Origin: Ampullaceana balthica
Lineage: Eukaryota; Mollusca; Gastropoda; Lymnaeidae
NCBI GenBank assembly: GCA_944989445.1
Contig: CALYLW010000281.1
Location: 198,824-262,823 of the forward strand
Length of the DNA stretch: 64,000 nucleotides
Direction: 5' to 3'
Within the stretch, counting starts at the first letter, position 1. Every line of letters starts with the position of its first letter. The notes beneath the pieces were generated by a model. It had not been told where the DNA came from. It ran no database searches and worked only from the letters and a program-made list of their open reading frames with translations. Shown one piece after another: positions 1 to 64,000 of this stretch. A program made the position numbers and the translations under genes.

Positions 1-2032
1 CCACCAAACATGACACTTACCATCCCACCAAACATAGACACTTACCATCCCACCAAACATAGACACTTACCATCCCACCAAACATGACACTTACCATCCC
101 ACCAAACATGGACACTTACCATCCCACCAAACATAGACACTTACCATCCCACCAAACATAGACACTTACCATCCCACCAAACATGGACACTTACCATCCC
201 ACCAAACATGGACACTTACCATCCCACCAAACATGGACACTTACCATCCCACCAAACATGGACACTTACCATCCCACCAAACATGACACTTACCATCCCA
301 CCAAACATGGACACTTACCATCCCACCAAACATGGACACTTACCATCCCACCAAACATGGACACTTACCATCCCACCAAACATGGACACTTACCATCCCA
401 CCAAACATAGACACTTACCATCCCACCAAACATGGACACTTACCATCCCACCAAACATGGACACTTACCATCCCACCAAACATGGACACTTACCATCCCA
501 CCAAACATGACACTTACCATCCCACCAAACATAGACACTTACCATCCCACCAAACATGGACACTTACCATCCCACCAAACATGGACACTTACCATCCCAC
601 CAAACATGACACTTACCATCCCACCAAACATGGACACTTACCATCCCACCAATCATGACACTTACCATCCCACCAAACATGGACACTTACCATCCCACCA
701 AACATAGACACTTACCATCCCACCAAACATAGACACTTACCATCCCACCAAACATAGACACTTACCATCCACCAAACATAGACACTTACCATCCCACCAA
801 ACATGACACTTACCATCCCACCAAACATGACACTTACCATCCCACCAAACATGACACTTACCATCCCACCAAACATGACACTTACCATCCCACCAAACAT
901 GACACTTACCATCCCACCAAACATAGACACTTACCATCCCACCAAACATGACACTTACCATCCCACCAAACATGGACACTTACCATCCCACCAAACATAG
1001 ACACTTACCATCCCACCAAACATAGACACTTACCATCCCACCAAACATGGACACTTACCATCCCACCAAACATGACACTTACCATCCCACCAAACATAGA
1101 CACTTACCATCCCACCAAACATTGACACTTACCATCCACCAAACATAGACACTTACCATCCCACCAAACATCGACACTTACCATCCCACCAAACATGGAC
1201 ACTTACCATCCCACCAAACATTGACACTTACCATCCCACCAAACATTGACACTTACCATCCCACCAAACATTGACACTTACCATCCCACCAAACATGGAC
1301 ACTTACCATCCCACCAAACATAGACACTTACCATCCCACCAAACATAGACACTTACCATCCCACCAAACATGGACACTTACCATCCCACCAAACATAAAC
1401 ACTTACCGTCCCACCAAACATGGACACTTACCATCCCACCAAACATGGACACTTACCATCCCACCAAACATGGACACTTACCCATCCCACCAAACATGGA
1501 CACTTACCATCCCACCAAACATGGACACTTACCCTCCCACCAAACATGGACACTTACCATCCCACCAAACATGGACACTTACCATCCCACCAAAAATGGA
1601 CACTTACCATCCCACCAAACATGGACACTTACCCTCCCACCAAACATGGACACTTACCATCCCACCAAACATAGACACTTACCCTCCCACCAAACATGGA
1701 CACTTACCATCCCACCAAACATGGACACTTACCCTCCCACCAAACATGGACACTTACCATCCCACCAAACATGGACACTTACCATCCCACCAAACATGGA
1801 CACTTACCCTCCCACCAAACATGGACACTTACCATCCCACCAAACATGGACACTTACCATCCCACCAAACATGGACACTTACCCTCCCACCAAACATGGA
1901 CACTTACCATCCCACCAAACATGGACACTTACCCTCCCACCAAACATGGACACTTACCATCCCACCAAACATAGACACTTACCCTCCCACCAAACATGGA
2001 CACTTACCATCCCACCAAACATTGACACTTAC
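1..2032 (-). repeat. Splice-donor minisatellite, G1 intron 4
   Basis: About 80 tandem units of mostly 25 bp (some 24 bp) run off the left edge. Read on the minus (gene) strand, each unit starts GTAAGTGTC and ends TTTGGTGGGATG. This is the last 21 nt of G1/G2 exon 4 plus the first 4 nt of intron 4, so each unit recreates a 5' splice site of the form ATG|GTAAGT. Variants include an AGG|GTAAGT form, concentrated at about 1520-1990. Open frames through the array are by-products of the repeat and are not genes. Confidence 0.95.
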
Positions 2033-5000
2033 CATCCCACCAAACATCGATATCTCATATTGCCAGTTAGCTGTGTTGATAAAATTGAAATCATCTCTAA
2101 ATATGACAGCTCCTCTCTTCCTTCTACTGGGCAATGTGGCAAGTCCAACTTCGTCGCCTGGCAGATGGATTTAACAGGGGATTTAAGGCAGGGGATAAAT
2201 ATAGGTTTTAAAGTGGAATTTTACAGAGGATTGAAAAGTGCATTGATCATGAGATTTTTACAGAATTAAAAGTGAGAAGAAACAGGTATTTAAGGAAGGA
2301 ATCTACGAGGCATTGTTATCTTTTCTAGGGTTAGATCAGTCTACTGTAGTTTTAACACAAATATGTCCCTAGGTTTATGTGTAAGTGTTTCTTTAGAAGA
2401 TATCAGTATAACCAATTAAGTTTAATTTTCAACAAAAATAAAAAAAATAAATATATATATATTTACAAAAAACAACAACAACAAAACAACAACAACAATT
2501 CCCCCCAGAATAACTGTACATACACTTCTAATGGAATTTTATAGAACCAAATATTTGAATCCAATCAGAGGCAATTCAAAAATAATTGTTAAAAAAAATT
2601 GTGGAGAAAATAAGGGACCGTCCATAAATGACGTCACGAGATTTTTCTCCGATTCTTGCCCCCACCTCCGGCACTCGTCACAAAAACTTAGACCCCCCCC
2701 CCTTTTCAATATGGCGTCACAAATCTTTGACACCCCCTCTAAAAGCCGTATTTTGTAATTGAAAATAAGCATGTCACAAATTACTTTTTTTGTCATTTAA
2801 ATATGTATTTAGTGTAAGGCTGCACTCTAATATCGTAACACGTGTGAAGCCATTTAAAAAGTCATTAAATAAATTGAAGGCAATCAAATATTTGAATGGA
2901 ACTTTTATTTAAAGTAGCGCGCTTTTTTATATGACGTCACATTTCTAAAATACCTCATCCACCTCGTCACACATCGTCACAAATGCGTGACCCACTTCCC
3001 TCCCCTTCGCGCGTGACGGCCCCTAAACATTTTGTTATTGATGGATATTCTATGTTGCTAAAATGTATTCGTACGTAAGAAAACAAAACCCACTGAGGAA
3101 ATATTGACAAACCAGAAGATCAAGAAAGTTTTCCGTTAATGCTAGGGCATACACAAATAAGATAGCCAAACTTCAAGTGCAAGCCAATGTGTTAGATGAC
3201 AAATGTGAGATGGTAAACTCATGATATTATTCTCTTATCCTGTGTTACGGTCGAGGTATTGCAGAAATAGACAGTAATATGTCTGGAGCCTGCTGTATAT
3301 TCTATAATGTGAGTTGTTCGGACATGTCTTTAACACATTCGATAAACCACCACAGTTGTCTTTCCCTCAAATTAGTCAAATGGCGGCCTAACAACACATT
3401 TCCGGTGACAGGCAATCCAAACCAAGGTAACTATTCGATTATATAGACTTTGAATTCTAAGAGACCAATATGTTGCTTTAGTTTACTGTTACGAGCACAG
3501 AGCCTTCTACATATTTTGGCAAGTACAAAAATTCTTTGTGCTTCGCACTTTTCTTGTTACTCTTTTCGTAAACAAATGACGCATGCGTCATTGATGGTAA
3601 CTGCTGAGTTTCAGGCCATTCCTAGAATTTGGGGGATTAAACATCGCGTTATAATAGGCGTATAGGTTTGTGCTTTCGATAGGATTATTCTGAGAGGATT
3701 CAGGTTATTTTATAACAAGTTATTCAGATTAAACATAGAAAGACACACCTGGGTTTGACATAATGATGTTGACATCTCTGTCGGCGGAGATAACACTGTG
3801 ACGCAAGGCATACATTTATAAAAGTTAAAAATAAAATAAAACATGTATCTCAAAATATATCGATTCAACGATCAAATGTGTATGTATGTAAAATGATGGG
3901 TAATTTTGCAGTTTCTACACGCATATTATTTCACAGCGAAATATAATTTTCTAGTGATAATAATAATAATAATTGATAATATATATGTATCCCAGTGAGG
4001 AACCGGGCTCACAGCGCTTTACATGGAGATCATAACATACATATAATAATTAAATAACCATTCATACCATAAAAACAATATAAAGGACAGTACATTACAC
4101 ATAAGCTACGCTAATCATTAAAACAAATGTTGTTTCATTAATTTTGTAAATACATTTTGAAAAGATGCGTCTTAAGTGCAGTCTTGAAGGACTTGGCAGT
4201 TGGAATACTACGGATGTGTAATGGTAGAGAATTCCATTGTTTGGCTGCACAAAAAGAGAATGACCTTTCAACAAAAGTTTTAGTTCGTGTCTTAAGAACA
4301 CAGATAATACATGTGTCTGCAGAAGAGCGTAGCTGACGACTGGGTGAGTAGACCGACAGAAGTTCAGTAAGATAGGAAGGAGATGAGTCAGAAAAGAAGT
4401 TGTGACAGAGAACAGCCAGTTTGTAATCAATACGGGCTTGTATAGATAGCCAATAAAGTGAGTAAAGTAGCGGAGTAACATGGTCATGTTTTTTTGCCTT
4501 AAGAACTAGTCTGGCAGCTGAATTTTGAACTTTCTGTAGTTTTTCAATGCATTGTTTTTGCGCACCTGACAGAAGAGAATTGCAATAATCAATGCGAGCT
4601 AGAACAAGAGCACAGACTAGAGTTAATTATTAATTTCCAAGGCTTCTTTTCGGCCCTTGAAGCTACATAATCGGAGTAGGATACGTCCATTTGTTTATCT
4701 AGCGCCTTACCTGCCAGATGTTTTTTACCCATGCTAAAATAAATTTACTGGCTGAAACGTTGTTTTTAAAGTGTTATTCATCTATTTTAATTTTCTTCGA
4801 AGATAAATAAATATTTTAAAGACAATTTCATGTTTTATTTCGTTACTCGATGTTTGATTATTATGTTTTTTGTTTGTAAGTGAGATAATTTTATTTGGCA
4901 TCTTAGTGTTACAACCGGGCAAGTAGGGTGATGAATAAATAAAATGATTGCATTAAGTTGGAATTATTTATTGTTGAGAGCCGAAACAATGCCTTAGAAA

Positions 5001-7992
5001 TTAATAAGACTTACAAAATAGCGCTGTAATAGCTGAAATACAACATATAATAATGCATTTAATAAATTAAAAACGTAAGTTCGCACGAGAAAATTAAATT
5101 CCGCCTTGAAATTATATACGTGTAAAATCTGCAGGATTACCAAATGATGTAAAACAAACCAGCTTTTGTTCTCACCCACCGTGTTTGAGTGTTGCCCCAT
5201 CAGTGGTGCCCAGGATGTGCCCCTCACTGTTGTAGAGTACGGCATAGACATCAACACTGTCACCGTCCTTCACCTCAACACTCCGGGTCTGGTACTGCCA
5301 GCCATCAGCTGTGTGATGAAACACGAGAAAAGCTCGAGCTGATCAAAGAATATACGGTTATTTGAAATATCTATTTGATAGTGTGTTATCTTGAACTACA
5401 CTGAGCTTTCTGAATATCACGCGCTTCTTTAGAATAAAAGAGGCGTTAGACTCTCGATAGTGGCAGCACCAAGTGTTTGGCTTAATAAGAGCTAAAAATG
5501 CAAAGTGTAATAAAAAAAGAATTTTAAAAATAACTCAACTTTTCGTATAAGGATATTTGCTTTAAAAATGGTATTAAATGTATCGTAAAATAATTATAAA
5601 AGTAGAGGTATCTTATTGGTTTGACTTACTGGTGTTTGTTCCTACGCCCTGATAAATATTCCCTCTAACGTTGAAATGAAACACAACAGCTGTTACGTCA
5701 TAGACATTGCCTTTGAGAAATAGAGGTTAATTATTAATTATTATTATCCACATAAAAAATAGTTCTTTTTTATACTTTCTCTGTACAATTTAGAGATATA
5801 AGAAAGCAATAATTTTGTTTACTTTAATAGTTAAATTTTTTAAATAATAATTATGATTTGATTTTTAAATCCCTTATTATAGTAACTTTGAAATCTTGTC
5901 GTCATCTCTCTCTCTGTCTGTCGTTCGCGGGCGGGCGGAATAAATAAAAGTAAAAAATGAAACACTTTCCGTGCTGAATTTCCAGCTGAAATTTTGCACA
6001 TAGACTCGTGTCACCTAACAATGCGTCGTATAAAAATTTCAGATCGATCGAATGTACCGTAATTAAATTAATACATTTTTAGTTTATCTCTTTATAACTA
6101 AATGTAGCGGCCTGCTTTGTTTAATTCACGTGTCACGCTGAGTTAAGTCCAGCCATCCGTGACCACACCGTTTTTACAGAAAGGGGAAATCAGTCGGTTT
6201 CAGTCTGTAAATGTTTGTCGCGTTTGAACTTAATCAAAACTTTTAGTTATGTCTCATATATAAGGAATTTATAGTCAAAAACTTTGTTTTTACGGGGTTG
6301 TTTAATTTAATAGTGCAGTACACCGGCAAGAAGCTGGGCTCACAGCACTTCACATAAAAATAGTAACAAAGATTGTTTCAAACCCTAATGGCGTCTTGGA
6401 GAGAAACAACTCTTAGCGAGCCACATGACGTCAATCAAAAAAAAATTTATCAAATTTTCATCGTTTAGAAATACTCTCTAATCATAACTCTTCTCCCCTT
6501 GTCGTCACACACATACATACATAAATTATATCTGCTTTATTTGTGATCTAAAAGGTAAGTAAATATATTTTTAAAAACTATTCATATGTATATTCTTTGG
6601 GGCACCCATTTTTATAACTTGCCCTACTGTGTTGCCCGGAGCACTTTAAAAAAAAACAACTCCTTATTGATGTCTGCTAAGACTACACTCTGCAGCTGTT
6701 ACTTTGTTTTACTTAACTTGTTATTTATGGGTTTTTTCACTGAGGAAGGCTTTTTGCCATTTTGTTCGTTGTTTTGTTTCGTCTTTTTCAGGTCTACTCA
6801 TTCAATAACGCCTATTTGGATAGCCACAGAGGGTGACGTACGCAACAGCTCAGCTGCAAAATACTCAAAGGTTGCGGGGTTAACGGGATACACATTAAAT
6901 AAGCGGGAAAAATTACTCCTTAAAAAATTAAAACCTTACGTAAAACAGACAAAAAGGTTTAAATTTTGACAGATCATTGGCATATCCATTGCCGCTTAAG
7001 TTTCCCCATGCCAGGAATGCCGCTAATTCGATGGCATATTTATCTTATCCGTTACAGACGCTTCTTCTATACAGAAGATTATTGCGTCCTAAGTTCAAAG
7101 GATATTGTTCAATCTCCAGCTATTCCCATAAACAACTCAGATATAGAGGTGTCGGATACAGTAGAGAACACATCTGGTTCCTCCGTGTACATTATTACCG
7201 CCCCTTTCTCACATTTCCCCCACCCTCCTCCTGTTCAGTTACCTTTCTTTGTCCGGATAGCCTCCCTTATCATGAGTTTGACATCACGACATTGTTACTA
7301 CATTTATAGCTGACTCACAGTATGTTTTCAAGAAAACTATGGATTAAAACAGAGTAGCTACAGCGTTAACGAGATGGCTAACGATCGCCGTAAACTAAAG
7401 CAACCCTGATGGTTGTCTATTCTGTACGCCTCAATCCAGACGTCATATCAACCCAAACGTCGAGATTATTTCTGATTAAAATTGCGTCATCAAAATACGC
7501 AATCTCTTGGTAACATAATATGGCCGGTGGATGACTTTAAGTAGCACTACTATAAATAGCCTAGCTAGATGATATTACCGATAGATATTTTCATTGATTC
7601 TTACACATATACCACATTTCATCTATTCTGTCACATATCTGAGGTTTATAACGGAGCATTTAAATATTTTAATGTAGCCAGTTGGAAAAAAAAAGATTTT
7701 TGTTTAGAATACCTAACCACCCCCCCTCCCCCGCGCACATTTTCTTTTCAAGCTTAATTGATTTGCCGTTAATTCTAAAATACTATCCCATTAGTCATCA
7801 GTGCCTTAGAAATTACTTTAACGGTTCCTTTCAGCTACTGGCATTCAGTCTTTGTATACTGCGTGTAAACTACACCTTGAGTAGCATACCTTGTAAGTTG
7901 AAGTACAGGACAGGTGGTGTGTACCTCAGGGAGACATAAGCGGCCAGAGTCGCTTGGACCACAACACTGACCAGCAGTGTCAACTTGATCAT
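2033..7992 (-). CDS. G1: beta-1,3-glucan-binding protein / GH16 laminarinase-like, 5' part
   Basis: This is the 5' part of a secreted glucan-recognition protein. Coding exons (minus) are 7890-7992, 5630-5710, 5180-5308 and 2033-2157, which join in frame to 146 residues without a stop. Exons 5-12 lie beyond the left edge. Residues 1-17 form a signal peptide (MIKLTLLVSVVVQATLA). Exons 1-3 are CBM39-like (GWQYQTR, VDVYAVLYN). Exon 4 opens the GH16 domain with GAVIFRDDFN. Exon lengths (103, 81, 129, 125) equal those of G2. The ATG follows a likely acceptor (CTAG) by 4 nt, implying an upstream 5'UTR exon. The exon 3 donor is the weak G|GTGGGT. Intron 4 begins inside the splice-donor minisatellite. 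Intron 3 (2158-5179) holds a MITE-like repeat and a LINE remnant. Intron 1 (5711-7889) holds a dispersed repeat and otherwise unrecognised AT-rich DNA. Family assignment is firm; enzyme versus binding protein cannot be judged because the catalytic exon is outside. Confidence 0.9.
2613..3024. mobile_element. MITE-like element, GGCCGTCC-ended family, copy 1
   Basis: The left end reads AGGGACCGTCCATAAATGACG and the right end reads GCGTGACGGCCCCT, forming imperfect terminal inverted repeats. The interior has GTCAC-rich, C-rich tracts and no coding capacity. Three related copies lie at 21378, 27051 and 53957; the copy at 53957 shares the interior 'TATTTAGTGTAAGGCTGCACTC'-like segment with this one. 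The superfamily was not determined. Confidence 0.7.
4138..4620 (-). pseudogene. 5'-truncated CR1/L2-like LINE, C-terminal ORF2 remnant
   Basis: The minus strand is open from about 4620 to a TAA at 4138. It reads ARIDYCNSLLSGAQ, then LQKVQNSAARLVL, then a YWLSIQARIDYKLAVLCHNF stretch, then PSRQLRSSADTC, and ends in AAKQWNSLPLHIRS and FKTALKTHLFKMYLQN. This ordered set of motifs is typical of the C-terminus of CR1/L2-type non-LTR reverse transcriptases. The RT core and everything upstream are missing, as expected for 5' truncation. It lies in G1 intron 3 in the same orientation as the gene. Confidence 0.75.
5866..6271 (+). mobile_element. Dispersed TAAATCC-ended repeat, copy 1
   Basis: It starts TAAATCCCTTATTATAG and ends ATATAAGGAATTTATAG, followed by the shared tail TCAAAAACTTTG. 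The interior shares CAGCTGAAATTTTGCAC and AGATCGATCGAATGTACCG with copies at 25087, 27747, 28254 and 57692. It has no coding capacity and lies in G1 intron 1. Confidence 0.65.
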
Positions 7993-7996
7993 AGCG

Positions 7997-10290
7997 CTAG
8001 AGACAGCAAACCATAGATGTGGTGTATAAAAAAATATGTGCAAAGAGGGGGTTAGGGGATTCTATCTGGATTAGATTAACTTTACCGATAAGATGTTAAC
8101 TTTTATCCTACTAAATGTGGACCACTGAATACAATCTCATTATTTAATTAATGTTTACACAATAAAGGCACACTGTCTATTAATACAAGATAATTAAATA
8201 TTCGTTAAATGTTTTCAAGAGTAAGAAATTGTTTTCCCCACCTTAATTAAGTTTGGTGATCTACTTAAACCGATATAAGAATGTTCTTGTTTTTATTTTC
8301 CTTTAAAGCTGAATGATAGATTGAAATACAATAGACCTACTAAACGCTCAATAGATCTACAGTAATAGATATTCAATATATCTTTACCTGGATAGTGAAT
8401 AGAAACCCTATTTATAGGGTTTAGTCCTCCCATGTTACCCGAAGAGAAAAAAACAACAACATAATACCAGTTCTATCACTGACATTTGATTACATTGAAT
8501 GCCTTACCTCAGTGTTGACAAGGCCCGTAACTCTGCAAGCTATGTTTAAATTTCCACCAAACGAGACCAAGGGTAGAGAGTATTGGTAAACTATATCGCT
8601 ACTTACCATTAACAGTTTAAAATTAAAACAGTGGTCCCCGGACATTGGTTCACTGAGACACGTTTGACATTAAACAAAAGTTTCCCTTTTGGTGATATTA
8701 AGTTGCATCGTCTTAACTCCTATTTGATTACTATTTTAAAAGAATAGATTATAAATTAAATATGTATTATGCCACACCTTATACCTCATGGAGCTTCAAC
8801 TCCACGAATATTCTCAAGAATGTGAGCATCACTTTTTGACCTTTCAACTTGCTATTTATGTTCTCAACGCGATGAAAATTTCGCGTCATGTTAATTGAAA
8901 TAGATTTTTTTAAAAACATTTCGGCCCGGCTGTGGCAAGGAGCTGTGCTCTAATTCAACGTTTACATTAAGGGTGCCATTTAATCATAGTAATCAGAAAA
9001 CGGATTGGACCCAGTTATTTATGGTTTAGTTTTTAGATTTGATTTTTGTCATACGATTTACGCAACAACAAAGGTTACTCAAGATGACTAGAGTTTACAT
9101 GAGAAAGACCCACAACCTTAAAATTCCGCACAAATACCGAGTCCGCAACACCGGTGTCACAAAATAAAGTCTCCACCAAAATAAAGTCCCTACCTTAAAT
9201 TATGTGTTTAAAATGAAATTTCCCAGTTGGAAATTTAATTTCTCCCTGAACTGAACTGAACTATTCCTTACCCCGTCGTTGGGGCACCATCGTGAACTGC
9301 TCACTATCTCACGCCATTTTTCCCGGTCCTGTGCTGCCCTTTGAGAGTCTCTGAATGACAGGCTGGTCCACTCTTTGATATCGTCCTCCCATCTCTTCTT
9401 TTGTCTGCCTCTTTTCCTTCCTCCCTGGACTGTGCCTTGCAATATGGTCTTTGCGAGACCTCCAGCTCTTGTCACGTGTCCGTACCATCGTAGTTTCCTC
9501 TTCTTAATGGAGGTGAGAAGGTCCATGTAGGGGCCAAGTACTTATTGTGTTGCGGACCACTTCGTTTGTCATGTGCGCTGTGTTGGAGATGTTCAATATC
9601 TTTCTGAAACATCTTATTTCTAGCGCATTGATTCTTCGTTGGAGGTCTGCAGTGAGCGTCCAAGCCTCACAACCATACAAGAAGACCGACATCGCCAGAG
9701 AGTGCATTAGTCGGATCTTTGATCTCATTTGACTTATTGTAAAACAGTCTTTGTGCTTCTCATGGTACTTTAGTAGCAAAGTTAGGGAAACTCAATATTT
9801 TATTCTTTTCTCTTTCTCTGATGGAACTTATACACCATTAGAAAATGTTTTGAATTTTATTTTTGATATTCTCTTTATTTCATCCTAATTTTATCAATAA
9901 CCATCTCAAGTTTAAAAATATTTTAGAAATTCTGGAAACAAAATAGCCACTGAAAAAGCCATTCTAAGAGTTTCTACCTCTTTGACACTTGTATCTTATA
10001 TAGAAAAGTTAGAGGATAGCTTTATGTTTTATATAACACAAAAATGTTACAATGGCTAAATAACATTGAATTGGCGTGTTTTGGTTCTAGGTGAAAGATA
10101 TCTAAAATATATTTTATCGATGGCAGTGATGGTAATAAAGTAACAACTGTTTATTCCACTGTACATTTAGTAACACCGGTTTGTGGATTTATGAAAATAC
10201 TTTTATATATTTCTTATGTTGTAGATCCCTTACCTGCCAGTTATATAACAGCACAAGAATGTGTATAATTAAATTTATAAAATTATTATC
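7997..10290. other. Intergenic region upstream of G1
   Basis: This AT-rich spacer contains the LINE remnant at 9242-9790 and a short palindrome near 8402-8421 (AAACCCTATTTATAGGGTTT). The G1 promoter and a 5'UTR exon should lie here, but I could not place a convincing TATA box or first exon. Confidence 0.5.
9242..9790 (-). pseudogene. LINE 3' remnant, RTE-like endonuclease-RT C-terminus
   Basis: Minus-strand reading gives MRSKIRLMHSLAMSVFLYGC, then EAWTLTADLQRRINALEIRC, then FRKILNISNTAHMTNEVVRN. After a frame change near 9504-9530 it continues with KKRKLRWYGHVTRAGGLAKT, GRKRGRQKKRWEDDIKEW and DREKWREIV. The YGCE.WTLTA and RLRWYGHV..GRPKKRW signatures are characteristic of the C-terminal tail of RTE-like retrotransposons. 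The frameshift and missing upstream part make it a dead copy. The 3' side carries a short TGAACTGAACTGAAC-type tail. Confidence 0.8.
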
Positions 10291-12895
10291 GGGCTAGAGG
10301 TTATTGGTGTAAATGTGATCTGTGTTGTAACATATGCGGTTATTGGTAATAATGTGATTTGTGTTGTAGCATGTGAGGTTATTAGTCTAAATGAGATTTG
10401 TGTTGTAACATATGCGGTTATTGGTAATAATGTGATTTGTGTTGTAACATATGAGGCTATTGGTCTAAATGTGATTTGTGTTGTAACATATGAGGTTATT
10501 GGTCTAAATGTGATTTGTGTTGTAACATGTGAGGTTATTGGTCTAAATGTGATTGTGTTGTAACATGTGAGGTTATTAGTCTAAATGTGATTTGTGTTGT
10601 AACATGTGAGGTTATTGGTCTAAATGTGATCTGTGTTGTAACATATGCGGTTATTGGTAATAATGTGATTTGTGTTGTAGCATGTCAGGTTATTAGTCTA
10701 AATGAGATTTGTGTTGTAACATGTGAGGTTATTAGTCTAAATGAGATTTGTGTTGTAACATATGAGGCTATTGGTCTAAATGTGATTTGTGTTGTAACAT
10801 ATGAGGTTATTGGTCTAAATGTGATTTGTGTTGTAACATGTGAGGTTATTGGTCTAAATGTGATTGTGTTGTAACATGTGAGGTTATTAGTCTAAATGTG
10901 ATTTGTGTTGTAACATGTGAGGTTATTGGTCTAAATGTGATTTGTGTTGTAACATATGCGGTTATTGGTAATAATGTGATTTGTGTTGTAGCATGTCAGG
11001 TTATTAGTCTAAATGAGATTTGTGTTGTAACATGTGAGGTTATTAGTCTAAATGAGATTTGTGTTGTAACATATCAGGCTATTGGTCTAAAATGTGATTT
11101 GTGTTGTAACATTTGAGGTTATTGGTCTAAATGTGATTTGTGTTGTAACATATGAGGTTATTGGTCTAAATGTGATTTGTGTTGTAACATGTGAGGTTAT
11201 TGGTCTAAATGTGATTTGTGTTGTAACATGTGAGGTTATTGGTCTAAATGTGATTTGTGTTGTAACATGTGAGGTTATTAGTCTAAATGTGATTTGTGTT
11301 GTAACATGTGAGGTTATTAGTCTAAATGAGATTTGTTTTGTAACAAGTGAGGTTATTAGTCTAAATGTGATTTGTGTTGTAACATGTGAGGTTATTAGTC
11401 TAAATGTGATTTGTGTTGTAACATATGAGGCTATTGGTCTAAATGTGATTTGTGTTGTAACATATGCGGTTATTGGTAATAATGTGATTTGTGTTGTAGC
11501 ATGTGAGGTTATTAGTCTAAATGAGATTTGTGTTGTAACATGTGAGGTTGTTAGTCTAAATGAGATTTGTGTTGTAAGATATGAGGTTATTGGTCTAAAT
11601 GTGATTTGTGTTGTAACATATGCGGTTATTGGTCTAAATGTGATTTGTGTTGTAACATGTGAGGTTATTAGTCTAAATGTGATTTGTGTTGTAACATGTG
11701 AGGTTATTGGTCTAAATGTGATTTGTGTTGTAACATATGCGGTTATTGGTAATAATGTGATTTGTGTTGTAACATGTGAGGTTATTAGTCTAAATGAGAT
11801 TTGTGTTGTAACATGTGAGGTTATTGGTCTAAATGTGATTTGTGTTGTAACATATGCGGTTATTGGTAATAATGTGATTTGTGTTGTAACATGTGAGGTT
11901 ATTAGTCTAAATGAGATTTGTGTTGTAAGATATGAGGTTATTGGTCTAAATGTGATTTGTGTTGTAACATATGAGGTTATTGGTCTAAATGTGATTTGTG
12001 TTGTAACATATGCGGTTATTGGTAATAATGTGATTTGTGTTGTAGCATGTGAGGTTATTAGTCTAAATGAGATTTGTGTTGTAACATATGAGGTTATTGG
12101 TCTAAATGTGATTTGTGTTGTAACATATGAGGTTATTGGTCTAAATGTGATTTGTGTTGTAACATGTGAGGTTATTGGTCCAAATGTGATTTGTGTTGTA
12201 ACATGTGAGGTTATTGGTCTAAATGTGATTTGTGTTGTAACATGTGAGGTTATTAGTCTAAATGTGATTTGTGTTGTAACATGTGAGGTTATTAGTCTAA
12301 ATGTGATTTGTGTTGTAACATATGAGGTTATTGGTCTAAATGTGATTTGTGTTGTAACATGTGAGGTTATTGGTCTAAATGTGATTTGTGTTGTAACATG
12401 TGAGGTTATTGGTCTAAATGTGATTTGTGTTGTAACATGTGAGGTTACTAGTCTAAATGAGATTTGTGTTGTAACATGTGAGGTTATTGGTCTAAATGTG
12501 ATTTGTGTTGTAACATGTGAGGTTATTGGTCTAAATGTGATTTGTGTTGTAACATGTGAGGTTATTGGTCTAAATGTGATTTGTGTTGTAACATGTGAGG
12601 TTGTTGGTCTAAATTAGATTTATGTTGTAACATATGAGGTTATTGGTCTAAATGTGATTTGTGTTGTAACATGTGAGGTTATTGGTCTAAATGTGATTTG
12701 TGTTGTAACATGTGAGGTTATTGGTCTAAATGTGATTTGTGTTGTAACATGTGAGGTTATTGGTCTAAATGTGATTTGTGTTGTAACATATGCGGTTATT
12801 GCTATAAATGTGATTTGTGTTGTAGCATGTGAGGTTATTAGTCTAAATGAGGTTTGTGTTGTAACATATGAGGTTATTGGTCTAAATTTGATTTG
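10291..12895. repeat. 39-bp minisatellite array
   Basis: About 67 units with core GGTTATTGGTCTAAATGTGA followed by TTTGTGTTGTAACATGTGA. Because 39 is a multiple of three, the plus strand has a long open frame (11094-12617) encoding a 13-residue period of VIGLNVICVVTCE type. Occasional 1-bp indels break it (for example near 10553 and 11092). A 311-bp block is itself duplicated (for example 10587 versus 10898), so the array has higher-order structure. It lies between G1 and G2. Confidence 0.95.
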
Positions 12896-13262
12896 TGTTC
12901 AATCACTTAATTCTGCCATTGGAAGGAAGATTTTAGAGGGTGTCACCAAGTACGGTCTGCCAACACCTTACACCCACAAGTTACGCCACTGCAAACAATA
13001 TTGTCAAAAATAAATATGTGTGACTTTTAAAATAACCATAATGCGTTGTTCTTATGTTTTGAGCAATATTTGAATTCGCATTTTGTAACATTTTTTTTTA
13101 ATTTGTGGAAGGGGGGTGGAGTATTTTGGAGTTGGAATATTTTGACTAAGGGAGATTTCTTGAAATCTGAGAGAATATTCCCGGAGAATTAGTTTTAAAA
13201 CGACCAATGAAAGGATAAAAAAAAGACTTCTGTATTTGGGAAGCTTTCTTTAAAAGACCGCT

Positions 13263-13610
13263 CAATGCGACCATGTAGACATCACAAATATGATTAAGTT
13301 AGCTAATTGGTTTAGTGCGGCCATGTAGACATCACAAATATGATCAAGTTAGCTAATTGGTTTAGTGCGGCCATGTAGACATCACAAATATGATCAAGTT
13401 AGCTAATTGGTTTAGTGCGGCCATATAGACATCACAAATATGATCAAGTTAGCTAATTGGTTTAGTGCGGCCATGTAGACATCACAAATATGATCAAGTT
13501 AGCTAATTGGTTTAATGCGGCCATGTAGACATCACAAATATGAACAAGTTAGCTATCCGGCTCAATGCGGCCATGTAGACATCACAAATATGATCAAGTT
13601 AGCTAATTGG
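13263..13610. repeat. 50-bp repeat, 7 units
   Basis: Seven copies contain TGCGGCCATGTAGACATCAC, then AAATATGATCAAGTTAGC, then TAATTGGTT. The copies are nearly identical; the sixth and seventh carry a CCGGCTCAA variant. The array lies about 120 bp beyond the predicted G2 polyadenylation signal. Confidence 0.95.
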
Positions 13611-13728
13611 TTTCGCAAAATAATTGAAGGAATAATCAAACGTGAGTGTGAATTTTAAGTTTCAATAAAAAAAATCATATTTTTTTTAAAAAAGACACAA
13701 TTCAAATCAATTTTAAGAGTGTGTTAAG

Positions 13729-13734
13729 TTTATT
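13729..13734 (-). promoter_or_regulatory. G2 polyadenylation signal AATAAA
   Basis: The minus strand reads CAATAAAC about 50 nt after the G2 stop codon, in position for a short 3'UTR. Confidence 0.6.
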
Positions 13735-13782
13735 GAAATAAAACAAAGCCCCCAAAAAAGTTACATAATAAATATATCTTGT

Positions 13783-16700
13783 TTACAAATGTCTGAATTC
13801 GACCCAGTCAATCAACATGGCCGCCTCATCGCCTTGCCAAGTTGGCAACCATTCGTTTCGTGCATTCCAGAAATCTTCAGCGGCGTGCGGCGATGTGTTT
13901 AACCACGGCTTCCTGACTCCGTAGTTGACGTTGTCAGGGAAGAAACCGTTGGTGCCACCAACAGCCACGTTGAAGATCATGTAGAACTGAGGTCGAAGAG
14001 ATGGAAACAAGCATTAGACAAAATAAACTAACTTATATCAAACATATCCTAATTAGAAACATTTTTGTTGTTTTGTTTTTTTTGTTGAAAATATTGATCC
14101 TTTTTTTTTACTACTATTATGGGCATTAAAGCTTTTCTTTGAGCTTTGTTGAGACGGATTTAGACTTGAAACTAGAAGATTATACCGGTTACATCCCGTA
14201 TACACAAGCATTGCTGATTCTTGAACAGCAACAACAACAACAAAAAAAAATCAATAACAACGATATTCAGTATTAAATGTACAGAAATAGGATCATACAT
14301 CTTTGTCGAATGGCGCCATCTTCTCGCCGCCAGCCCAGATGTTGGCACCACTGAATCCACCTTTCTGCCAGAAGTTAGCTCCAGGTAGTACCTCCATGAT
14401 TCTGATGTTATCTACAAACGTTCTGTGAAATTAAACCAAAAAAAAATAAAAATGTCAAACGTGTAGACATCATATGAAATAAAATACAAAGTACACAAAC
14501 AAATAGTGTAATGTAAACAATAAATTTGACGCTTTATTTAAAACCCTTTGTGCAGTCCTTTTCTATATGACATATTACATTATATGAATTACATCCAAAT
14601 TTACTTTAACAGAAACTGATACGGTTTTTAACTATGGACACATTTCCAATGAGGCATATGTATCCAAATGTGCACCAATGTAAGTTCTTAAGTAGCCATT
14701 GGAATATGGTCAAATATGAGTGTTTCAAGGATCCACTTACGATAGGTGGTCAGGTGTCCACTCGAGTTTATAGGTGTGGTAGTCATCATGCCATGATCCA
14801 CGTCTCCTGGAATGGTCAGTAAATGAAAAAGTGACATTTTGTTCTACATCGAACTTTTTTTTCTAAAAAGTGTGTTTAAACAAATTTTATTTCCTCGAAT
14901 TGACAGAAGCCAATAATTTTCTTTAAGGGCGAATATTTTCTTCATGACTTCGAATTCCTAAAAGAACACTAGTGTATCACACCACAACTGATGGTGACAC
15001 GCAATACGATCTACACAACAATACGATGGATGACGCCGATTGCCCAGAATTCCTGTTATTGAAATTCTACGGCAAAGTCACGTTTTTGTTTTTGAAAGAT
15101 GTCATCAGAGTGGCAGAAAATCTACGCCTGCTATGATTGACTGTGTTGACGGCACATTTCCCAACATAAAATTTCAGCAGCGTCCAACTTGGTACCCGCC
15201 TTCTAACCACCCCACCCCTTCGTGTCTGATGACGGCGGTGGGGGGGATGAGTTCATGACTTACTGTTCCCCGTGTGTGAGGCTGTACTTGTTGTTGTCCC
15301 ATGCTGGGCCCCAGTGGAGTGTACTGCTGACAGTGCCGACACCGATATCACCGTTGTTACCTGAGGTAAGACGAACACATTTAAACACACTTATAATATA
15401 GTAAGAAAGGTTTCAGGGGAGTGTACTGCTTACAGTGCCGACACCAATTTCACCGTTATTACCTGTGGTTGGCCAGAAAGTAAGGAGAAAGTGCATAGAA
15501 ATAGAAAGTGGTATGATCATAAAATTATACACTTATCGTAATTTGTTATTGTTTTTAAATCGTTATAATGGAAAAATAGGTTTTAAGGAGAACTCTTGTA
15601 AAAGGGCGAAAGTTAAGACACAGGATCGGCATGTACTACCGCAACTACAGTCGGAAGATGTCTTAAAGTGTCTTCAGAATTTAACGAAACATTGATATCA
15701 ATAGGATTATGACATGCCAATATTGTTTCATAACTGAATAGAGGCCAAAAAATAGTCTAGACTGTTGATATATTTAACTGTGACCAACATTTTTTGTACA
15801 CAAATATTTTCATATCTAACGGGAAAAATCAAATCGATGTAAATGATCAAATTTTAAAAGTAAATCAGTTAAATATTAAAATGAATGAAATGCCATGAAT
15901 TCAATTAGCTGGAACCATCCACTTACTCAATGTTGTTAACGGCATAACAAACTTACCTCTAGATTCCATGATATCAATTTCACCAGAACGAGGCCAGCCA
16001 CCATAGGCGCTGTCTTTTGGCATCATCCAAATAGCTGGTGAAGGTGAGAGGAAAGTTAGGTTTGTCTTTATTTCGTTTCTTCCTCTATCTTATCTTATCT
16101 TATCTATACAGACGCTCCTTCTATGATGATCTGTTGGCAAGTGATGCAGCATTCACAGGCCACGGCTTTGTGGGTTCCACGCATTACCCAGCCGCCTAAT
16201 GTAGTTAGGTACCCATTCGGAGCGGGGTGACTCAGGGATGCCCTAAGCCCCGGGAACAGACCCTTGCCTTCACACGGATTCGAACCCGTGACCATCGGTA
16301 CGGCAGTCCAGTGCGCTGCCACTCGACCACCGCATCCCCAAATCCTCTATTTAATATTGAATAATTTTAGTTACGTAATATTGACCTTTTTTCTCGTGTT
16401 GTTTTTCAAATAAAAAAAAATTACATTGATCAAAGAATAACCTTTAAAAAAATTTAAACAGCAAAATTTTCACAATATAAAATGTATCACAATATAAAAT
16501 GTATCACAATATAAATTGTATCACAATATAAAATGTATCACAATATAAAATGTATCACAATATAAAATGTATCACAATAGTTATAGCTTACCTGGCCATA
16601 TCCAGTCTCCCTTGGGAATCTTGGCCCTAACTTCAACAATGCCGTACCTAAGGGTGGGAATACTTGTGATCTTGCCAGACATGACGGGAGGCAGGAGGCC

Positions 16701-19700
16701 ATATTGTCCTTCTCTGGTGCAGCCGTAGTTGCCATTGTTGGTGCAATAACCCCAGATTGCTAGAAGAGATGTCATAAGTGTTATTATCTTTTCAATTTTG
16801 GCCAGGAATCTTTTATAAAGGAAATATCACTTTAATAAAAAAAAATAGAAGGGAAAACAAAAATTAAAATTTTTGAAAAAGATATTATCATCCCGAATAT
16901 CACGTCACTGTCTCGAAAGCTTCGAGCATTCACAATTTAATGTTGTGAGTATTAATTTTCCAGCCATTGTACGTATTTGCCTAAAATACTGTGAACGTCT
17001 TTAAAGGAAATTGTCTATGTAACTTGTCCGGCCCCTTGTGACATAAGTAAAGTGATTGCCTTCAAAAAAAAAGCTGGTATTAGTTCAAGTGAAAAAAAAA
17101 TAATAATAAATAATTAAAATGTGTTGACTGAGAACATTTCATTTCTCTATTTTAAAAATTTTTTTAAATATATTTTAAAATAAAGTTAAGAAAATGCAGT
17201 AAGCATCGTACAAAAAACAAAAATGAGTTGCGCAGTAAAACGTTTGCCTATGTCCTCAATCTTGATGTTTGTGCATGTGCCTATGTCTTCAATCTTGATG
17301 TTTGTGCATGTGACTATGTCCTCAATCTTGATGTTTGTACATGTGACTATGTCCTCAATGTTGATGTTTGTTCATGTGCCCATGTCCTCAATCTTGATGT
17401 TTCTGGTTGCAACAACAATAGTGCTCCGTGCACGAATCTTAATTCTATTTACACCGTAGCTGGTTTAGTTTTCTAATATTGCTTCATTATGTGCATCTAC
17501 GTCATCTACTTTGTCTCTTCTTCGAAGGCGTGTGTGGGTCTATCCAGTGCGAATTACCCCCCCCCCTTCCTTGTAGCGCATTCTTATACATCCATAGATT
17601 AGATCATGCCTCAGTTCCAATCTTCCCATTTAAGCTGTGCGGCTGCACGGCCACGCAGATATCTGATCTATACCACGCAGCAGTTTAGAATTACCGCGCA
17701 GCAAATTTTGTAAATAATGCACCAAAAAATGTATGCTGCTCAACTTTTCACAGGAGTTTTTTCTTTACTTTGAGCACGGACCAACGAACCATTGCTCACC
17801 TCCTAAAGGTTAGAGATGGGGCCTACGTCACTTTGGAAATTAAGAAGGATTGTCATCCTAGAAAATGTATGTTCTAATCCAACGGTGGCCGATCCGCGGC
17901 TCGCGAGCCGCATGCGGCTCTGTTGTGTTCACATTGTGGCTCGCGTACAATTTATGAAAGATATGTTACAAGGATTACTGGAAGATTTCCAAGCCAGGTT
18001 TAGTGACCCATAGTGCTGCAATGCGGCTCTTAATAATTGTATTATTTTATAATGGCTCTCAGTTACTACAGGTCTGGCCAAACGTGTTCTAGTCAATATC
18101 CATCTTCAAGGGCATCGTGTACATAAATACGACACATCGATGTCGGTAGCTTGTTATGATGGGAAAATGGCGAAATATAAACAAATGAAAAATAAAGAGT
18201 AAAAAAAAATGAAATATAAAAATACCACGTTTTGTAAATGGACTAAGATGAATTAAAGCGCACCCCATATTTTACAGTTAGTTGCACTCGATGCAAGGAT
18301 TGTCAATGATTCCAAAGCACATTTGAATAAATTCTTAGACTGGTTGTCCGAAGATTATTTTCTGCTTTCTATTGCATTTGAAAAACATGTTCTTTAAAAA
18401 TGCCCTTTTTAAATAATATATTTCTGGTACGTCACTTACTGGCCATGTCCATTTTTCCGTGATGGAGGAAGTTCTCGTCAAATCGTGGGTCATCCGTTGT
18501 TGGGGTCTTGGAAAGAAAACAGTTCAATTGTTGTTTTTAGTTGTTGTTATATCAATTGTTGGTATGTTAGTTATATATATTTTATTTGTTGTTATTTTAG
18601 TTGTTGTTGTATTTTATTTGTGTATTTTAGTTGTTGATATTTTTTTACGTAATTTTGTCATAGAATACATATTAGCCAACTTATTTGAATCGTTCCACAC
18701 CTATTTAATAACACATTTTAAGCAATTTTTTCGATCAATAACGAAAAATAACTATTCAATGACATGATATCCTTGAACACAAATAAAACCGTTTAAATAG
18801 TGATCTAAATTATTTTTTATGTGAGGTTTAACAATTGTATTTGATGTTTAACAAATTATTTTATTTTTTAAATAGCATCAAAATCAAATTAATCATTTTC
18901 CCAACTACCGGGACTTCTCATAAATAGGAAATATTTAGTATCAAAAGTGTCGATTAATCGAAAGTCAACTCACCGGCTTAAGGTAGAGAACTCCATTTCT
19001 TGTAAACGTGTTCCTGGCTTCAGGTGTGTACACCTGGAATTCCCAGTTCTAAAAATAAAGAAATTCAGTTTTATTTTAAAATTAAAGCTATCTTTTCCTT
19101 TAAATTCTATTTCCTATAATATTCCGACTGACCATGCCACCAAACATAGACTATTGCCATCCCAACAAACATTGACACTTACCATCTCACCAAAAATAGA
19201 CACCTACCATCCCCACCAAACATAGACACTTACCATCCCACCAAACATAGACACTTACCATCCCACCAAACATAGACACTTACCATCCCACCAAACATAG
19301 ACACCTACCATCCCCACCAAACATAGACACTTACCATCCCACCAAACATAGACACTTACCATCCCACCAAACATAGACACTTACCATCCCACCAAACATG
19401 GACACCTCATATTTCCAGTTGGCCGTGTTGAGAGAGTTGAAATCATCTCTGAAGATGACAGCTCCTCTCATACGTCTGCCGGGCAGTGTGGCAACTCTTT
19501 TGTTGGTGCCTGGCAGACATAATGTAAGTGTGGAAAAGATTACAGGCAGTTAAACTCAAGTTTGCAAGGGTAAAATACTCACATGTAACATACTGAGACT
19601 AGAACTGGCAGAGTGGTTATTGTGAAGACATGCTTAGATTGATGAGTTTATGTACCCTATTTTCATTACTTCAATAATTATTGATTAACAAAAACTGGAA

Positions 19701-22700
19701 GCAAAATGATGTACCGTAGTAGTGTTTTTGAATTTATTCTGTTAAGTGATTATTAAATTATGGCTAAAAATTAGGGCTGCGGAAATTATCGATTAATCTC
19801 TCGATTAATCGTTTAAAAATTGTATCGATTAAAATGATTTTAATCGATTAAAAATTCGATTAAAATTAAAGAAAATATTTATAATATTTTATAAAAAATT
19901 TATTAATAAATAATTTATTGTTAATAATTAATAATAATTTATATCTTTTTTTACGTACAAACATCTCCCGCGTAATATTAAAATTTATTTTATTAATGTA
20001 TGTGGACCGGCAGACTTAAACTAAATAAAATAATGTAAAAAAAATATTTTTTTAAAAAGGACACGCTTTTATTTACATATAGAAAGTGCACTATCTCTAT
20101 GACCATCAGAAGTGGTTTAATTTTACGTTACAAGATTTGAAGGAAGGATGGATGGATGGATGGATTGATACAACATACAAACAGTGTGACTTAAATAAAA
20201 GCGTGTAATAATAATAAAATGGCTGACGGCATTAGCGCTGGGAAACAGGGGAAATAACCCAATAAAATAAATTAAAAAGTCAATTACCTGTTTTTGTAAC
20301 TTCCATTGAAATGATCAGTTTTATGACGCCATAAATTTCTATTTTTGGCTTTAATCGAAATTATCGATTAATTAATCGATAATTTTTCAAAAGTTAACGA
20401 TTAAAATTAAATTAATCGATAACAGCCCTACTAAAAATTAATGTTAAATTACAATTAATTTCAAGGATTTGTTTTAATTTAAACAGTCGCAGTTCTATTT
20501 TACATTTATTGAAGAAATAGCTTTCAATTTATTTAAGGCACAATGAACTTTTATCTCTTTCCAAGTTTAGAACAGCTAACTAATCTGGATTGCACAGTCC
20601 GATCTTAAAAGATGATTGAACCTAAATCTAGATTACTCACCTAAATTGAGCGTCACTCTGTCAGTGGTCTCCAGGATGTGCCCTTCATTGTTGTACAGCA
20701 CTGCATAGGCCACAATGTTGTCAGCACCACTCAAATTGATGTCACGTGTCTGGTACTGCCAGCCCTCAGCTACGTCATGATGACAAATATTAGTTTAGTT
20801 GGCTTCCCACAAATAGAGGGCACATTTAATTCCCTCTCTGTGTTTCAACTCTCATTGGTACAAGTGAATTTTTTATACACGAATTTTAATTGAAATATAG
20901 CATTATACCTACATTCATCTATAACAATAATATAACCAATCTATTTAGTTATAGAACATTTATACGAAATATTAATGTATCTGCTTTGGAGAAGTATACA
21001 GAGTTAGTTTCCTTTATAATGTACCCTCTTTGTGATAGAGATTATTAGTGTACTACTTTTATAAAGGCGAATCTTTCTAGAGTGAGTTTCTAAAAGGTTC
21101 TTAATCTTTCTACATGAATCTGTTTCTGATGCATTCTAGCACGTAACTATTTAAGGCACGGAGACTCTCCTCTGGGGGAGATGTGGACTGTTGTCGTCAG
21201 GAGATGTGGACTGTTGTCGTCAGACTGATGAATTTCCTTTTTCGATATATGTACCGCTAATCTCACATCATTTTTAAACAGACCTCAGTGTTACATTTGT
21301 TTTTAAAGGACCGTGACTTAAATCTGAAACTTTAACAAGTGGCCTGAGTCCATTATATTCAAGTAATCGTAGACGCTAGGGGGCCGTCCAAAAAGTACGT
21401 CACGCTCCAGAGGGGGGGAGGGGTGTAAGAAAGTGTGACAGTTTGTGACAGGGGGAGGGGTCCGGTCATGCGTGACGTCACGGTGTTTTATATTACATTT
21501 TAATACTTTTGTTAATAAAAAACTAAATTTTTGTTCGAAAGTGTGACGTACTTTTGGGGGGGGTCCTAGGTTTGTGACAGTTTGTGACAGGGGGAGGGGG
21601 GAGTTCAAAATGGTCAAAAATAGCGTGACGTACTTTATGGACGGCCCCTAGACTATCACCAGATATAAAACTAGCTACTCTCCATCTTTGTCATGATATA
21701 CCCTCTCTTAACCTCCTACTTTATTTCTCTAAAACAAAACCCACAAATTTAAAAGCAAAGCGTTCACATAAATTATATTTGCGTTCTCCGTGCGTGAGTT
21801 TGGCGACCCCTAATGGGAAACAAGAGTTTTTTTAAAGACAAGGAAGATAACCGAGTTGTAAAAGTGAGCTCTGAGTTGTTGCACATGTAACACGTACTTA
21901 CTTGTTAGAGTTCCCCGCCCTTGATGGTTTTGATGATTTACGATGTAATGAAAGACTACAGCGTCGGCATTTCTGTCGTTTCCTTTCAACAAATACAATG
22001 TAGTGGAGCCATATATTAGCGTATATTAGCATATATTAGCATACACGTTTATCATGCCCAGCAAACAATAGTTCATAAGGATTACATTACCATGAGATTG
22101 ACAATCATTGAACATTTAAACGTAAATACATATTCATAAGTTTCAAGGACACATTAATTATGCTAATTATATTTATTGATCTGTATATGTCGATTCATTT
22201 CATAGGCCCAAAATTCAAAATGAATACCGTAAGTTTTTTACATTGTACATCCAACTGAAAGAAAATATAATTTTCGATCTAGGCCCATGGTAGCGCTATA
22301 AGAAAAGGTAGCCTGTGTAACCTAAGATAGCAATTATAACCTAAAGTTTCATCAGTAAACTAAAGTAGCCATTATAACCTAAGATTGCTTCTGTAACCTA
22401 AGATAGCCATATAACCTAAGGAAGCAAATATAATCAAAAATAACCACTGTAACCTAGGGTAGTCATTATAACCTAAGGTAACCCATATAAACTAAGGTAG
22501 CCACAATAAACTAAAGTAGGCACTATAACCTAAGGTAGCCACCATAAACTAAGGTAGCCACTATAACCTAAGGTAGCCACCATAAACAAAGGTAGCCACC
22601 ATACACTAAGGCAGCCACGATAACCAAAAGAGCCTCCACAGTCTAACTAGCCACTATAAACTAAGGTAGCCACTATAACCTAAGGTAGCCACCATAAACT

Positions 22701-22968
22701 AAGGTAGCCACTAAAACCTAAAGTAGCCTCCATAGTCTAAGTAGCCACTATAACCTAAGGTATCCACTATAACCTAAGGTATCCCATGTAACCTAAGGTA
22801 TCCCATATAACCTAAGGTAGCCACCATAAACTAACGTAGCCACTATAACCTAAGGCAGCCCTTACCTTGTAAGTTGAAGTGAAGAACCGGAGGGTTGTAC
22901 CTGATGGATACGTGGGCGGACAGCACTGTGTGGACAGCCACACAGGCAAACAGCAGGTACTTGATCAT
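13783..22968 (-). CDS. G2: beta-1,3-glucan-binding protein / GH16 laminarinase-like, complete
   Basis: Twelve coding exons (minus): 22866-22968, 21902-21982, 20641-20769, 19385-19509, 18974-19048, 18440-18506, 16592-16759, 15957-16034, 15264-15360, 14741-14806, 14299-14422 and 13783-13986. They total 1317 nt or 438 aa, with all junctions GT-AG and in frame. Residues 1-17 are a signal peptide (MIKYLLFACVAVHTVLS). Up to about residue 105 it is CBM39-like (AHVSIRYNPPVLHF, GWQYQTRDINLSGADN). GH16 follows: GAVIFRDDFN, then GYCTNNGNYGC, then LRYGIVEVRAKIP, then GEIDIMES with E268, D270 and E273. The C-terminus is FYMIFNVAVGGTNGFFP and WQGDEAAMLIDWVEF. The intact ExDxxE motif means beta-1,3-glucanase activity is possible; many arthropod relatives lost it. 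The ATG sits 4 nt after a CAG acceptor. Introns carry a SINE, two hAT MITEs and five minisatellites, and exon 9's 5' end is duplicated in intron 8. Confidence 0.93.
15405..15463 (-). repeat. Duplicate of the G2 exon 9 acceptor and exon start, in intron 8
   Basis: The minus strand reads CCACAG, then GTAATAACGGTGAAATTGG, then TGTCGGCACTGTAAGCAGT. This copies the true exon 9 boundary (15264-15360; GTAACAACGGTGATATCGG) with a few substitutions. The copy is about 101 bp upstream of the functional one, includes roughly 47 nt of exon plus the acceptor, and lacks the rest of the exon. Confidence 0.85.
16085..16339 (-). mobile_element. tRNA-derived SINE
   Basis: The minus strand begins GGGGATGCGGTGGTCGAGTG, giving a tRNA-like head with an A-box (TGGTCGAGTGG) and a B-box (GGTTCGAATCC) about 45 nt apart. 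A tRNA-unrelated body follows (GGGTACCTAACTACATTAGG), ending in a (GATAA)n tail at about 16085-16110. It lies in G2 intron 7 in sense orientation. Confidence 0.85.
16471..16579. repeat. 17-bp minisatellite beside G2 exon 7 donor
   Basis: About six copies of CACAATATAAAATGTAT lie in G2 intron 7. The array stops 12 bp short of the exon 7 donor and does not include the splice site. Confidence 0.9.
17248..17402. repeat. 33-bp minisatellite, G2 intron 6
   Basis: Nearly five copies of a unit containing CTATGTCCTCAATCTTGATG then TTTGTGCATGTGA. The two overlapping plus-strand open frames here are repeat artefacts. Confidence 0.9.
17880..18086. mobile_element. hAT-type MITE with 8-bp target duplication
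   Basis: The ends read CAACGGTGGCCGATCC and, at the right, GGTCTGGCCAAACGTG, which are imperfect inverted repeats. Flanks are TTCTAATC and TTCTAGTC, an 8-bp target-site duplication with one mismatch, as expected of hAT elements. The interior is rich in GCGGCTC and non-coding. It lies in G2 intron 6. Confidence 0.75.
19130..19384 (-). repeat. Splice-donor minisatellite, G2 intron 4
   Basis: About ten intronic units of the same boundary repeat as at 1-2032 directly follow the exon 4 donor. Minus-strand units start GTAAGTGTC and end TTTGGTGGGATG. The distal three units are degenerate (for example GCCATCCCAACAAAC on plus). Two units have an extra C and a GTAGGT donor core, four units apart, so a four-unit block was duplicated. 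Confidence 0.95.
19772..20430. mobile_element. hAT-type non-autonomous element, perfect 8-bp target duplication
   Basis: Terminal repeats are TAGGGCTGCGGAAATTATCG on the left and CGATAACAGCCCTA on the right, with ATCGATTAATCG-rich subterminal repeats. Both flanks are CTAAAAAT (19764-19771 and 20431-20438), a perfect 8-bp duplication. At 659 bp with no open frame it is non-autonomous. It lies in G2 intron 3. Confidence 0.88.
21378..21649. mobile_element. MITE-like element, GGCCGTCC-ended family, copy 2
   Basis: The left end is AGGGGGCCGTCCAAAAAGTACG and the right end is CGTACTTTATGGACGGCCCCT. The interior contains repeated GTGTGACAG and GGGGGAGGGG tracts. It is closely related to the copy at 27051 in the opposite orientation. 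It lies in G2 intron 2. Confidence 0.8.
22310..22860. repeat. ~20-bp minisatellite at G2 exon 1 donor
   Basis: About 26 diverged copies of CTATAACCTAAGGTAGCCAC lie in G2 intron 1. The array reaches to within about 7 nt of the exon 1 donor (minus AAG|GTAAGG), but the units do not contain the donor itself. Confidence 0.9.
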
Positions 22969-22989
22969 AGTGCTGTGAGGGAAACATGA

Positions 22990-24885
22990 AAGGGGTGTTA
23001 GTACTGGCACTGAGTGCGGGCCCTGACTACATGCACTGAGAACAGGCACTGAGAACAGGCACTGAGCACTGAGAACAGGTACAGGTACTGATTACAGGCT
23101 CTGACTACAGGCACTGAGTGCAGGAACTGAGTAGAGGCAAAGGGAATACTGGCATGACTGTGGGGTTAGTGCTGGCACAAAGTGCAGACACTGACTACTG
23201 GCACTGAGAACAGGCACTGAGTACAGGCACTGAGTGCAGGCACTGAGTGCAGGCACTGAGTACTGGCACTGAGTGCAGGCACTGAGTAAAGGCACTGAGT
23301 ACAGGCACTGAGTACAGGCACTGAGTAGAGGCACTGAGTACAGGCACTGAGTACAGGCACTGAGTACAGGTACTGATTACAGGCTCTGACTACAGGCACT
23401 GAGTAGAGGCACTGAGTAGAGGCACTGAGTAGAGGCACTGAGTACAGGCACTGAGTACAGGTACTGATTACAGGCTCTGACTACAGGTACTGAGTACAGG
23501 CACTGAGTAGAGGCACTGAGTACAGGCACTGAGTACAGGCACTGACTACATGCACTGAGAACAGGCACTGAGAACAGGCACTGAGCACTGAGAACAGGTA
23601 CAGGTACTGATTACAGGCTCTGACTACAGGCACTGAGTGCAGGAACTGAGTAGAGGCAAAGGGAATACTGGCATGACTGTGGGGTTAGTGCTGGCACAAA
23701 GTGCAGACACTGACTACTGGCACTGAGAACAGGCACTGAGTACAGGCACTGAGTGCAGGCACTGAGTGCAGGCACTGAGTACTGGCACTGAGTGCAGGCA
23801 CTGAGTAAAGGCACTGAGTACAGGCACTGAGTACAGGCACTGAGTAGAGGCACTGAGTACAGGCACTGAGTACAGGCACTGAGTACAGGTACTGATTACA
23901 GGCTCTGACTACAGGCACTGAGTAGAGGCACTGAGTAGAGGCACTGAGTAGAGGCACTGAGTACAGGCACTGAGTACAGGTACTGATTACAGGCTCTGAC
24001 TACAGGTACTGAGTACAGGCACTGAGTAGAGGCACTGAGTACAGGCACTGAGTACAGGCACTGAGTACAGGCACTGAGTAGAGGCACTGACTACAGGCAC
24101 TGAGTACAGGCACTGAGTACAGGTACTGATTACAGGCTCTGACTACAGGTACTGAGTACAGGCACTGAGTACAGGCACTGAGTAGAGGCACTGACTACAG
24201 GCACTGAGTACAGGCACTGAGTACAGGCTCTGACTACAGGTACTGATTACAGGCTCTGAGTAGAGGCACTGAGTAGAGGCACTGAGTACAGGCACTGAGT
24301 ACAGGTACTGATTACAGGCTCTGACTACAGGCACTGAGTAGAGGCACTGAGTACAGGCACTGAGTACAGGTACTGATTACAGGCTCTGACTACAGGCACT
24401 GAGTGCAGGCACTGAGTAGAGGCACTGAGTACAGGCACTGAGTAGAGGCACTGAGTAGAGGCACTGAGTAGAGGCACTGAGTAGAGGCACTGAGTAGAGG
24501 CACTGAGTAGAGGCACTGAGTAGAGGCACTGAGTAGAGGCACTGAGTAGAGGCACTGAGTAGAGGCACTGAGTACAGGCACTGAGTACAGGTACTGATTA
24601 CAGGCTCTGACTACAGGCACTGAGTGCAGGCACTGAGTAGAGGCAAATTGAATACTGGCATGACTGTGGGGTTAGTGCTGGCACAAAGTGCAGACACTGA
24701 GTACAGGCACTGAGTACAGGCACTGAGTACAGGCACTGAGCACTGAGTACTGTCACTGACTGCAGCCACTGACTACTGGCACTGAGAACAGGCACTGAAT
24801 GCAGGCACTGAGTACAGGCACTGACTGCAGCCACTGACTACTGGCACTGAGTAAAGGCACTGAGTACAGGCACATTAAATACTCG
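22990..24885. repeat. 13-bp minisatellite immediately upstream of G2
   Basis: About 140 copies of CAGGCACTGAGTA and variants (GAGGCACTGAGTA, TGGCACTGAGAA) begin about 20 bp upstream of the G2 start-codon exon. A 519-bp block is duplicated head to tail (for example 23023 versus 23542), and part of it recurs near 24640. Because G2 has an acceptor 4 nt before its ATG, the array is probably in a 5'UTR intron or the proximal promoter. Minus-strand open frames here are repeat artefacts. Confidence 0.93.
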
Positions 24886-25086
24886 GCGACAAAGAGGCTC
24901 TTGGTCTCATAACAATAGTCAAGTTAATGGTGGAAAAACAATTTCTAGCCAAATAACTTTGATAGCATGGTCAAATTAATTGTATGATCAATTATTTTTT
25001 GGGATTACATTAGTAGTTGGGTCATTTTAATTGTTAGTTAATTTAAATTGTAAATTAAACAACCCGTAAAAACATAGTTTTTTACT

Positions 25087-25440
25087 ATAAATTTCTTATA
25101 AATGAGACAGAACTTAAAGTATTGATATGTTTAATGTAATACGCAACGCGCGACAAACATTTACAGACTGAAGCTGACTGATCTCCCCTGCTGTAAAACC
25201 CCGGGGGGGGGGATTTCGGCTATCGATGGCTGGACTGAACTCCAGCACGTGGAGGTGAACAATAGCAGACGGCTACATTGAATTATATAGAGATTAACTA
25301 AAAATGCATTAATTAAATTACGGTACATTAGATCGATATGAAATGTTGATACAATGCATTGTTAGGTGACACGAGTCTATGTGCGAAAAATCAGCTCGAT
25401 AGCATCACAGGGAATGGTTCATTTTGACGTTTGTTTTCCA
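25087..25440 (-). mobile_element. Dispersed TAAATCC-ended repeat, degraded inverted copy
   Basis: It begins ACTATAAATTTCTTATAAAT and shares, on the minus strand, CATAGACTCGTGTCACCTAA and ACAATGC with the copy at 5866-6271. It also shares the AAACATTTACAGACTGAA segment. The right boundary is unclear next to the GA microsatellite. Confidence 0.55.
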
Positions 25441-25460
25441 CCCGACCACGATACCATGAC

Positions 25461-25624
<164 letters not shown>

Positions 25625-26575
25625 CTGTGAAGTTAATGTAAGGATTTACAAATAATTTTGAAGTACAATAAAGTTGCAAGAATTACGATAATCTTATTTT
25701 ATGCGATTAAAATTTTGAATTGGGCATTTCTAGCCGAGGTATCGAATGATGGCCACGAGAACAGATGGGCCGGATCTGGCCCGCATGCCCTTCAAGCCCG
25801 CTTATCCGTTTAAAAAGGGGCATACAACTCATCCGATAAGAATGCAAATAAAATAGTTGATGCTCCTGTCTAGAAAAACTTCATTTCTATCAAATTATCA
25901 ATTACAGATTGAAATTCGTAGAGATTACATCGTATTTTTAAGGCGCCTAAATAAGTCCTGGCTTTAATTCCAGCTCTAACGCGGGATTCACAATGTCGGA
26001 CAACTAAATGTATGGTGAACTAGGTTTTAAATAATTGACACTGTTTGTCATCCAATGACTTACCAGATAGAGGATGACTAAAATATGACCAGTCCTACGA
26101 GCGCCGATTATATTTAAGTAAAAGCTATGTGTGAGATGATTGGTTGGTCGAAATAATGTAACCCGTTCTCGGCAGATTTGATTTCTCGCAGCGGTTCTAA
26201 AAGTGTTGAGTGTCTTTGTAGCTTTTCATTATTTTTAAAAATTTAATCCGATGCTATTTTACGGAGATTTTAGTTAATTTTATATTTATCTACAAAGTAT
26301 TTGATAAAACCTTTTAAGGGCTCAAATCATGAATAATTCATCGCAATTCTTTTACTTTGTTTAAAACATGTTTGAGAAGCTTACACCTTATCTTTTTTGG
26401 CCATATTAGTTGTTTAAAAAAAATGTAAATCAATTATTTTGTGTTGTTTAAAGTGTTTACCAGGTAATAAATATTTTTTTAAAAGATCATGCGTGTTCGA
26501 TTTTATAGTGTCAGATAGTTACATTAATGTCCGCAAGTAGGCTGAAAACAAGTGCCTTTTGGTGTGAGTCTGTTT

Positions 26576-26713
<138 letters not shown>

Positions 26714-27050
26714 TTCAACATTGAACGTTATTGTGTTATTGATGGTGTTTAAGTCGTGTTATTGATGGTGTTTAAGTCGTGTTATTAATGGTGTTTAGGT
26801 CGTATTTATGGCTATCTTAACGCTCTTGATTGTGATATTAATTTTAATAATTTTGTAATACTGTTTTTCCTTTTAAATGTACATTTTTGTTTCAAAATTG
26901 TAATATAAGTTTAAGCTTTTTTTGTTATTACGTTTTACTAGTGTTCGTGATTGTTCATGTAATGTTATATATAAGAGTGTATTTTTTATTGTGATCTCTT
27001 TTGTAATTTGGTTCTGTCTCTTCAATATTGATATTTATAATTCTGTCCTA

Positions 27051-27325
27051 AGGGGGCGTCCATAAAGTACGTCACGCTATTTTTGACAATTTTTACCCCC
27101 CTCCCCCTGTCACAAATGATCATAAATCTTGGAACCCCCCCCCCTTTTTAAAGTGCGTCACACTTTTGGACAATTTTTTTAAAATTAACAAAATTATTAG
27201 AATATCATATAAAACACCATGATGTCACACATGGCATGATCCCCCTCCCCCCTGTCACAAACGGTCACACTTTCTTACACCCCCTCCACCCCCTCCGGAG
27301 CGTGACGTACTTTATGGACGGCCCC
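27051..27325. mobile_element. MITE-like element, GGCCGTCC-ended family, copy 3
   Basis: The left end is AGGGGGCGTCCATAAAGTACG and the right end is CGTACTTTATGGACGGCCCC, giving near-perfect inverted repeats of about 20 bp. It is non-coding and 275 bp long. Confidence 0.8.
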
Positions 27326-27746
27326 AAATCAATATTTATCCAATAATCAGTTATCATAAATCTAAAACTAAAGCAAGGAAAATTCAAACAGAATTTAAAG
27401 TTTTAAATTCAAATATTTGGTTCTTTTCGATGTGTGTGGTGACATTCTGTGCATCAATTATTATCATTATTGTATTTGTTTTTGTTGTTATCATTATTCC
27501 CAAACGTGAATATGAGTAAGCCAATTTTCGATGTGATTCAAGGCAAACGCCTTCATTTTATTTAATGATAGGTTGCGTTGTTGTGCTTAGTCCAACAGCC
27601 TCACTGTCTCGTCCTAAGTCCACGGGTCTTTATCTCTGAAAGGATTTGGAAAACTCTGACATATGCCAGATCACAACACGCGTGTTTTCTGTTGTTAGCC
27701 TTTCAAATGGTCACTTGTTATGGAAAACGCCAACGTTTTATATTTT

Positions 27747-28760
27747 TAAATCCTTTATATTAACTCGTGGTGTCTGCGGCCGACCGACCGACCTTGCTTG
27801 CTTGCTTGCTTGTCGCCAAAACTTTTGATCGATTTTTAACCCACTTGCTCGCAAGATAGCGAGCTGAAATTTTGCAGGCAGTTTCGTACCGATGATAAAA
27901 ACAATGTATCAAAATTTCAGATCGATCGCATGTACCGTAATTAAATTATTGATTTTTTAGATTATTTTTTTTAATCCTATGTATCATGCTATTTTTTGAG
28001 ATAGAGCGTCGCGGTGCGTATTATATTGAACAACCTTTCTGTCGCGCAATAAGGTGCGTATTTTATTGACAGCTCTTTTTATAAACATATTCCTGATCGG
28101 TGCGTATTATATTAAACATGTTTTACGACACAACTTCAATTTTGTATTTCTGGATGGTCTGGCGCTGCGTATTATAATGAACATTCTTTTAGTTACTTCT
28201 CGTACATAAAGGATTTATAGTCAAAAACTTGGTTTTTTACGGGTTTTTCTTATTAAATCCTTTATATTAACTCGTGGTGTCTGCGGCGGACCTTGCTTGC
28301 TTGCTTGCTTGCTTGTCGCCAAAACTTTTGATCGATTTTTAACCCACTTGCTCGCAAGATAGCGAGCTGAAATTTTGCAGGCAGTTTCGTACCGATGATA
28401 AAAACAATGTATCAAAATTTCAGATCGATCGCATGTACCGTAATTAAATTATTGATTTTTTAGATTATTTTTTTTTATTCCTATGTATCATGCTATTTTT
28501 TGAGATAGAGCGTCGCGGTGCGTATTATATTGAACAACCTTTCTGTCGCGCAATAAGGTGCGTATTTTATTGACAGCTCTTTTTATAAACATATTCCTGA
28601 TCGGTGCGTATTATATTAAACATGTTTTACGACACAACTTCAATTTTGTATTTCTGGATGGTCTGGCGCTGCGTATTATAATGAACATTCTTTTAGTTAC
28701 TTCTCGTACATAAAGGATTTATAGTCAAAAACTTGGTTTTTTACGGGTTTTTGTTATTGT
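27747..28760. mobile_element. Two tandem copies of the TAAATCC-ended dispersed repeat
   Basis: Two nearly identical 507-bp units (27747-28253 and 28254-28760) each start TAAATCCTTTATATTAACTC. Each contains GATCGATTTTTAACCCACTT, ends ACATAAAGGATTTATAG, and is followed by TCAAAAACTTGG. The ends TAAATCCTTTAT and ATAAAGGATTTA are inverted. A (CTTG)n tract differs in length between units. They have no coding capacity. Confidence 0.8.
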
Positions 28761-29689
28761 CTTTTAAAAATAGAAAGCACGATTTGAAAGTTTTTAAACA
28801 AGTTGAAAGTTGTTTATAAAATAATGACACTCATGAATGTATTCCTTTAAGTAAGAGCAGACTAGAGCTGTCCTACTAACGCTGTGCAGCCCCATGCAAC
28901 ACCATGGAGCGTTCATCTTCTGACATATACAATAATTTGTAACATACCAAGAAACACTTTATGTTTTTTTTTACTACTTGTGGTTTCTGGGTATTTTTCG
29001 CATTACATATGACTTTATCTAGCGGTACGCCGCACTTCCGCTCTGTGCAATTATAGCTTCAGAAATAATGAAAGAACTTGAGAACTTTTATAATTTTTAG
29101 TTAAACCTCGCTTGAACTCCAGCCCACTTAATTCTATATATTTTCGGGTTCTTATCAGTAAGTTCACGAAATCTGAGCATCTTTAATTATCTCTACACAC
29201 ATATTCCGACATTTACTCGACATTTTCAGAGTCAAAGATTGTAACATGTCATCTTTTTTTCTTAATTTCCTTCGAAACATTGTTAAAGTTCATGGTCTCA
29301 CTTAGTTATTTAAAGAGACCTATTTGACCTACATTTCTTTACTAGTGAAATGTTTATATAGAAGTATATTAAAAATGATTGGGTGAACTGTAATATTGGT
29401 TTGGTAGAGTTACTTGTAACAGTTCGTGTTTTTCAAATTTTGGCGTTACATAAAGGGTAAAGGCAACTACGTATAATATGTACATTTATAGTAATCTGTA
29501 TAGATTTAAGATAGCGTGAATAGATTTAAGGCAGCCTGAAAAGATTTTAGGTAGCCTGCAGATCCGTCTTTACACTATTTTGGACCCCCGGGCAAAGAAA
29601 TAGTGTTGGGCCTCTGGGCAAAGAAAGAGTGTGCCCCCCCACCGCACGAATAAAAAAATAAATATACAATATATATATAAATAAACATA

Positions 29690-30357
29690 TTCCCATGAGG
29701 CCCCTATGCTCGTGGGCCCCTGCATACGGAATAATGAAGGTGTTTTTATCCTTATGTCTATCTGAGGGTTGTATTAAGTTATCTTTGTGTTGTATTTCTA
29801 AATTAGAATTAATTGCTTTATGTATGATTACTACTTTGCTCTTGGTTCTTCTATCCTCTAGCGTTTCAAGGTTTAATGATTTAACTAATGGTGTTATTCT
29901 AGTCAGTTTTGAATATTCTCCAGTTATGAATCTGGCAGCTATTTTTTGGATTTGTTCTAGTTTATCAATGTTTTCTTTGGTGGATGGAACCCATACAGAA
30001 GATGAATATTCTAGTACAGGTCTCACCAAAGTGAGGTAGCATTTTAGTTTTATATCCTTATTACATCTGTAAAAGTTTCTTTTTATGAAGGTTAAGATTT
30101 TGTTTGATTTTTTAATAACTTCATTGACATGGAGATTCCGTGATAGTTTCTCATTTATTATTACTCCTAAGTATTTTGCATCTTTAGTTTGGATTAGTTC
30201 TTTTCCATGAATGAAATATTTTGAGTTTATTTGTTTCTTTTTCCTTGTTGCTCTTAACAGTTGACACTTTTCTGGGTGGAAAGACATACTCCAGTTAGTC
30301 TCCCATTTTATCAATTCATCTAAGTCTTTTTGTAAAATTTTGCTATCTTGTTCTGAT
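29690..30357 (-). pseudogene. Jockey/CR1-like LINE remnant, RT C-terminal part
   Basis: One open minus-strand frame carries a reverse transcriptase C-terminal region: LQKDLDELIKWETNWSMSFH, PEKCQLLRA, DAKYLGVIINEKLS, YLTLVRPVLEYSSSVWVPST and LEQIQKIAARFITGEYSK, ending near AGAHEHRG. The order matches Jockey/CR1-like non-LTR elements (thumb region after the catalytic core). The catalytic core itself is absent because the copy is cut at about 30357. The open frame continues past the homology on both sides only by chance. It lies about 300 bp downstream of the G3 polyadenylation signal. Confidence 0.8.
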
Positions 30358-30638
30358 ATTGACGGCACTACATGTAAAGCCACTGTTACAATCAATCGAC
30401 GCGGTGGACCACACCAGACATCTGCCCCGGATCGTGCCCCAGCACACATCTTTGTGTAACGTTTTAACCAGGTGTCTCACGTGACTTAGAGTTTCTTCCA
30501 GATCTTTATGTCCCACACATATAACGTGACAGCGTGTAGATCTCAACCCTAATAATGGCACCGAAACCGCACACGTTTAAATGTGTCAATAAAACTATAC
30601 TGAAGAAATCTTGAAGAAATCAATTAAACAAATATAGG

Positions 30639-30644
30639 TTTATT
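30639..30644 (-). promoter_or_regulatory. G3 polyadenylation signal AATAAA
   Basis: The minus strand reads CAATAATAAACC about 50 nt after the G3 stop, matching the short 3'UTR of G2. Confidence 0.55.
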
Positions 30645-30692
30645 ATTGAAGGAATATCTGTATTACGTGTTCAATGTCGTATTTACAAAAGT

Positions 30693-33600
30693 CTACAAAC
30701 TCCTGAACTCGATGTAATCGATGATGAGGGCGGCGTTGTCTCCCTGCCAGGTGGGCAGCCAGGCGTTGTGGGCGTTCCAGAAGTCAGTCTTGGGGTGGGG
30801 GGAGTCGTTCCGCCACGGTTTGGTGGGGCCGCCGTAGTTGATGCCGTCTGGGAAGAACCCACTGGTGCCGCCAACAGCGACGTTGAACATCATGTAGAAC
30901 TGTGGGCCGTGAACAAAATGGTCAGATATTTTGATTCTACTGTCAAATAGTGTGACACTACTGTCAGATATATTGTGATTCTACTGTCAGATATGGTGAC
31001 TCAAGTGTCAGATATTGTGACTCTACTGTCAAATAGTGTGACCCTACTGTCAGATATATTGTGATTCTACTGTCAGATATGGTGACTCAAGTGTCAGATA
31101 TTGTGACTCTACTGTCAAATAGTGTGACCCTACTGTCAGATATTGTGATTCTACTGTCAGATATGGTGACTCAAGTGTCAGATATTGTGACTCTACTGTC
31201 AAATAGTGTGACCCTACTGTCAGATATATTTTGATTCTACTGTCAGATATTGCGACTCAAGTGTCAGATATTGTGACTCAAGTGTCAGATATTGTGACTC
31301 TACTGTCAGATATTTTGTCCCTTTGTCCAATAGTGTGTCATAAATTCATATATTGTCTATTAGTTACAGAAAACGCCAACTTACGTCTTGATCGAAGGGC
31401 GCCATTTTGCTGCCTGATGCCCACAGATTGTTGCCACCAAATCCACCTCTTTGCCAGAATCCACCAGCAGGGGGGACAACTGACATGATTTGTTGGTTAT
31501 CAATGAATGTTCTAGATGTGTCAGGAATGAATGAAGAAGTTATTATTATTTTTAATGTACACAAACAATTTAAAGGATTATCGTTTCCATTTCAATGCAC
31601 ACTGAAAATAACCCATCCAGCAATCATGATTGCAATTTGCAACGTAATCAACTAACGTTACCCGTACATGATAAGCAATTATTCCTTTTTTTTTAAACTT
31701 GTCCAACTTTTAGAAACGTTCATACAGCACGGCCTATGAGCATATTGTTAAGGCCATGCACACACCGCTAGATAATTATTTATTTTTACATCTTGGGCTA
31801 TTTATTTATTTAGCGTGTTGGGTGCGTGAGGAGAGCGAAGTGGTTACCAAACAAAAAGAAAGAAACATCTGCCAAGTGCGCAAGTCCTGCAACAGTTTTA
31901 CAATAACACACAAGACAACATCCGACTGTTGAGTTCATTTTAAATTAATGCACTCTCCACTAACGATTTAACCTTGGAACAATAAATGTGATAAAATAGT
32001 CCAGGAATGAATTGAAACAACCTAAGGCAGAAAACAGAAAGAAAAAAATATTTTCTGCTGAAGTACCAAGATGACTAGCAGTTTTCGGTTTGTCCATAAT
32101 TTATGTTTGTTACGTCATGTTATAAATGTTAAAGCCAACTGTCAATAAACATTTGGTACCCGAGTTCTTACAATTTCTATTAATCTAGCATGTATCGATA
32201 TGAACTTTCACACAATCTCTAATAAGGTACCATGATTCATACCACAGTTCTTACAGCTTCTATTAACCTGTTGGGTATCGATACCACAGCTCTTACAACT
32301 TCTATTAACCTAACGGGTTACGATACCAAAGTTCTAACAAACTTCTATCAACTTACAGGATGTGGTCGTGTGTCCACTCAAGTCTCCAGGTGTGGAAGTC
32401 GTTGTGCCAGTTGGCTGCATGTCTGCAAACATTCAAAACTAAGGTTAAAACATGATACGTCAAATTAATGGACACAATTTCTGGATTCAAATCATGATCT
32501 AATAATTTATAGTTTCTGAACTAAGACCAATAATCGAGTCAATCAATATGTTGTGTTTAATACACATCATATCGCAGGTCAGTGCGATTTTAAAGAGTTA
32601 CGTTTTTAAACAAAGAATAAGACTTCTGATTGAAAACTAGGAATGGGACCTTTCATTGGAAACTAAGAATGTGACCTTTGAGTAAATGATCCTTACTTCT
32701 CGCCATGTGTGAGACTGAATCTGTTTTGGTCAGGTGAAGGTCCCCAGTGAAGTGTGCTGGTCACTGTTCCCACTCCGATGTCCCCAGCGTTACCTGTAGC
32801 GTATTTCAGAACACAAAGAATAGAAAATAAATATCGAAATTTTAATAATTTAAAAAAAAATTTGAACATTCAAAATAACAATTAGCTACACATGGGTTTA
32901 ACTGGAACACATATATACCAAAAGGGTACAAGAAAACCTTTTATGTCTACTGATATGAGTAGCTGTCTTTATGGGCAATTCAGGCTGATAAGGACAAGAG
33001 CTCAAAACATGACCTGCTCTCTCCGACAACGGACAATGTGTGGCTGGAACAAACTTACGAAGGTATCAGTTGAGGCGACAATATTTGATGAATTTGCGTC
33101 CATTGCCTCCTGTTTCCCCAACATTAAGTCACCAATACTTCAATTAGCTGTCCCACACAAGTGCCATGTTCACGGAAGCATAGTAAAAAACCCCTCAAAA
33201 TTCTTAGAAACCAATAATGGTCAGAGCATTGATAGGTAGCACTTTATAAATAGAGGAAGAAGAAAGCATTTTTTTTCAGAATGTTTTTCTTTTAAAGTCA
33301 TCCCTGGCGGTATGTATATTTGATTACTTAAACTCTATTCTAACGTATCCGCTACGTATGTCGCTAATAACGCCATGGGCGTGTCAAAGTATTTCTTTAA
33401 GTGGGAATCATGGTGTGTCCGAGCAGTTGACCTGTATGCACTCACCTCTGGACTCCATGATGTCAATCTCACCAGACCTTGGCCACCCACCGTAGTGATC
33501 TCCCTTGGGCAACATCCAGATAGCTAGAAACAATAATACCCAAAACAAAATAAAATTAGCTGGTGAATACATTTCTACTCCTTTGAGATGTTTTTTTTCT

Positions 33601-36600
33601 TATTTATAGAGGATTAATTTTTTGTTTTTTTAAAGAGAATAAGTGAGTGTTATAGAAGGCGTTCATTGTTCAAAAACACATCCAATGTAATAAGTGTGTC
33701 TGAAATTTGAGGCTGTCACAAACAAATTAGAATGTGACAGTCATAAATGCTCGTCAGGGAGGCAACGATAATACTATCAGCGATTGGCTGAGAATAACGT
33801 AATCGTCTTTCGAAAAATTTATGGAATGCAATTCATGGGATCTTAACAACTGCATTTAGTTTAACTCTTTGCATCTAACTTCTACCTCTTCATCTAACTT
33901 CTACCACTGCATCTAACTTCTACCACTGCATCTAACTTCTACCTCTGCATCTAACTTCTACCTCTGCATCTAACTTCTACCACTGCATCTAACTTCTACC
34001 ACTGCATCTAACTTCTACCTCTGCATCTAACTTCTACCGCTGCATCTAACTTCTACCACTGCATCTAACTTCTACCTCTGCATCTAACTTCTACCACTGC
34101 ATCTAACTTCTACCACTGCATCTAACTTCTACCGCTGCATCTAACTTCTACCGCTGCATCTAACTTCTACCTCTGCATCTAACTTCTACCTCTGCATCTA
34201 ACTTCTACCGCTGCATCTAACTTCTACCTCTGCATCTAACTTCTACCTCGGCATCTAACTTCTACCTCTGCATCTAACTTCTACCACTGCATTTAACTTC
34301 TACCTCTGCATCTAACTTCTACCTCTGCATCTAACTTCTACCACTGCATCTAACTTCTACCTCTGCATCTAACTTCTACCACTGCATTTAACTTCTACCT
34401 CTGCATCTAACTTCTACCACTGCATCTAACTTCTACCACTGCATCTAACTTCTACCTCTGCATCTAACTTCTACCACTGCATTTAACTTCTACCTCTGCA
34501 TCTAACTTCTACCTCTGCATCTAACTTCTACCACTGCATCTAACTTCTACCACTGCATCTAACTTCTACCACTGCATCTAACTTCTACCTCTGCATCTAA
34601 CTTCTACCGCTGCATCTAACTTCTACCTCTGCATCTAACTTCTACCTCGGCATCTAACTTCTACCTCTGCATCTAACTTCTACCACTGCATTTAACTTCT
34701 ACCTCTGCATCTAACTTCTACCTCTGCATCTAACTTCTACCACTGCATCTAACTTCTACCTCTGCATCTAACTTCTACCACTGCATTTAACTTCTACCTC
34801 TGCATCTAACTTCTACCACTGCATCTAACTTCTACCACTGCATCTAACTTCTACCTCTGCATCTAACTTCTACCACTGCATTTAACTTCTACCTCGGCAT
34901 CTAACTTCTACCTCTGCATCTAACTTCTACCACTGCATTTAACTTCTACCTCTGCATCTAACTTCTACCTCTGCATCTAACTTCTACCACTGCATCTAAC
35001 TTCTACCTCTGCATCTAACTTCTACCACTGCATCTAACTTCTACCTCTGCATCTAACTTCTACCACTGCATCTAACTTCTACCACTGCATCTAACTTCTA
35101 CCTCTGCATCTAACTTCTACCACTGCATTTAACTTCTACCTCTGCATCTAACTTCTACCTCTGCATCTAACTTCTACCACTGCATCTAACTTCTACCACT
35201 GCATCTAACTTCTACCACTGCATCTAACTTCTACCTCTGCATCTAACTTCTACCGCTGCATCTAACTTCTACCTCTGCATCTAACTTCTACCTCGGCATC
35301 TAACTTCTACCTCTGCATCTAACTTCTACCACTGCATCTAACTTCTACCTCTGCATCTAACTTCTACCTCTGCATCTAACTTCTACCACTGCATCTAACT
35401 TCTACCTCTGCATCTAACTTCTACCACTGCATTTAACTTCTACCTCTGCATCTAACTTCTACCACTGCATCTAACTTCTACCACTGCATCTAACTTCTAC
35501 CTCTGCATCTAACTTCTACCACTGCATTTAACTTCTACCTCTGCATCTAACTTCTACCTCTGCATCTAACTTCTACCACTGCATCTAACTTCTACCACTG
35601 CATCTAACTTCTACCACTGCATCTAACTTCTACCGCTGCATCTAACTTCTACCACTGCTGCATCTAAATTCTACCACTGCATTTAACTTCTACCACCGTA
35701 TCTAACTTCTACCACTGCATCTAACTTCTACCACTGCATCTAACTTCTACCACTGCATCTAACTTCTACCTCTGCATCTAACTTCTACCACTGCATCTAA
35801 CTTCTACCACTGCATCTAACTTCTACCGCTGCATCTAACTTCTACCGCTGCATCTAACTTCTACCTCTGCATCTAACTTCTACCTCTGCATCTAACTTCT
35901 ACCGCTGCATCTAACTTCTACCACTGCATCTAACTTCTACCTCTGCATCTAACTTCTACCACTGCATTTAACTTCTACCTCTGCATCTAACTTCTACCTC
36001 TGCATCTAACTTCTACCACTGCATCTAACTTCTACCACTGCATCTAACTTCTACCTCTGCATCTAACTTCTACCACTGCATTTAACTTCTACCTCTGCAT
36101 CTAACTTCTACCACTGCATCTAACTTCTACCACTGCATCTAACTTCTACCTCTGCATCTAACTTCTACCACTGCATCTAACTTCTACCTCTGCATCTAAC
36201 TTCTACCTCTGCATCTAACTTCTACCACTGCATCTAACTTCTACCACTGCATCTAACTTCTACCACTGCATCTAACTTCTACCTCTGCATCTAACTTCTA
36301 CCCTGCATCTAACTTCTACCTCTGCATCTAACTTCTACCTCTGCATCTAACTTCTACCTCTGCATCTAACTTCTACCACTGCATCTAACTTCTACCTCTG
36401 CATCTAACTTCTACCTCTGCATCTAACTTCTACCACTGCATCTAACTTCTACCTCTGCATCTAACTTCTACCACTGCATCTAACTTCTACCTCTGCATCT
36501 AACTTCTACCACTGCATCTAACTTCTACCACTGCATCTAACTTCTACCTCTGCATCTAACTTCTACCACTGCATCTAACTTCTACCTCGCATCTAACTTC

Positions 36601-39600
36601 TACCTCTGCATCTAACTTCTACCACTGCATCTAACTTCTACCTCTGCATCTAACTTCTACCTCTGCATCTAACTTCTACCACTGCATCTAACTTCTACCA
36701 CTGCATCTAACTTCTACCTCTGCATCTAACTTCTACCGCTGCATCTAACTTCTACCTCTGCATCTAACTTCTACCTCGGCATCTAACTTCTACCTCTGCA
36801 TCTAACTTCTACCACTGCATTTAACTTCTACCTCTGCATCTAACTTCTACCTCTGCATCTAACTTCTACCACTGCATCTAACTTCTACCTCTGCATCTAA
36901 CTTCTACCACTGCATTTAACTTCTACCTCTGCATCTAACTTCTACCACTGCATCTAACTTCTACCACTGCATCTAACTTCTACCTCTGCATCTAACTTCT
37001 ACCACTGCATCTAACTTCTACCTCTGCATCTAACTTCTACCTCTGCATCTAACTTCTACCACTGCATCTAACTTCTACCACTGCATCTAACTTCTACCAC
37101 TGCATCTAACTTCTACCGCTGCATCTAACTTCTACCACTGCTGCATCTAAATTCTACCACTGCATTTAACTTCTACCACGTATCTAACTTCTACCACTGC
37201 ATCTAACTTCTACCACTGCATCTAACTTCTACCACTGCATCTAACTTCCGCTAACCCTCTTCGAAGTCTTTGCATTAGACCAAGAGCGCCTAGCCTAGTT
37301 AGTGAAAAAGGCAAACGCCCGGCTATTTAATGTTGACGTATTCATGTGCTACTCACCTGGCCACAGCCAGTCACCGCGAGGAATCTTGGCCCTGACCTCA
37401 ACTGTGCCGAACCTGAGAGTGGGCACGCTCAAAACTTTGCCGGACATGACGGGCGGCAAAATTTCGGCACCGCCATTTCTGACACAGCCATTATTGCCGT
37501 CGTTGGTGCAAGTACCGAAAATAGCTGGAAAAAAGGTTTGTGAAAATAGCTGGAAATATAAGGTTTGTGAAAATAGCTGGAAATAAGGTTTGTGAAAATA
37601 GCTGGAAATAAGGTTTGTGAAAATAGCTAGAAATAAGGTTTATGAAAATAGCTGGAAATAAGGTTTTGAAAATAGCTGAAAAAATAAGGTTTATGAAAAT
37701 AGCTGAAAATAAGGTTCATGAAAATAATTCTAATAGATTACATTGTCTCTTTTTAAACATAAAAATATTGAGTTTTGAGGATATGGATATGATATTGCAG
37801 ATTTTAAAAATAAATTTAATGATAAATGTTTGCATTGTTAGATCATGGGCAAACTCTCTAAGACAGTCATTTGTTAAAGACTTTAAAATTCCAACATCCA
37901 GAAATTGCGTAAATGTTTAGCTGAGCTGCCAACATGAGACTTACACACTGACCCGGATAGGACCAACTTGCCACCTTACAAAAAGGTGTATGAAAACAAT
38001 GTAGACACCGACAAGACTTACCCCTCAAGTCCATGTGTCCAGAGTGGAGGAAGTTTTCGCTGAATCTGGAGTCACTGACAGTGGTAGTCTTTGGGATTAA
38101 AGATTAGAAGATAGACAGAGTGATTCATAGTGCGTCATTCATTGAGGGTCATTCATTGAGGGTCATTCATTGAGGGTCATTCATAGAATTCAATGGCTTT
38201 TAAGTTAATTTATGTAAAACTTTTCTTGAAGAACTGCTTGGGTTTTCGTAATGTAAACACTTTGGTTCTATGTAATTAGGATTAGTCGTAGATGTTCAAA
38301 ACAACTGTTAGGGATTTAATATTAATAACTACAATACAAACATGAAAAGAAGATTCTTTGAAAAGAACATATGAGACAAAATAATAACACACATTACTAA
38401 CGACTCACAATAATGACATTTAATTTGTATATGAAACAAAAAACAAAGCAAACAAAACAAAAAGCAACTAGTAATATGGCCATAAATAATGGTATAACAT
38501 ATACCCGTAATTAATGGTATAACTTATGGCCATAAGTAATGGTATAACATATGGCCATAAGTAATGGTAGAACTTATGGCTCATAGGTAATGGTATAACA
38601 TATGGCCATAAGTAATGGTATAACATATGGCCATAAGTAATGGTAGAACATATGGCTATAGGTAATGGTATATCATATGGCCATAGGTCATAAGTAATGG
38701 TATAACATATGGCCATAAGTAATGGTATAACATATGGCCATAAGTAATGGTATAACTTGTGACCATAAGTAATGGTATAACATATTGCCATAAGTAATGG
38801 TATAACTTGAAATAGCTATGACAAAATACAAATGAGTATATTTCTAATGGCATCGTTAAGTTTCCCTATGTCATCGTGTTTGGTTTTTTTTAAGGTGAAG
38901 ACAACACTTCCACTTACAGGCATTAAGTAAAGATGTCCGTCACGGGCGAAGACGTTCTTGTGGTCGTTGGTATACACCTGGAACTCTCCGTTCTGGTGAA
39001 AACATATTTTGGTGGACATATGAGCAGTAAATCTTTACATTCTGTTTAAAAGTTTCTTTAACGAAAATCTAGGTCATATCTTCATATTTCAGCAAGTTTC
39101 AAGGGTCATATTATACGAGATACTTGCCAGATACAAAGAAATAAGTTTCTAAAGTATCAGTTGACTGTTGGTGTGGATTATAAGATTAAAGATTTAAATA
39201 TCTCAAGTAATTTTCTTTAATCCTCGAGTCTGAAGTCCCTTACGTATCCTCCATACATTGACACTTCCGGTGTCCACTTTGATCTGTCGAAGGAATTAAA
39301 GTCGTCCCTGAAGATGACCGCTCTAATGCGCCTGGGAGAAGGGATGACAACCGCAGCTTGTCTGGCTGAGGAGCAAACAACAACAACAATCGCTGTGCAC
39401 ATGTTTGTTCTGACACGTGATTCAAAGACTTAGAAATCATTATGTTTTTAGTTTCCGTTATTGAATAGATCATACAGTTCATAAAAAGTAAATTCAATGG
39501 AAAATTTGATTACTTTAAAACTAATTGATAGAATATTGTGTTCTGAATTTTTAAACAAAATTTAGTACATTTCTTAAGTTGATAAAGTCTTACATTCAAA

Positions 39601-40761
39601 ATCAGAATAAGTACCAATAGCATTTGATATAAGCACAATACATAACACACAGTCTGAACAATTAAACATCACAAAAGTCAATGTACCTAGAGTCAAAGAA
39701 GAGCGCTCTGTTGTCTCTAGAATGTTGCCCCTTGTGTCATAAACGACAGCGTAGGCTGTGATGGCATCAGCGCCATCTACGTTGACATCACGAGTCTGAT
39801 ATTGCCAGCCCTCGGCTGTTGAAGGAAAAAAAAAGTTAATATTCGTTGTTCCTGGTCATGTAAAAAAAAATTACCGGGCATTTGTATTCCAACAGTTAAA
39901 CCAAAACTGCGAATTACATTTTTTTGTATTCTTTACTATATCCATGGACCCCATTCTTAAATTTATTTACTCCGTGGAGTTACCTGCTACGTCATCCGTC
40001 CACTATAAATACATGGTCCTCCTCACTTGCAAACACATAAAACTTTAATTTTATTTATTTACATGAATTTTTTATAAAATAAATCTTTTTTCATCTTTTT
40101 TTTTAAAGGATTTTCTTTTCAAGATTTAAGTTTCCTTATTATCAATGCGTTTCATCTCTAGTTAACCTTACAATACAACTGTAGCTCTCGTGTACAACTG
40201 TAGCTCTCGTGTACAACTGTAGCTCTCGTGTACAACTGTAGCTCTCGTGTTTAAATCTATTTTTAAGATTCTATTTTGTATAACCCTGTCCTGACTCACT
40301 AGTTCGTGTCCCCCTGGCCTGGTAAGCAACATTTTTCAACACGTAATGAAACACAACACCGCCCACATCTCTGTGAGACTCTGGAAGAAAAAAAAATGGT
40401 AAAATTTTAACAATATAATAATTGAATAATCTATGGATTAGTGTAAAAGCCTATATCATTTTACTTAACTTAATATTTACAAATTTTTGTCTAAAAAGGA
40501 CTACTTTTTCATTTAACTTTCTTAGTCCCAATCTCGGGTCGTTTCATAAAAATCATCCAAGTTTACTTTGTGATTGGTACAAAATAATTTTAAAAAACGC
40601 TCATTAAGTACCGTAACAAATCCGCATAAATTGCATGAATTTCAAAGCCATGCATTACCTGGAAGAGTCAAGGCCAACAAAGGTGAGTTGTAGCTGATGT
40701 GCACCTTGACTGCGCACACCACGCTGACCACCGCAAGGGTCAGAAGTAAAATCTTGATCAT
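30693..40761 (-). CDS. G3: beta-1,3-glucan-binding protein / GH16 laminarinase-like, complete
   Basis: Twelve coding exons (minus): 40659-40761, 40300-40380, 39687-39815, 39244-39365, 38918-38992, 38022-38088, 37357-37524, 33446-33523, 32697-32793, 32357-32422, 31385-31511 and 30693-30899. They total 1320 nt or 439 aa, all GT-AG and in frame. The signal peptide is about residues 1-17 (MIKILLLTLAVVSVVCA). The CBM39-like part has GWQYQTRDVNVDGADAITAY. GH16 begins RAVIFRDDFNSFD; exon 5 has NGEFQVYTND; exon 7 has GTCTNDGNNGC and RFGTVEVRAKIPRGDWLW. Exon 8 holds GEIDIMES with E267, D269 and E272 intact, so catalysis is possible. The ATG is 5 nt after a TTTAG acceptor. Intron 7 is swollen to 3.8 kb by a 19-bp array, and the exon 7 acceptor itself is repeated 8 times. 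Secretion and glucan recognition are inferred from the family. Confidence 0.93.
30932..31320. repeat. ~20-bp minisatellite, G3 intron 11
   Basis: About 19 diverged copies of TGTGACTCTACTGTCAGATA lie between exons 11 and 12. Unlike the G4/G5 intron 11 array, the sense-strand unit contains AG dinucleotides (CTGACAGTAGAG). Confidence 0.9.
32155..32356. repeat. 42-bp imperfect repeat at G3 exon 10 donor
   Basis: Three to four copies of ATACCACAGTTCTTACAGCT then TCTATTAACCTGTTGGGTAT lie in intron 10. The last copy runs into the exon 10 donor (plus TTCTATCAACTTACAGGA). Alignment suggests the donor may be part of the unit, but divergence makes this uncertain. Confidence 0.7.
33857..37247. repeat. 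19-bp minisatellite array, G3 intron 7
   Basis: About 178 copies of CACTGCATCTAACTTCTAC, with CTCTGC, CGCTGC and CTCGGC variants, fill most of G3 intron 7. A marker block (CACTGCTGCATCTAAATTCT) occurs at about 35653 and 37134, so a roughly 1.48-kb segment was duplicated within the array. On the sense strand each CTCTGC-type unit has a donor-like AG|GTAGAA. Confidence 0.97.
37518..37727 (-). repeat. Splice-acceptor minisatellite, G3 exon 7 boundary
   Basis: Eight units of about 25 bp; plus-strand unit AAAATAGCTGGAAATAAGG then TTTGTG. On the gene strand every unit contains the true exon 7 boundary, TTTCCAG|CTATTTTC, that is the acceptor plus the first 8 nt of exon 7. One unit has CTAG| and two have TTTCAG|, but all keep the AG. 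The functional copy is the one at 37524/37525. Confidence 0.93.
38134..38184. repeat. 14-bp repeat, G3 intron 5
   Basis: Nearly four copies of GTCATTCATTGAGG, about 45 bp upstream (gene sense) of the exon 6 acceptor. Confidence 0.85.
38471..38815. repeat. 25-bp minisatellite, G3 intron 5
   Basis: About 14 copies of GGCCATAAGTAATGGTATAA then CATAT. The minus-strand open frame with repeated YGHMLYHYLW-type peptides is a repeat artefact. Confidence 0.93.
40175..40250. repeat. 19-bp repeat, G3 intron 2
   Basis: Four exact copies of ACAACTGTAGCTCTCGTGT, about 50 nt downstream (gene sense) of the exon 2 donor. Confidence 0.95.
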
Positions 40762-40766
40762 CGTCA

Positions 40767-43700
40767 CTAAAGAGAAATGAAATAAAACAAAATTATTAAA
40801 CTATATAATTTGCAATTGTCACGCAAGTCAGTAGTGTCTGTCAGTCAGTCCTGACGCTACTAATTTTAGAAAGCAGGGAAAACCAAATTGCTGCACCAAT
40901 GCATCAAAAGGTGTGCAAATTAAAGATACGCTGTAAAAAAATATTATATGACGTCATTGTTTTCGCTCATATTTTAATTTTGGAAAAGGGAACATTGTAA
41001 AAATAGAATTAGATGGTGGTTAATTATAAAATCAAAAAATAAAAGGGGCGCCTTAGGCGCCCTGCAACCCCTATTATAAAAAACTTTATGTACATTTCAG
41101 AAAGTTTAATATTTCGTATTTATCAAACAAGGACAAGTTAGTTGGGCTTTTGAAAAAGGTTGGTGCCGTAGGTGCCCTAAAAAAAGTGCATTTTTTATAA
41201 AATAAATAGATTTCAGCTGAAAACTTCCGTCATTTTTGACGGGTGTACGCTAGTAAATGAACTATCAAATCACAACTTCTTAAAAAATATTCGCAACCTT
41301 AAAAGACTACAATACAAGAGGAGAGTAATAGAAAATATATAAACAAATATACGAATGTTAATGAATGAATTAAACTTAAGTATTTTTTAAGAACAATGTC
41401 AACCAACATCTCATTAAAGAGAAAAAACAAACACCAACTGTATATTAATATATTAATTAAAAACCCAAATTGGCCGTATGTGATACATCTCTATGATTTT
41501 CATTGGGTCACGTTTCATGAATGAATTCAAACTTTTGTTTCTTAAGATTAAAGTTGATAACTTATTGCAAGAGAGATGAAAAGGATTTCACAAATATCAA
41601 TTAATAGAACTGCGCTCTTTTTGAAATTCAACGATGTACAAAAACGTAACCGAAAATTTTTTTCGTCGTTCTTCAACACTTTAATTAGATTTTCATTAGA
41701 ATAGAAGCATTGACAGAAGAACGTAACAATAATTTTTTTAATGATGAACATCAAAGTTAAAGTAAAGGAATGCATCAAGAATAAAGTATTACAACTTCTT
41801 GTGTGTTTACTTTAATATTCTCTCGGGACATTAAAAGCATCGACAAACAATTCATGAAAATACTGCTGTTATTTCTGGCGTGTTTAGTTGTAACTTACAT
41901 GTAAAGTAATCATACTTTATATATTTATTTTGTACACTTATATAGCGCTGTACACCAGAATGTAGAAGGGCTCAAAATACGTTGTTCTCTCAATATACAT
42001 AAGAATACATAGCATTATTTAAAAATGTCAATGCATGGACGTATGTCCATCATAGACCTGTAGTCAGATGTAGCAGGATCAGGGCACCCCATCACCTCAT
42101 TTCAGAAGGATACAAACAATTCTACATCTAAACATGACTGAATTTTAAATTACATCAGAAATTTAATCATTTCATCAATTATTGAAATATTAAAGATAGG
42201 TGTTTGCAGCTAGCAAATACTATGAAATACACGAGTCTATTTAAGATAGGTGTTTGCAGCTAACAAATACTATGAAATACACGATTTTATCGTAAAATCT
42301 TCATTATTTGAAAGTTAATACTTACCAATGTTTAACAAAAAAGTAATGGATTGATGACATTGGTCGCTAATTTTATATAAAATTTATTTTACCTTCTCGG
42401 GGGTTCTAAACAACTTAAGGAAATCCCCGTTCACACACGTGGAAACAAAAAAACTAGGAAGTTATTTTTAGAAATGTAAAGTAGAATTTATTTTTAAGGT
42501 TTATTAAAAATTAGTTTGTACTTAAATACTTCATTTAGTAACCAAAGTATTGCCTTTAAAACTGCGTTTTGGTGCCCATTCGTCATTTTAAGAACCGCTG
42601 TAAATACTATGATGTTTGCTGTCTAATGTCCGGTTGATTTCTGGACCACGGGTCTCCATCCAACCAAAGCGTGTCTAAACTTTGTCCAACTTTACAATTA
42701 ACTGTAAATTTTTATCTTTAAAATTTTATTTTATTTTATTTCATTTTGACCACCGGTGTCCTGCAATGAACTTTATACACACAAACTGAATTCTAGAGTC
42801 CAAGTGTCCAGAAAGGATCTTCCGATACATCTCTGGAAAATAAACATCACAATGAAAACTTTAGCCTCCAAAATGTCACCGAAATTATGTCTAAAGTTGA
42901 TTTGGATGTTACTTTAGTTAGCTTGTAAATTCGTTTTAAAACATTTAGAGAGCAAAACAAATTCATGGGGTTATAACAAGCGGGAAATTACCAGGTAAAA
43001 ACGTGTGAGTGTGTTTGTGTGTCCGCGAGGAGGGGGTGGCTCAGGTTAGCCATACTGCACACGTCTTTGTGCTACGTTATCACGAATTTTCTCTTGTGTT
43101 TGGGAGGAGTGAAAACCTAGAAAATTTTGTTCGATTACATTTTTTCTGTGCATCATCATAGGAGATACCCAACCGTTGATGAGCTGTATCAGTTGTATGC
43201 CGTTGTTAAACTACTGCGTATCAATGTACTCTTTTTAATATTCCGTTCTTTACAAAACTCATCTACGAAATCTCTATTAGTGCACGCCACATACTTTGGT
43301 CACATAAACCCGCTGGACGCACAGCCACAGGTATGTCTTAGTAAACACCCAGGCCTGTTGTTATAGACGAGCTACGACGGCCTTGGATTTGATCTGAATA
43401 CCAACAGCTGACGGTTTATCTTGAAAAAATAGACAGTTTTGTTACCTCTGCAAGTTTTTACCACAATTTGGTTTTGTGCCTTTTCTAAAGAAATGTTAAA
43501 TGATAAACAGAGCGCCACAGACACTGAGTAAAAATAAATAAAATATTTCATTGATAAAACTAATGACATTTTTTGTAAAAAATTTGTTTTTCAATTTCAT
43601 GAGATAAAATAGTAATTAACTAAGAAATAAGAAAATAAGTAGTAAGAAACTAAGTAGTAAGAAACTAAGTAGTAAGAAACTAAGTGGTAAAAAACAAATT

Positions 43701-43814
43701 ACGACTATTTTCTTAGTGCCCGTGACAAGCTTGTTACGTCTCTGGACCCTGCCATTCCTGTAACAGTCTCATATTATTTGCTCAAATGTTAGAAAAGGCA
43801 AAGACATACAGATA
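40767..43814. other. Upstream region of G3
   Basis: No protein-coding gene was recognised. It contains a direct duplication with core AGATAGGTGTTTGCAGCTA (about 42194-42236 and 42244-42286), a 15-bp repeat AAGAAACTAAGTAGT (about 43640-43690), and a fragment with TATATAGCGCTGTACACC (about 41940). The G3 promoter and 5'UTR exon should lie in the left part, but no confident element was placed. Confidence 0.6.
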
Positions 43815-46800
43815 GATCAGCTGGGTCTGTCGTAGGCATGTGCCATCTGTAACCTACTCAGATCAGCTGGGTCTGTCGTAGGCATGTGCCACCTGTAACC
43901 TACTCAGATCAGCTGGGTCTGTCGTAGGCATGTGCCATCTGTAACCTACTCAGATCACCTGGGTCTGTCGTAGGCATGTGCCATCTGTAACCTACTCAGA
44001 TCACCTGGGTCTGTCGTAGGCATGTGCCACCTGTAACCTACTCAGATCAGCTGGGTCTGTCGTAGGCATGTGCCACCTGTAACCTACTCAGATCAGCTGG
44101 GTCTGTCGTAGGCATGTGCCACCTGTAACCTACTCAGATCAGCTGGGTCTGTCGTAGGCATGTGCCACCTGTAACCTACTCAGATCACCTGGGTCTGTCG
44201 TAGGCATGTGCCACCTGTAACCTACTCAGATCAGCTGGGTCTGTCGTAGGCATGTGCCACCTGTAACCTACTCAGATCAGCTGGGTCTATCGTAGGCATG
44301 TGCCACCTGTAACCTACTCAGATCAGCTGGGTCTGTCGTAGGCATGTGCCACCTGTAACCTACTCAGATCAGCTGGGTCTGTCGTAGGCATGTGTCATCT
44401 GTAACCTACTCAGATCAGCTGGGTCTGTCGTAGGCATGTGCCACCTGTAACCTACTCAGATCAGCTGGGTCTGTCGTAGGCATGTGTCATCTGTAACCTA
44501 CTCAGATCACCTGGGTCTGTCGTAGGCATGTGTCATCTGTAACCTACTCAGATCAGCTGGGTCTGTCGTAGGCATGTGCCACCTGTAACCCACTCAGATC
44601 AGCTGGGTCTGTCGTAGGCATGTGCCACCTGTAACCCACTCAGATCAGCTGGGTCTGTCGTAGGCATGTGCCACCTGTAACCTACTCAGATCAGCTGGGT
44701 CTGTCGGAGGCATGTGCCACCTGTAACCTACTCAGATCAGCTGGGTCTGTCGTAGGCATGTGCCACCTGTAACCTACTCAGATCACCTGGGTCTGTCGTA
44801 GGCATGTGCCACCTGTAACCTACTCAGATCAGCTGGGTCTGTCGTAGGCATGTGCCACCTGTAACCTACTCAGATCAGCTGGGTCTGTCGTAGGCATGTG
44901 CCACCTGTAACCTACTCAGATCAGCTGGGTCTGTCGTAGGCATGTGCCACCTGTAACCTACTCAGATCAGCTGGGTCTGTCGTAGACATGTGCCACCTGT
45001 AACCTACTCAGATCAGCTGGGTCTGTCGTAGGCATGTGCCAACTGTAACCTACTCAGATCAGCTGGGTCTGTCGTAGGCATGTGCCACCTGTAACCTACT
45101 CAGATCACCTGGGTCTGTCGTAGGCATGTGCCACCTGTAACCTACTCAGATCAGCTGGGTCTGTCGTAGGCATGTGCCACCTGTAACCTACTCAGATAAG
45201 CTGGGTCTGTCGTAGGCATGTGCCACCTGTAACCTACTCAGATCACCTGGGTCTGTCGTAGGCATGTGCCACCTGTAAGCTACTCAGATCAGCTGGGTCT
45301 GTCGTAGGCATGTGCCACCTGTAACCTACTCAGATCAGCTGGGTCTGTCGTAGGCATGTGCCAACTGTAACCTACTCAGATCAGCTGGGTCTGTCGTAGG
45401 CATGTGCCACCTGTAACCTACTCAGATCACCTGGGTCTGTCGTAGGCATGTGCCACCTGTAACCTACTCAGATCAGCTGGGTCTGTCGTAGACATGTGCC
45501 ACCTGTAACCTACTCAGATCAGCTGGGTCTGTCGTAGGCATGTGCCACCTGTAACCTACTCAGATCAGCTGGGTCTGTCGTAGACATGTGCCACCTGTAA
45601 CCTACTCAGATCAGCTGGGTCTGTCGTAGACATTTGCCACCTGTAACCTACTCAGATCAGCTGGGTCTGTCGTAGGCATGTGCCACCTGTAACCTACTCA
45701 GATCAGCTGGGTCTGTCGTAGACATGTGCCACCTGTAACCTACTCAGATCAGCTGGGTCTGTCGTAGGCATGTGCCACCTGTAACCTACTCAGATCAGCT
45801 GGGTCTGTCGTAGACATGTGCCACCTGTAACCTACTCAGATCAGCTGGGTCTGTCGTAGGCATGTGCCACCTGTAACCTACTCAGATCAGCTGGGTCTGT
45901 CGTAGACATGTGCCACCTGTAACCTACTCAGATCAGCTGGGTCTGTCGTAGGCATGTGCCACCTGTAACCTACTCAGATCAGCTGGGTCTGTCGTAGACA
46001 TGTGCCACCTGTAACCTACTCAGATCAGCTGGGTCTGTCGTAGGCATGTGCCACCTGTAACCTACTCAGATCAGCTGGGTCTGTCGTAGGCATGTGCCAT
46101 CTGTAACCTACTCAGATCAGCTGGGTCTGTCGTAGACATGTGCCACCTGTAACCTACTCAGATCAGCTGGGTCTGTCGTAGGCATGTGCCACCTGTAACC
46201 TACTCAGATCAGCTGGGTCTGTCGTAGGCATGTGTCATCTGTAACCTACTCAGATCACCTGGGTCTGTCGTAGGCATGTGCCACCTGTAACCTACTCAGA
46301 TCAGCTGGGTCTGTCGTAGGCATGTGCCACCTGTAACCTACTCAGATCAGCTGGGTCTGTCGTAGGCATGTGTCATCTGTAACCTACTCAGATCACCTGG
46401 GTCTGTCGTAGGCATGTGTCATCTGTAACCTACTCAGATCAGCTGGGTCTGTCGTAGGCATGTGCCATCTGTAACCTACTCAGATCAGCTGGGTCTGTCG
46501 TAGGCATGTGCCACCTGTAACCTACTCAGCTCAGCTGGGTCTGTCGTAGGCATGTGCCACCTGTAACCTACTCAGATCAGCTGGGTCTGTCGTAGGCATG
46601 TGTCATCTGTAACCTACTCAGATCACCTGGGTCTGTCGTAGGCATGTGCCACCTGTAACCTACTCAGATCAGCTGGGTCTGTCGTAGGCATGTGTCATCT
46701 GTAACCTACTCAGATCAGCTGGGTCTGTCGTAGGCATGTGTCATCTGTAACCTACTCAGCTCAGCTGGGTCTGTCGTAGGCATGTGCCACCTGTAACCTA

Positions 46801-47540
46801 CTCAGATCAGCTGGGTCTGTCGTAGGCATGTGCCACCTGTAACCTACTCAGATCAGCTGGGTCTGTCGTAGGCATGTGTCATCTGTAACCTACTCAGATC
46901 AGCTGGGTCTGTCGTAGGCATGTGCCACCTGTAACCTACTCAGATCAGCTGGGTCTGTCGTAGGCATGTGTCATCTGTAACCTACTCAGATCAGCTGGGT
47001 CTGTCGTAGGCATGTGTCATCTGTAACCTACTCAGATCAGCTGGGTCTGTCGTAGGCATGTGCCACCTGTAACCTACTCAGATCAGCTGGGTCTGTCGGA
47101 GGCATGTGCCACCTGTAACCTACTCAGATCAGCTGGGTCTGTCGTAGGCATGTGCCACCTGTAACCTACTCAGATCAGCTGGGTCTGTCGTAGGCATGTG
47201 CCACCTGTAACCTACTCAGATCAGCTGGGTCTGTCGTAGGCATGTGCCACCTGTAACCTACTCAGATCAGCTGGGTCTGTCGTAGGCATGTGCCACCTGT
47301 AACCTATTCAGATCAGCTGGGTCTGTCGTAGGCATGTGCCACCTGTAACCTACTCAGATCAGCTGGGTCTGTCGTAGGCATGTGCCACCTGTAACCTACT
47401 CAGATCAGCTGGGTCTGTCGTAGGCATGTGCCACCTGTAACCTACTCAGATCAGCTGGGTCTGTCGTAGGCATGTGCCACCTGTAACCTACTCAGATCAG
47501 CTGGGTCTGTCGTAGGCATGTGCCACCTGTAACCTACTCA
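43815..47540. repeat. 46-bp satellite array, 81 units
   Basis: The array length of 3726 bp is exactly 81 x 46, with no visible indels. The unit is GATCAGCTGGGTCTGTCGTA, then GGCATGTGCCACCTGTAACC, then TACTCA. Each unit carries three E-box cores (CANNTG) at positions 4-9, 23-28 and 30-35. It lies between the 5' side of G3 and the 3' side of G4. Confidence 0.97.
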
Positions 47541-48221
47541 GGGTAACCTAATCACAGGGGCCACCACCATTTCAAAAATGCACACACAATAAATAAAAGT
47601 AAAAAACGATTTTTAAAAACCAGGTTTTTATAAGTGGACTAAAACGAACAAAATAATTAAAATTTTTATAAGTTCAAGTACTTTCATTTAATATGACTAA
47701 AAATGTTGGGCGGGTGTTTGGTATAAAAGTTTAAAATGTATAATTTAGAAGGCAAAAGAGAGATCTATAAGTGAGAGAATGAGTGAACTGCATATGTTAA
47801 ACCTCATAAGCACCCGCCCCACGTTTTTAGTTTTTTAAATCAAAGTACTTCATTGAGATCCGGGTAATGTTCATAAAATGGTTTTTATCAAATCACGTTG
47901 ATGACACACGTGTTAATTGTAGTTCTTTCATCTTCCCCCACTCATTGACATTGACTTAAGTTATTAAGTTCTCGCACTTCGAATTTTGTCCCTTACTTTG
48001 TCATAATACCAACCAATGGCAGCCATAACGGTGGTTCTTAAACTATCTTAAAAGAATACTCTTCCAAGACAACTGAGATCGAGTAAAGAATTTTCTAGAA
48101 TCCTGTTTGACTCTTGACACGAGGCTGTGAACATTTAGTTCGGAGACTTGACGTATATGTATTTGAAAATAGTGGGGAAAATTGAAAAAAAAACATGACC
48201 AAATTTAGTTTCAATAGTTTC
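47541..48221. other. 3' flank of G4
   Basis: No gene was seen. The part from about 47930 onward (ACACGTGTTAATTGTAGTTC, CCAATGGCAGCCATAACGGT, AAGAATACTCTTCCAAGACA) is homologous to the 3' flank of G5 at about 62685-63030. This shows that the duplicated unit extends beyond the gene. Confidence 0.8.
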
Positions 48222-48227
48222 TTTATT
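48222..48227 (-). promoter_or_regulatory. G4 polyadenylation signal AATAAA
   Basis: The minus strand reads GGAAATAAAGAAAC about 125 nt after the G4 stop; the identical context occurs at 63158-63163 for G5. Confidence 0.65.
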
Positions 48228-48295
48228 TCCAACATCCATAACCACACACATGATTATTTTACAATGACAATTGTAAACTTGACAATATGATGAAC

Positions 48296-48360
48296 GGAAC
48301 AAAAGTACAAGTATAATCATGATTATAAACAAAAGTACAAGTATAATCATGATTATAAAC
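48296..48360 (-). repeat. 30-bp stop-codon/3'UTR boundary repeat, G4
   Basis: Two tandem 30-bp units start with GTTTATAATCAT on the gene strand. That string is the end of the coding sequence itself (last Leu TTA and stop TAA) plus 3'UTR. Each unit contains the 14-bp palindrome ATAATCATGATTAT. Confidence 0.85.
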
Positions 48361-51300
48361 TCCTGAACTCAACATAATCGATGATGAGGGCTGCGTTGTC
48401 TCCCTGCCAGGTGGGGAGCCAGGCGTTGTGGGCGTTCCAGAAATCTGTTTTGGGGTGAGGGGAGCCGTTCTGCCATGGCTTGTTGACGCCACCGTAGAGG
48501 TTACCATCCGGGAAGTAACCGTTGGTGCCGCCCACGGCAACGTTGAACATGATGTAGAACTGTGGTTGGTGAGACGACAGAGGTGGTATTATTGGTGAGA
48601 CGACAGAGGTGGTATTATTGGTGAGACGACAGAGGTGGTATTATTGGTGAGACGACAGAGGTGGTATTATTGGTGAGACAACAGAGGTGGTATTATTGGT
48701 GAGACAACAGAGGTGGTATTATTGGTGAGACAACAGAGGTGGTATTATTGGTGAGACAACAGAGGTGGTATTAATGGTGACACAACAGAGGTGGTATTAT
48801 TGGTGACACAACAGAGGTGGTATTATTTGTGAGACAACAGAGGTGGTATTATTGGTGAGACAACAGAGGTGGTGTTATTATTGGTGAGACAACAGAGGTG
48901 GTATTATTGGTGAGACAACAGAAGTGTAGTTATTAGTGAGACAACAGAGGTGGTATTATTGGTGACACAACAGAGGTGGTATTATTGGTGAGACGACAGA
49001 GGTGGTATTATTGGTGACACAAGAGAGGTGGTATTATTGGTGACACAACAGAGGTGGTATTATTGGTGAGACAACAGAGATGGTATTATTGGTGAGACAA
49101 CAGAGGTGGTATAATTGGTGAGACAACAGAGGTGGTGTTATTATTGGTGAGACAACAGAGGTGGTATTATTGGTGAGACAACAGAAGTGTAGTTATTAGT
49201 GAGACAACAGAGGTGGTATTATTGGTGAGACGACAGAGGTGGTATTATTGGTGAGACAACAGAGGTGGTATTATTGGTGAGACAACAGAGGTGGTATTAA
49301 TTGTGACACGACAGAGGTGGTATTATTGGTGACACAACAGAGGTGGTATTATTGGTGAGACAACAGAGGTGGTATTATTGGTGAGACAACAGAGGTGGTA
49401 TTATTGGTGAGACAACAGAGGTGGTGTTATTATTGGTGAGACAACAGAGGTGGTATTATTGGTGAGACAACAGAAGTGTAGTTATTAGTGAGACAACAGA
49501 GGTGGTATTATTGGTGACACAACAGAGGTGGTATTATTGGTGAGACGACAGAGGTGGTATTATTGGTGACACAACAGAGGTGGTATTATTGGTGAGACGA
49601 CAAAGGTGGTATTATTGGTGACACAACAGAGGTGGTATTATTGGTGACACAACAGAGGTGGTATTATTGGTGAGATAACAGAGGTGGTATTATTGGTGAG
49701 ACAACAGAAGTGTAGTTATTGGTGAGACAACAGAGGTGGTATTATTGGTGAGACAACAGAGGTGGTATTATTTGTGAGACAACAGAAGTGTAGTTATTGG
49801 TGAGGCAATAGAAGTTGTTTTCAATTATGTAATCAAATTTATTTGAGAAAATTAGAATTATTGTTATTTACTTATTTGCAAATTAAATCTTACATTTGTA
49901 TATCTATTCTTTATGTTGGACTAAATTTGTTAAAATATTTCATCGGCATTCATTAGTTATTTTTAAGGCACACTACTTACATCTTGATCAAACGGTGCCA
50001 TTTTACTGCCAGATGCCCAAAGATTGTTGCCACCAAATCCACCTTTTTGCCAGAATCCACCAGCAGGGGGGACAACTGACATGATTTGTTGGTTATCAAT
50101 GAATGTCCTGGTGATAAAACAGGTCACAGCTTTAATTTAAAATCTATATATATAATCTTATATATATAATTATATCTATATATATAATCTTATATATATA
50201 ATTATATCTATATATATAATCTTACATATATAATTATACTTATATATATAATTCACCAAAGCGAGTATTTGCAAACAAGCATGACGAAGGAAGCTCGCTG
50301 GGGTCGACCAATGTCTCGAGTCCGAGAATTGTGCTTGCGTTCACTTGCGTTGTTCCTTCACATAATAATATGAGATTCGTAGTGTATTGGTTATCACGCT
50401 CGCCTTACACGGGGAAGGTCTGGGGTTCAAGCCCCAGCGGAAACATTGTTTTTTTAAATTTTTAATAATGTGTGTTTGTACCCGTTCTTTTCCCGCCTTT
50501 ATTACCAACATATCTGACCCTCGCTAGGGTCGGCCAATCAGTTTATGGTTGACAAGCTATGTTGGTGAAGGGTGGTGTGCAGGTAGATAACCGCTGTGCA
50601 ACTGTCTCGAGACCAACAATCCGTCGGTGGTTCCTCACTGACGTTCACCCACGTTGTTTTGATTTCTTCTGCTGTAGTTTGTGTCCGTTCTTTCCCTACT
50701 TTCTTTGAACAATCCATGAGCAAGTCTACGGCGTATGCTAAGCCGCGGGGCATATCTAGTTACATTCATTTCCACAAATAGTTCAGACAGCAAATGATCA
50801 ATTTTGTCGTTTAACTTTACATTAAAATACAGTGAGAATTTTACATATAATATTTAATCTACATGTTGAAAGAACTATTTATTTTTTTATTTGCCAGGTG
50901 GCATTTAAATTTATTTCTAATTTGGTTAAATTTTTTTGCACGATAAAATATTAAAGTTAGAATTTAATTGTTGAGGTCTTACAGGATGTGGTCATGTGTC
51001 CACTCAAGTCTCCAGGTGTGGAAGTCGTTGTGCCAGTTGGCTGTGTGTCTGAAAATGTTGAATTGGAATTTATTCATGAAACTTAAAAATTATCAAAAGA
51101 CAAAAATATCAACTAGGTACTTTCATTTCTAGCACATTGATTGTTATGTGGAAACACTTAAACGTTTATTTAGAAATATCACTTATAGGGGAAAAATAAT
51201 GGTATAGAACTATTTTCATATGTCTCTAGTTCTAATTATGAAATTTAGACACAAAAAAGCTTAAGTTTTTTCCTTCTAGATAAACTTCTGGTTTTATCAA

Positions 51301-54300
51301 ATTACTTCTCGCCATGGGTCAGGGACCATCTGTTCTGGTCAGGAGAAGGGCCCCAGTGGAGAGTGCTGGACACAGCACCAATTCCAATATCACCGGCATT
51401 ACCTGAAAATGTGTCAATCAACTTTGGGAATTAATCGAAACTCAGCTTCATGTAACCTTGAATCAAATTTCAAAAACTTATTATTTTAATTTTAAAAAAT
51501 GTCCAAACTTTGAAAATGAAAATCTCAATAATTTTCTTAATCATTATCTTAAACAATATCTTATTCTGTTTCTTAATCATCAACGAACATGATCTACCAC
51601 TGACCTCTAGATTCCATGATGTCAATTTCACCAGAGCGAGGCCAGCCACCATAGTGAGAAGATTTGGGCATCATCCAAATAGCTGGATGTAAAAGAAAGA
51701 AATGCAAGTTTCTCCAGCAAATTTTTGTCAAAGCGTATTAAATGATGTGTCCTGTTTACGGAAATTTATTATCTAAAAATTTAGACCTCTTTCGATCTTA
51801 AAATCAACAATACAAAAGTCGAACGTATACCCTAAAATATACATTCCTATTCACCCTAAATAAAAGGATATTAAGTCCCTAACATTACAAACCTGGCCAC
51901 AGCCAATCGCCTCGTGGAATCTTGGCTCTAACTTCCACTGTGCCGTAACGAAGCGTAGGAATACTGTACACTTTGCCTGACATGACTGGCGGAAGGATCT
52001 CGGCGCCGCCATTTCTCACACACCCGTTGTTACCGTCTTGAGTACATGTGCCAAACAGAGCTGTCAAAGCGAGACATCGGACCAGATGAGATGTACACAC
52101 ATTATATCATACAAACTTTGAGACATACACATTATATCATACAAACTCTGTGGCGTACATACCTTATATAATACAGCAAACAGAGCTGTTAACACAAGAC
52201 ACGTGACCAGAAGAGACGTACACACTTTTATATCTTGTCGTTTTGTCTCCTTGTCGTTTAGTCTTTTTGTCGTTTAGTCTGGTCACCCATACCCCATATG
52301 TTAACTGTTTAAACCTACCTCTCATATCCATATGTCCACTGTGTAGAAAATTTTCGTTGAACCTCGGATCGCTGACAGTTGTGGTCTGAGAAAATCAACA
52401 GCGGATTATAATTCGACTAAACACCACACTAAATGAGTTAAAACAAATGACAAGTGCTGTCTCATAAACTAATAAATGTGACATTTGATTGGCGTGGTTT
52501 GTTTCTGTTATATATGCCAAAAAACATCTATGAGTTTTTTCTTCCATTGATGTGTCATTGTTATTATTTTAAAGTTTCTGCATGTTAAGTTAAGGTCCTT
52601 AAGAGTTATTGTATAGTCATTCACTGATGCACAGTATAGGTTTCCAACTTTGAATGTTGATCTTATTAACGTACTACATTACTTTCTTGTTTGTTTAATT
52701 TATTTTTATTTTTACTTTATATCATTTATTAATTTCCATTTGAGGAGGCGGCTGCGAGGTGAGAATACATTGAAAAATTTGATTAAACTTATTCATCTGG
52801 ATTTATCTAATACTTACTGGCATAAGGAGAAGATGTCCGTTGCGAGCAAAAATATTTTTAGGATCGTTTGTGTAAACTTGAAATTCTCCGTTCTGTGGGC
52901 AAAATATAAACATTGGAATGTGACCCGTTTGAAGTAGGTAGAAATATGGTGAATGAATGGGTTGTAACTAATGTTGCCTTGAAGCTCCATGGCCGCGCAG
53001 ATATCTGAACGAAGTCGCGGAACAGTTTAGATTTCCCGCACAGCAAATTTTGATGACGAAAATATAATATCTGTTCCTGTGGGTGTAAAATTTTGTACAA
53101 AAAATGGAAGCTGTGCAAATTTGCAAATAGCTTTTTTTTTCTTTTTTTTTAGTTTAAACAAAAATTTACAAACCTTGAAGGGAAAATTGGATTATTCAAC
53201 TTAAAAAATATCTTCATTTTGAATTCACAGGGTCTCTTTCGAGAATAACTGTGTCATTAGGAAAGCAAAGGGTCTTGGTTTATGTAACAATAACTCAAGT
53301 AATGGGGGTAAATATATTCAATTTTATAGCAGTAGGGTAAAACTTATAGATAAGATAACATAAGAAAGCTTTTATTTAGGTTAACATATAAAGGTACCTG
53401 ATTTTTTAAAATAGTAACCTCATAGACAGAATAAGTTACAATCTGAGCAACAGAGTAAATTATAAAGCTGAAAAACATAACATTTATACATCTGAGAACG
53501 TCAGAAATTTTCTCAGTACCAGTGTCATCTATATTTGAAAGACGCTGTCATTCACAGTATGCGCGGATACTATAAGCCAGTGCTTCTCAAAGTGGTGGTC
53601 CGCGGACCGGTGCCGGTCTGTGGGCCATCAGTCACCGGTCCACAGAAGTTGTCAAGAAAGGACAAACAAATATAATTATAATCCCTTCTTTGCAACCATT
53701 AATATTAACCCTATAAAATATATCATTTTTTCTTTAATACGCACATAAAATGAAACAAATAAAATAAAATAGATAACATTTCGCCACCACGTCAGTACAG
53801 GGAAAATAGTTCACCGGTCCCTGGTGCCACGAACAAAATTTCTGCCGGTCCGCCCTACTAAAAAGTTTGAGAAGCACTGCTATAAGCTACATCTCAGATA
53901 AATGTAATATTTTTAGCTCTAAAACGTATCAATTTAAATATAAAAAAAAGAATTTAAGGGGTCGTCCATAAATGACGTCATGCGATTTTGGACGATTTTG
54001 GGGGGGGGGTATGTATTTAGTGTAAGGCTGCACTCTAACATAGTAACATGCGTGAAGCCACGTAAAACGTTACAAAATAAATTGTAAGAAATCAAATATT
54101 TAAGTGGAACTTTTATTTAAAGTTGCGAGTTTTGACATGACGTCACATTTCTGAAACTCCCCCCCTCCCTCGTCACACATCGTCACAAATGTTTGGACCT
54201 CCCTCCTCCCTAGGTTCGTGACGTCATTTTTGGACGGCCCCTAAACAAATAGTTATGGGACAACAGTACATCATGTTCAATTAACACAAATTACTTTAAA

Positions 54301-57300
54301 AAGTTAAGCCGGAGATAACAATTTTGTTTCAAGGCTATGTTTTAGCACTCTATGAACGTCTTATCTTTCTTTATTCCCTTTTCTCTAACAAAGCGAATTT
54401 TAAGCTTGTTTTCTAGGCTGTGGGTCTCCATTGAACCAATGACACCATAAGATTTTCCCTGTCGACACGTTCGATGTTTTTGGTCTCATATGTTACCGTT
54501 AGCTCCATAAGCAACATCCCGTTCCACCATCCACCCACCCGCCCCCCGTAGCTCCATAAACAACATCCCCTTCCACCATCCACCCCCCGTAGCTCCATAA
54601 ACAATATCCCCTTCCACCATCCACCCCCCCGGGTTAACCCACAAACTGAACGCCATTCATGTTTTACTGGTCAACTCACAAATCCTCCGTACATGGAGAC
54701 TTCCGGCGTCCACTTGGAGTGGTCGTACGAGTTGAAGTCATCCCTGAAGATGACCGCCCGGATACGTCTGGGAGAAGGTGTGGCGAGGACCTGTCGCCCT
54801 GTTTGCAAGGAAGTTGTCAATTTTATTTTATCTTCAAATATTTTTGTTGACTTCCTAATAAATGAACCGATCCACTGCACTTAGCGATTCGTATCAAACA
54901 AATGAGACATGCAAACAGGTCAGGTGGGGAAAATAACTGCATCAGTTCATTAATGTTTAGACAGAGAACGGAAAGATGATTCCCAGTTTTAAAATCTTTA
55001 AGGTTATTTTAATAAAGTATTAAAGAACTTTTATAACAAATAGGAACAAAAATCAAATTTTTAAAAATAAATTATTATAATTAATTAGTTAGCTCATAAC
55101 ATTTAACTGTGAAAGTCATTGTGTACAAAAACCAAAACGTATTACGATAACAGTACCTAGAGAAGGTGAGGTCTATGGCTAACAGTAACTAAAGAAACCC
55201 AAGGCCCAAGCCTCATACAAACAGTACATAGAGAAGCCTCACACTAACAGTACCTAGAGAAAGTGAGGCGCGCTCCGTGGTCTCCAGGATGTTGCCTCTC
55301 ATGTAATAAATGACAGCGTAGGCAGTGATGGCATCAGCGCCATCTACGTTGACGTCACGAGTCTGATATTGCCAACCTTCACCTACAGATATATGGAATA
55401 AACAAAGTACGTGTCAATAACGTAACACTGCTTTAGTATGGTTTCTTGACAAACAACTCATGCTCTCATCAGTGAATGACGCAATTTTCTGAACTCAGCC
55501 GGAAAAGTCCCCAATCCAAAAAAAAACTCGTCAAATCCCCCAGCCAATCAGCACTCATCCACTCCTCCAAGCCAGTCAGCACTCATCCCATCCTCCCAGC
55601 CCATCAGCACTCATCCACTCCTCCAAGCCAGTCAGCACTCATCCCATCCTCCCTGCCAATCAGCACTCATCCACTCCTCCAAGCCAGTCAGCACTCTTCC
55701 CATCCTCCCAGCCCATCAGCACTCATCCACTCCTCTAAGCCAGTCAGCACTCATCCCTTCCTCCAGCCAATCAGAACTCATTCACCCCACCCAGCCCATT
55801 AGCACTCATCCCTTCCTCCAGCCAATCAGAACTCATCTACTCCTCCCATCCAATCAGCACTCATCCATTCCTCCCATCCAATCAGCACTCATCCACTCCT
55901 CCCATCCAATCATCACTCATCCACTCCTCCCATCCAATCAGCACTCATCCACTCCTCCCATCTAATCAGCACTCATCCACTCCTCCCTGCCAATCAGCAC
56001 TCATCCACTCCTCCCTGCCAATCAGCACTCATCCACTCCTCCCATCCAATCAGCACTCATCCACTCCTCCCAGCCAATAAGCACTCATCCACTCCTCCCA
56101 GCCAATCAGCACTCATCCACTCCTCCCAGCCAATCAGCACTCATCCACTCCTCCCAGCCAATCATCACTCATACACTCCTCCCATCCAATCAGCACTCAT
56201 CTACTCCTCCCATCCAATAAGCACTCAGCCCATCCTCCCATCCAATCAGCACTCATCCACTCCTCCCATCCAATCAGAACTCATCAACTCCTCCCATCCT
56301 GTCATAATGTATTAAGTCATCTCAAGAAATCAGAACACAACTCATGCGGACCTAATGTAAGACTTTGATGAGACGTAGACTAGCAAAACAAAGGATGTTT
56401 TTAATATGACATGCATTAACTTTAGAAAGCTCTCACGAAGAATTCTCTTGTATGTTGCCAATTTTAAAATAATCCTAATGCATATTTCAAAGTGCGTCCT
56501 TAGACATTTAAAAGGTACGGGATAGGCTACCATCCACAATTTAGACAAAAAACAAAGCGTTTAAATAATGGGACGAAAAAGTAAAACAATTTTAAGAACT
56601 TACTTGTTTCCGTGCTTTTGCCCTGGAATGCAACATTTTTAATGACGTAATGAAATACGACGCCGTCTGCTGCTTTGTCAGAACCTGGTATACATGAAAT
56701 AAATTCAAAGTAAACGTTTATCTATGGTCAGCAACATAGGTTATGTTTATCTATGGTCAGCAACATAGGTTATGTTTATCTATGGTCAGCAACATAGGAT
56801 ATGTTTATCTATGGTCAGCAACATAGGTTATGTTTATCTATGGTCAGCAACATAGGATATGTTTATCTATGGTCAGCAACATAGGTTATGTCAGCTGTGT
56901 TCAGATATATATATATGTATTTACATTTTAAAAAAACTCGTTTTCTATAAATAAAAATTGTTGTGTAAATATTTACATGACTATTTACATGTCTATTTAC
57001 ATGTCTATTTAAATGTCTATTTACATGTCTATTTAAATGTCTATTTAAATGTCTATTTAAATGTCTATTTACATGTCTATTTAAATGTCTATTTAAATGT
57101 CTATTTAGATGTCTATTTACATGTCTATTTAAATGTCTATTTACATGTCTATTTAAATGTCTATTTACATGTCTATTTAAATGTCTATTTACATGTCTAT
57201 TTATATGTCTATTTACATGTCTATTTAAATGTCTATTTACATGTCTATTTAAATGTCTATTTACATGTCTATTTAGATGTCTATTTACATGTCTATTTAA

Positions 57301-57592
57301 ATGTCTATTTACATGTCTATTTAGATGTCTATTTACATGTCTATTTAAATGTCTATTTACATGTCTATTTAAATGTCTATTTACATGTCTATTTATATGT
57401 CTATTTACATGTCTATTTACATGTCTATTTACGCCATTTTCTTTGAGTCTTTTCAATTTAAACCTATGACGTGATTGACTTTGTTTTACCTGATAATGTC
57501 AGTGCCAGAACAGGTGGGTTGTACCTGATGTGCACTTGGCCAGCACATGCCACACTGACCACAGCGATGGTCAGAATAAGAATCTTGATCAT
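48353..57592 (-). CDS. G4: beta-1,3-glucan-binding protein / GH16 laminarinase-like, complete
   Basis: Twelve coding exons (minus): 57490-57592, 56604-56684, 55254-55382, 54680-54798, 52818-52892, 52319-52385, 51893-52060, 51605-51682, 51306-51402, 50983-51048, 49981-50107 and 48353-48559. They total 1317 nt or 438 aa with all junctions GT-AG. The signal peptide is about residues 1-17 (MIKILILTIAVVSVACA). The CBM39-like region follows (QVHIRYNPPVLALTLSG, GWQYQTRDVNVDGADAITAY). GH16 spans about residues 110-438: RAVIFRDDFNSYDHSKW, GTCTQDGNNGC, LRYGTVEVRAKIPRGDWLW, then GEIDIMES with E266, D268 and E271, and FYIMFNVAVGGTNGYFP at the C-terminal exon. The ATG follows a CTAG acceptor by 5 nt. It is closest to G5 (5 differences over the last 65 residues). 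Introns hold minisatellites, a hAT MITE and a tRNA-like sequence. Confidence 0.94.
48569..49810. repeat. 26-bp minisatellite, G4 intron 11
   Basis: About 47 units of GGTGAGACAACAGAGGTGGT then ATTATT, with GACGACAG, GACACAAC and AAGTGTAGTT variants. The array ends 8-10 nt before the exon 12 acceptor. On the gene strand no unit or variant contains AG. The same array adjoins exon 12 of G5. Confidence 0.95.
50130..50770. mobile_element. Dispersed-repeat region, possibly Helitron-like, G4 intron 10
   Basis: An AT-rich start (TATATATAATCTTATATATA repeats) precedes AATTCACCAAAGCGAG and GCAAACAAGCATGACGAAG. Partly repeated segments follow (CTCGCTGGGGTCGACCAATG and CTCGCTAGGGTCGGCCAATC), and the region finishes near GCCGCGGGGCATATCTAGT. 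The CTAG|T end after a GC-rich stretch resembles Helitron 3' ends, but I could not prove a hairpin or a precise 5' TC terminus. Confidence 0.35.
50374..50445 (+). pseudogene. tRNA-Val(TAC)-like sequence
   Basis: It shows an A-box (TAGTGTATTGG), CCTTACAC around a would-be TAC anticodon, and a perfect T-arm (TGGGG-TTCAAGC-CCCA) with a B-box, ending CGGAAACA. The 3' acceptor strand fits eukaryotic tRNA-Val. The 5' strand (GATTCG) is one base short and the anticodon stem has mismatches. It is therefore a tRNA pseudogene or tRNA-derived repeat head rather than a working tRNA. Confidence 0.5.
52052..52233 (-). repeat. Duplicated exon 7 acceptor region, G4 intron 6
   Basis: The segment around the true exon 7 boundary (plus AAACAGAGCTGTCAAAGCG at 52053) recurs 123 bp away (AAACAGAGCTGTTAACACA at 52176). 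Similar downstream blocks (GATGTACACACATTATATC, GACGTACACACTTTTATATC) follow each copy. The decoy keeps the acceptor AACAG and the first 9 exon nucleotides, then diverges. Confidence 0.85.
53578..53879. mobile_element. hAT-type MITE, perfect 8-bp target duplication
   Basis: The ends CAGTGCTTCTCAAA and TTTGAGAAGCACTG are perfect inverted repeats of 14 bp. Both flanks are CTATAAGC (53570-53577 and 53880-53887). The interior is rich in ACCGGTCC and non-coding. It lies in G4 intron 4. Confidence 0.93.
53957..54242. mobile_element. MITE-like element, GGCCGTCC-ended family, copy 4
   Basis: The left end AGGGGTCGTCCATAAATGAC and right end ATTTTTGGACGGCCCCT are inverted. The interior shares GTATTTAGTGTAAGGCTGCA with the copy at 2613, so these two form a subfamily distinct from the copies at 21378 and 27051. 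Confidence 0.78.
54497..54632. repeat. ~43-bp repeat, G4 intron 4
   Basis: Three copies contain GTAGCTCCATAAACAACATC then CCCTTCCACCATCCACCC, ending about 45 nt from the exon 4 donor. Confidence 0.85.
55149..55272 (-). repeat. Duplicated exon 3 donor region, G4 intron 3
   Basis: Plus-strand AACAGTACCTAGAGAA occurs at the functional donor (55248) and again at 55149, with weaker copies at about 55180 (AACAGTAACTAAAGAA) and 55219 (AACAGTACATAGAGAA). On the gene strand the 55149 copy reads CCTCACCTTCTCTAG|GTACTG, matching exon 3's end (CCTCACTTTCTCTAG|GTACTG). Confidence 0.85.
55530..56300. repeat. 27-bp CCAAT-containing minisatellite, G4 intron 2
   Basis: About 28 copies of CCAGCCAATCAGCACTCATC then CACTCCT. 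Roughly 19 units retain CCAAT, often as AGCCAATCAG, which fits the NF-Y (CCAAT-box) consensus on the plus strand. Confidence 0.93.
56717..56890. repeat. 29-bp repeat, G4 intron 1
   Basis: Six copies of GTTTATCTATGGTCAGCAAC then ATAGGTTAT, about 30 nt upstream (gene sense) of the exon 2 acceptor. Confidence 0.93.
56975..57432. repeat. 12-bp minisatellite, G4 intron 1
   Basis: About 38 copies of ATGTCTATTTAC or ATGTCTATTTAA, in frame on both strands. The 197-aa minus open frame (NRHVNRHL-type) and the 162-aa plus open frame are repeat artefacts. Confidence 0.95.
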
Positions 57593-57691
57593 GGTGACTA
57601 GTTTAATAAAAATAGAAAGTAGTGTGATAAAATGTCATCTCTTCTTTTTGGTGAAGAACAGCAGCATAATTATTATTTTTTAACCTAAATG

Positions 57692-58155
57692 AACATCCTT
57701 TATGCACAAGACATAACTAAAAGAATGTTCATTATAATACGCAGCGCAAGACCATCCAAAAATACAAAATTGTAGTTATGTGTCGTGAAACATGTTTAAT
57801 ATAATGCGCACCCATCAGGAATATGTTTATAAAAAGTGTTGTCAATAAAATACACAACTTATTGCGTGACAGGAAAGGTTGTTCAATATAATACGAACCG
57901 CGACACTATACCAAAAGAAGTTGCCATGTTACATAGAGATAAATAAAGAAAATCTATAAATTCATTAATTTAATTACGGTACATTCAATTTATCTGAAAT
58001 TTCGATACATCATATTTATCATCGGCACGACTCTGCCTGCAAAATTTCAGCTCGCTGGCTTACGAGGAAGTGGGTTAAAAATCGATCCAAAGTTTTTTTG
58101 GCACCGCCCGCCCGCCTGCCTCATGCAGACACCACGAGTTAATATAAGGGATTTA
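57692..58155 (-). mobile_element. Dispersed TAAATCC-ended repeat, inverted copy
   Basis: On the minus strand it starts TAAATCCCTTATATTAACTC and contains GTGGTGTCTGCATGAGGC and GATCGATTTTTAACCCACTT. It ends near AACATTCTTTTAGTTATGTC, matching the two units at 27747-28760. Confidence 0.75.
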
Positions 58156-59261
58156 AAAAGCTTTCTGCTTGTGTAGATTTTAAAAAAAATGTTTGCAAGT
58201 TGAGGTCAATGGAAAACTTGAAGTTTGAATCAATGAAATAAGTATCATAATCCAACCAGCTTACTTTAAAAAAATAAAAATGGATTGCCGTGAATTTTTG
58301 AATTGTTGGCTGAATGAAAAAGTCTTTTCAGAAAAATGATATTTCTGAGAATTTGTTATCTGATAGTTATTACAAAAAGAAGTATTTCATATAATGCATA
58401 CAACTAAACTGTTTTTATAAGTGCCTTTATTTATCAGAGTACGTCTTTCAATAGTGTGTACCAACTATACGAGCTAAATATACACAGGCAGGAACAACGC
58501 CACATATGAGGGAATGTCTTATCTTTAAAAGAATCAATTGGTAGTTTAGATTAGAACATCACCAATTAATCTCAAGATACTTAGGTTTTCAGATTGGAAA
58601 GGACGGCACTTGAATAAATTTAAACTAACAAATTTATGGAGAGTCCTAGTGTGCTGTACGCATTTTGTGGCGATTAATGGCGTTTTAACGATTTTTAACT
58701 TTCTTACCTTTACAGAAGCTGTTTAATTTATCGTGACAGCATTTCGACGCTATTTATAGGTGTAGGCTCCTTCCAGTGGTTCTCGACTTTTTCGATATAA
58801 ACATTCTCTATCAACAACCTCCATCAATATTTCTGAAAAAAGAAACATAAAATTTGACATATTTCAACAATGACGTAGACGGCAGGCTGCCTTTGAGATG
58901 TAGAAAACAAATTGATCATTTGGCCCTCCGGTAAATGTAAGTTGAGAGTCCCTGACACCATAGTAAACACAAAGCTTAAGTTTAATTGTTGTGAAATTAT
59001 TCAAGGGGGTGGATGGGGGGGGGGCGGTGTGACTTCATGTGACCTTAAGGATGCACTTGACCTCTCGCTCTGAAATGACATGTTATTTTGGTGTTGTTGT
59101 TTTTTTTTGCCATGGAGTTGACGGAACTTGTTACAAATAACCTCTCGAGATCAGCGATCAGTTTATCATCATTGCCAGTAAAACAGCCCAATCATAATGA
59201 CTTGGCCAAAGACAGGGGTGTCTAGTTCGGCAAATCAAAAGAGATTTCAACAAGAAAAGTC

Positions 59262-59454
59262 CAGTGGAGTAGCTGAGAACTTGTAGAAATTCGGGGGCCC
59301 AGGGGCTTGGCCTCTTTGGGGGCCCTGCTAACATGGCGCTGGTATAATATTTAATGTAACAAATTCTGACACTTCTTTTTGGGGTTCCCTCAAGTGGGGG
59401 CCCGGGGAAACTTTGGAATTGGACCCCACTCCCCCTCATATAGCTACGCCACAG
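59262..59454. mobile_element. Probable hAT-type MITE
   Basis: The left end CAGTGGAGTAGCTGAG and right end ATAGCTACGCCACAG are imperfect inverted repeats. The 8-bp flanks GAAAAGTC and GAAAATTG agree at six positions. The interior is GC-rich with GGGGGCCC tracts. The call is weaker than for the other hAT elements. Confidence 0.55.
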
Positions 59455-60409
59455 GAAAATTGTTTAGTTTTTCTACGCTACGTTTCGGTACAGTCAAGGA
59501 CCTAAAAACGTTATGTAACTATATCAATGTCCATTACTAAGTACGTAGCCAATAAAATAAATACATGGTCCCCACATGAACATAGTGCTCAATCAATTGA
59601 CAAATATTGATGCAATTTTTTAAGACTTGATGAAATATTGAGGGACTGCAATCAGGCTGGGTAGAAAAGACGTTGTTGAATAGGATATGGCAAGCTTCAA
59701 AATGTCTCAGCATTCTTTCCTGTCACTTCATCGGTCCCTTGGCCAATTGAAGACTAAGCATTCTTTCATGTCGCTTCATTGGTCCCTTGGTCAATGGAAA
59801 CATATTTTCTCGCCCTTGTCCTTCTCTTTCTGTTTCATATCTACTTGCATTACACTCTGTAGATACATGATACTTATTTACTTACTTCATGTTGCTTATG
59901 TTTGTTTACTGAGGAAGGCTTTCTGCCGATACTTTCGCTATTATGTGGCGTCATTCTCTGGCTTACCCACACGCAGTTCAGACATTTAACAAACGTCTTC
60001 ATTTAGTCACTGGAGAATATTGTTGACGCAGGACATCTAGTTCAGTTGTTCTCAACCTGTGGTCCGCGGGCCACTAGTGGTCCGCAGAGATGTGCCTGGT
60101 GGTCCGCAAGCAAAGGATGAAATTGTACTTTTTTTCAATTAAAAAAAGGTATTAATGGTGTCACTTTTTTGAGTATATTGCTAAATTTTTTATAACTCGA
60201 TAGCGATACCATTCCGCCGAAAACAAAATGTTTTGTTCATTTTATGATAACTCTTAGATATACTGGAATTCACATGACGTAACACTAGATTCTAAAAGAC
60301 TATAGTTATTTTATGGACATTCAGATATACTTTTTTAGGAAAACGTTGAGTAAATTAGTCTTTAATGAATATTGCAATTATTTAATGTAATAAATTAATT
60401 TAATTTTAT

Positions 60410-60592
60410 TCAACGCATGGACACATGGACACATGGAAACATTGACACATGGACACATGGAAACATGGACACATGAACACATGGACACATGGACACATGG
60501 AAACATTGACACATGGACACATGGAAACATGGACACATGAACACATGGACACATGGACTCATGGACACCTGGAAACATGGAAACATGGACAA
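60410..60592. repeat. ACACATGG-based 8-bp repeat
   Basis: Tandem ACACATGG and AAACATGG units, including a duplicated ~70-bp block. Minus-strand open frames of CVHVSMFP type are artefacts. Confidence 0.92.
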
Positions 60593-60830
60593 ATTTCTAA
60601 TAAAGCAAACAACTGAACATACGGAAAACTAATTAACAATTATGATTCTTTATACTAATCCTCACAATCTGTGTGTGAATGAAAGAAAAAAAACGATTGG
60701 CCATACGAAGGTATGATGAAGAGTACTATGAATGTATATCTGGATAGATGAAGTTGAGGAAGATTTTTTGTGTTGCAAAACTTTTCGGGGCGGACAAGTA
60801 GTTCTGAGCGTTTTGCTATCCTTGATAACT

Positions 60831-61410
60831 ACCGTATATACTCGTTCGCAAGCCGACCTTTTTTGGACAAAATCTAGGGGGAAAAGTTGGGGGGTCGGCT
60901 TACCAGCGGGTCATAGGTGATTTCTGCATAGCTATTGAATATCGGTGTTGTTATTGTAGATCATCAAGGTCCTTTTCTATATTCTACAAGATTCGACTGC
61001 TCTATCAGAAGCTATAATATATTGTTGAAATTCAGCACTTACCTTATTTAATCATTTTATTTATTTTTGTGAACGTTTTAATAAATTGTTTTACAAATTT
61101 TGTTTTCAACCACGGATTTTAATGTACGCGCTTTCGTCACTGTTTACCAAATCATTTTGTTTTTAAATACCGGTAACTCTTGCTTAACAAAGAGCAGAAA
61201 GACAAAGATAGGCAGTACAACGTAAACAATCATAATGACCGATTTAGCTTGTAGTTTTTAAAAAATATGTACCATTTTTTTAAAGCTGTCCTATTATTTT
61301 TTGGGGGTCGGCTTTCGATCGGGTTATACACTTTTAATACGTTTCCCTTCCAAAAATGTGGATGGGGGTTGGCTTATGAACGAACGGGCTATAGAACGAG
61401 TATATACGGT
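60831..61410. mobile_element. TIR element with ACCGTATATACTCG ends
   Basis: The left end ACCGTATATACTCGTTC and right end GAACGAGTATATACGGT are perfect 17-bp inverted repeats, with TA at each outer edge. Subterminal GTCGGCTT motifs occur near both ends. The 580-bp element has no transposase and is non-autonomous. Confidence 0.85.
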
Positions 61411-61514
61411 AAATGGCAGGCAATAGCATCGAATGGTCCTTTTGTGTCAGTGTTTGCACGGATGGTGCTGCAGAAATGTGCGGAAATTTATCAGGCAGAA
61501 TGTAGTAGTTTTAA

Positions 61515-61629
61515 CTATAAATCCTTTATATATGAGACATAAATAAAATTTTGGATTTTTGAATTGTCGTGCGATGCGTATTATAATGAACATACTTTTA
61601 TTTATGTCTCGTATATAAAGGATTTATAG
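61515..61629. mobile_element. 115-bp MITE of the TAAATCC family
   Basis: The ends CTATAAATCCTTTATATATG and CGTATATAAAGGATTTATAG are long inverted repeats that extend inward through GAGACATAAATAAA. The core GCGTATTATAATGAACAT is shared with the longer copies at 27747 and 57692, so this is probably an internally deleted derivative. Confidence 0.82.
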
Positions 61630-62756
61630 TCAAAAACTTTGTTTTTTAGTTGTTGTTTTTTTAAATTTGCTCTCTTTATAAAAAGGAATATTTCAATCAT
61701 TTAAGAAGACCTCATTCACCTTTATTTCCAGTAACAACTCTTGAGGGTTGGTTAGAGGCTATAACATAAAATGACGTCATTCATGGAGAAGACTTATTTC
61801 TAGAAACAAGATAAATGTAGCTCTTGCCAACTGTTATTGCAGAGTTTTCAAAAATGCACACACACACACACACAAACAAAACACACACACACACAAACAC
61901 AAAACATGGACTAAAAACATTACACACCTTAAAAGCTTTATTATTTTAAGACAGTTGTCAGGAAGCCATAGCACGCGAGACAGATGTGGCTCTATTGATG
62001 GCTGCCATCTGCCTCTCAGAAAAATGCTCGATTATTAAAATAAATTAGTTTATTCAGACTCCTTTGAACTATATATTAATTTCTAATAAAAAACAGCATA
62101 ACAATGTTATTAAAAATAATTCAGAGACGTAATTATTGTGCTTTCAGTGTTGAACTTACACAAAATTCAAAAATTTACTTGAATTTTTATTTTTAAACAT
62201 AATCTATGTCTCTCAAAGAATTAATTTCCAAAATATGTTGTGTTTACGGCTCTCTCGGACATAAAGATTTCAGACCCCTATTTTAAGAGATAAACATTTA
62301 CTTTAAGAATAAGTTTTCGCACGATCTGTTGGTTTGCATTTCATTGATACCAAATCAAAAAATATTAGGGCGTTGATTTTTTTACAAGCCCCTCCCACAA
62401 TGCGATAAAGTAATGGGGATGAGACTGCAATCAGGCTTTTTAAATAGGTAAATGTATAATATAAAAACAGGGTATTAGTAGGCCTGACAGGATGTAACAC
62501 AAAAGCGAACGTTTCGGCAAAGAGCCTTCCTCAACGGACAAATAGTACACAAAGGAAAAGAATAAAACGAAATAATAATTTAAAAAAAACACTTAGCTGC
62601 GGTGAAATCCAAGTAGTCAGGTAGAGATAAAGTAAGGAGAGAAAAGTAAGAGCTTATATAGGAAAGGAAAGGGTGGATGATAAACAAGTGTTAATTGTAG
62701 TTCTTCCCCTTCATTGACTAATGTTAAAAAATACTCGCATTTTGTCACCTACTTTG

Positions 62757-62884
62757 GCTGACCAAAGGCTATGGAAGCACATCCAGAAAAAAACAGCAGG
62801 CTGAAGTCGGAGACCACGGGCCAATTGGCGCAAAACTCGTCGGCACGCAATACTCAAATTGAGAACGAAGAAGAAGAAGAAGCA
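62757..62884 (+). mobile_element. 5'-truncated LINE/SINE tail with (GAA)n
   Basis: A 128-bp insert ends in (GAAGAA)n and interrupts the region homologous to the G4 flank. Flanking GTCACCTACTTTG (62744-62756) and GTCACTTACTTTG (62885-62897) form a 13-bp target-site duplication with one mismatch. Comparison with the G4 flank, which has one copy of this target, supports insertion after the G4/G5 duplication. Confidence 0.82.
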
Positions 62885-63157
62885 GTCACTTACTTTGTCT
62901 TACTATCAACCAATGGCAGCCATAACGGTGGTTCTTAAACTATTTTAAAAGAATACTCTTCCAAGACAACTGAGCTCGAGTAAAGAATTTTATAGAATCC
63001 CGTTTGACTCTTGACACGAGGCAGTTGGAAATTAGTTCGGACACCAGACTTTTAGATTTAAAAAGTGCTTAACAACTTAGACTTAAAAACAAATAAATTT
63101 GAAACAAGTGAAATAAATTGGAAATAAAACACGACCAAATTCGGTTTCAATAGTTTC

Positions 63158-63163
63158 TTTATT
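63158..63163 (-). promoter_or_regulatory. G5 polyadenylation signal AATAAA
   Basis: The minus strand reads GGGAAATAAAGAAAC, the same context as G4, about 215 nt after the stop because the 3'UTR repeat is longer here. Confidence 0.65.
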
Positions 63164-63236
63164 TCCCACATCCATAACCACACACACATGGTTAAAAACA
63201 ATGAAAATCGTAAACTTCACAACATGATGAGTGAAC

Positions 63237-63385
63237 GAAAAGTGCAAGTGTAAACATGATTATAAACAAAAGTACAAGTATAATCATGATTATAAACAAA
63301 AGTACAAGTATAATCATGATTATAAACAAAAGTACAAGTATAATCATAATTATAAACAAACGTGCAAGTATAAAATGATTATAAA
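63237..63385 (-). repeat. 30-bp stop-codon/3'UTR boundary repeat, G5
   Basis: Five tandem 30-bp units where G4 has two. Each unit contains TTTATAATCAT or a close variant, repeating the terminal Leu-stop codons. Most units carry the ATAATCATGATTAT palindrome. Confidence 0.88.
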
Positions 63386-63585
63386 CTCCTGAACTCAACA
63401 TAATCAATGATGAGGGCGGCGTTGTTGCCTTGCCAGGTTGGGAGCCAAGCGTTGCGGGCGTTCCAGAAATCTGTTTTGGGGCGGGGGGAGCCGTTCTGCC
63501 ACGGCTTGGAGACGCCTCCGTAGTGGTTACCATCCGGGAAGTAACCGTTTGTGCCGCCCACGGCAACGTTGAACATGATGTAGAA
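63379..63585 (-). CDS. G5: beta-1,3-glucan-binding protein / GH16 laminarinase-like, last exon
   Basis: Only the terminal coding exon is visible: 207 nt, 68 codons plus TAA, starting right after a CCACAG acceptor in phase 0. It encodes FYIMFNVAVGGTNGYFPDGN, then NGSPRPKTDFWNARNAWLPT, then WQGNNAALIIDYVEFRSL, the C-terminus of the GH16 domain. It differs from G4 at five of the last 65 residues. The gene continues beyond the right edge; intron 11 starts at 63586 and is occupied by the same 26-bp array as in G4. Confidence 0.92.
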   Translation of the reverse strand, partial: FYIMFNVAVGGTNGYFPDGNHYGGVSKPWQNGSPRPKTDFWNARNAWLPTWQGNNAALIIDYVEFRSL

Positions 63586-63593
63586 CTGTGGTT

Positions 63594-64000
63594 GGTGAGA
63601 CAACAGAGGTGGTATTATTGGTGAGACAACAGAGGTGGTATTATTGGTGAGACAACAGAGGTGGTATTATTGGTGAGACAACAGAGGTGGTATTATTGGT
63701 GAGACAACAGAGGTGGTATTATTGGTGAGACAACAGAGGTGGTATTATTGGTGGGATAACAGAGGTGGTATCATTTGTGAGACAACAGAGGTGGTATTAT
63801 TGGTGAGACAACAGAGGTGGTATTATTGGTGAGACAACAGAGGTGGTATTATTGGTGGGATAACAGAGGTGGTATCATTTGTGAGACAACAGAGGTGGTA
63901 TTATTTGTGAGACAACAGAGGTGGTATTATTGGTGAGACAACAGAGGTGGTATTATTGGTGAGACAAAAGAGGTGGTATTATTGGTGGGATAACAGAGGT
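63594..64000. repeat. 26-bp minisatellite, G5 intron 11
   Basis: About 15 units of GGTGAGACAACAGAGGTGGT then ATTATT continue past the right edge. A GGTGGGATAACAG...ATCATTTG variant recurs at least twice, marking a duplicated block. No AG occurs on the gene strand, as in G4. Confidence 0.95.

What the first reader, a model, noticed from the sequence alone, without database searches (positions are those of the whole stretch)
1..2157. A 2-kb minisatellite built from a 5' splice site: about 80 donors in a row after G1 exon 4
The 25-bp unit equals the last 21 nt of exon 4 (encoding VSMFGGM in G2) plus the first 4 nt of the intron (GTAA). Each unit restores ATG|GTAAGT in gene orientation, so U1 snRNP is offered about 80 near-consensus donors. 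Using a donor one or two 25-bp units downstream shifts the frame; the third unit brings a TAA in frame. The 24-bp units keep the frame and add eight residues. Either the first donor is strongly preferred, or the array creates splice noise, buffers donor mutation, or sequesters U1.
Basis: partly seen in the sequence, partly recalled or inferred. Interest (0 to 1): 0.9.

Follow-up and report, generated by a model that had tools for sequence, protein, structure and literature searches.

The report
Tandem splice-donor minisatellite in snail genes
In what looks like a freshwater-snail immune-type gene the exact end of an exon, including its splice signal, is repeated more than 80 times in a row into the next intron; it is a striking example of a kind of repeat already described in amphioxus and in a human gene, and it offers a natural test of how cells pick the right splice site among many identical ones.

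Summary
Window 1-2047 is a minisatellite of 82 units (mostly 25 bp). On the minus strand it begins inside the end of exon 4 (2033-2157) of a GH16/beta-1,3-glucan-binding-protein gene, and every unit restores GTAAGT (82 of 82). The array meets an N run just left of the window, so its full length is unknown. It is not unique: four paralogs of the cluster carry it at the same exon end, with about 49, 2.8, at least 82 and 11 copies, and these hold all 107 genome copies of an exact 24-mer. In each, only the first donor gives an open in-frame join to exon 5; GA and G2 remain under strong protein constraint. The cluster has other splice-junction minisatellites, including an acceptor array. Two of seven other donor arrays sampled elsewhere in the genome also start inside an exon end. 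Such 'mirage' minisatellites are known from amphioxus, and the human ABCA7 VNTR has a similar design. Their positions are compatible with random seeding, and donor conservation is not significant. Best reading: new member of a known kind, tolerated because the exon-most donor is used. Splice noise and U1 roles remain untested for lack of RNA data.

The parts
2033..2157 (-). G1 exon 4 (GH16/GNBP gene), ending ISMFGGM | GTAAGT
1..2047 (-). G1 donor array: 82 units of 24-26 bp, each with GTAAGT; cut off at base 1, where the contig has an N run
19385..19509 (-). G2 exon 4, ending VSMFGGM | GTAAGT
19127..19407 (-). G2 donor array, 11 units, 7 with GTAAGT, degenerate at the intron side
18974..19048 (-). 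G2 exon 5 (NWEFQVYTPEARNTFTRNGVLYLKP), joined in frame only from donor 1
37517..37726 (-). G3 acceptor array: 8 units of about 25 bp, each with a pyrimidine-rich stretch, AG and CTATTTTC as at the start of exon 7
37357..37524 (-). G3 exon 7
55208..55261 (-). G4 exon 3 donor: small degenerate junction-spanning duplication (26 bp, 2.1 copies); paralog G5 has a 32-bp array at the same donor outside the window
48566..49812 (-). G4 intron 11: 26-bp array ending 6 nt from the last exon (does not include the acceptor AG)
63592..64000 (-). G5 intron 11: homologous 26-bp array, also ending 6 nt from the last exon; continues beyond the window

Best explanation
This is a 'mirage' minisatellite: a short tandem duplication that happened to span an exon-intron junction and then grew into the intron by ordinary minisatellite turnover. 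A 25-bp piece of an ancestral exon 4 end (21 nt of exon plus GTAA) was duplicated before, or spread by gene conversion among, four genes of one clade in what is probably a lymnaeid snail, and copy numbers then drifted apart (2.8 to at least 82). The coding exon is untouched because the original junction stays at the exon side of the array. Splicing most likely commits to the exon-most donor, which is the first one transcribed and the one that gives the shortest exon, and the rest is removed with the intron. Shown: anatomy, shared position in four paralogs, that only donor 1 keeps an open frame, protein constraint between GA and G2. Inferred: that donor 1 is the one used in the cell, and that the extra donors are mostly neutral.
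For: The unit equals the exon 4 end plus intron start, in register. An exact 24-mer of the unit occurs 107 times in the 1.097-Gb genome, all on one strand, and counting it in the four arrays gives 31 (GA), 2 (GB), 68 (G1) and 6 (G2), which is 107 of 107. Only donor 1 is frame-keeping and open: 1 of 47 GTRAGT donors in GA, 1 of 2 in GB, 1 of 82 in G1, 1 of 7 in G2. In 80 of the 122 homologs held a pattern for the exon 4/5 join matched; none of the 80 shows extra residues there; 42 did not match (see evidence against). GA and G2, with about 49 and 11 copies, have dN/dS 0.054 over exons 4-12 (328 codons, dS 0.25). The cluster holds further arrays that touch a splice junction: G1 exon 9 donor (26 bp, 20 copies), G5 and G4 exon 3 donor, G3 exon 7 acceptor. 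Of the 7 separate AGGTAAGT arrays seen in the listing, 2 start inside a coding exon end. In amphioxus such arrays are reported not to interfere with regular splicing (PMC3087553 section 16; PMC3902484 one passage).
Against: No RNA data: donor use is not shown. In human ABCA7 a donor VNTR does go with an isoform that keeps one unit, and exon 19 skipping rises and expression falls with its length (PMC5954066 passages), so full neutrality may be wrong. One homolog model, a Pomacea record that its source labels low quality (P0068), does show extra residues near the exon 4/5 join, and three sacoglossan models (P0001, P0027, P0042) skip exon 5. GTAAGT is intact in 138 of 146 units (47/50, 2/3, 82/82, 7/11), which could hint at constraint. 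GB exon 3 looks frameshifted, so GB may not be a working gene. A rule that the intron-proximal of two equal donors tends to win (recalled) would predict the opposite choice.
Confidence: 0.8

Rival explanations
1. Length-dependent splice noise: a fraction of transcripts uses donors 2, 3 and so on, giving frameshift or stop and nonsense-mediated decay, so array length tunes the output of each gene, along the lines of ABCA7.
For: All GTRAGT donors in the arrays are as strong as donor 1 by U1 pairing, and every alternative one is non-productive. In ABCA7 one-unit retention is observed, while exon 19 skipping rises and expression falls with VNTR length (PMC5954066 passages).
Against: No RNA here. 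In ABCA7 the retained-unit event itself was not affected by length. Protein constraint between GA and G2 is strong despite about 49 and 11 copies. Amphioxus mirages are reported to splice normally.
Confidence: 0.12
2. The donors are kept by selection, as a U1-binding platform that secures the first donor against mutation, enhances splicing or protects the intron from premature polyadenylation.
For: 82 of 82 donors are intact in G1. Distinct interior variants fall 15 in the 15 exonic positions against 2 in 7 donor positions. The exon 4 donor of the array genes is stronger (-11.0) than that of the array-free paralogs G3, G4, G5 (-5.1 to -5.5).
Against: The skew is not significant (P = 0.057). 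Four of 11 G2 units have lost GTAAGT. Copy number falls to 2.8 in GB. The stronger donor may simply come from the duplication, because the next copy supplies GTG after GTAA.
Confidence: 0.06
3. Assembly artefact or collapsed repeat.
For: An N run of 1376 bases touches the array in G1.
Against: Four paralogs carry it with different copy numbers, variants and far edges; in GA, GB and G2 both edges are readable. G1 shows an inner higher-order pattern (units with ATG and AGG alternating).
Confidence: 0.02

Closest known systems
'Mirage' minisatellites of amphioxus (Adh3, globins BflGb6 and BflGb9, troponin C; similar duplications in PGBD5)
   Same: Minisatellite-like tandem duplication of an intron-exon boundary, at 5' or 3' boundaries, unstable in copy number, concerted evolution inside the cluster and exclusion of its edges; reported not to disturb splicing (PMC3087553, section 16 read; PMC3902484, one passage seen).
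   Different: Here probably a lymnaeid snail; 25-bp unit with at least 82 copies in G1 against 6 and 3 units of 150-160 bp in the two BflGb6 haplotypes; shared by four paralogs with synonymous distances of about 0.25 to 1.3; donor intact in 138 of 146 units.
ABCA7 intron 18 VNTR (human)
   Same: 25-bp unit, array starts at the donor of an exon, the first two bases of the VNTR are the GT of that donor, about 12 to 427 units (PMC5954066, passages seen).
   Different: The ABCA7 VNTR as described starts at the GT, so it does not visibly copy exon sequence (inference from the passages); it is polymorphic and disease-associated, which is unknown here.
Intronic minisatellites near alternative exons (C. 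elegans CeRep25B)
   Same: Minisatellites in introns linked to splicing choices (PMC4039745, passages seen).
   Different: In the passages seen, not built from the splice junction itself.

Membership tests
Mirage minisatellite (duplicated intron-exon boundary) | Tandem units span an exon-intron boundary and contain exon sequence | tested here: met
   Unit = 15 (G1) to 21 nt of the exon 4 end + GTAA in the four genes
Mirage minisatellite (duplicated intron-exon boundary) | Splice signals are repeated in the units | tested here: met
   GTAAGT in 138 of 146 units
Mirage minisatellite (duplicated intron-exon boundary) | Copy number is unstable | tested here: met
   2.8, 11, about 49 and at least 82 copies in paralogs; variation between individuals not testable here
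Mirage minisatellite (duplicated intron-exon boundary) | Regular splicing is not disturbed | not testable with these tools
   Only indirect: donor 1 alone is productive, protein conserved
ABCA7-type donor VNTR | Isoforms with retained repeat units | not testable with these tools
   No RNA data
GH16 / beta-1,3-glucan-binding protein gene (host gene) | GH16 domain and homology to named BGBPs | tested here: met
   G2 product: PF00722 E 9.2e-15; 76% identical to a Physella acuta BGBP-like record

The most novel reading that the evidence does not exclude
The splice-junction array acts as a homogenising template for the coding exon itself: array units and exon ends of the paralogs evolve in concert by gene conversion, so an intronic minisatellite dictates the last 5-12 codons of exon 4 and the donor strength of a family of immune-type genes, while array length sets the share of productive splicing in each gene.
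Probability: 0.12. Interest if true: 0.75.

Novelty: new member of a known kind. Interest (0 to 1): 0.5.

Why it matters
Four paralogs with one shared exon end and 2.8, 11, about 49 and at least 82 repeat units are a ready-made dose series for the question of how the spliceosome chooses among equal 5' splice sites: exon-most, first transcribed, or intron-proximal. It also shows duplicated splice junctions outside amphioxus: in a gastropod genome they occur in several genes, at donors and at an acceptor, including an ABCA-type transporter, the family of the human ABCA7 VNTR.

Tried and rejected
1) Enrichment of minisatellites at splice junctions: 7 of 47 intronic arrays in 69 introns (of 77; the others lack a readable exon) touch a junction against 4.4 expected under uniform placement with up to 15 nt of overlap into exons allowed (P 0.13; within 5, 10, 20 and 30 nt P 0.10, 0.07, 0.14 and 0.03). 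The 7 are not independent (GA, GB and G2 share one array; G4 and G5 another). Not claimed. G1 intron 4 is not among the 69. Exon borders were set by script and a few are off by some bases (for example G2 exon 10).

2) Genome-wide excess of tandem donors: three AGGTAAGT in a row give 4404 matches against 3496 for the reversed pattern. Matches are counted, not arrays, and large arrays dominate; treated as no evidence of enrichment. I did not measure how often such an array would meet an exon by chance, so 2 of 7 shows existence, not excess. For the other 5 I saw no recognisable exon at the array edge, by eye only, with no database search. My first test of these edges looked at the first perfect donor, which in 5 of the 7 is not the array edge; redid it with TRF edges and left the count at 2 of 7.

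3) The idea that homolog records starting at MFGGM (P0004, P0005) betray array-derived transcripts: dropped, because other records start at the equivalent methionine with a different sequence (P0050 MFGGR, P0057 MYGGM).

4) Constraint on GTAAGT: 15 against 2 distinct variants over 15 and 7 positions, P 0.057. Left out before the count: the last three units of GA and of G2 as edge units, all of GB, positions 23-24 (2 variants) and the variable base 25.

5) A further genome scan with AGGTGAGT never ran because the machine was busy; no result.

6) Of 2761 homologs the first 120 were listed; 63 of these were read as sequences, and all 122 records held went through the pattern.

Full report
WHAT IS THERE. 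Window 1-2047 is one tandem array (TRF period 25, 82.4 copies, 96% matches). In gene orientation (minus strand) it follows exon 4 of a gene whose first four exons lie between 7992 and 2033. Cut into units it holds 82 complete copies: 66 of 25 bp, 15 of 24 bp, 1 of 26 bp, and all 82 keep GTAAGT. Units near the exon alternate ATG and AGG before the GT, an inner higher-order pattern. The window lies on contig C281 of a 1.097-Gb assembly. The 1376 bases directly left of it are N, so the array may be longer, and exons 5 and 6 of this gene were not found.

THE GENES. The window and its flanks hold seven genes of one family in tandem, all on the minus strand: GA, GB (left of the window), G1, G2, G3, G4 and G5. 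The product of G2 has a GH16 domain (PF00722, E 9.2e-15) and is 76% identical to a Physella acuta beta-1,3-glucan-binding-protein-like record over its full length. In a tree GA, GB, G1 and G2 group with a Lymnaea stagnalis protein (P0007) with support 0.975, and G3, G4 and G5 with another (P0009) with 0.929; G4 is 90% identical to P0009, G1 59% to P0007. The species is therefore probably a lymnaeid snail; this is inference. G1 and GB have lost the acidic residues of the GH16 motif (GVIQIMES and GAINLMDS against GEIDIMES; that these are catalytic is recalled).

THE ARRAY IS SHARED. An exact 24-mer of the unit occurs 107 times in the genome, all on the reverse strand. Counted in the four arrays it gives 31 (GA), 2 (GB), 68 (G1) and 6 (G2), so 107 of 107 lie there. 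By TRF or unit count GA has about 49 copies (C281:174033-175255), GB 2.8 (184946-185015), G1 at least 82, G2 11. All start at the same donor of exon 4. G3, G4 and G5 have no such array there; G4 has an unrelated one 48 nt into the intron. Donors are intact in 47 of 50, 2 of 3, 82 of 82 and 7 of 11 units.

ONLY ONE DONOR WORKS FOR THE PROTEIN. For every GTRAGT in the arrays I joined exon 4, the intervening array and exon 5 (exon 5 of G2 used for all). Only donor 1 gives an open, in-frame product: 1 of 47, 1 of 2, 1 of 82 and 1 of 7. Pairing with the U1 5' end is -11.0 kcal/mol or slightly better for all of them. Of 122 homologs held, 80 matched a pattern for the exon 4/5 join and none of those showed extra residues there; 42 did not match. 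Among the 42 many are more distant proteins with an uninterrupted but differently spelled join (GGYNWEVQ, GGYNWEIQ); P0001, P0027 and P0042 skip exon 5; P0068, a record labelled low quality, has extra residues near the join; for those without the exon 4 motif one search shows only their first residues, so their joins were not inspected. GA and G2 differ by dS 0.25 and dN 0.014 over exons 4-12, so these genes stay constrained with about 49 and 11 units in a row. GB exon 3 looks frameshifted.

THE EXON END EVOLVES WITH THE ARRAY. The last 36 nt of exon 4 are identical in GA, GB and G2 although GB and G2 differ by dS 1.05 over exons 4-12. Of 267 twelve-codon windows compared between GB and G2, 2, this one included, are as similar; the rest of exon 4 differs at 25 of 87 nt. 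A rough chance of no synonymous change is 0.009. In G1 the identity stops 15 nt from the junction, and for G1 against G2 the exon end is not unusual (41 of 273 windows as similar). Gene conversion between array units and exon ends would explain the GA/GB/G2 identity; a strong local constraint cannot be excluded.

MORE JUNCTION ARRAYS. G3 exon 7 has an acceptor array of 8 units with AG|CTATTTTC; 6 of the 7 extra acceptors lead to a stop, one (102 nt upstream) is open. G5 exon 3 has a 32-bp donor array with CTAG|GTA; 5 further AG|GT donors in that intron all lead to a stop; G4 has a degenerate relative. G1 exon 9 has a second donor array (26 bp, about 20 copies) that reaches one base into the exon; of 24 GTAAGT in that intron only the first is open; whether its unit copies exon sequence is not clear. 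Elsewhere in the genome I fetched the 5' edges of the 7 separate AGGTAAGT arrays that appear in the listing (first 100 of 4404 matches). In 2 of 7 the array edge lies about 20 nt inside an open exon whose end is repeated in the units: an ABCA-type nucleotide-binding-domain exon (L064; E 3.1e-22 to ABCA3) and a cysteine-rich exon (L063; only a sub-threshold EB-module match).

IS THE POSITION SPECIAL? Minisatellites fill 14.8 of 52.3 kb of the readable introns of the cluster. Seven of 47 arrays touch a junction where 4.4 are expected (P 0.13). So junction arrays need no special cause: in introns this rich in minisatellites some will span a splice site, and those can survive because the exon-side junction stays intact.

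COMPARISON. Duplicated intron-exon boundaries with repeated splice signals are called 'mirages' in amphioxus Adh3, globin and TnC genes, with similar imperfect duplications in PGBD5; they occur at 5' and 3' boundaries and are reported not to interfere with splicing (PMC3087553, section 16 read; PMC3902484, one passage). Human ABCA7 intron 18 has a 25-bp VNTR that begins with the exon 18 donor, ranges from about 12 to 427 units, and goes with an isoform that keeps one unit; expression falls and exon 19 skipping rises with length (PMC5954066, passages). The listings of my searches with minisatellite, VNTR, splice and mirage terms (one search was on U1 competition) showed no molluscan splice-junction minisatellite; an abalone gene has a 27-bp intronic minisatellite, with no mention of a splice junction in the passages seen (PMC6905558). 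That is a statement about these listings only.

MECHANISM. Most likely, slippage or unequal exchange duplicated 25 bp across the junction, and the array grew into the intron. Exon definition, or commitment to the first transcribed donor, then keeps donor 1 in use (inferred). That this runs against the preference for intron-proximal sites seen with duplicated donors (recalled) is what makes the locus useful.

Noticed in passing
L064 (G000:C1:3735100-3735860): An ABCA-type transporter exon (best match to the second nucleotide-binding domain of ABCA3) ends in a 41-bp donor array; [quoted passage not shown]
   Followed up: partly
C281:168147-176749 against window 13786-22968: GA and G2 are nearly identical in protein from exon 4 to 12 (dN 0.014) but far apart in exons 1 and 3 (dN 0.34; GA exon 2 not found), which suggests recombination or gene conversion with a break near intron 3.
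   Followed up: partly
C281:185948-185953: GB exon 3 shows an apparent frameshift; the gene may be a pseudogene or the assembly may hold an error.
   Followed up: no
window 48566-49812 and 63592-64000: G4 and G5 share a 26-bp array that ends 6 nt before the last exon and repeats the upstream stretch of the acceptor, without its AG.
   Followed up: partly
P0053 (Biomphalaria glabrata beta-1,3-glucan-binding protein record): The predicted protein carries a long tail of VIDTLAQ repeats after the GH16 domain, as if a minisatellite had been read into the coding sequence.
   Followed up: no
window, introns and intergenic stretches of G1-G5: Minisatellites are very dense here: 70 TRF rows in 64 kb (some overlapping), including arrays of 3.4 and 3.7 kb at 33870-37248 and 43814-47541.
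   Followed up: partly
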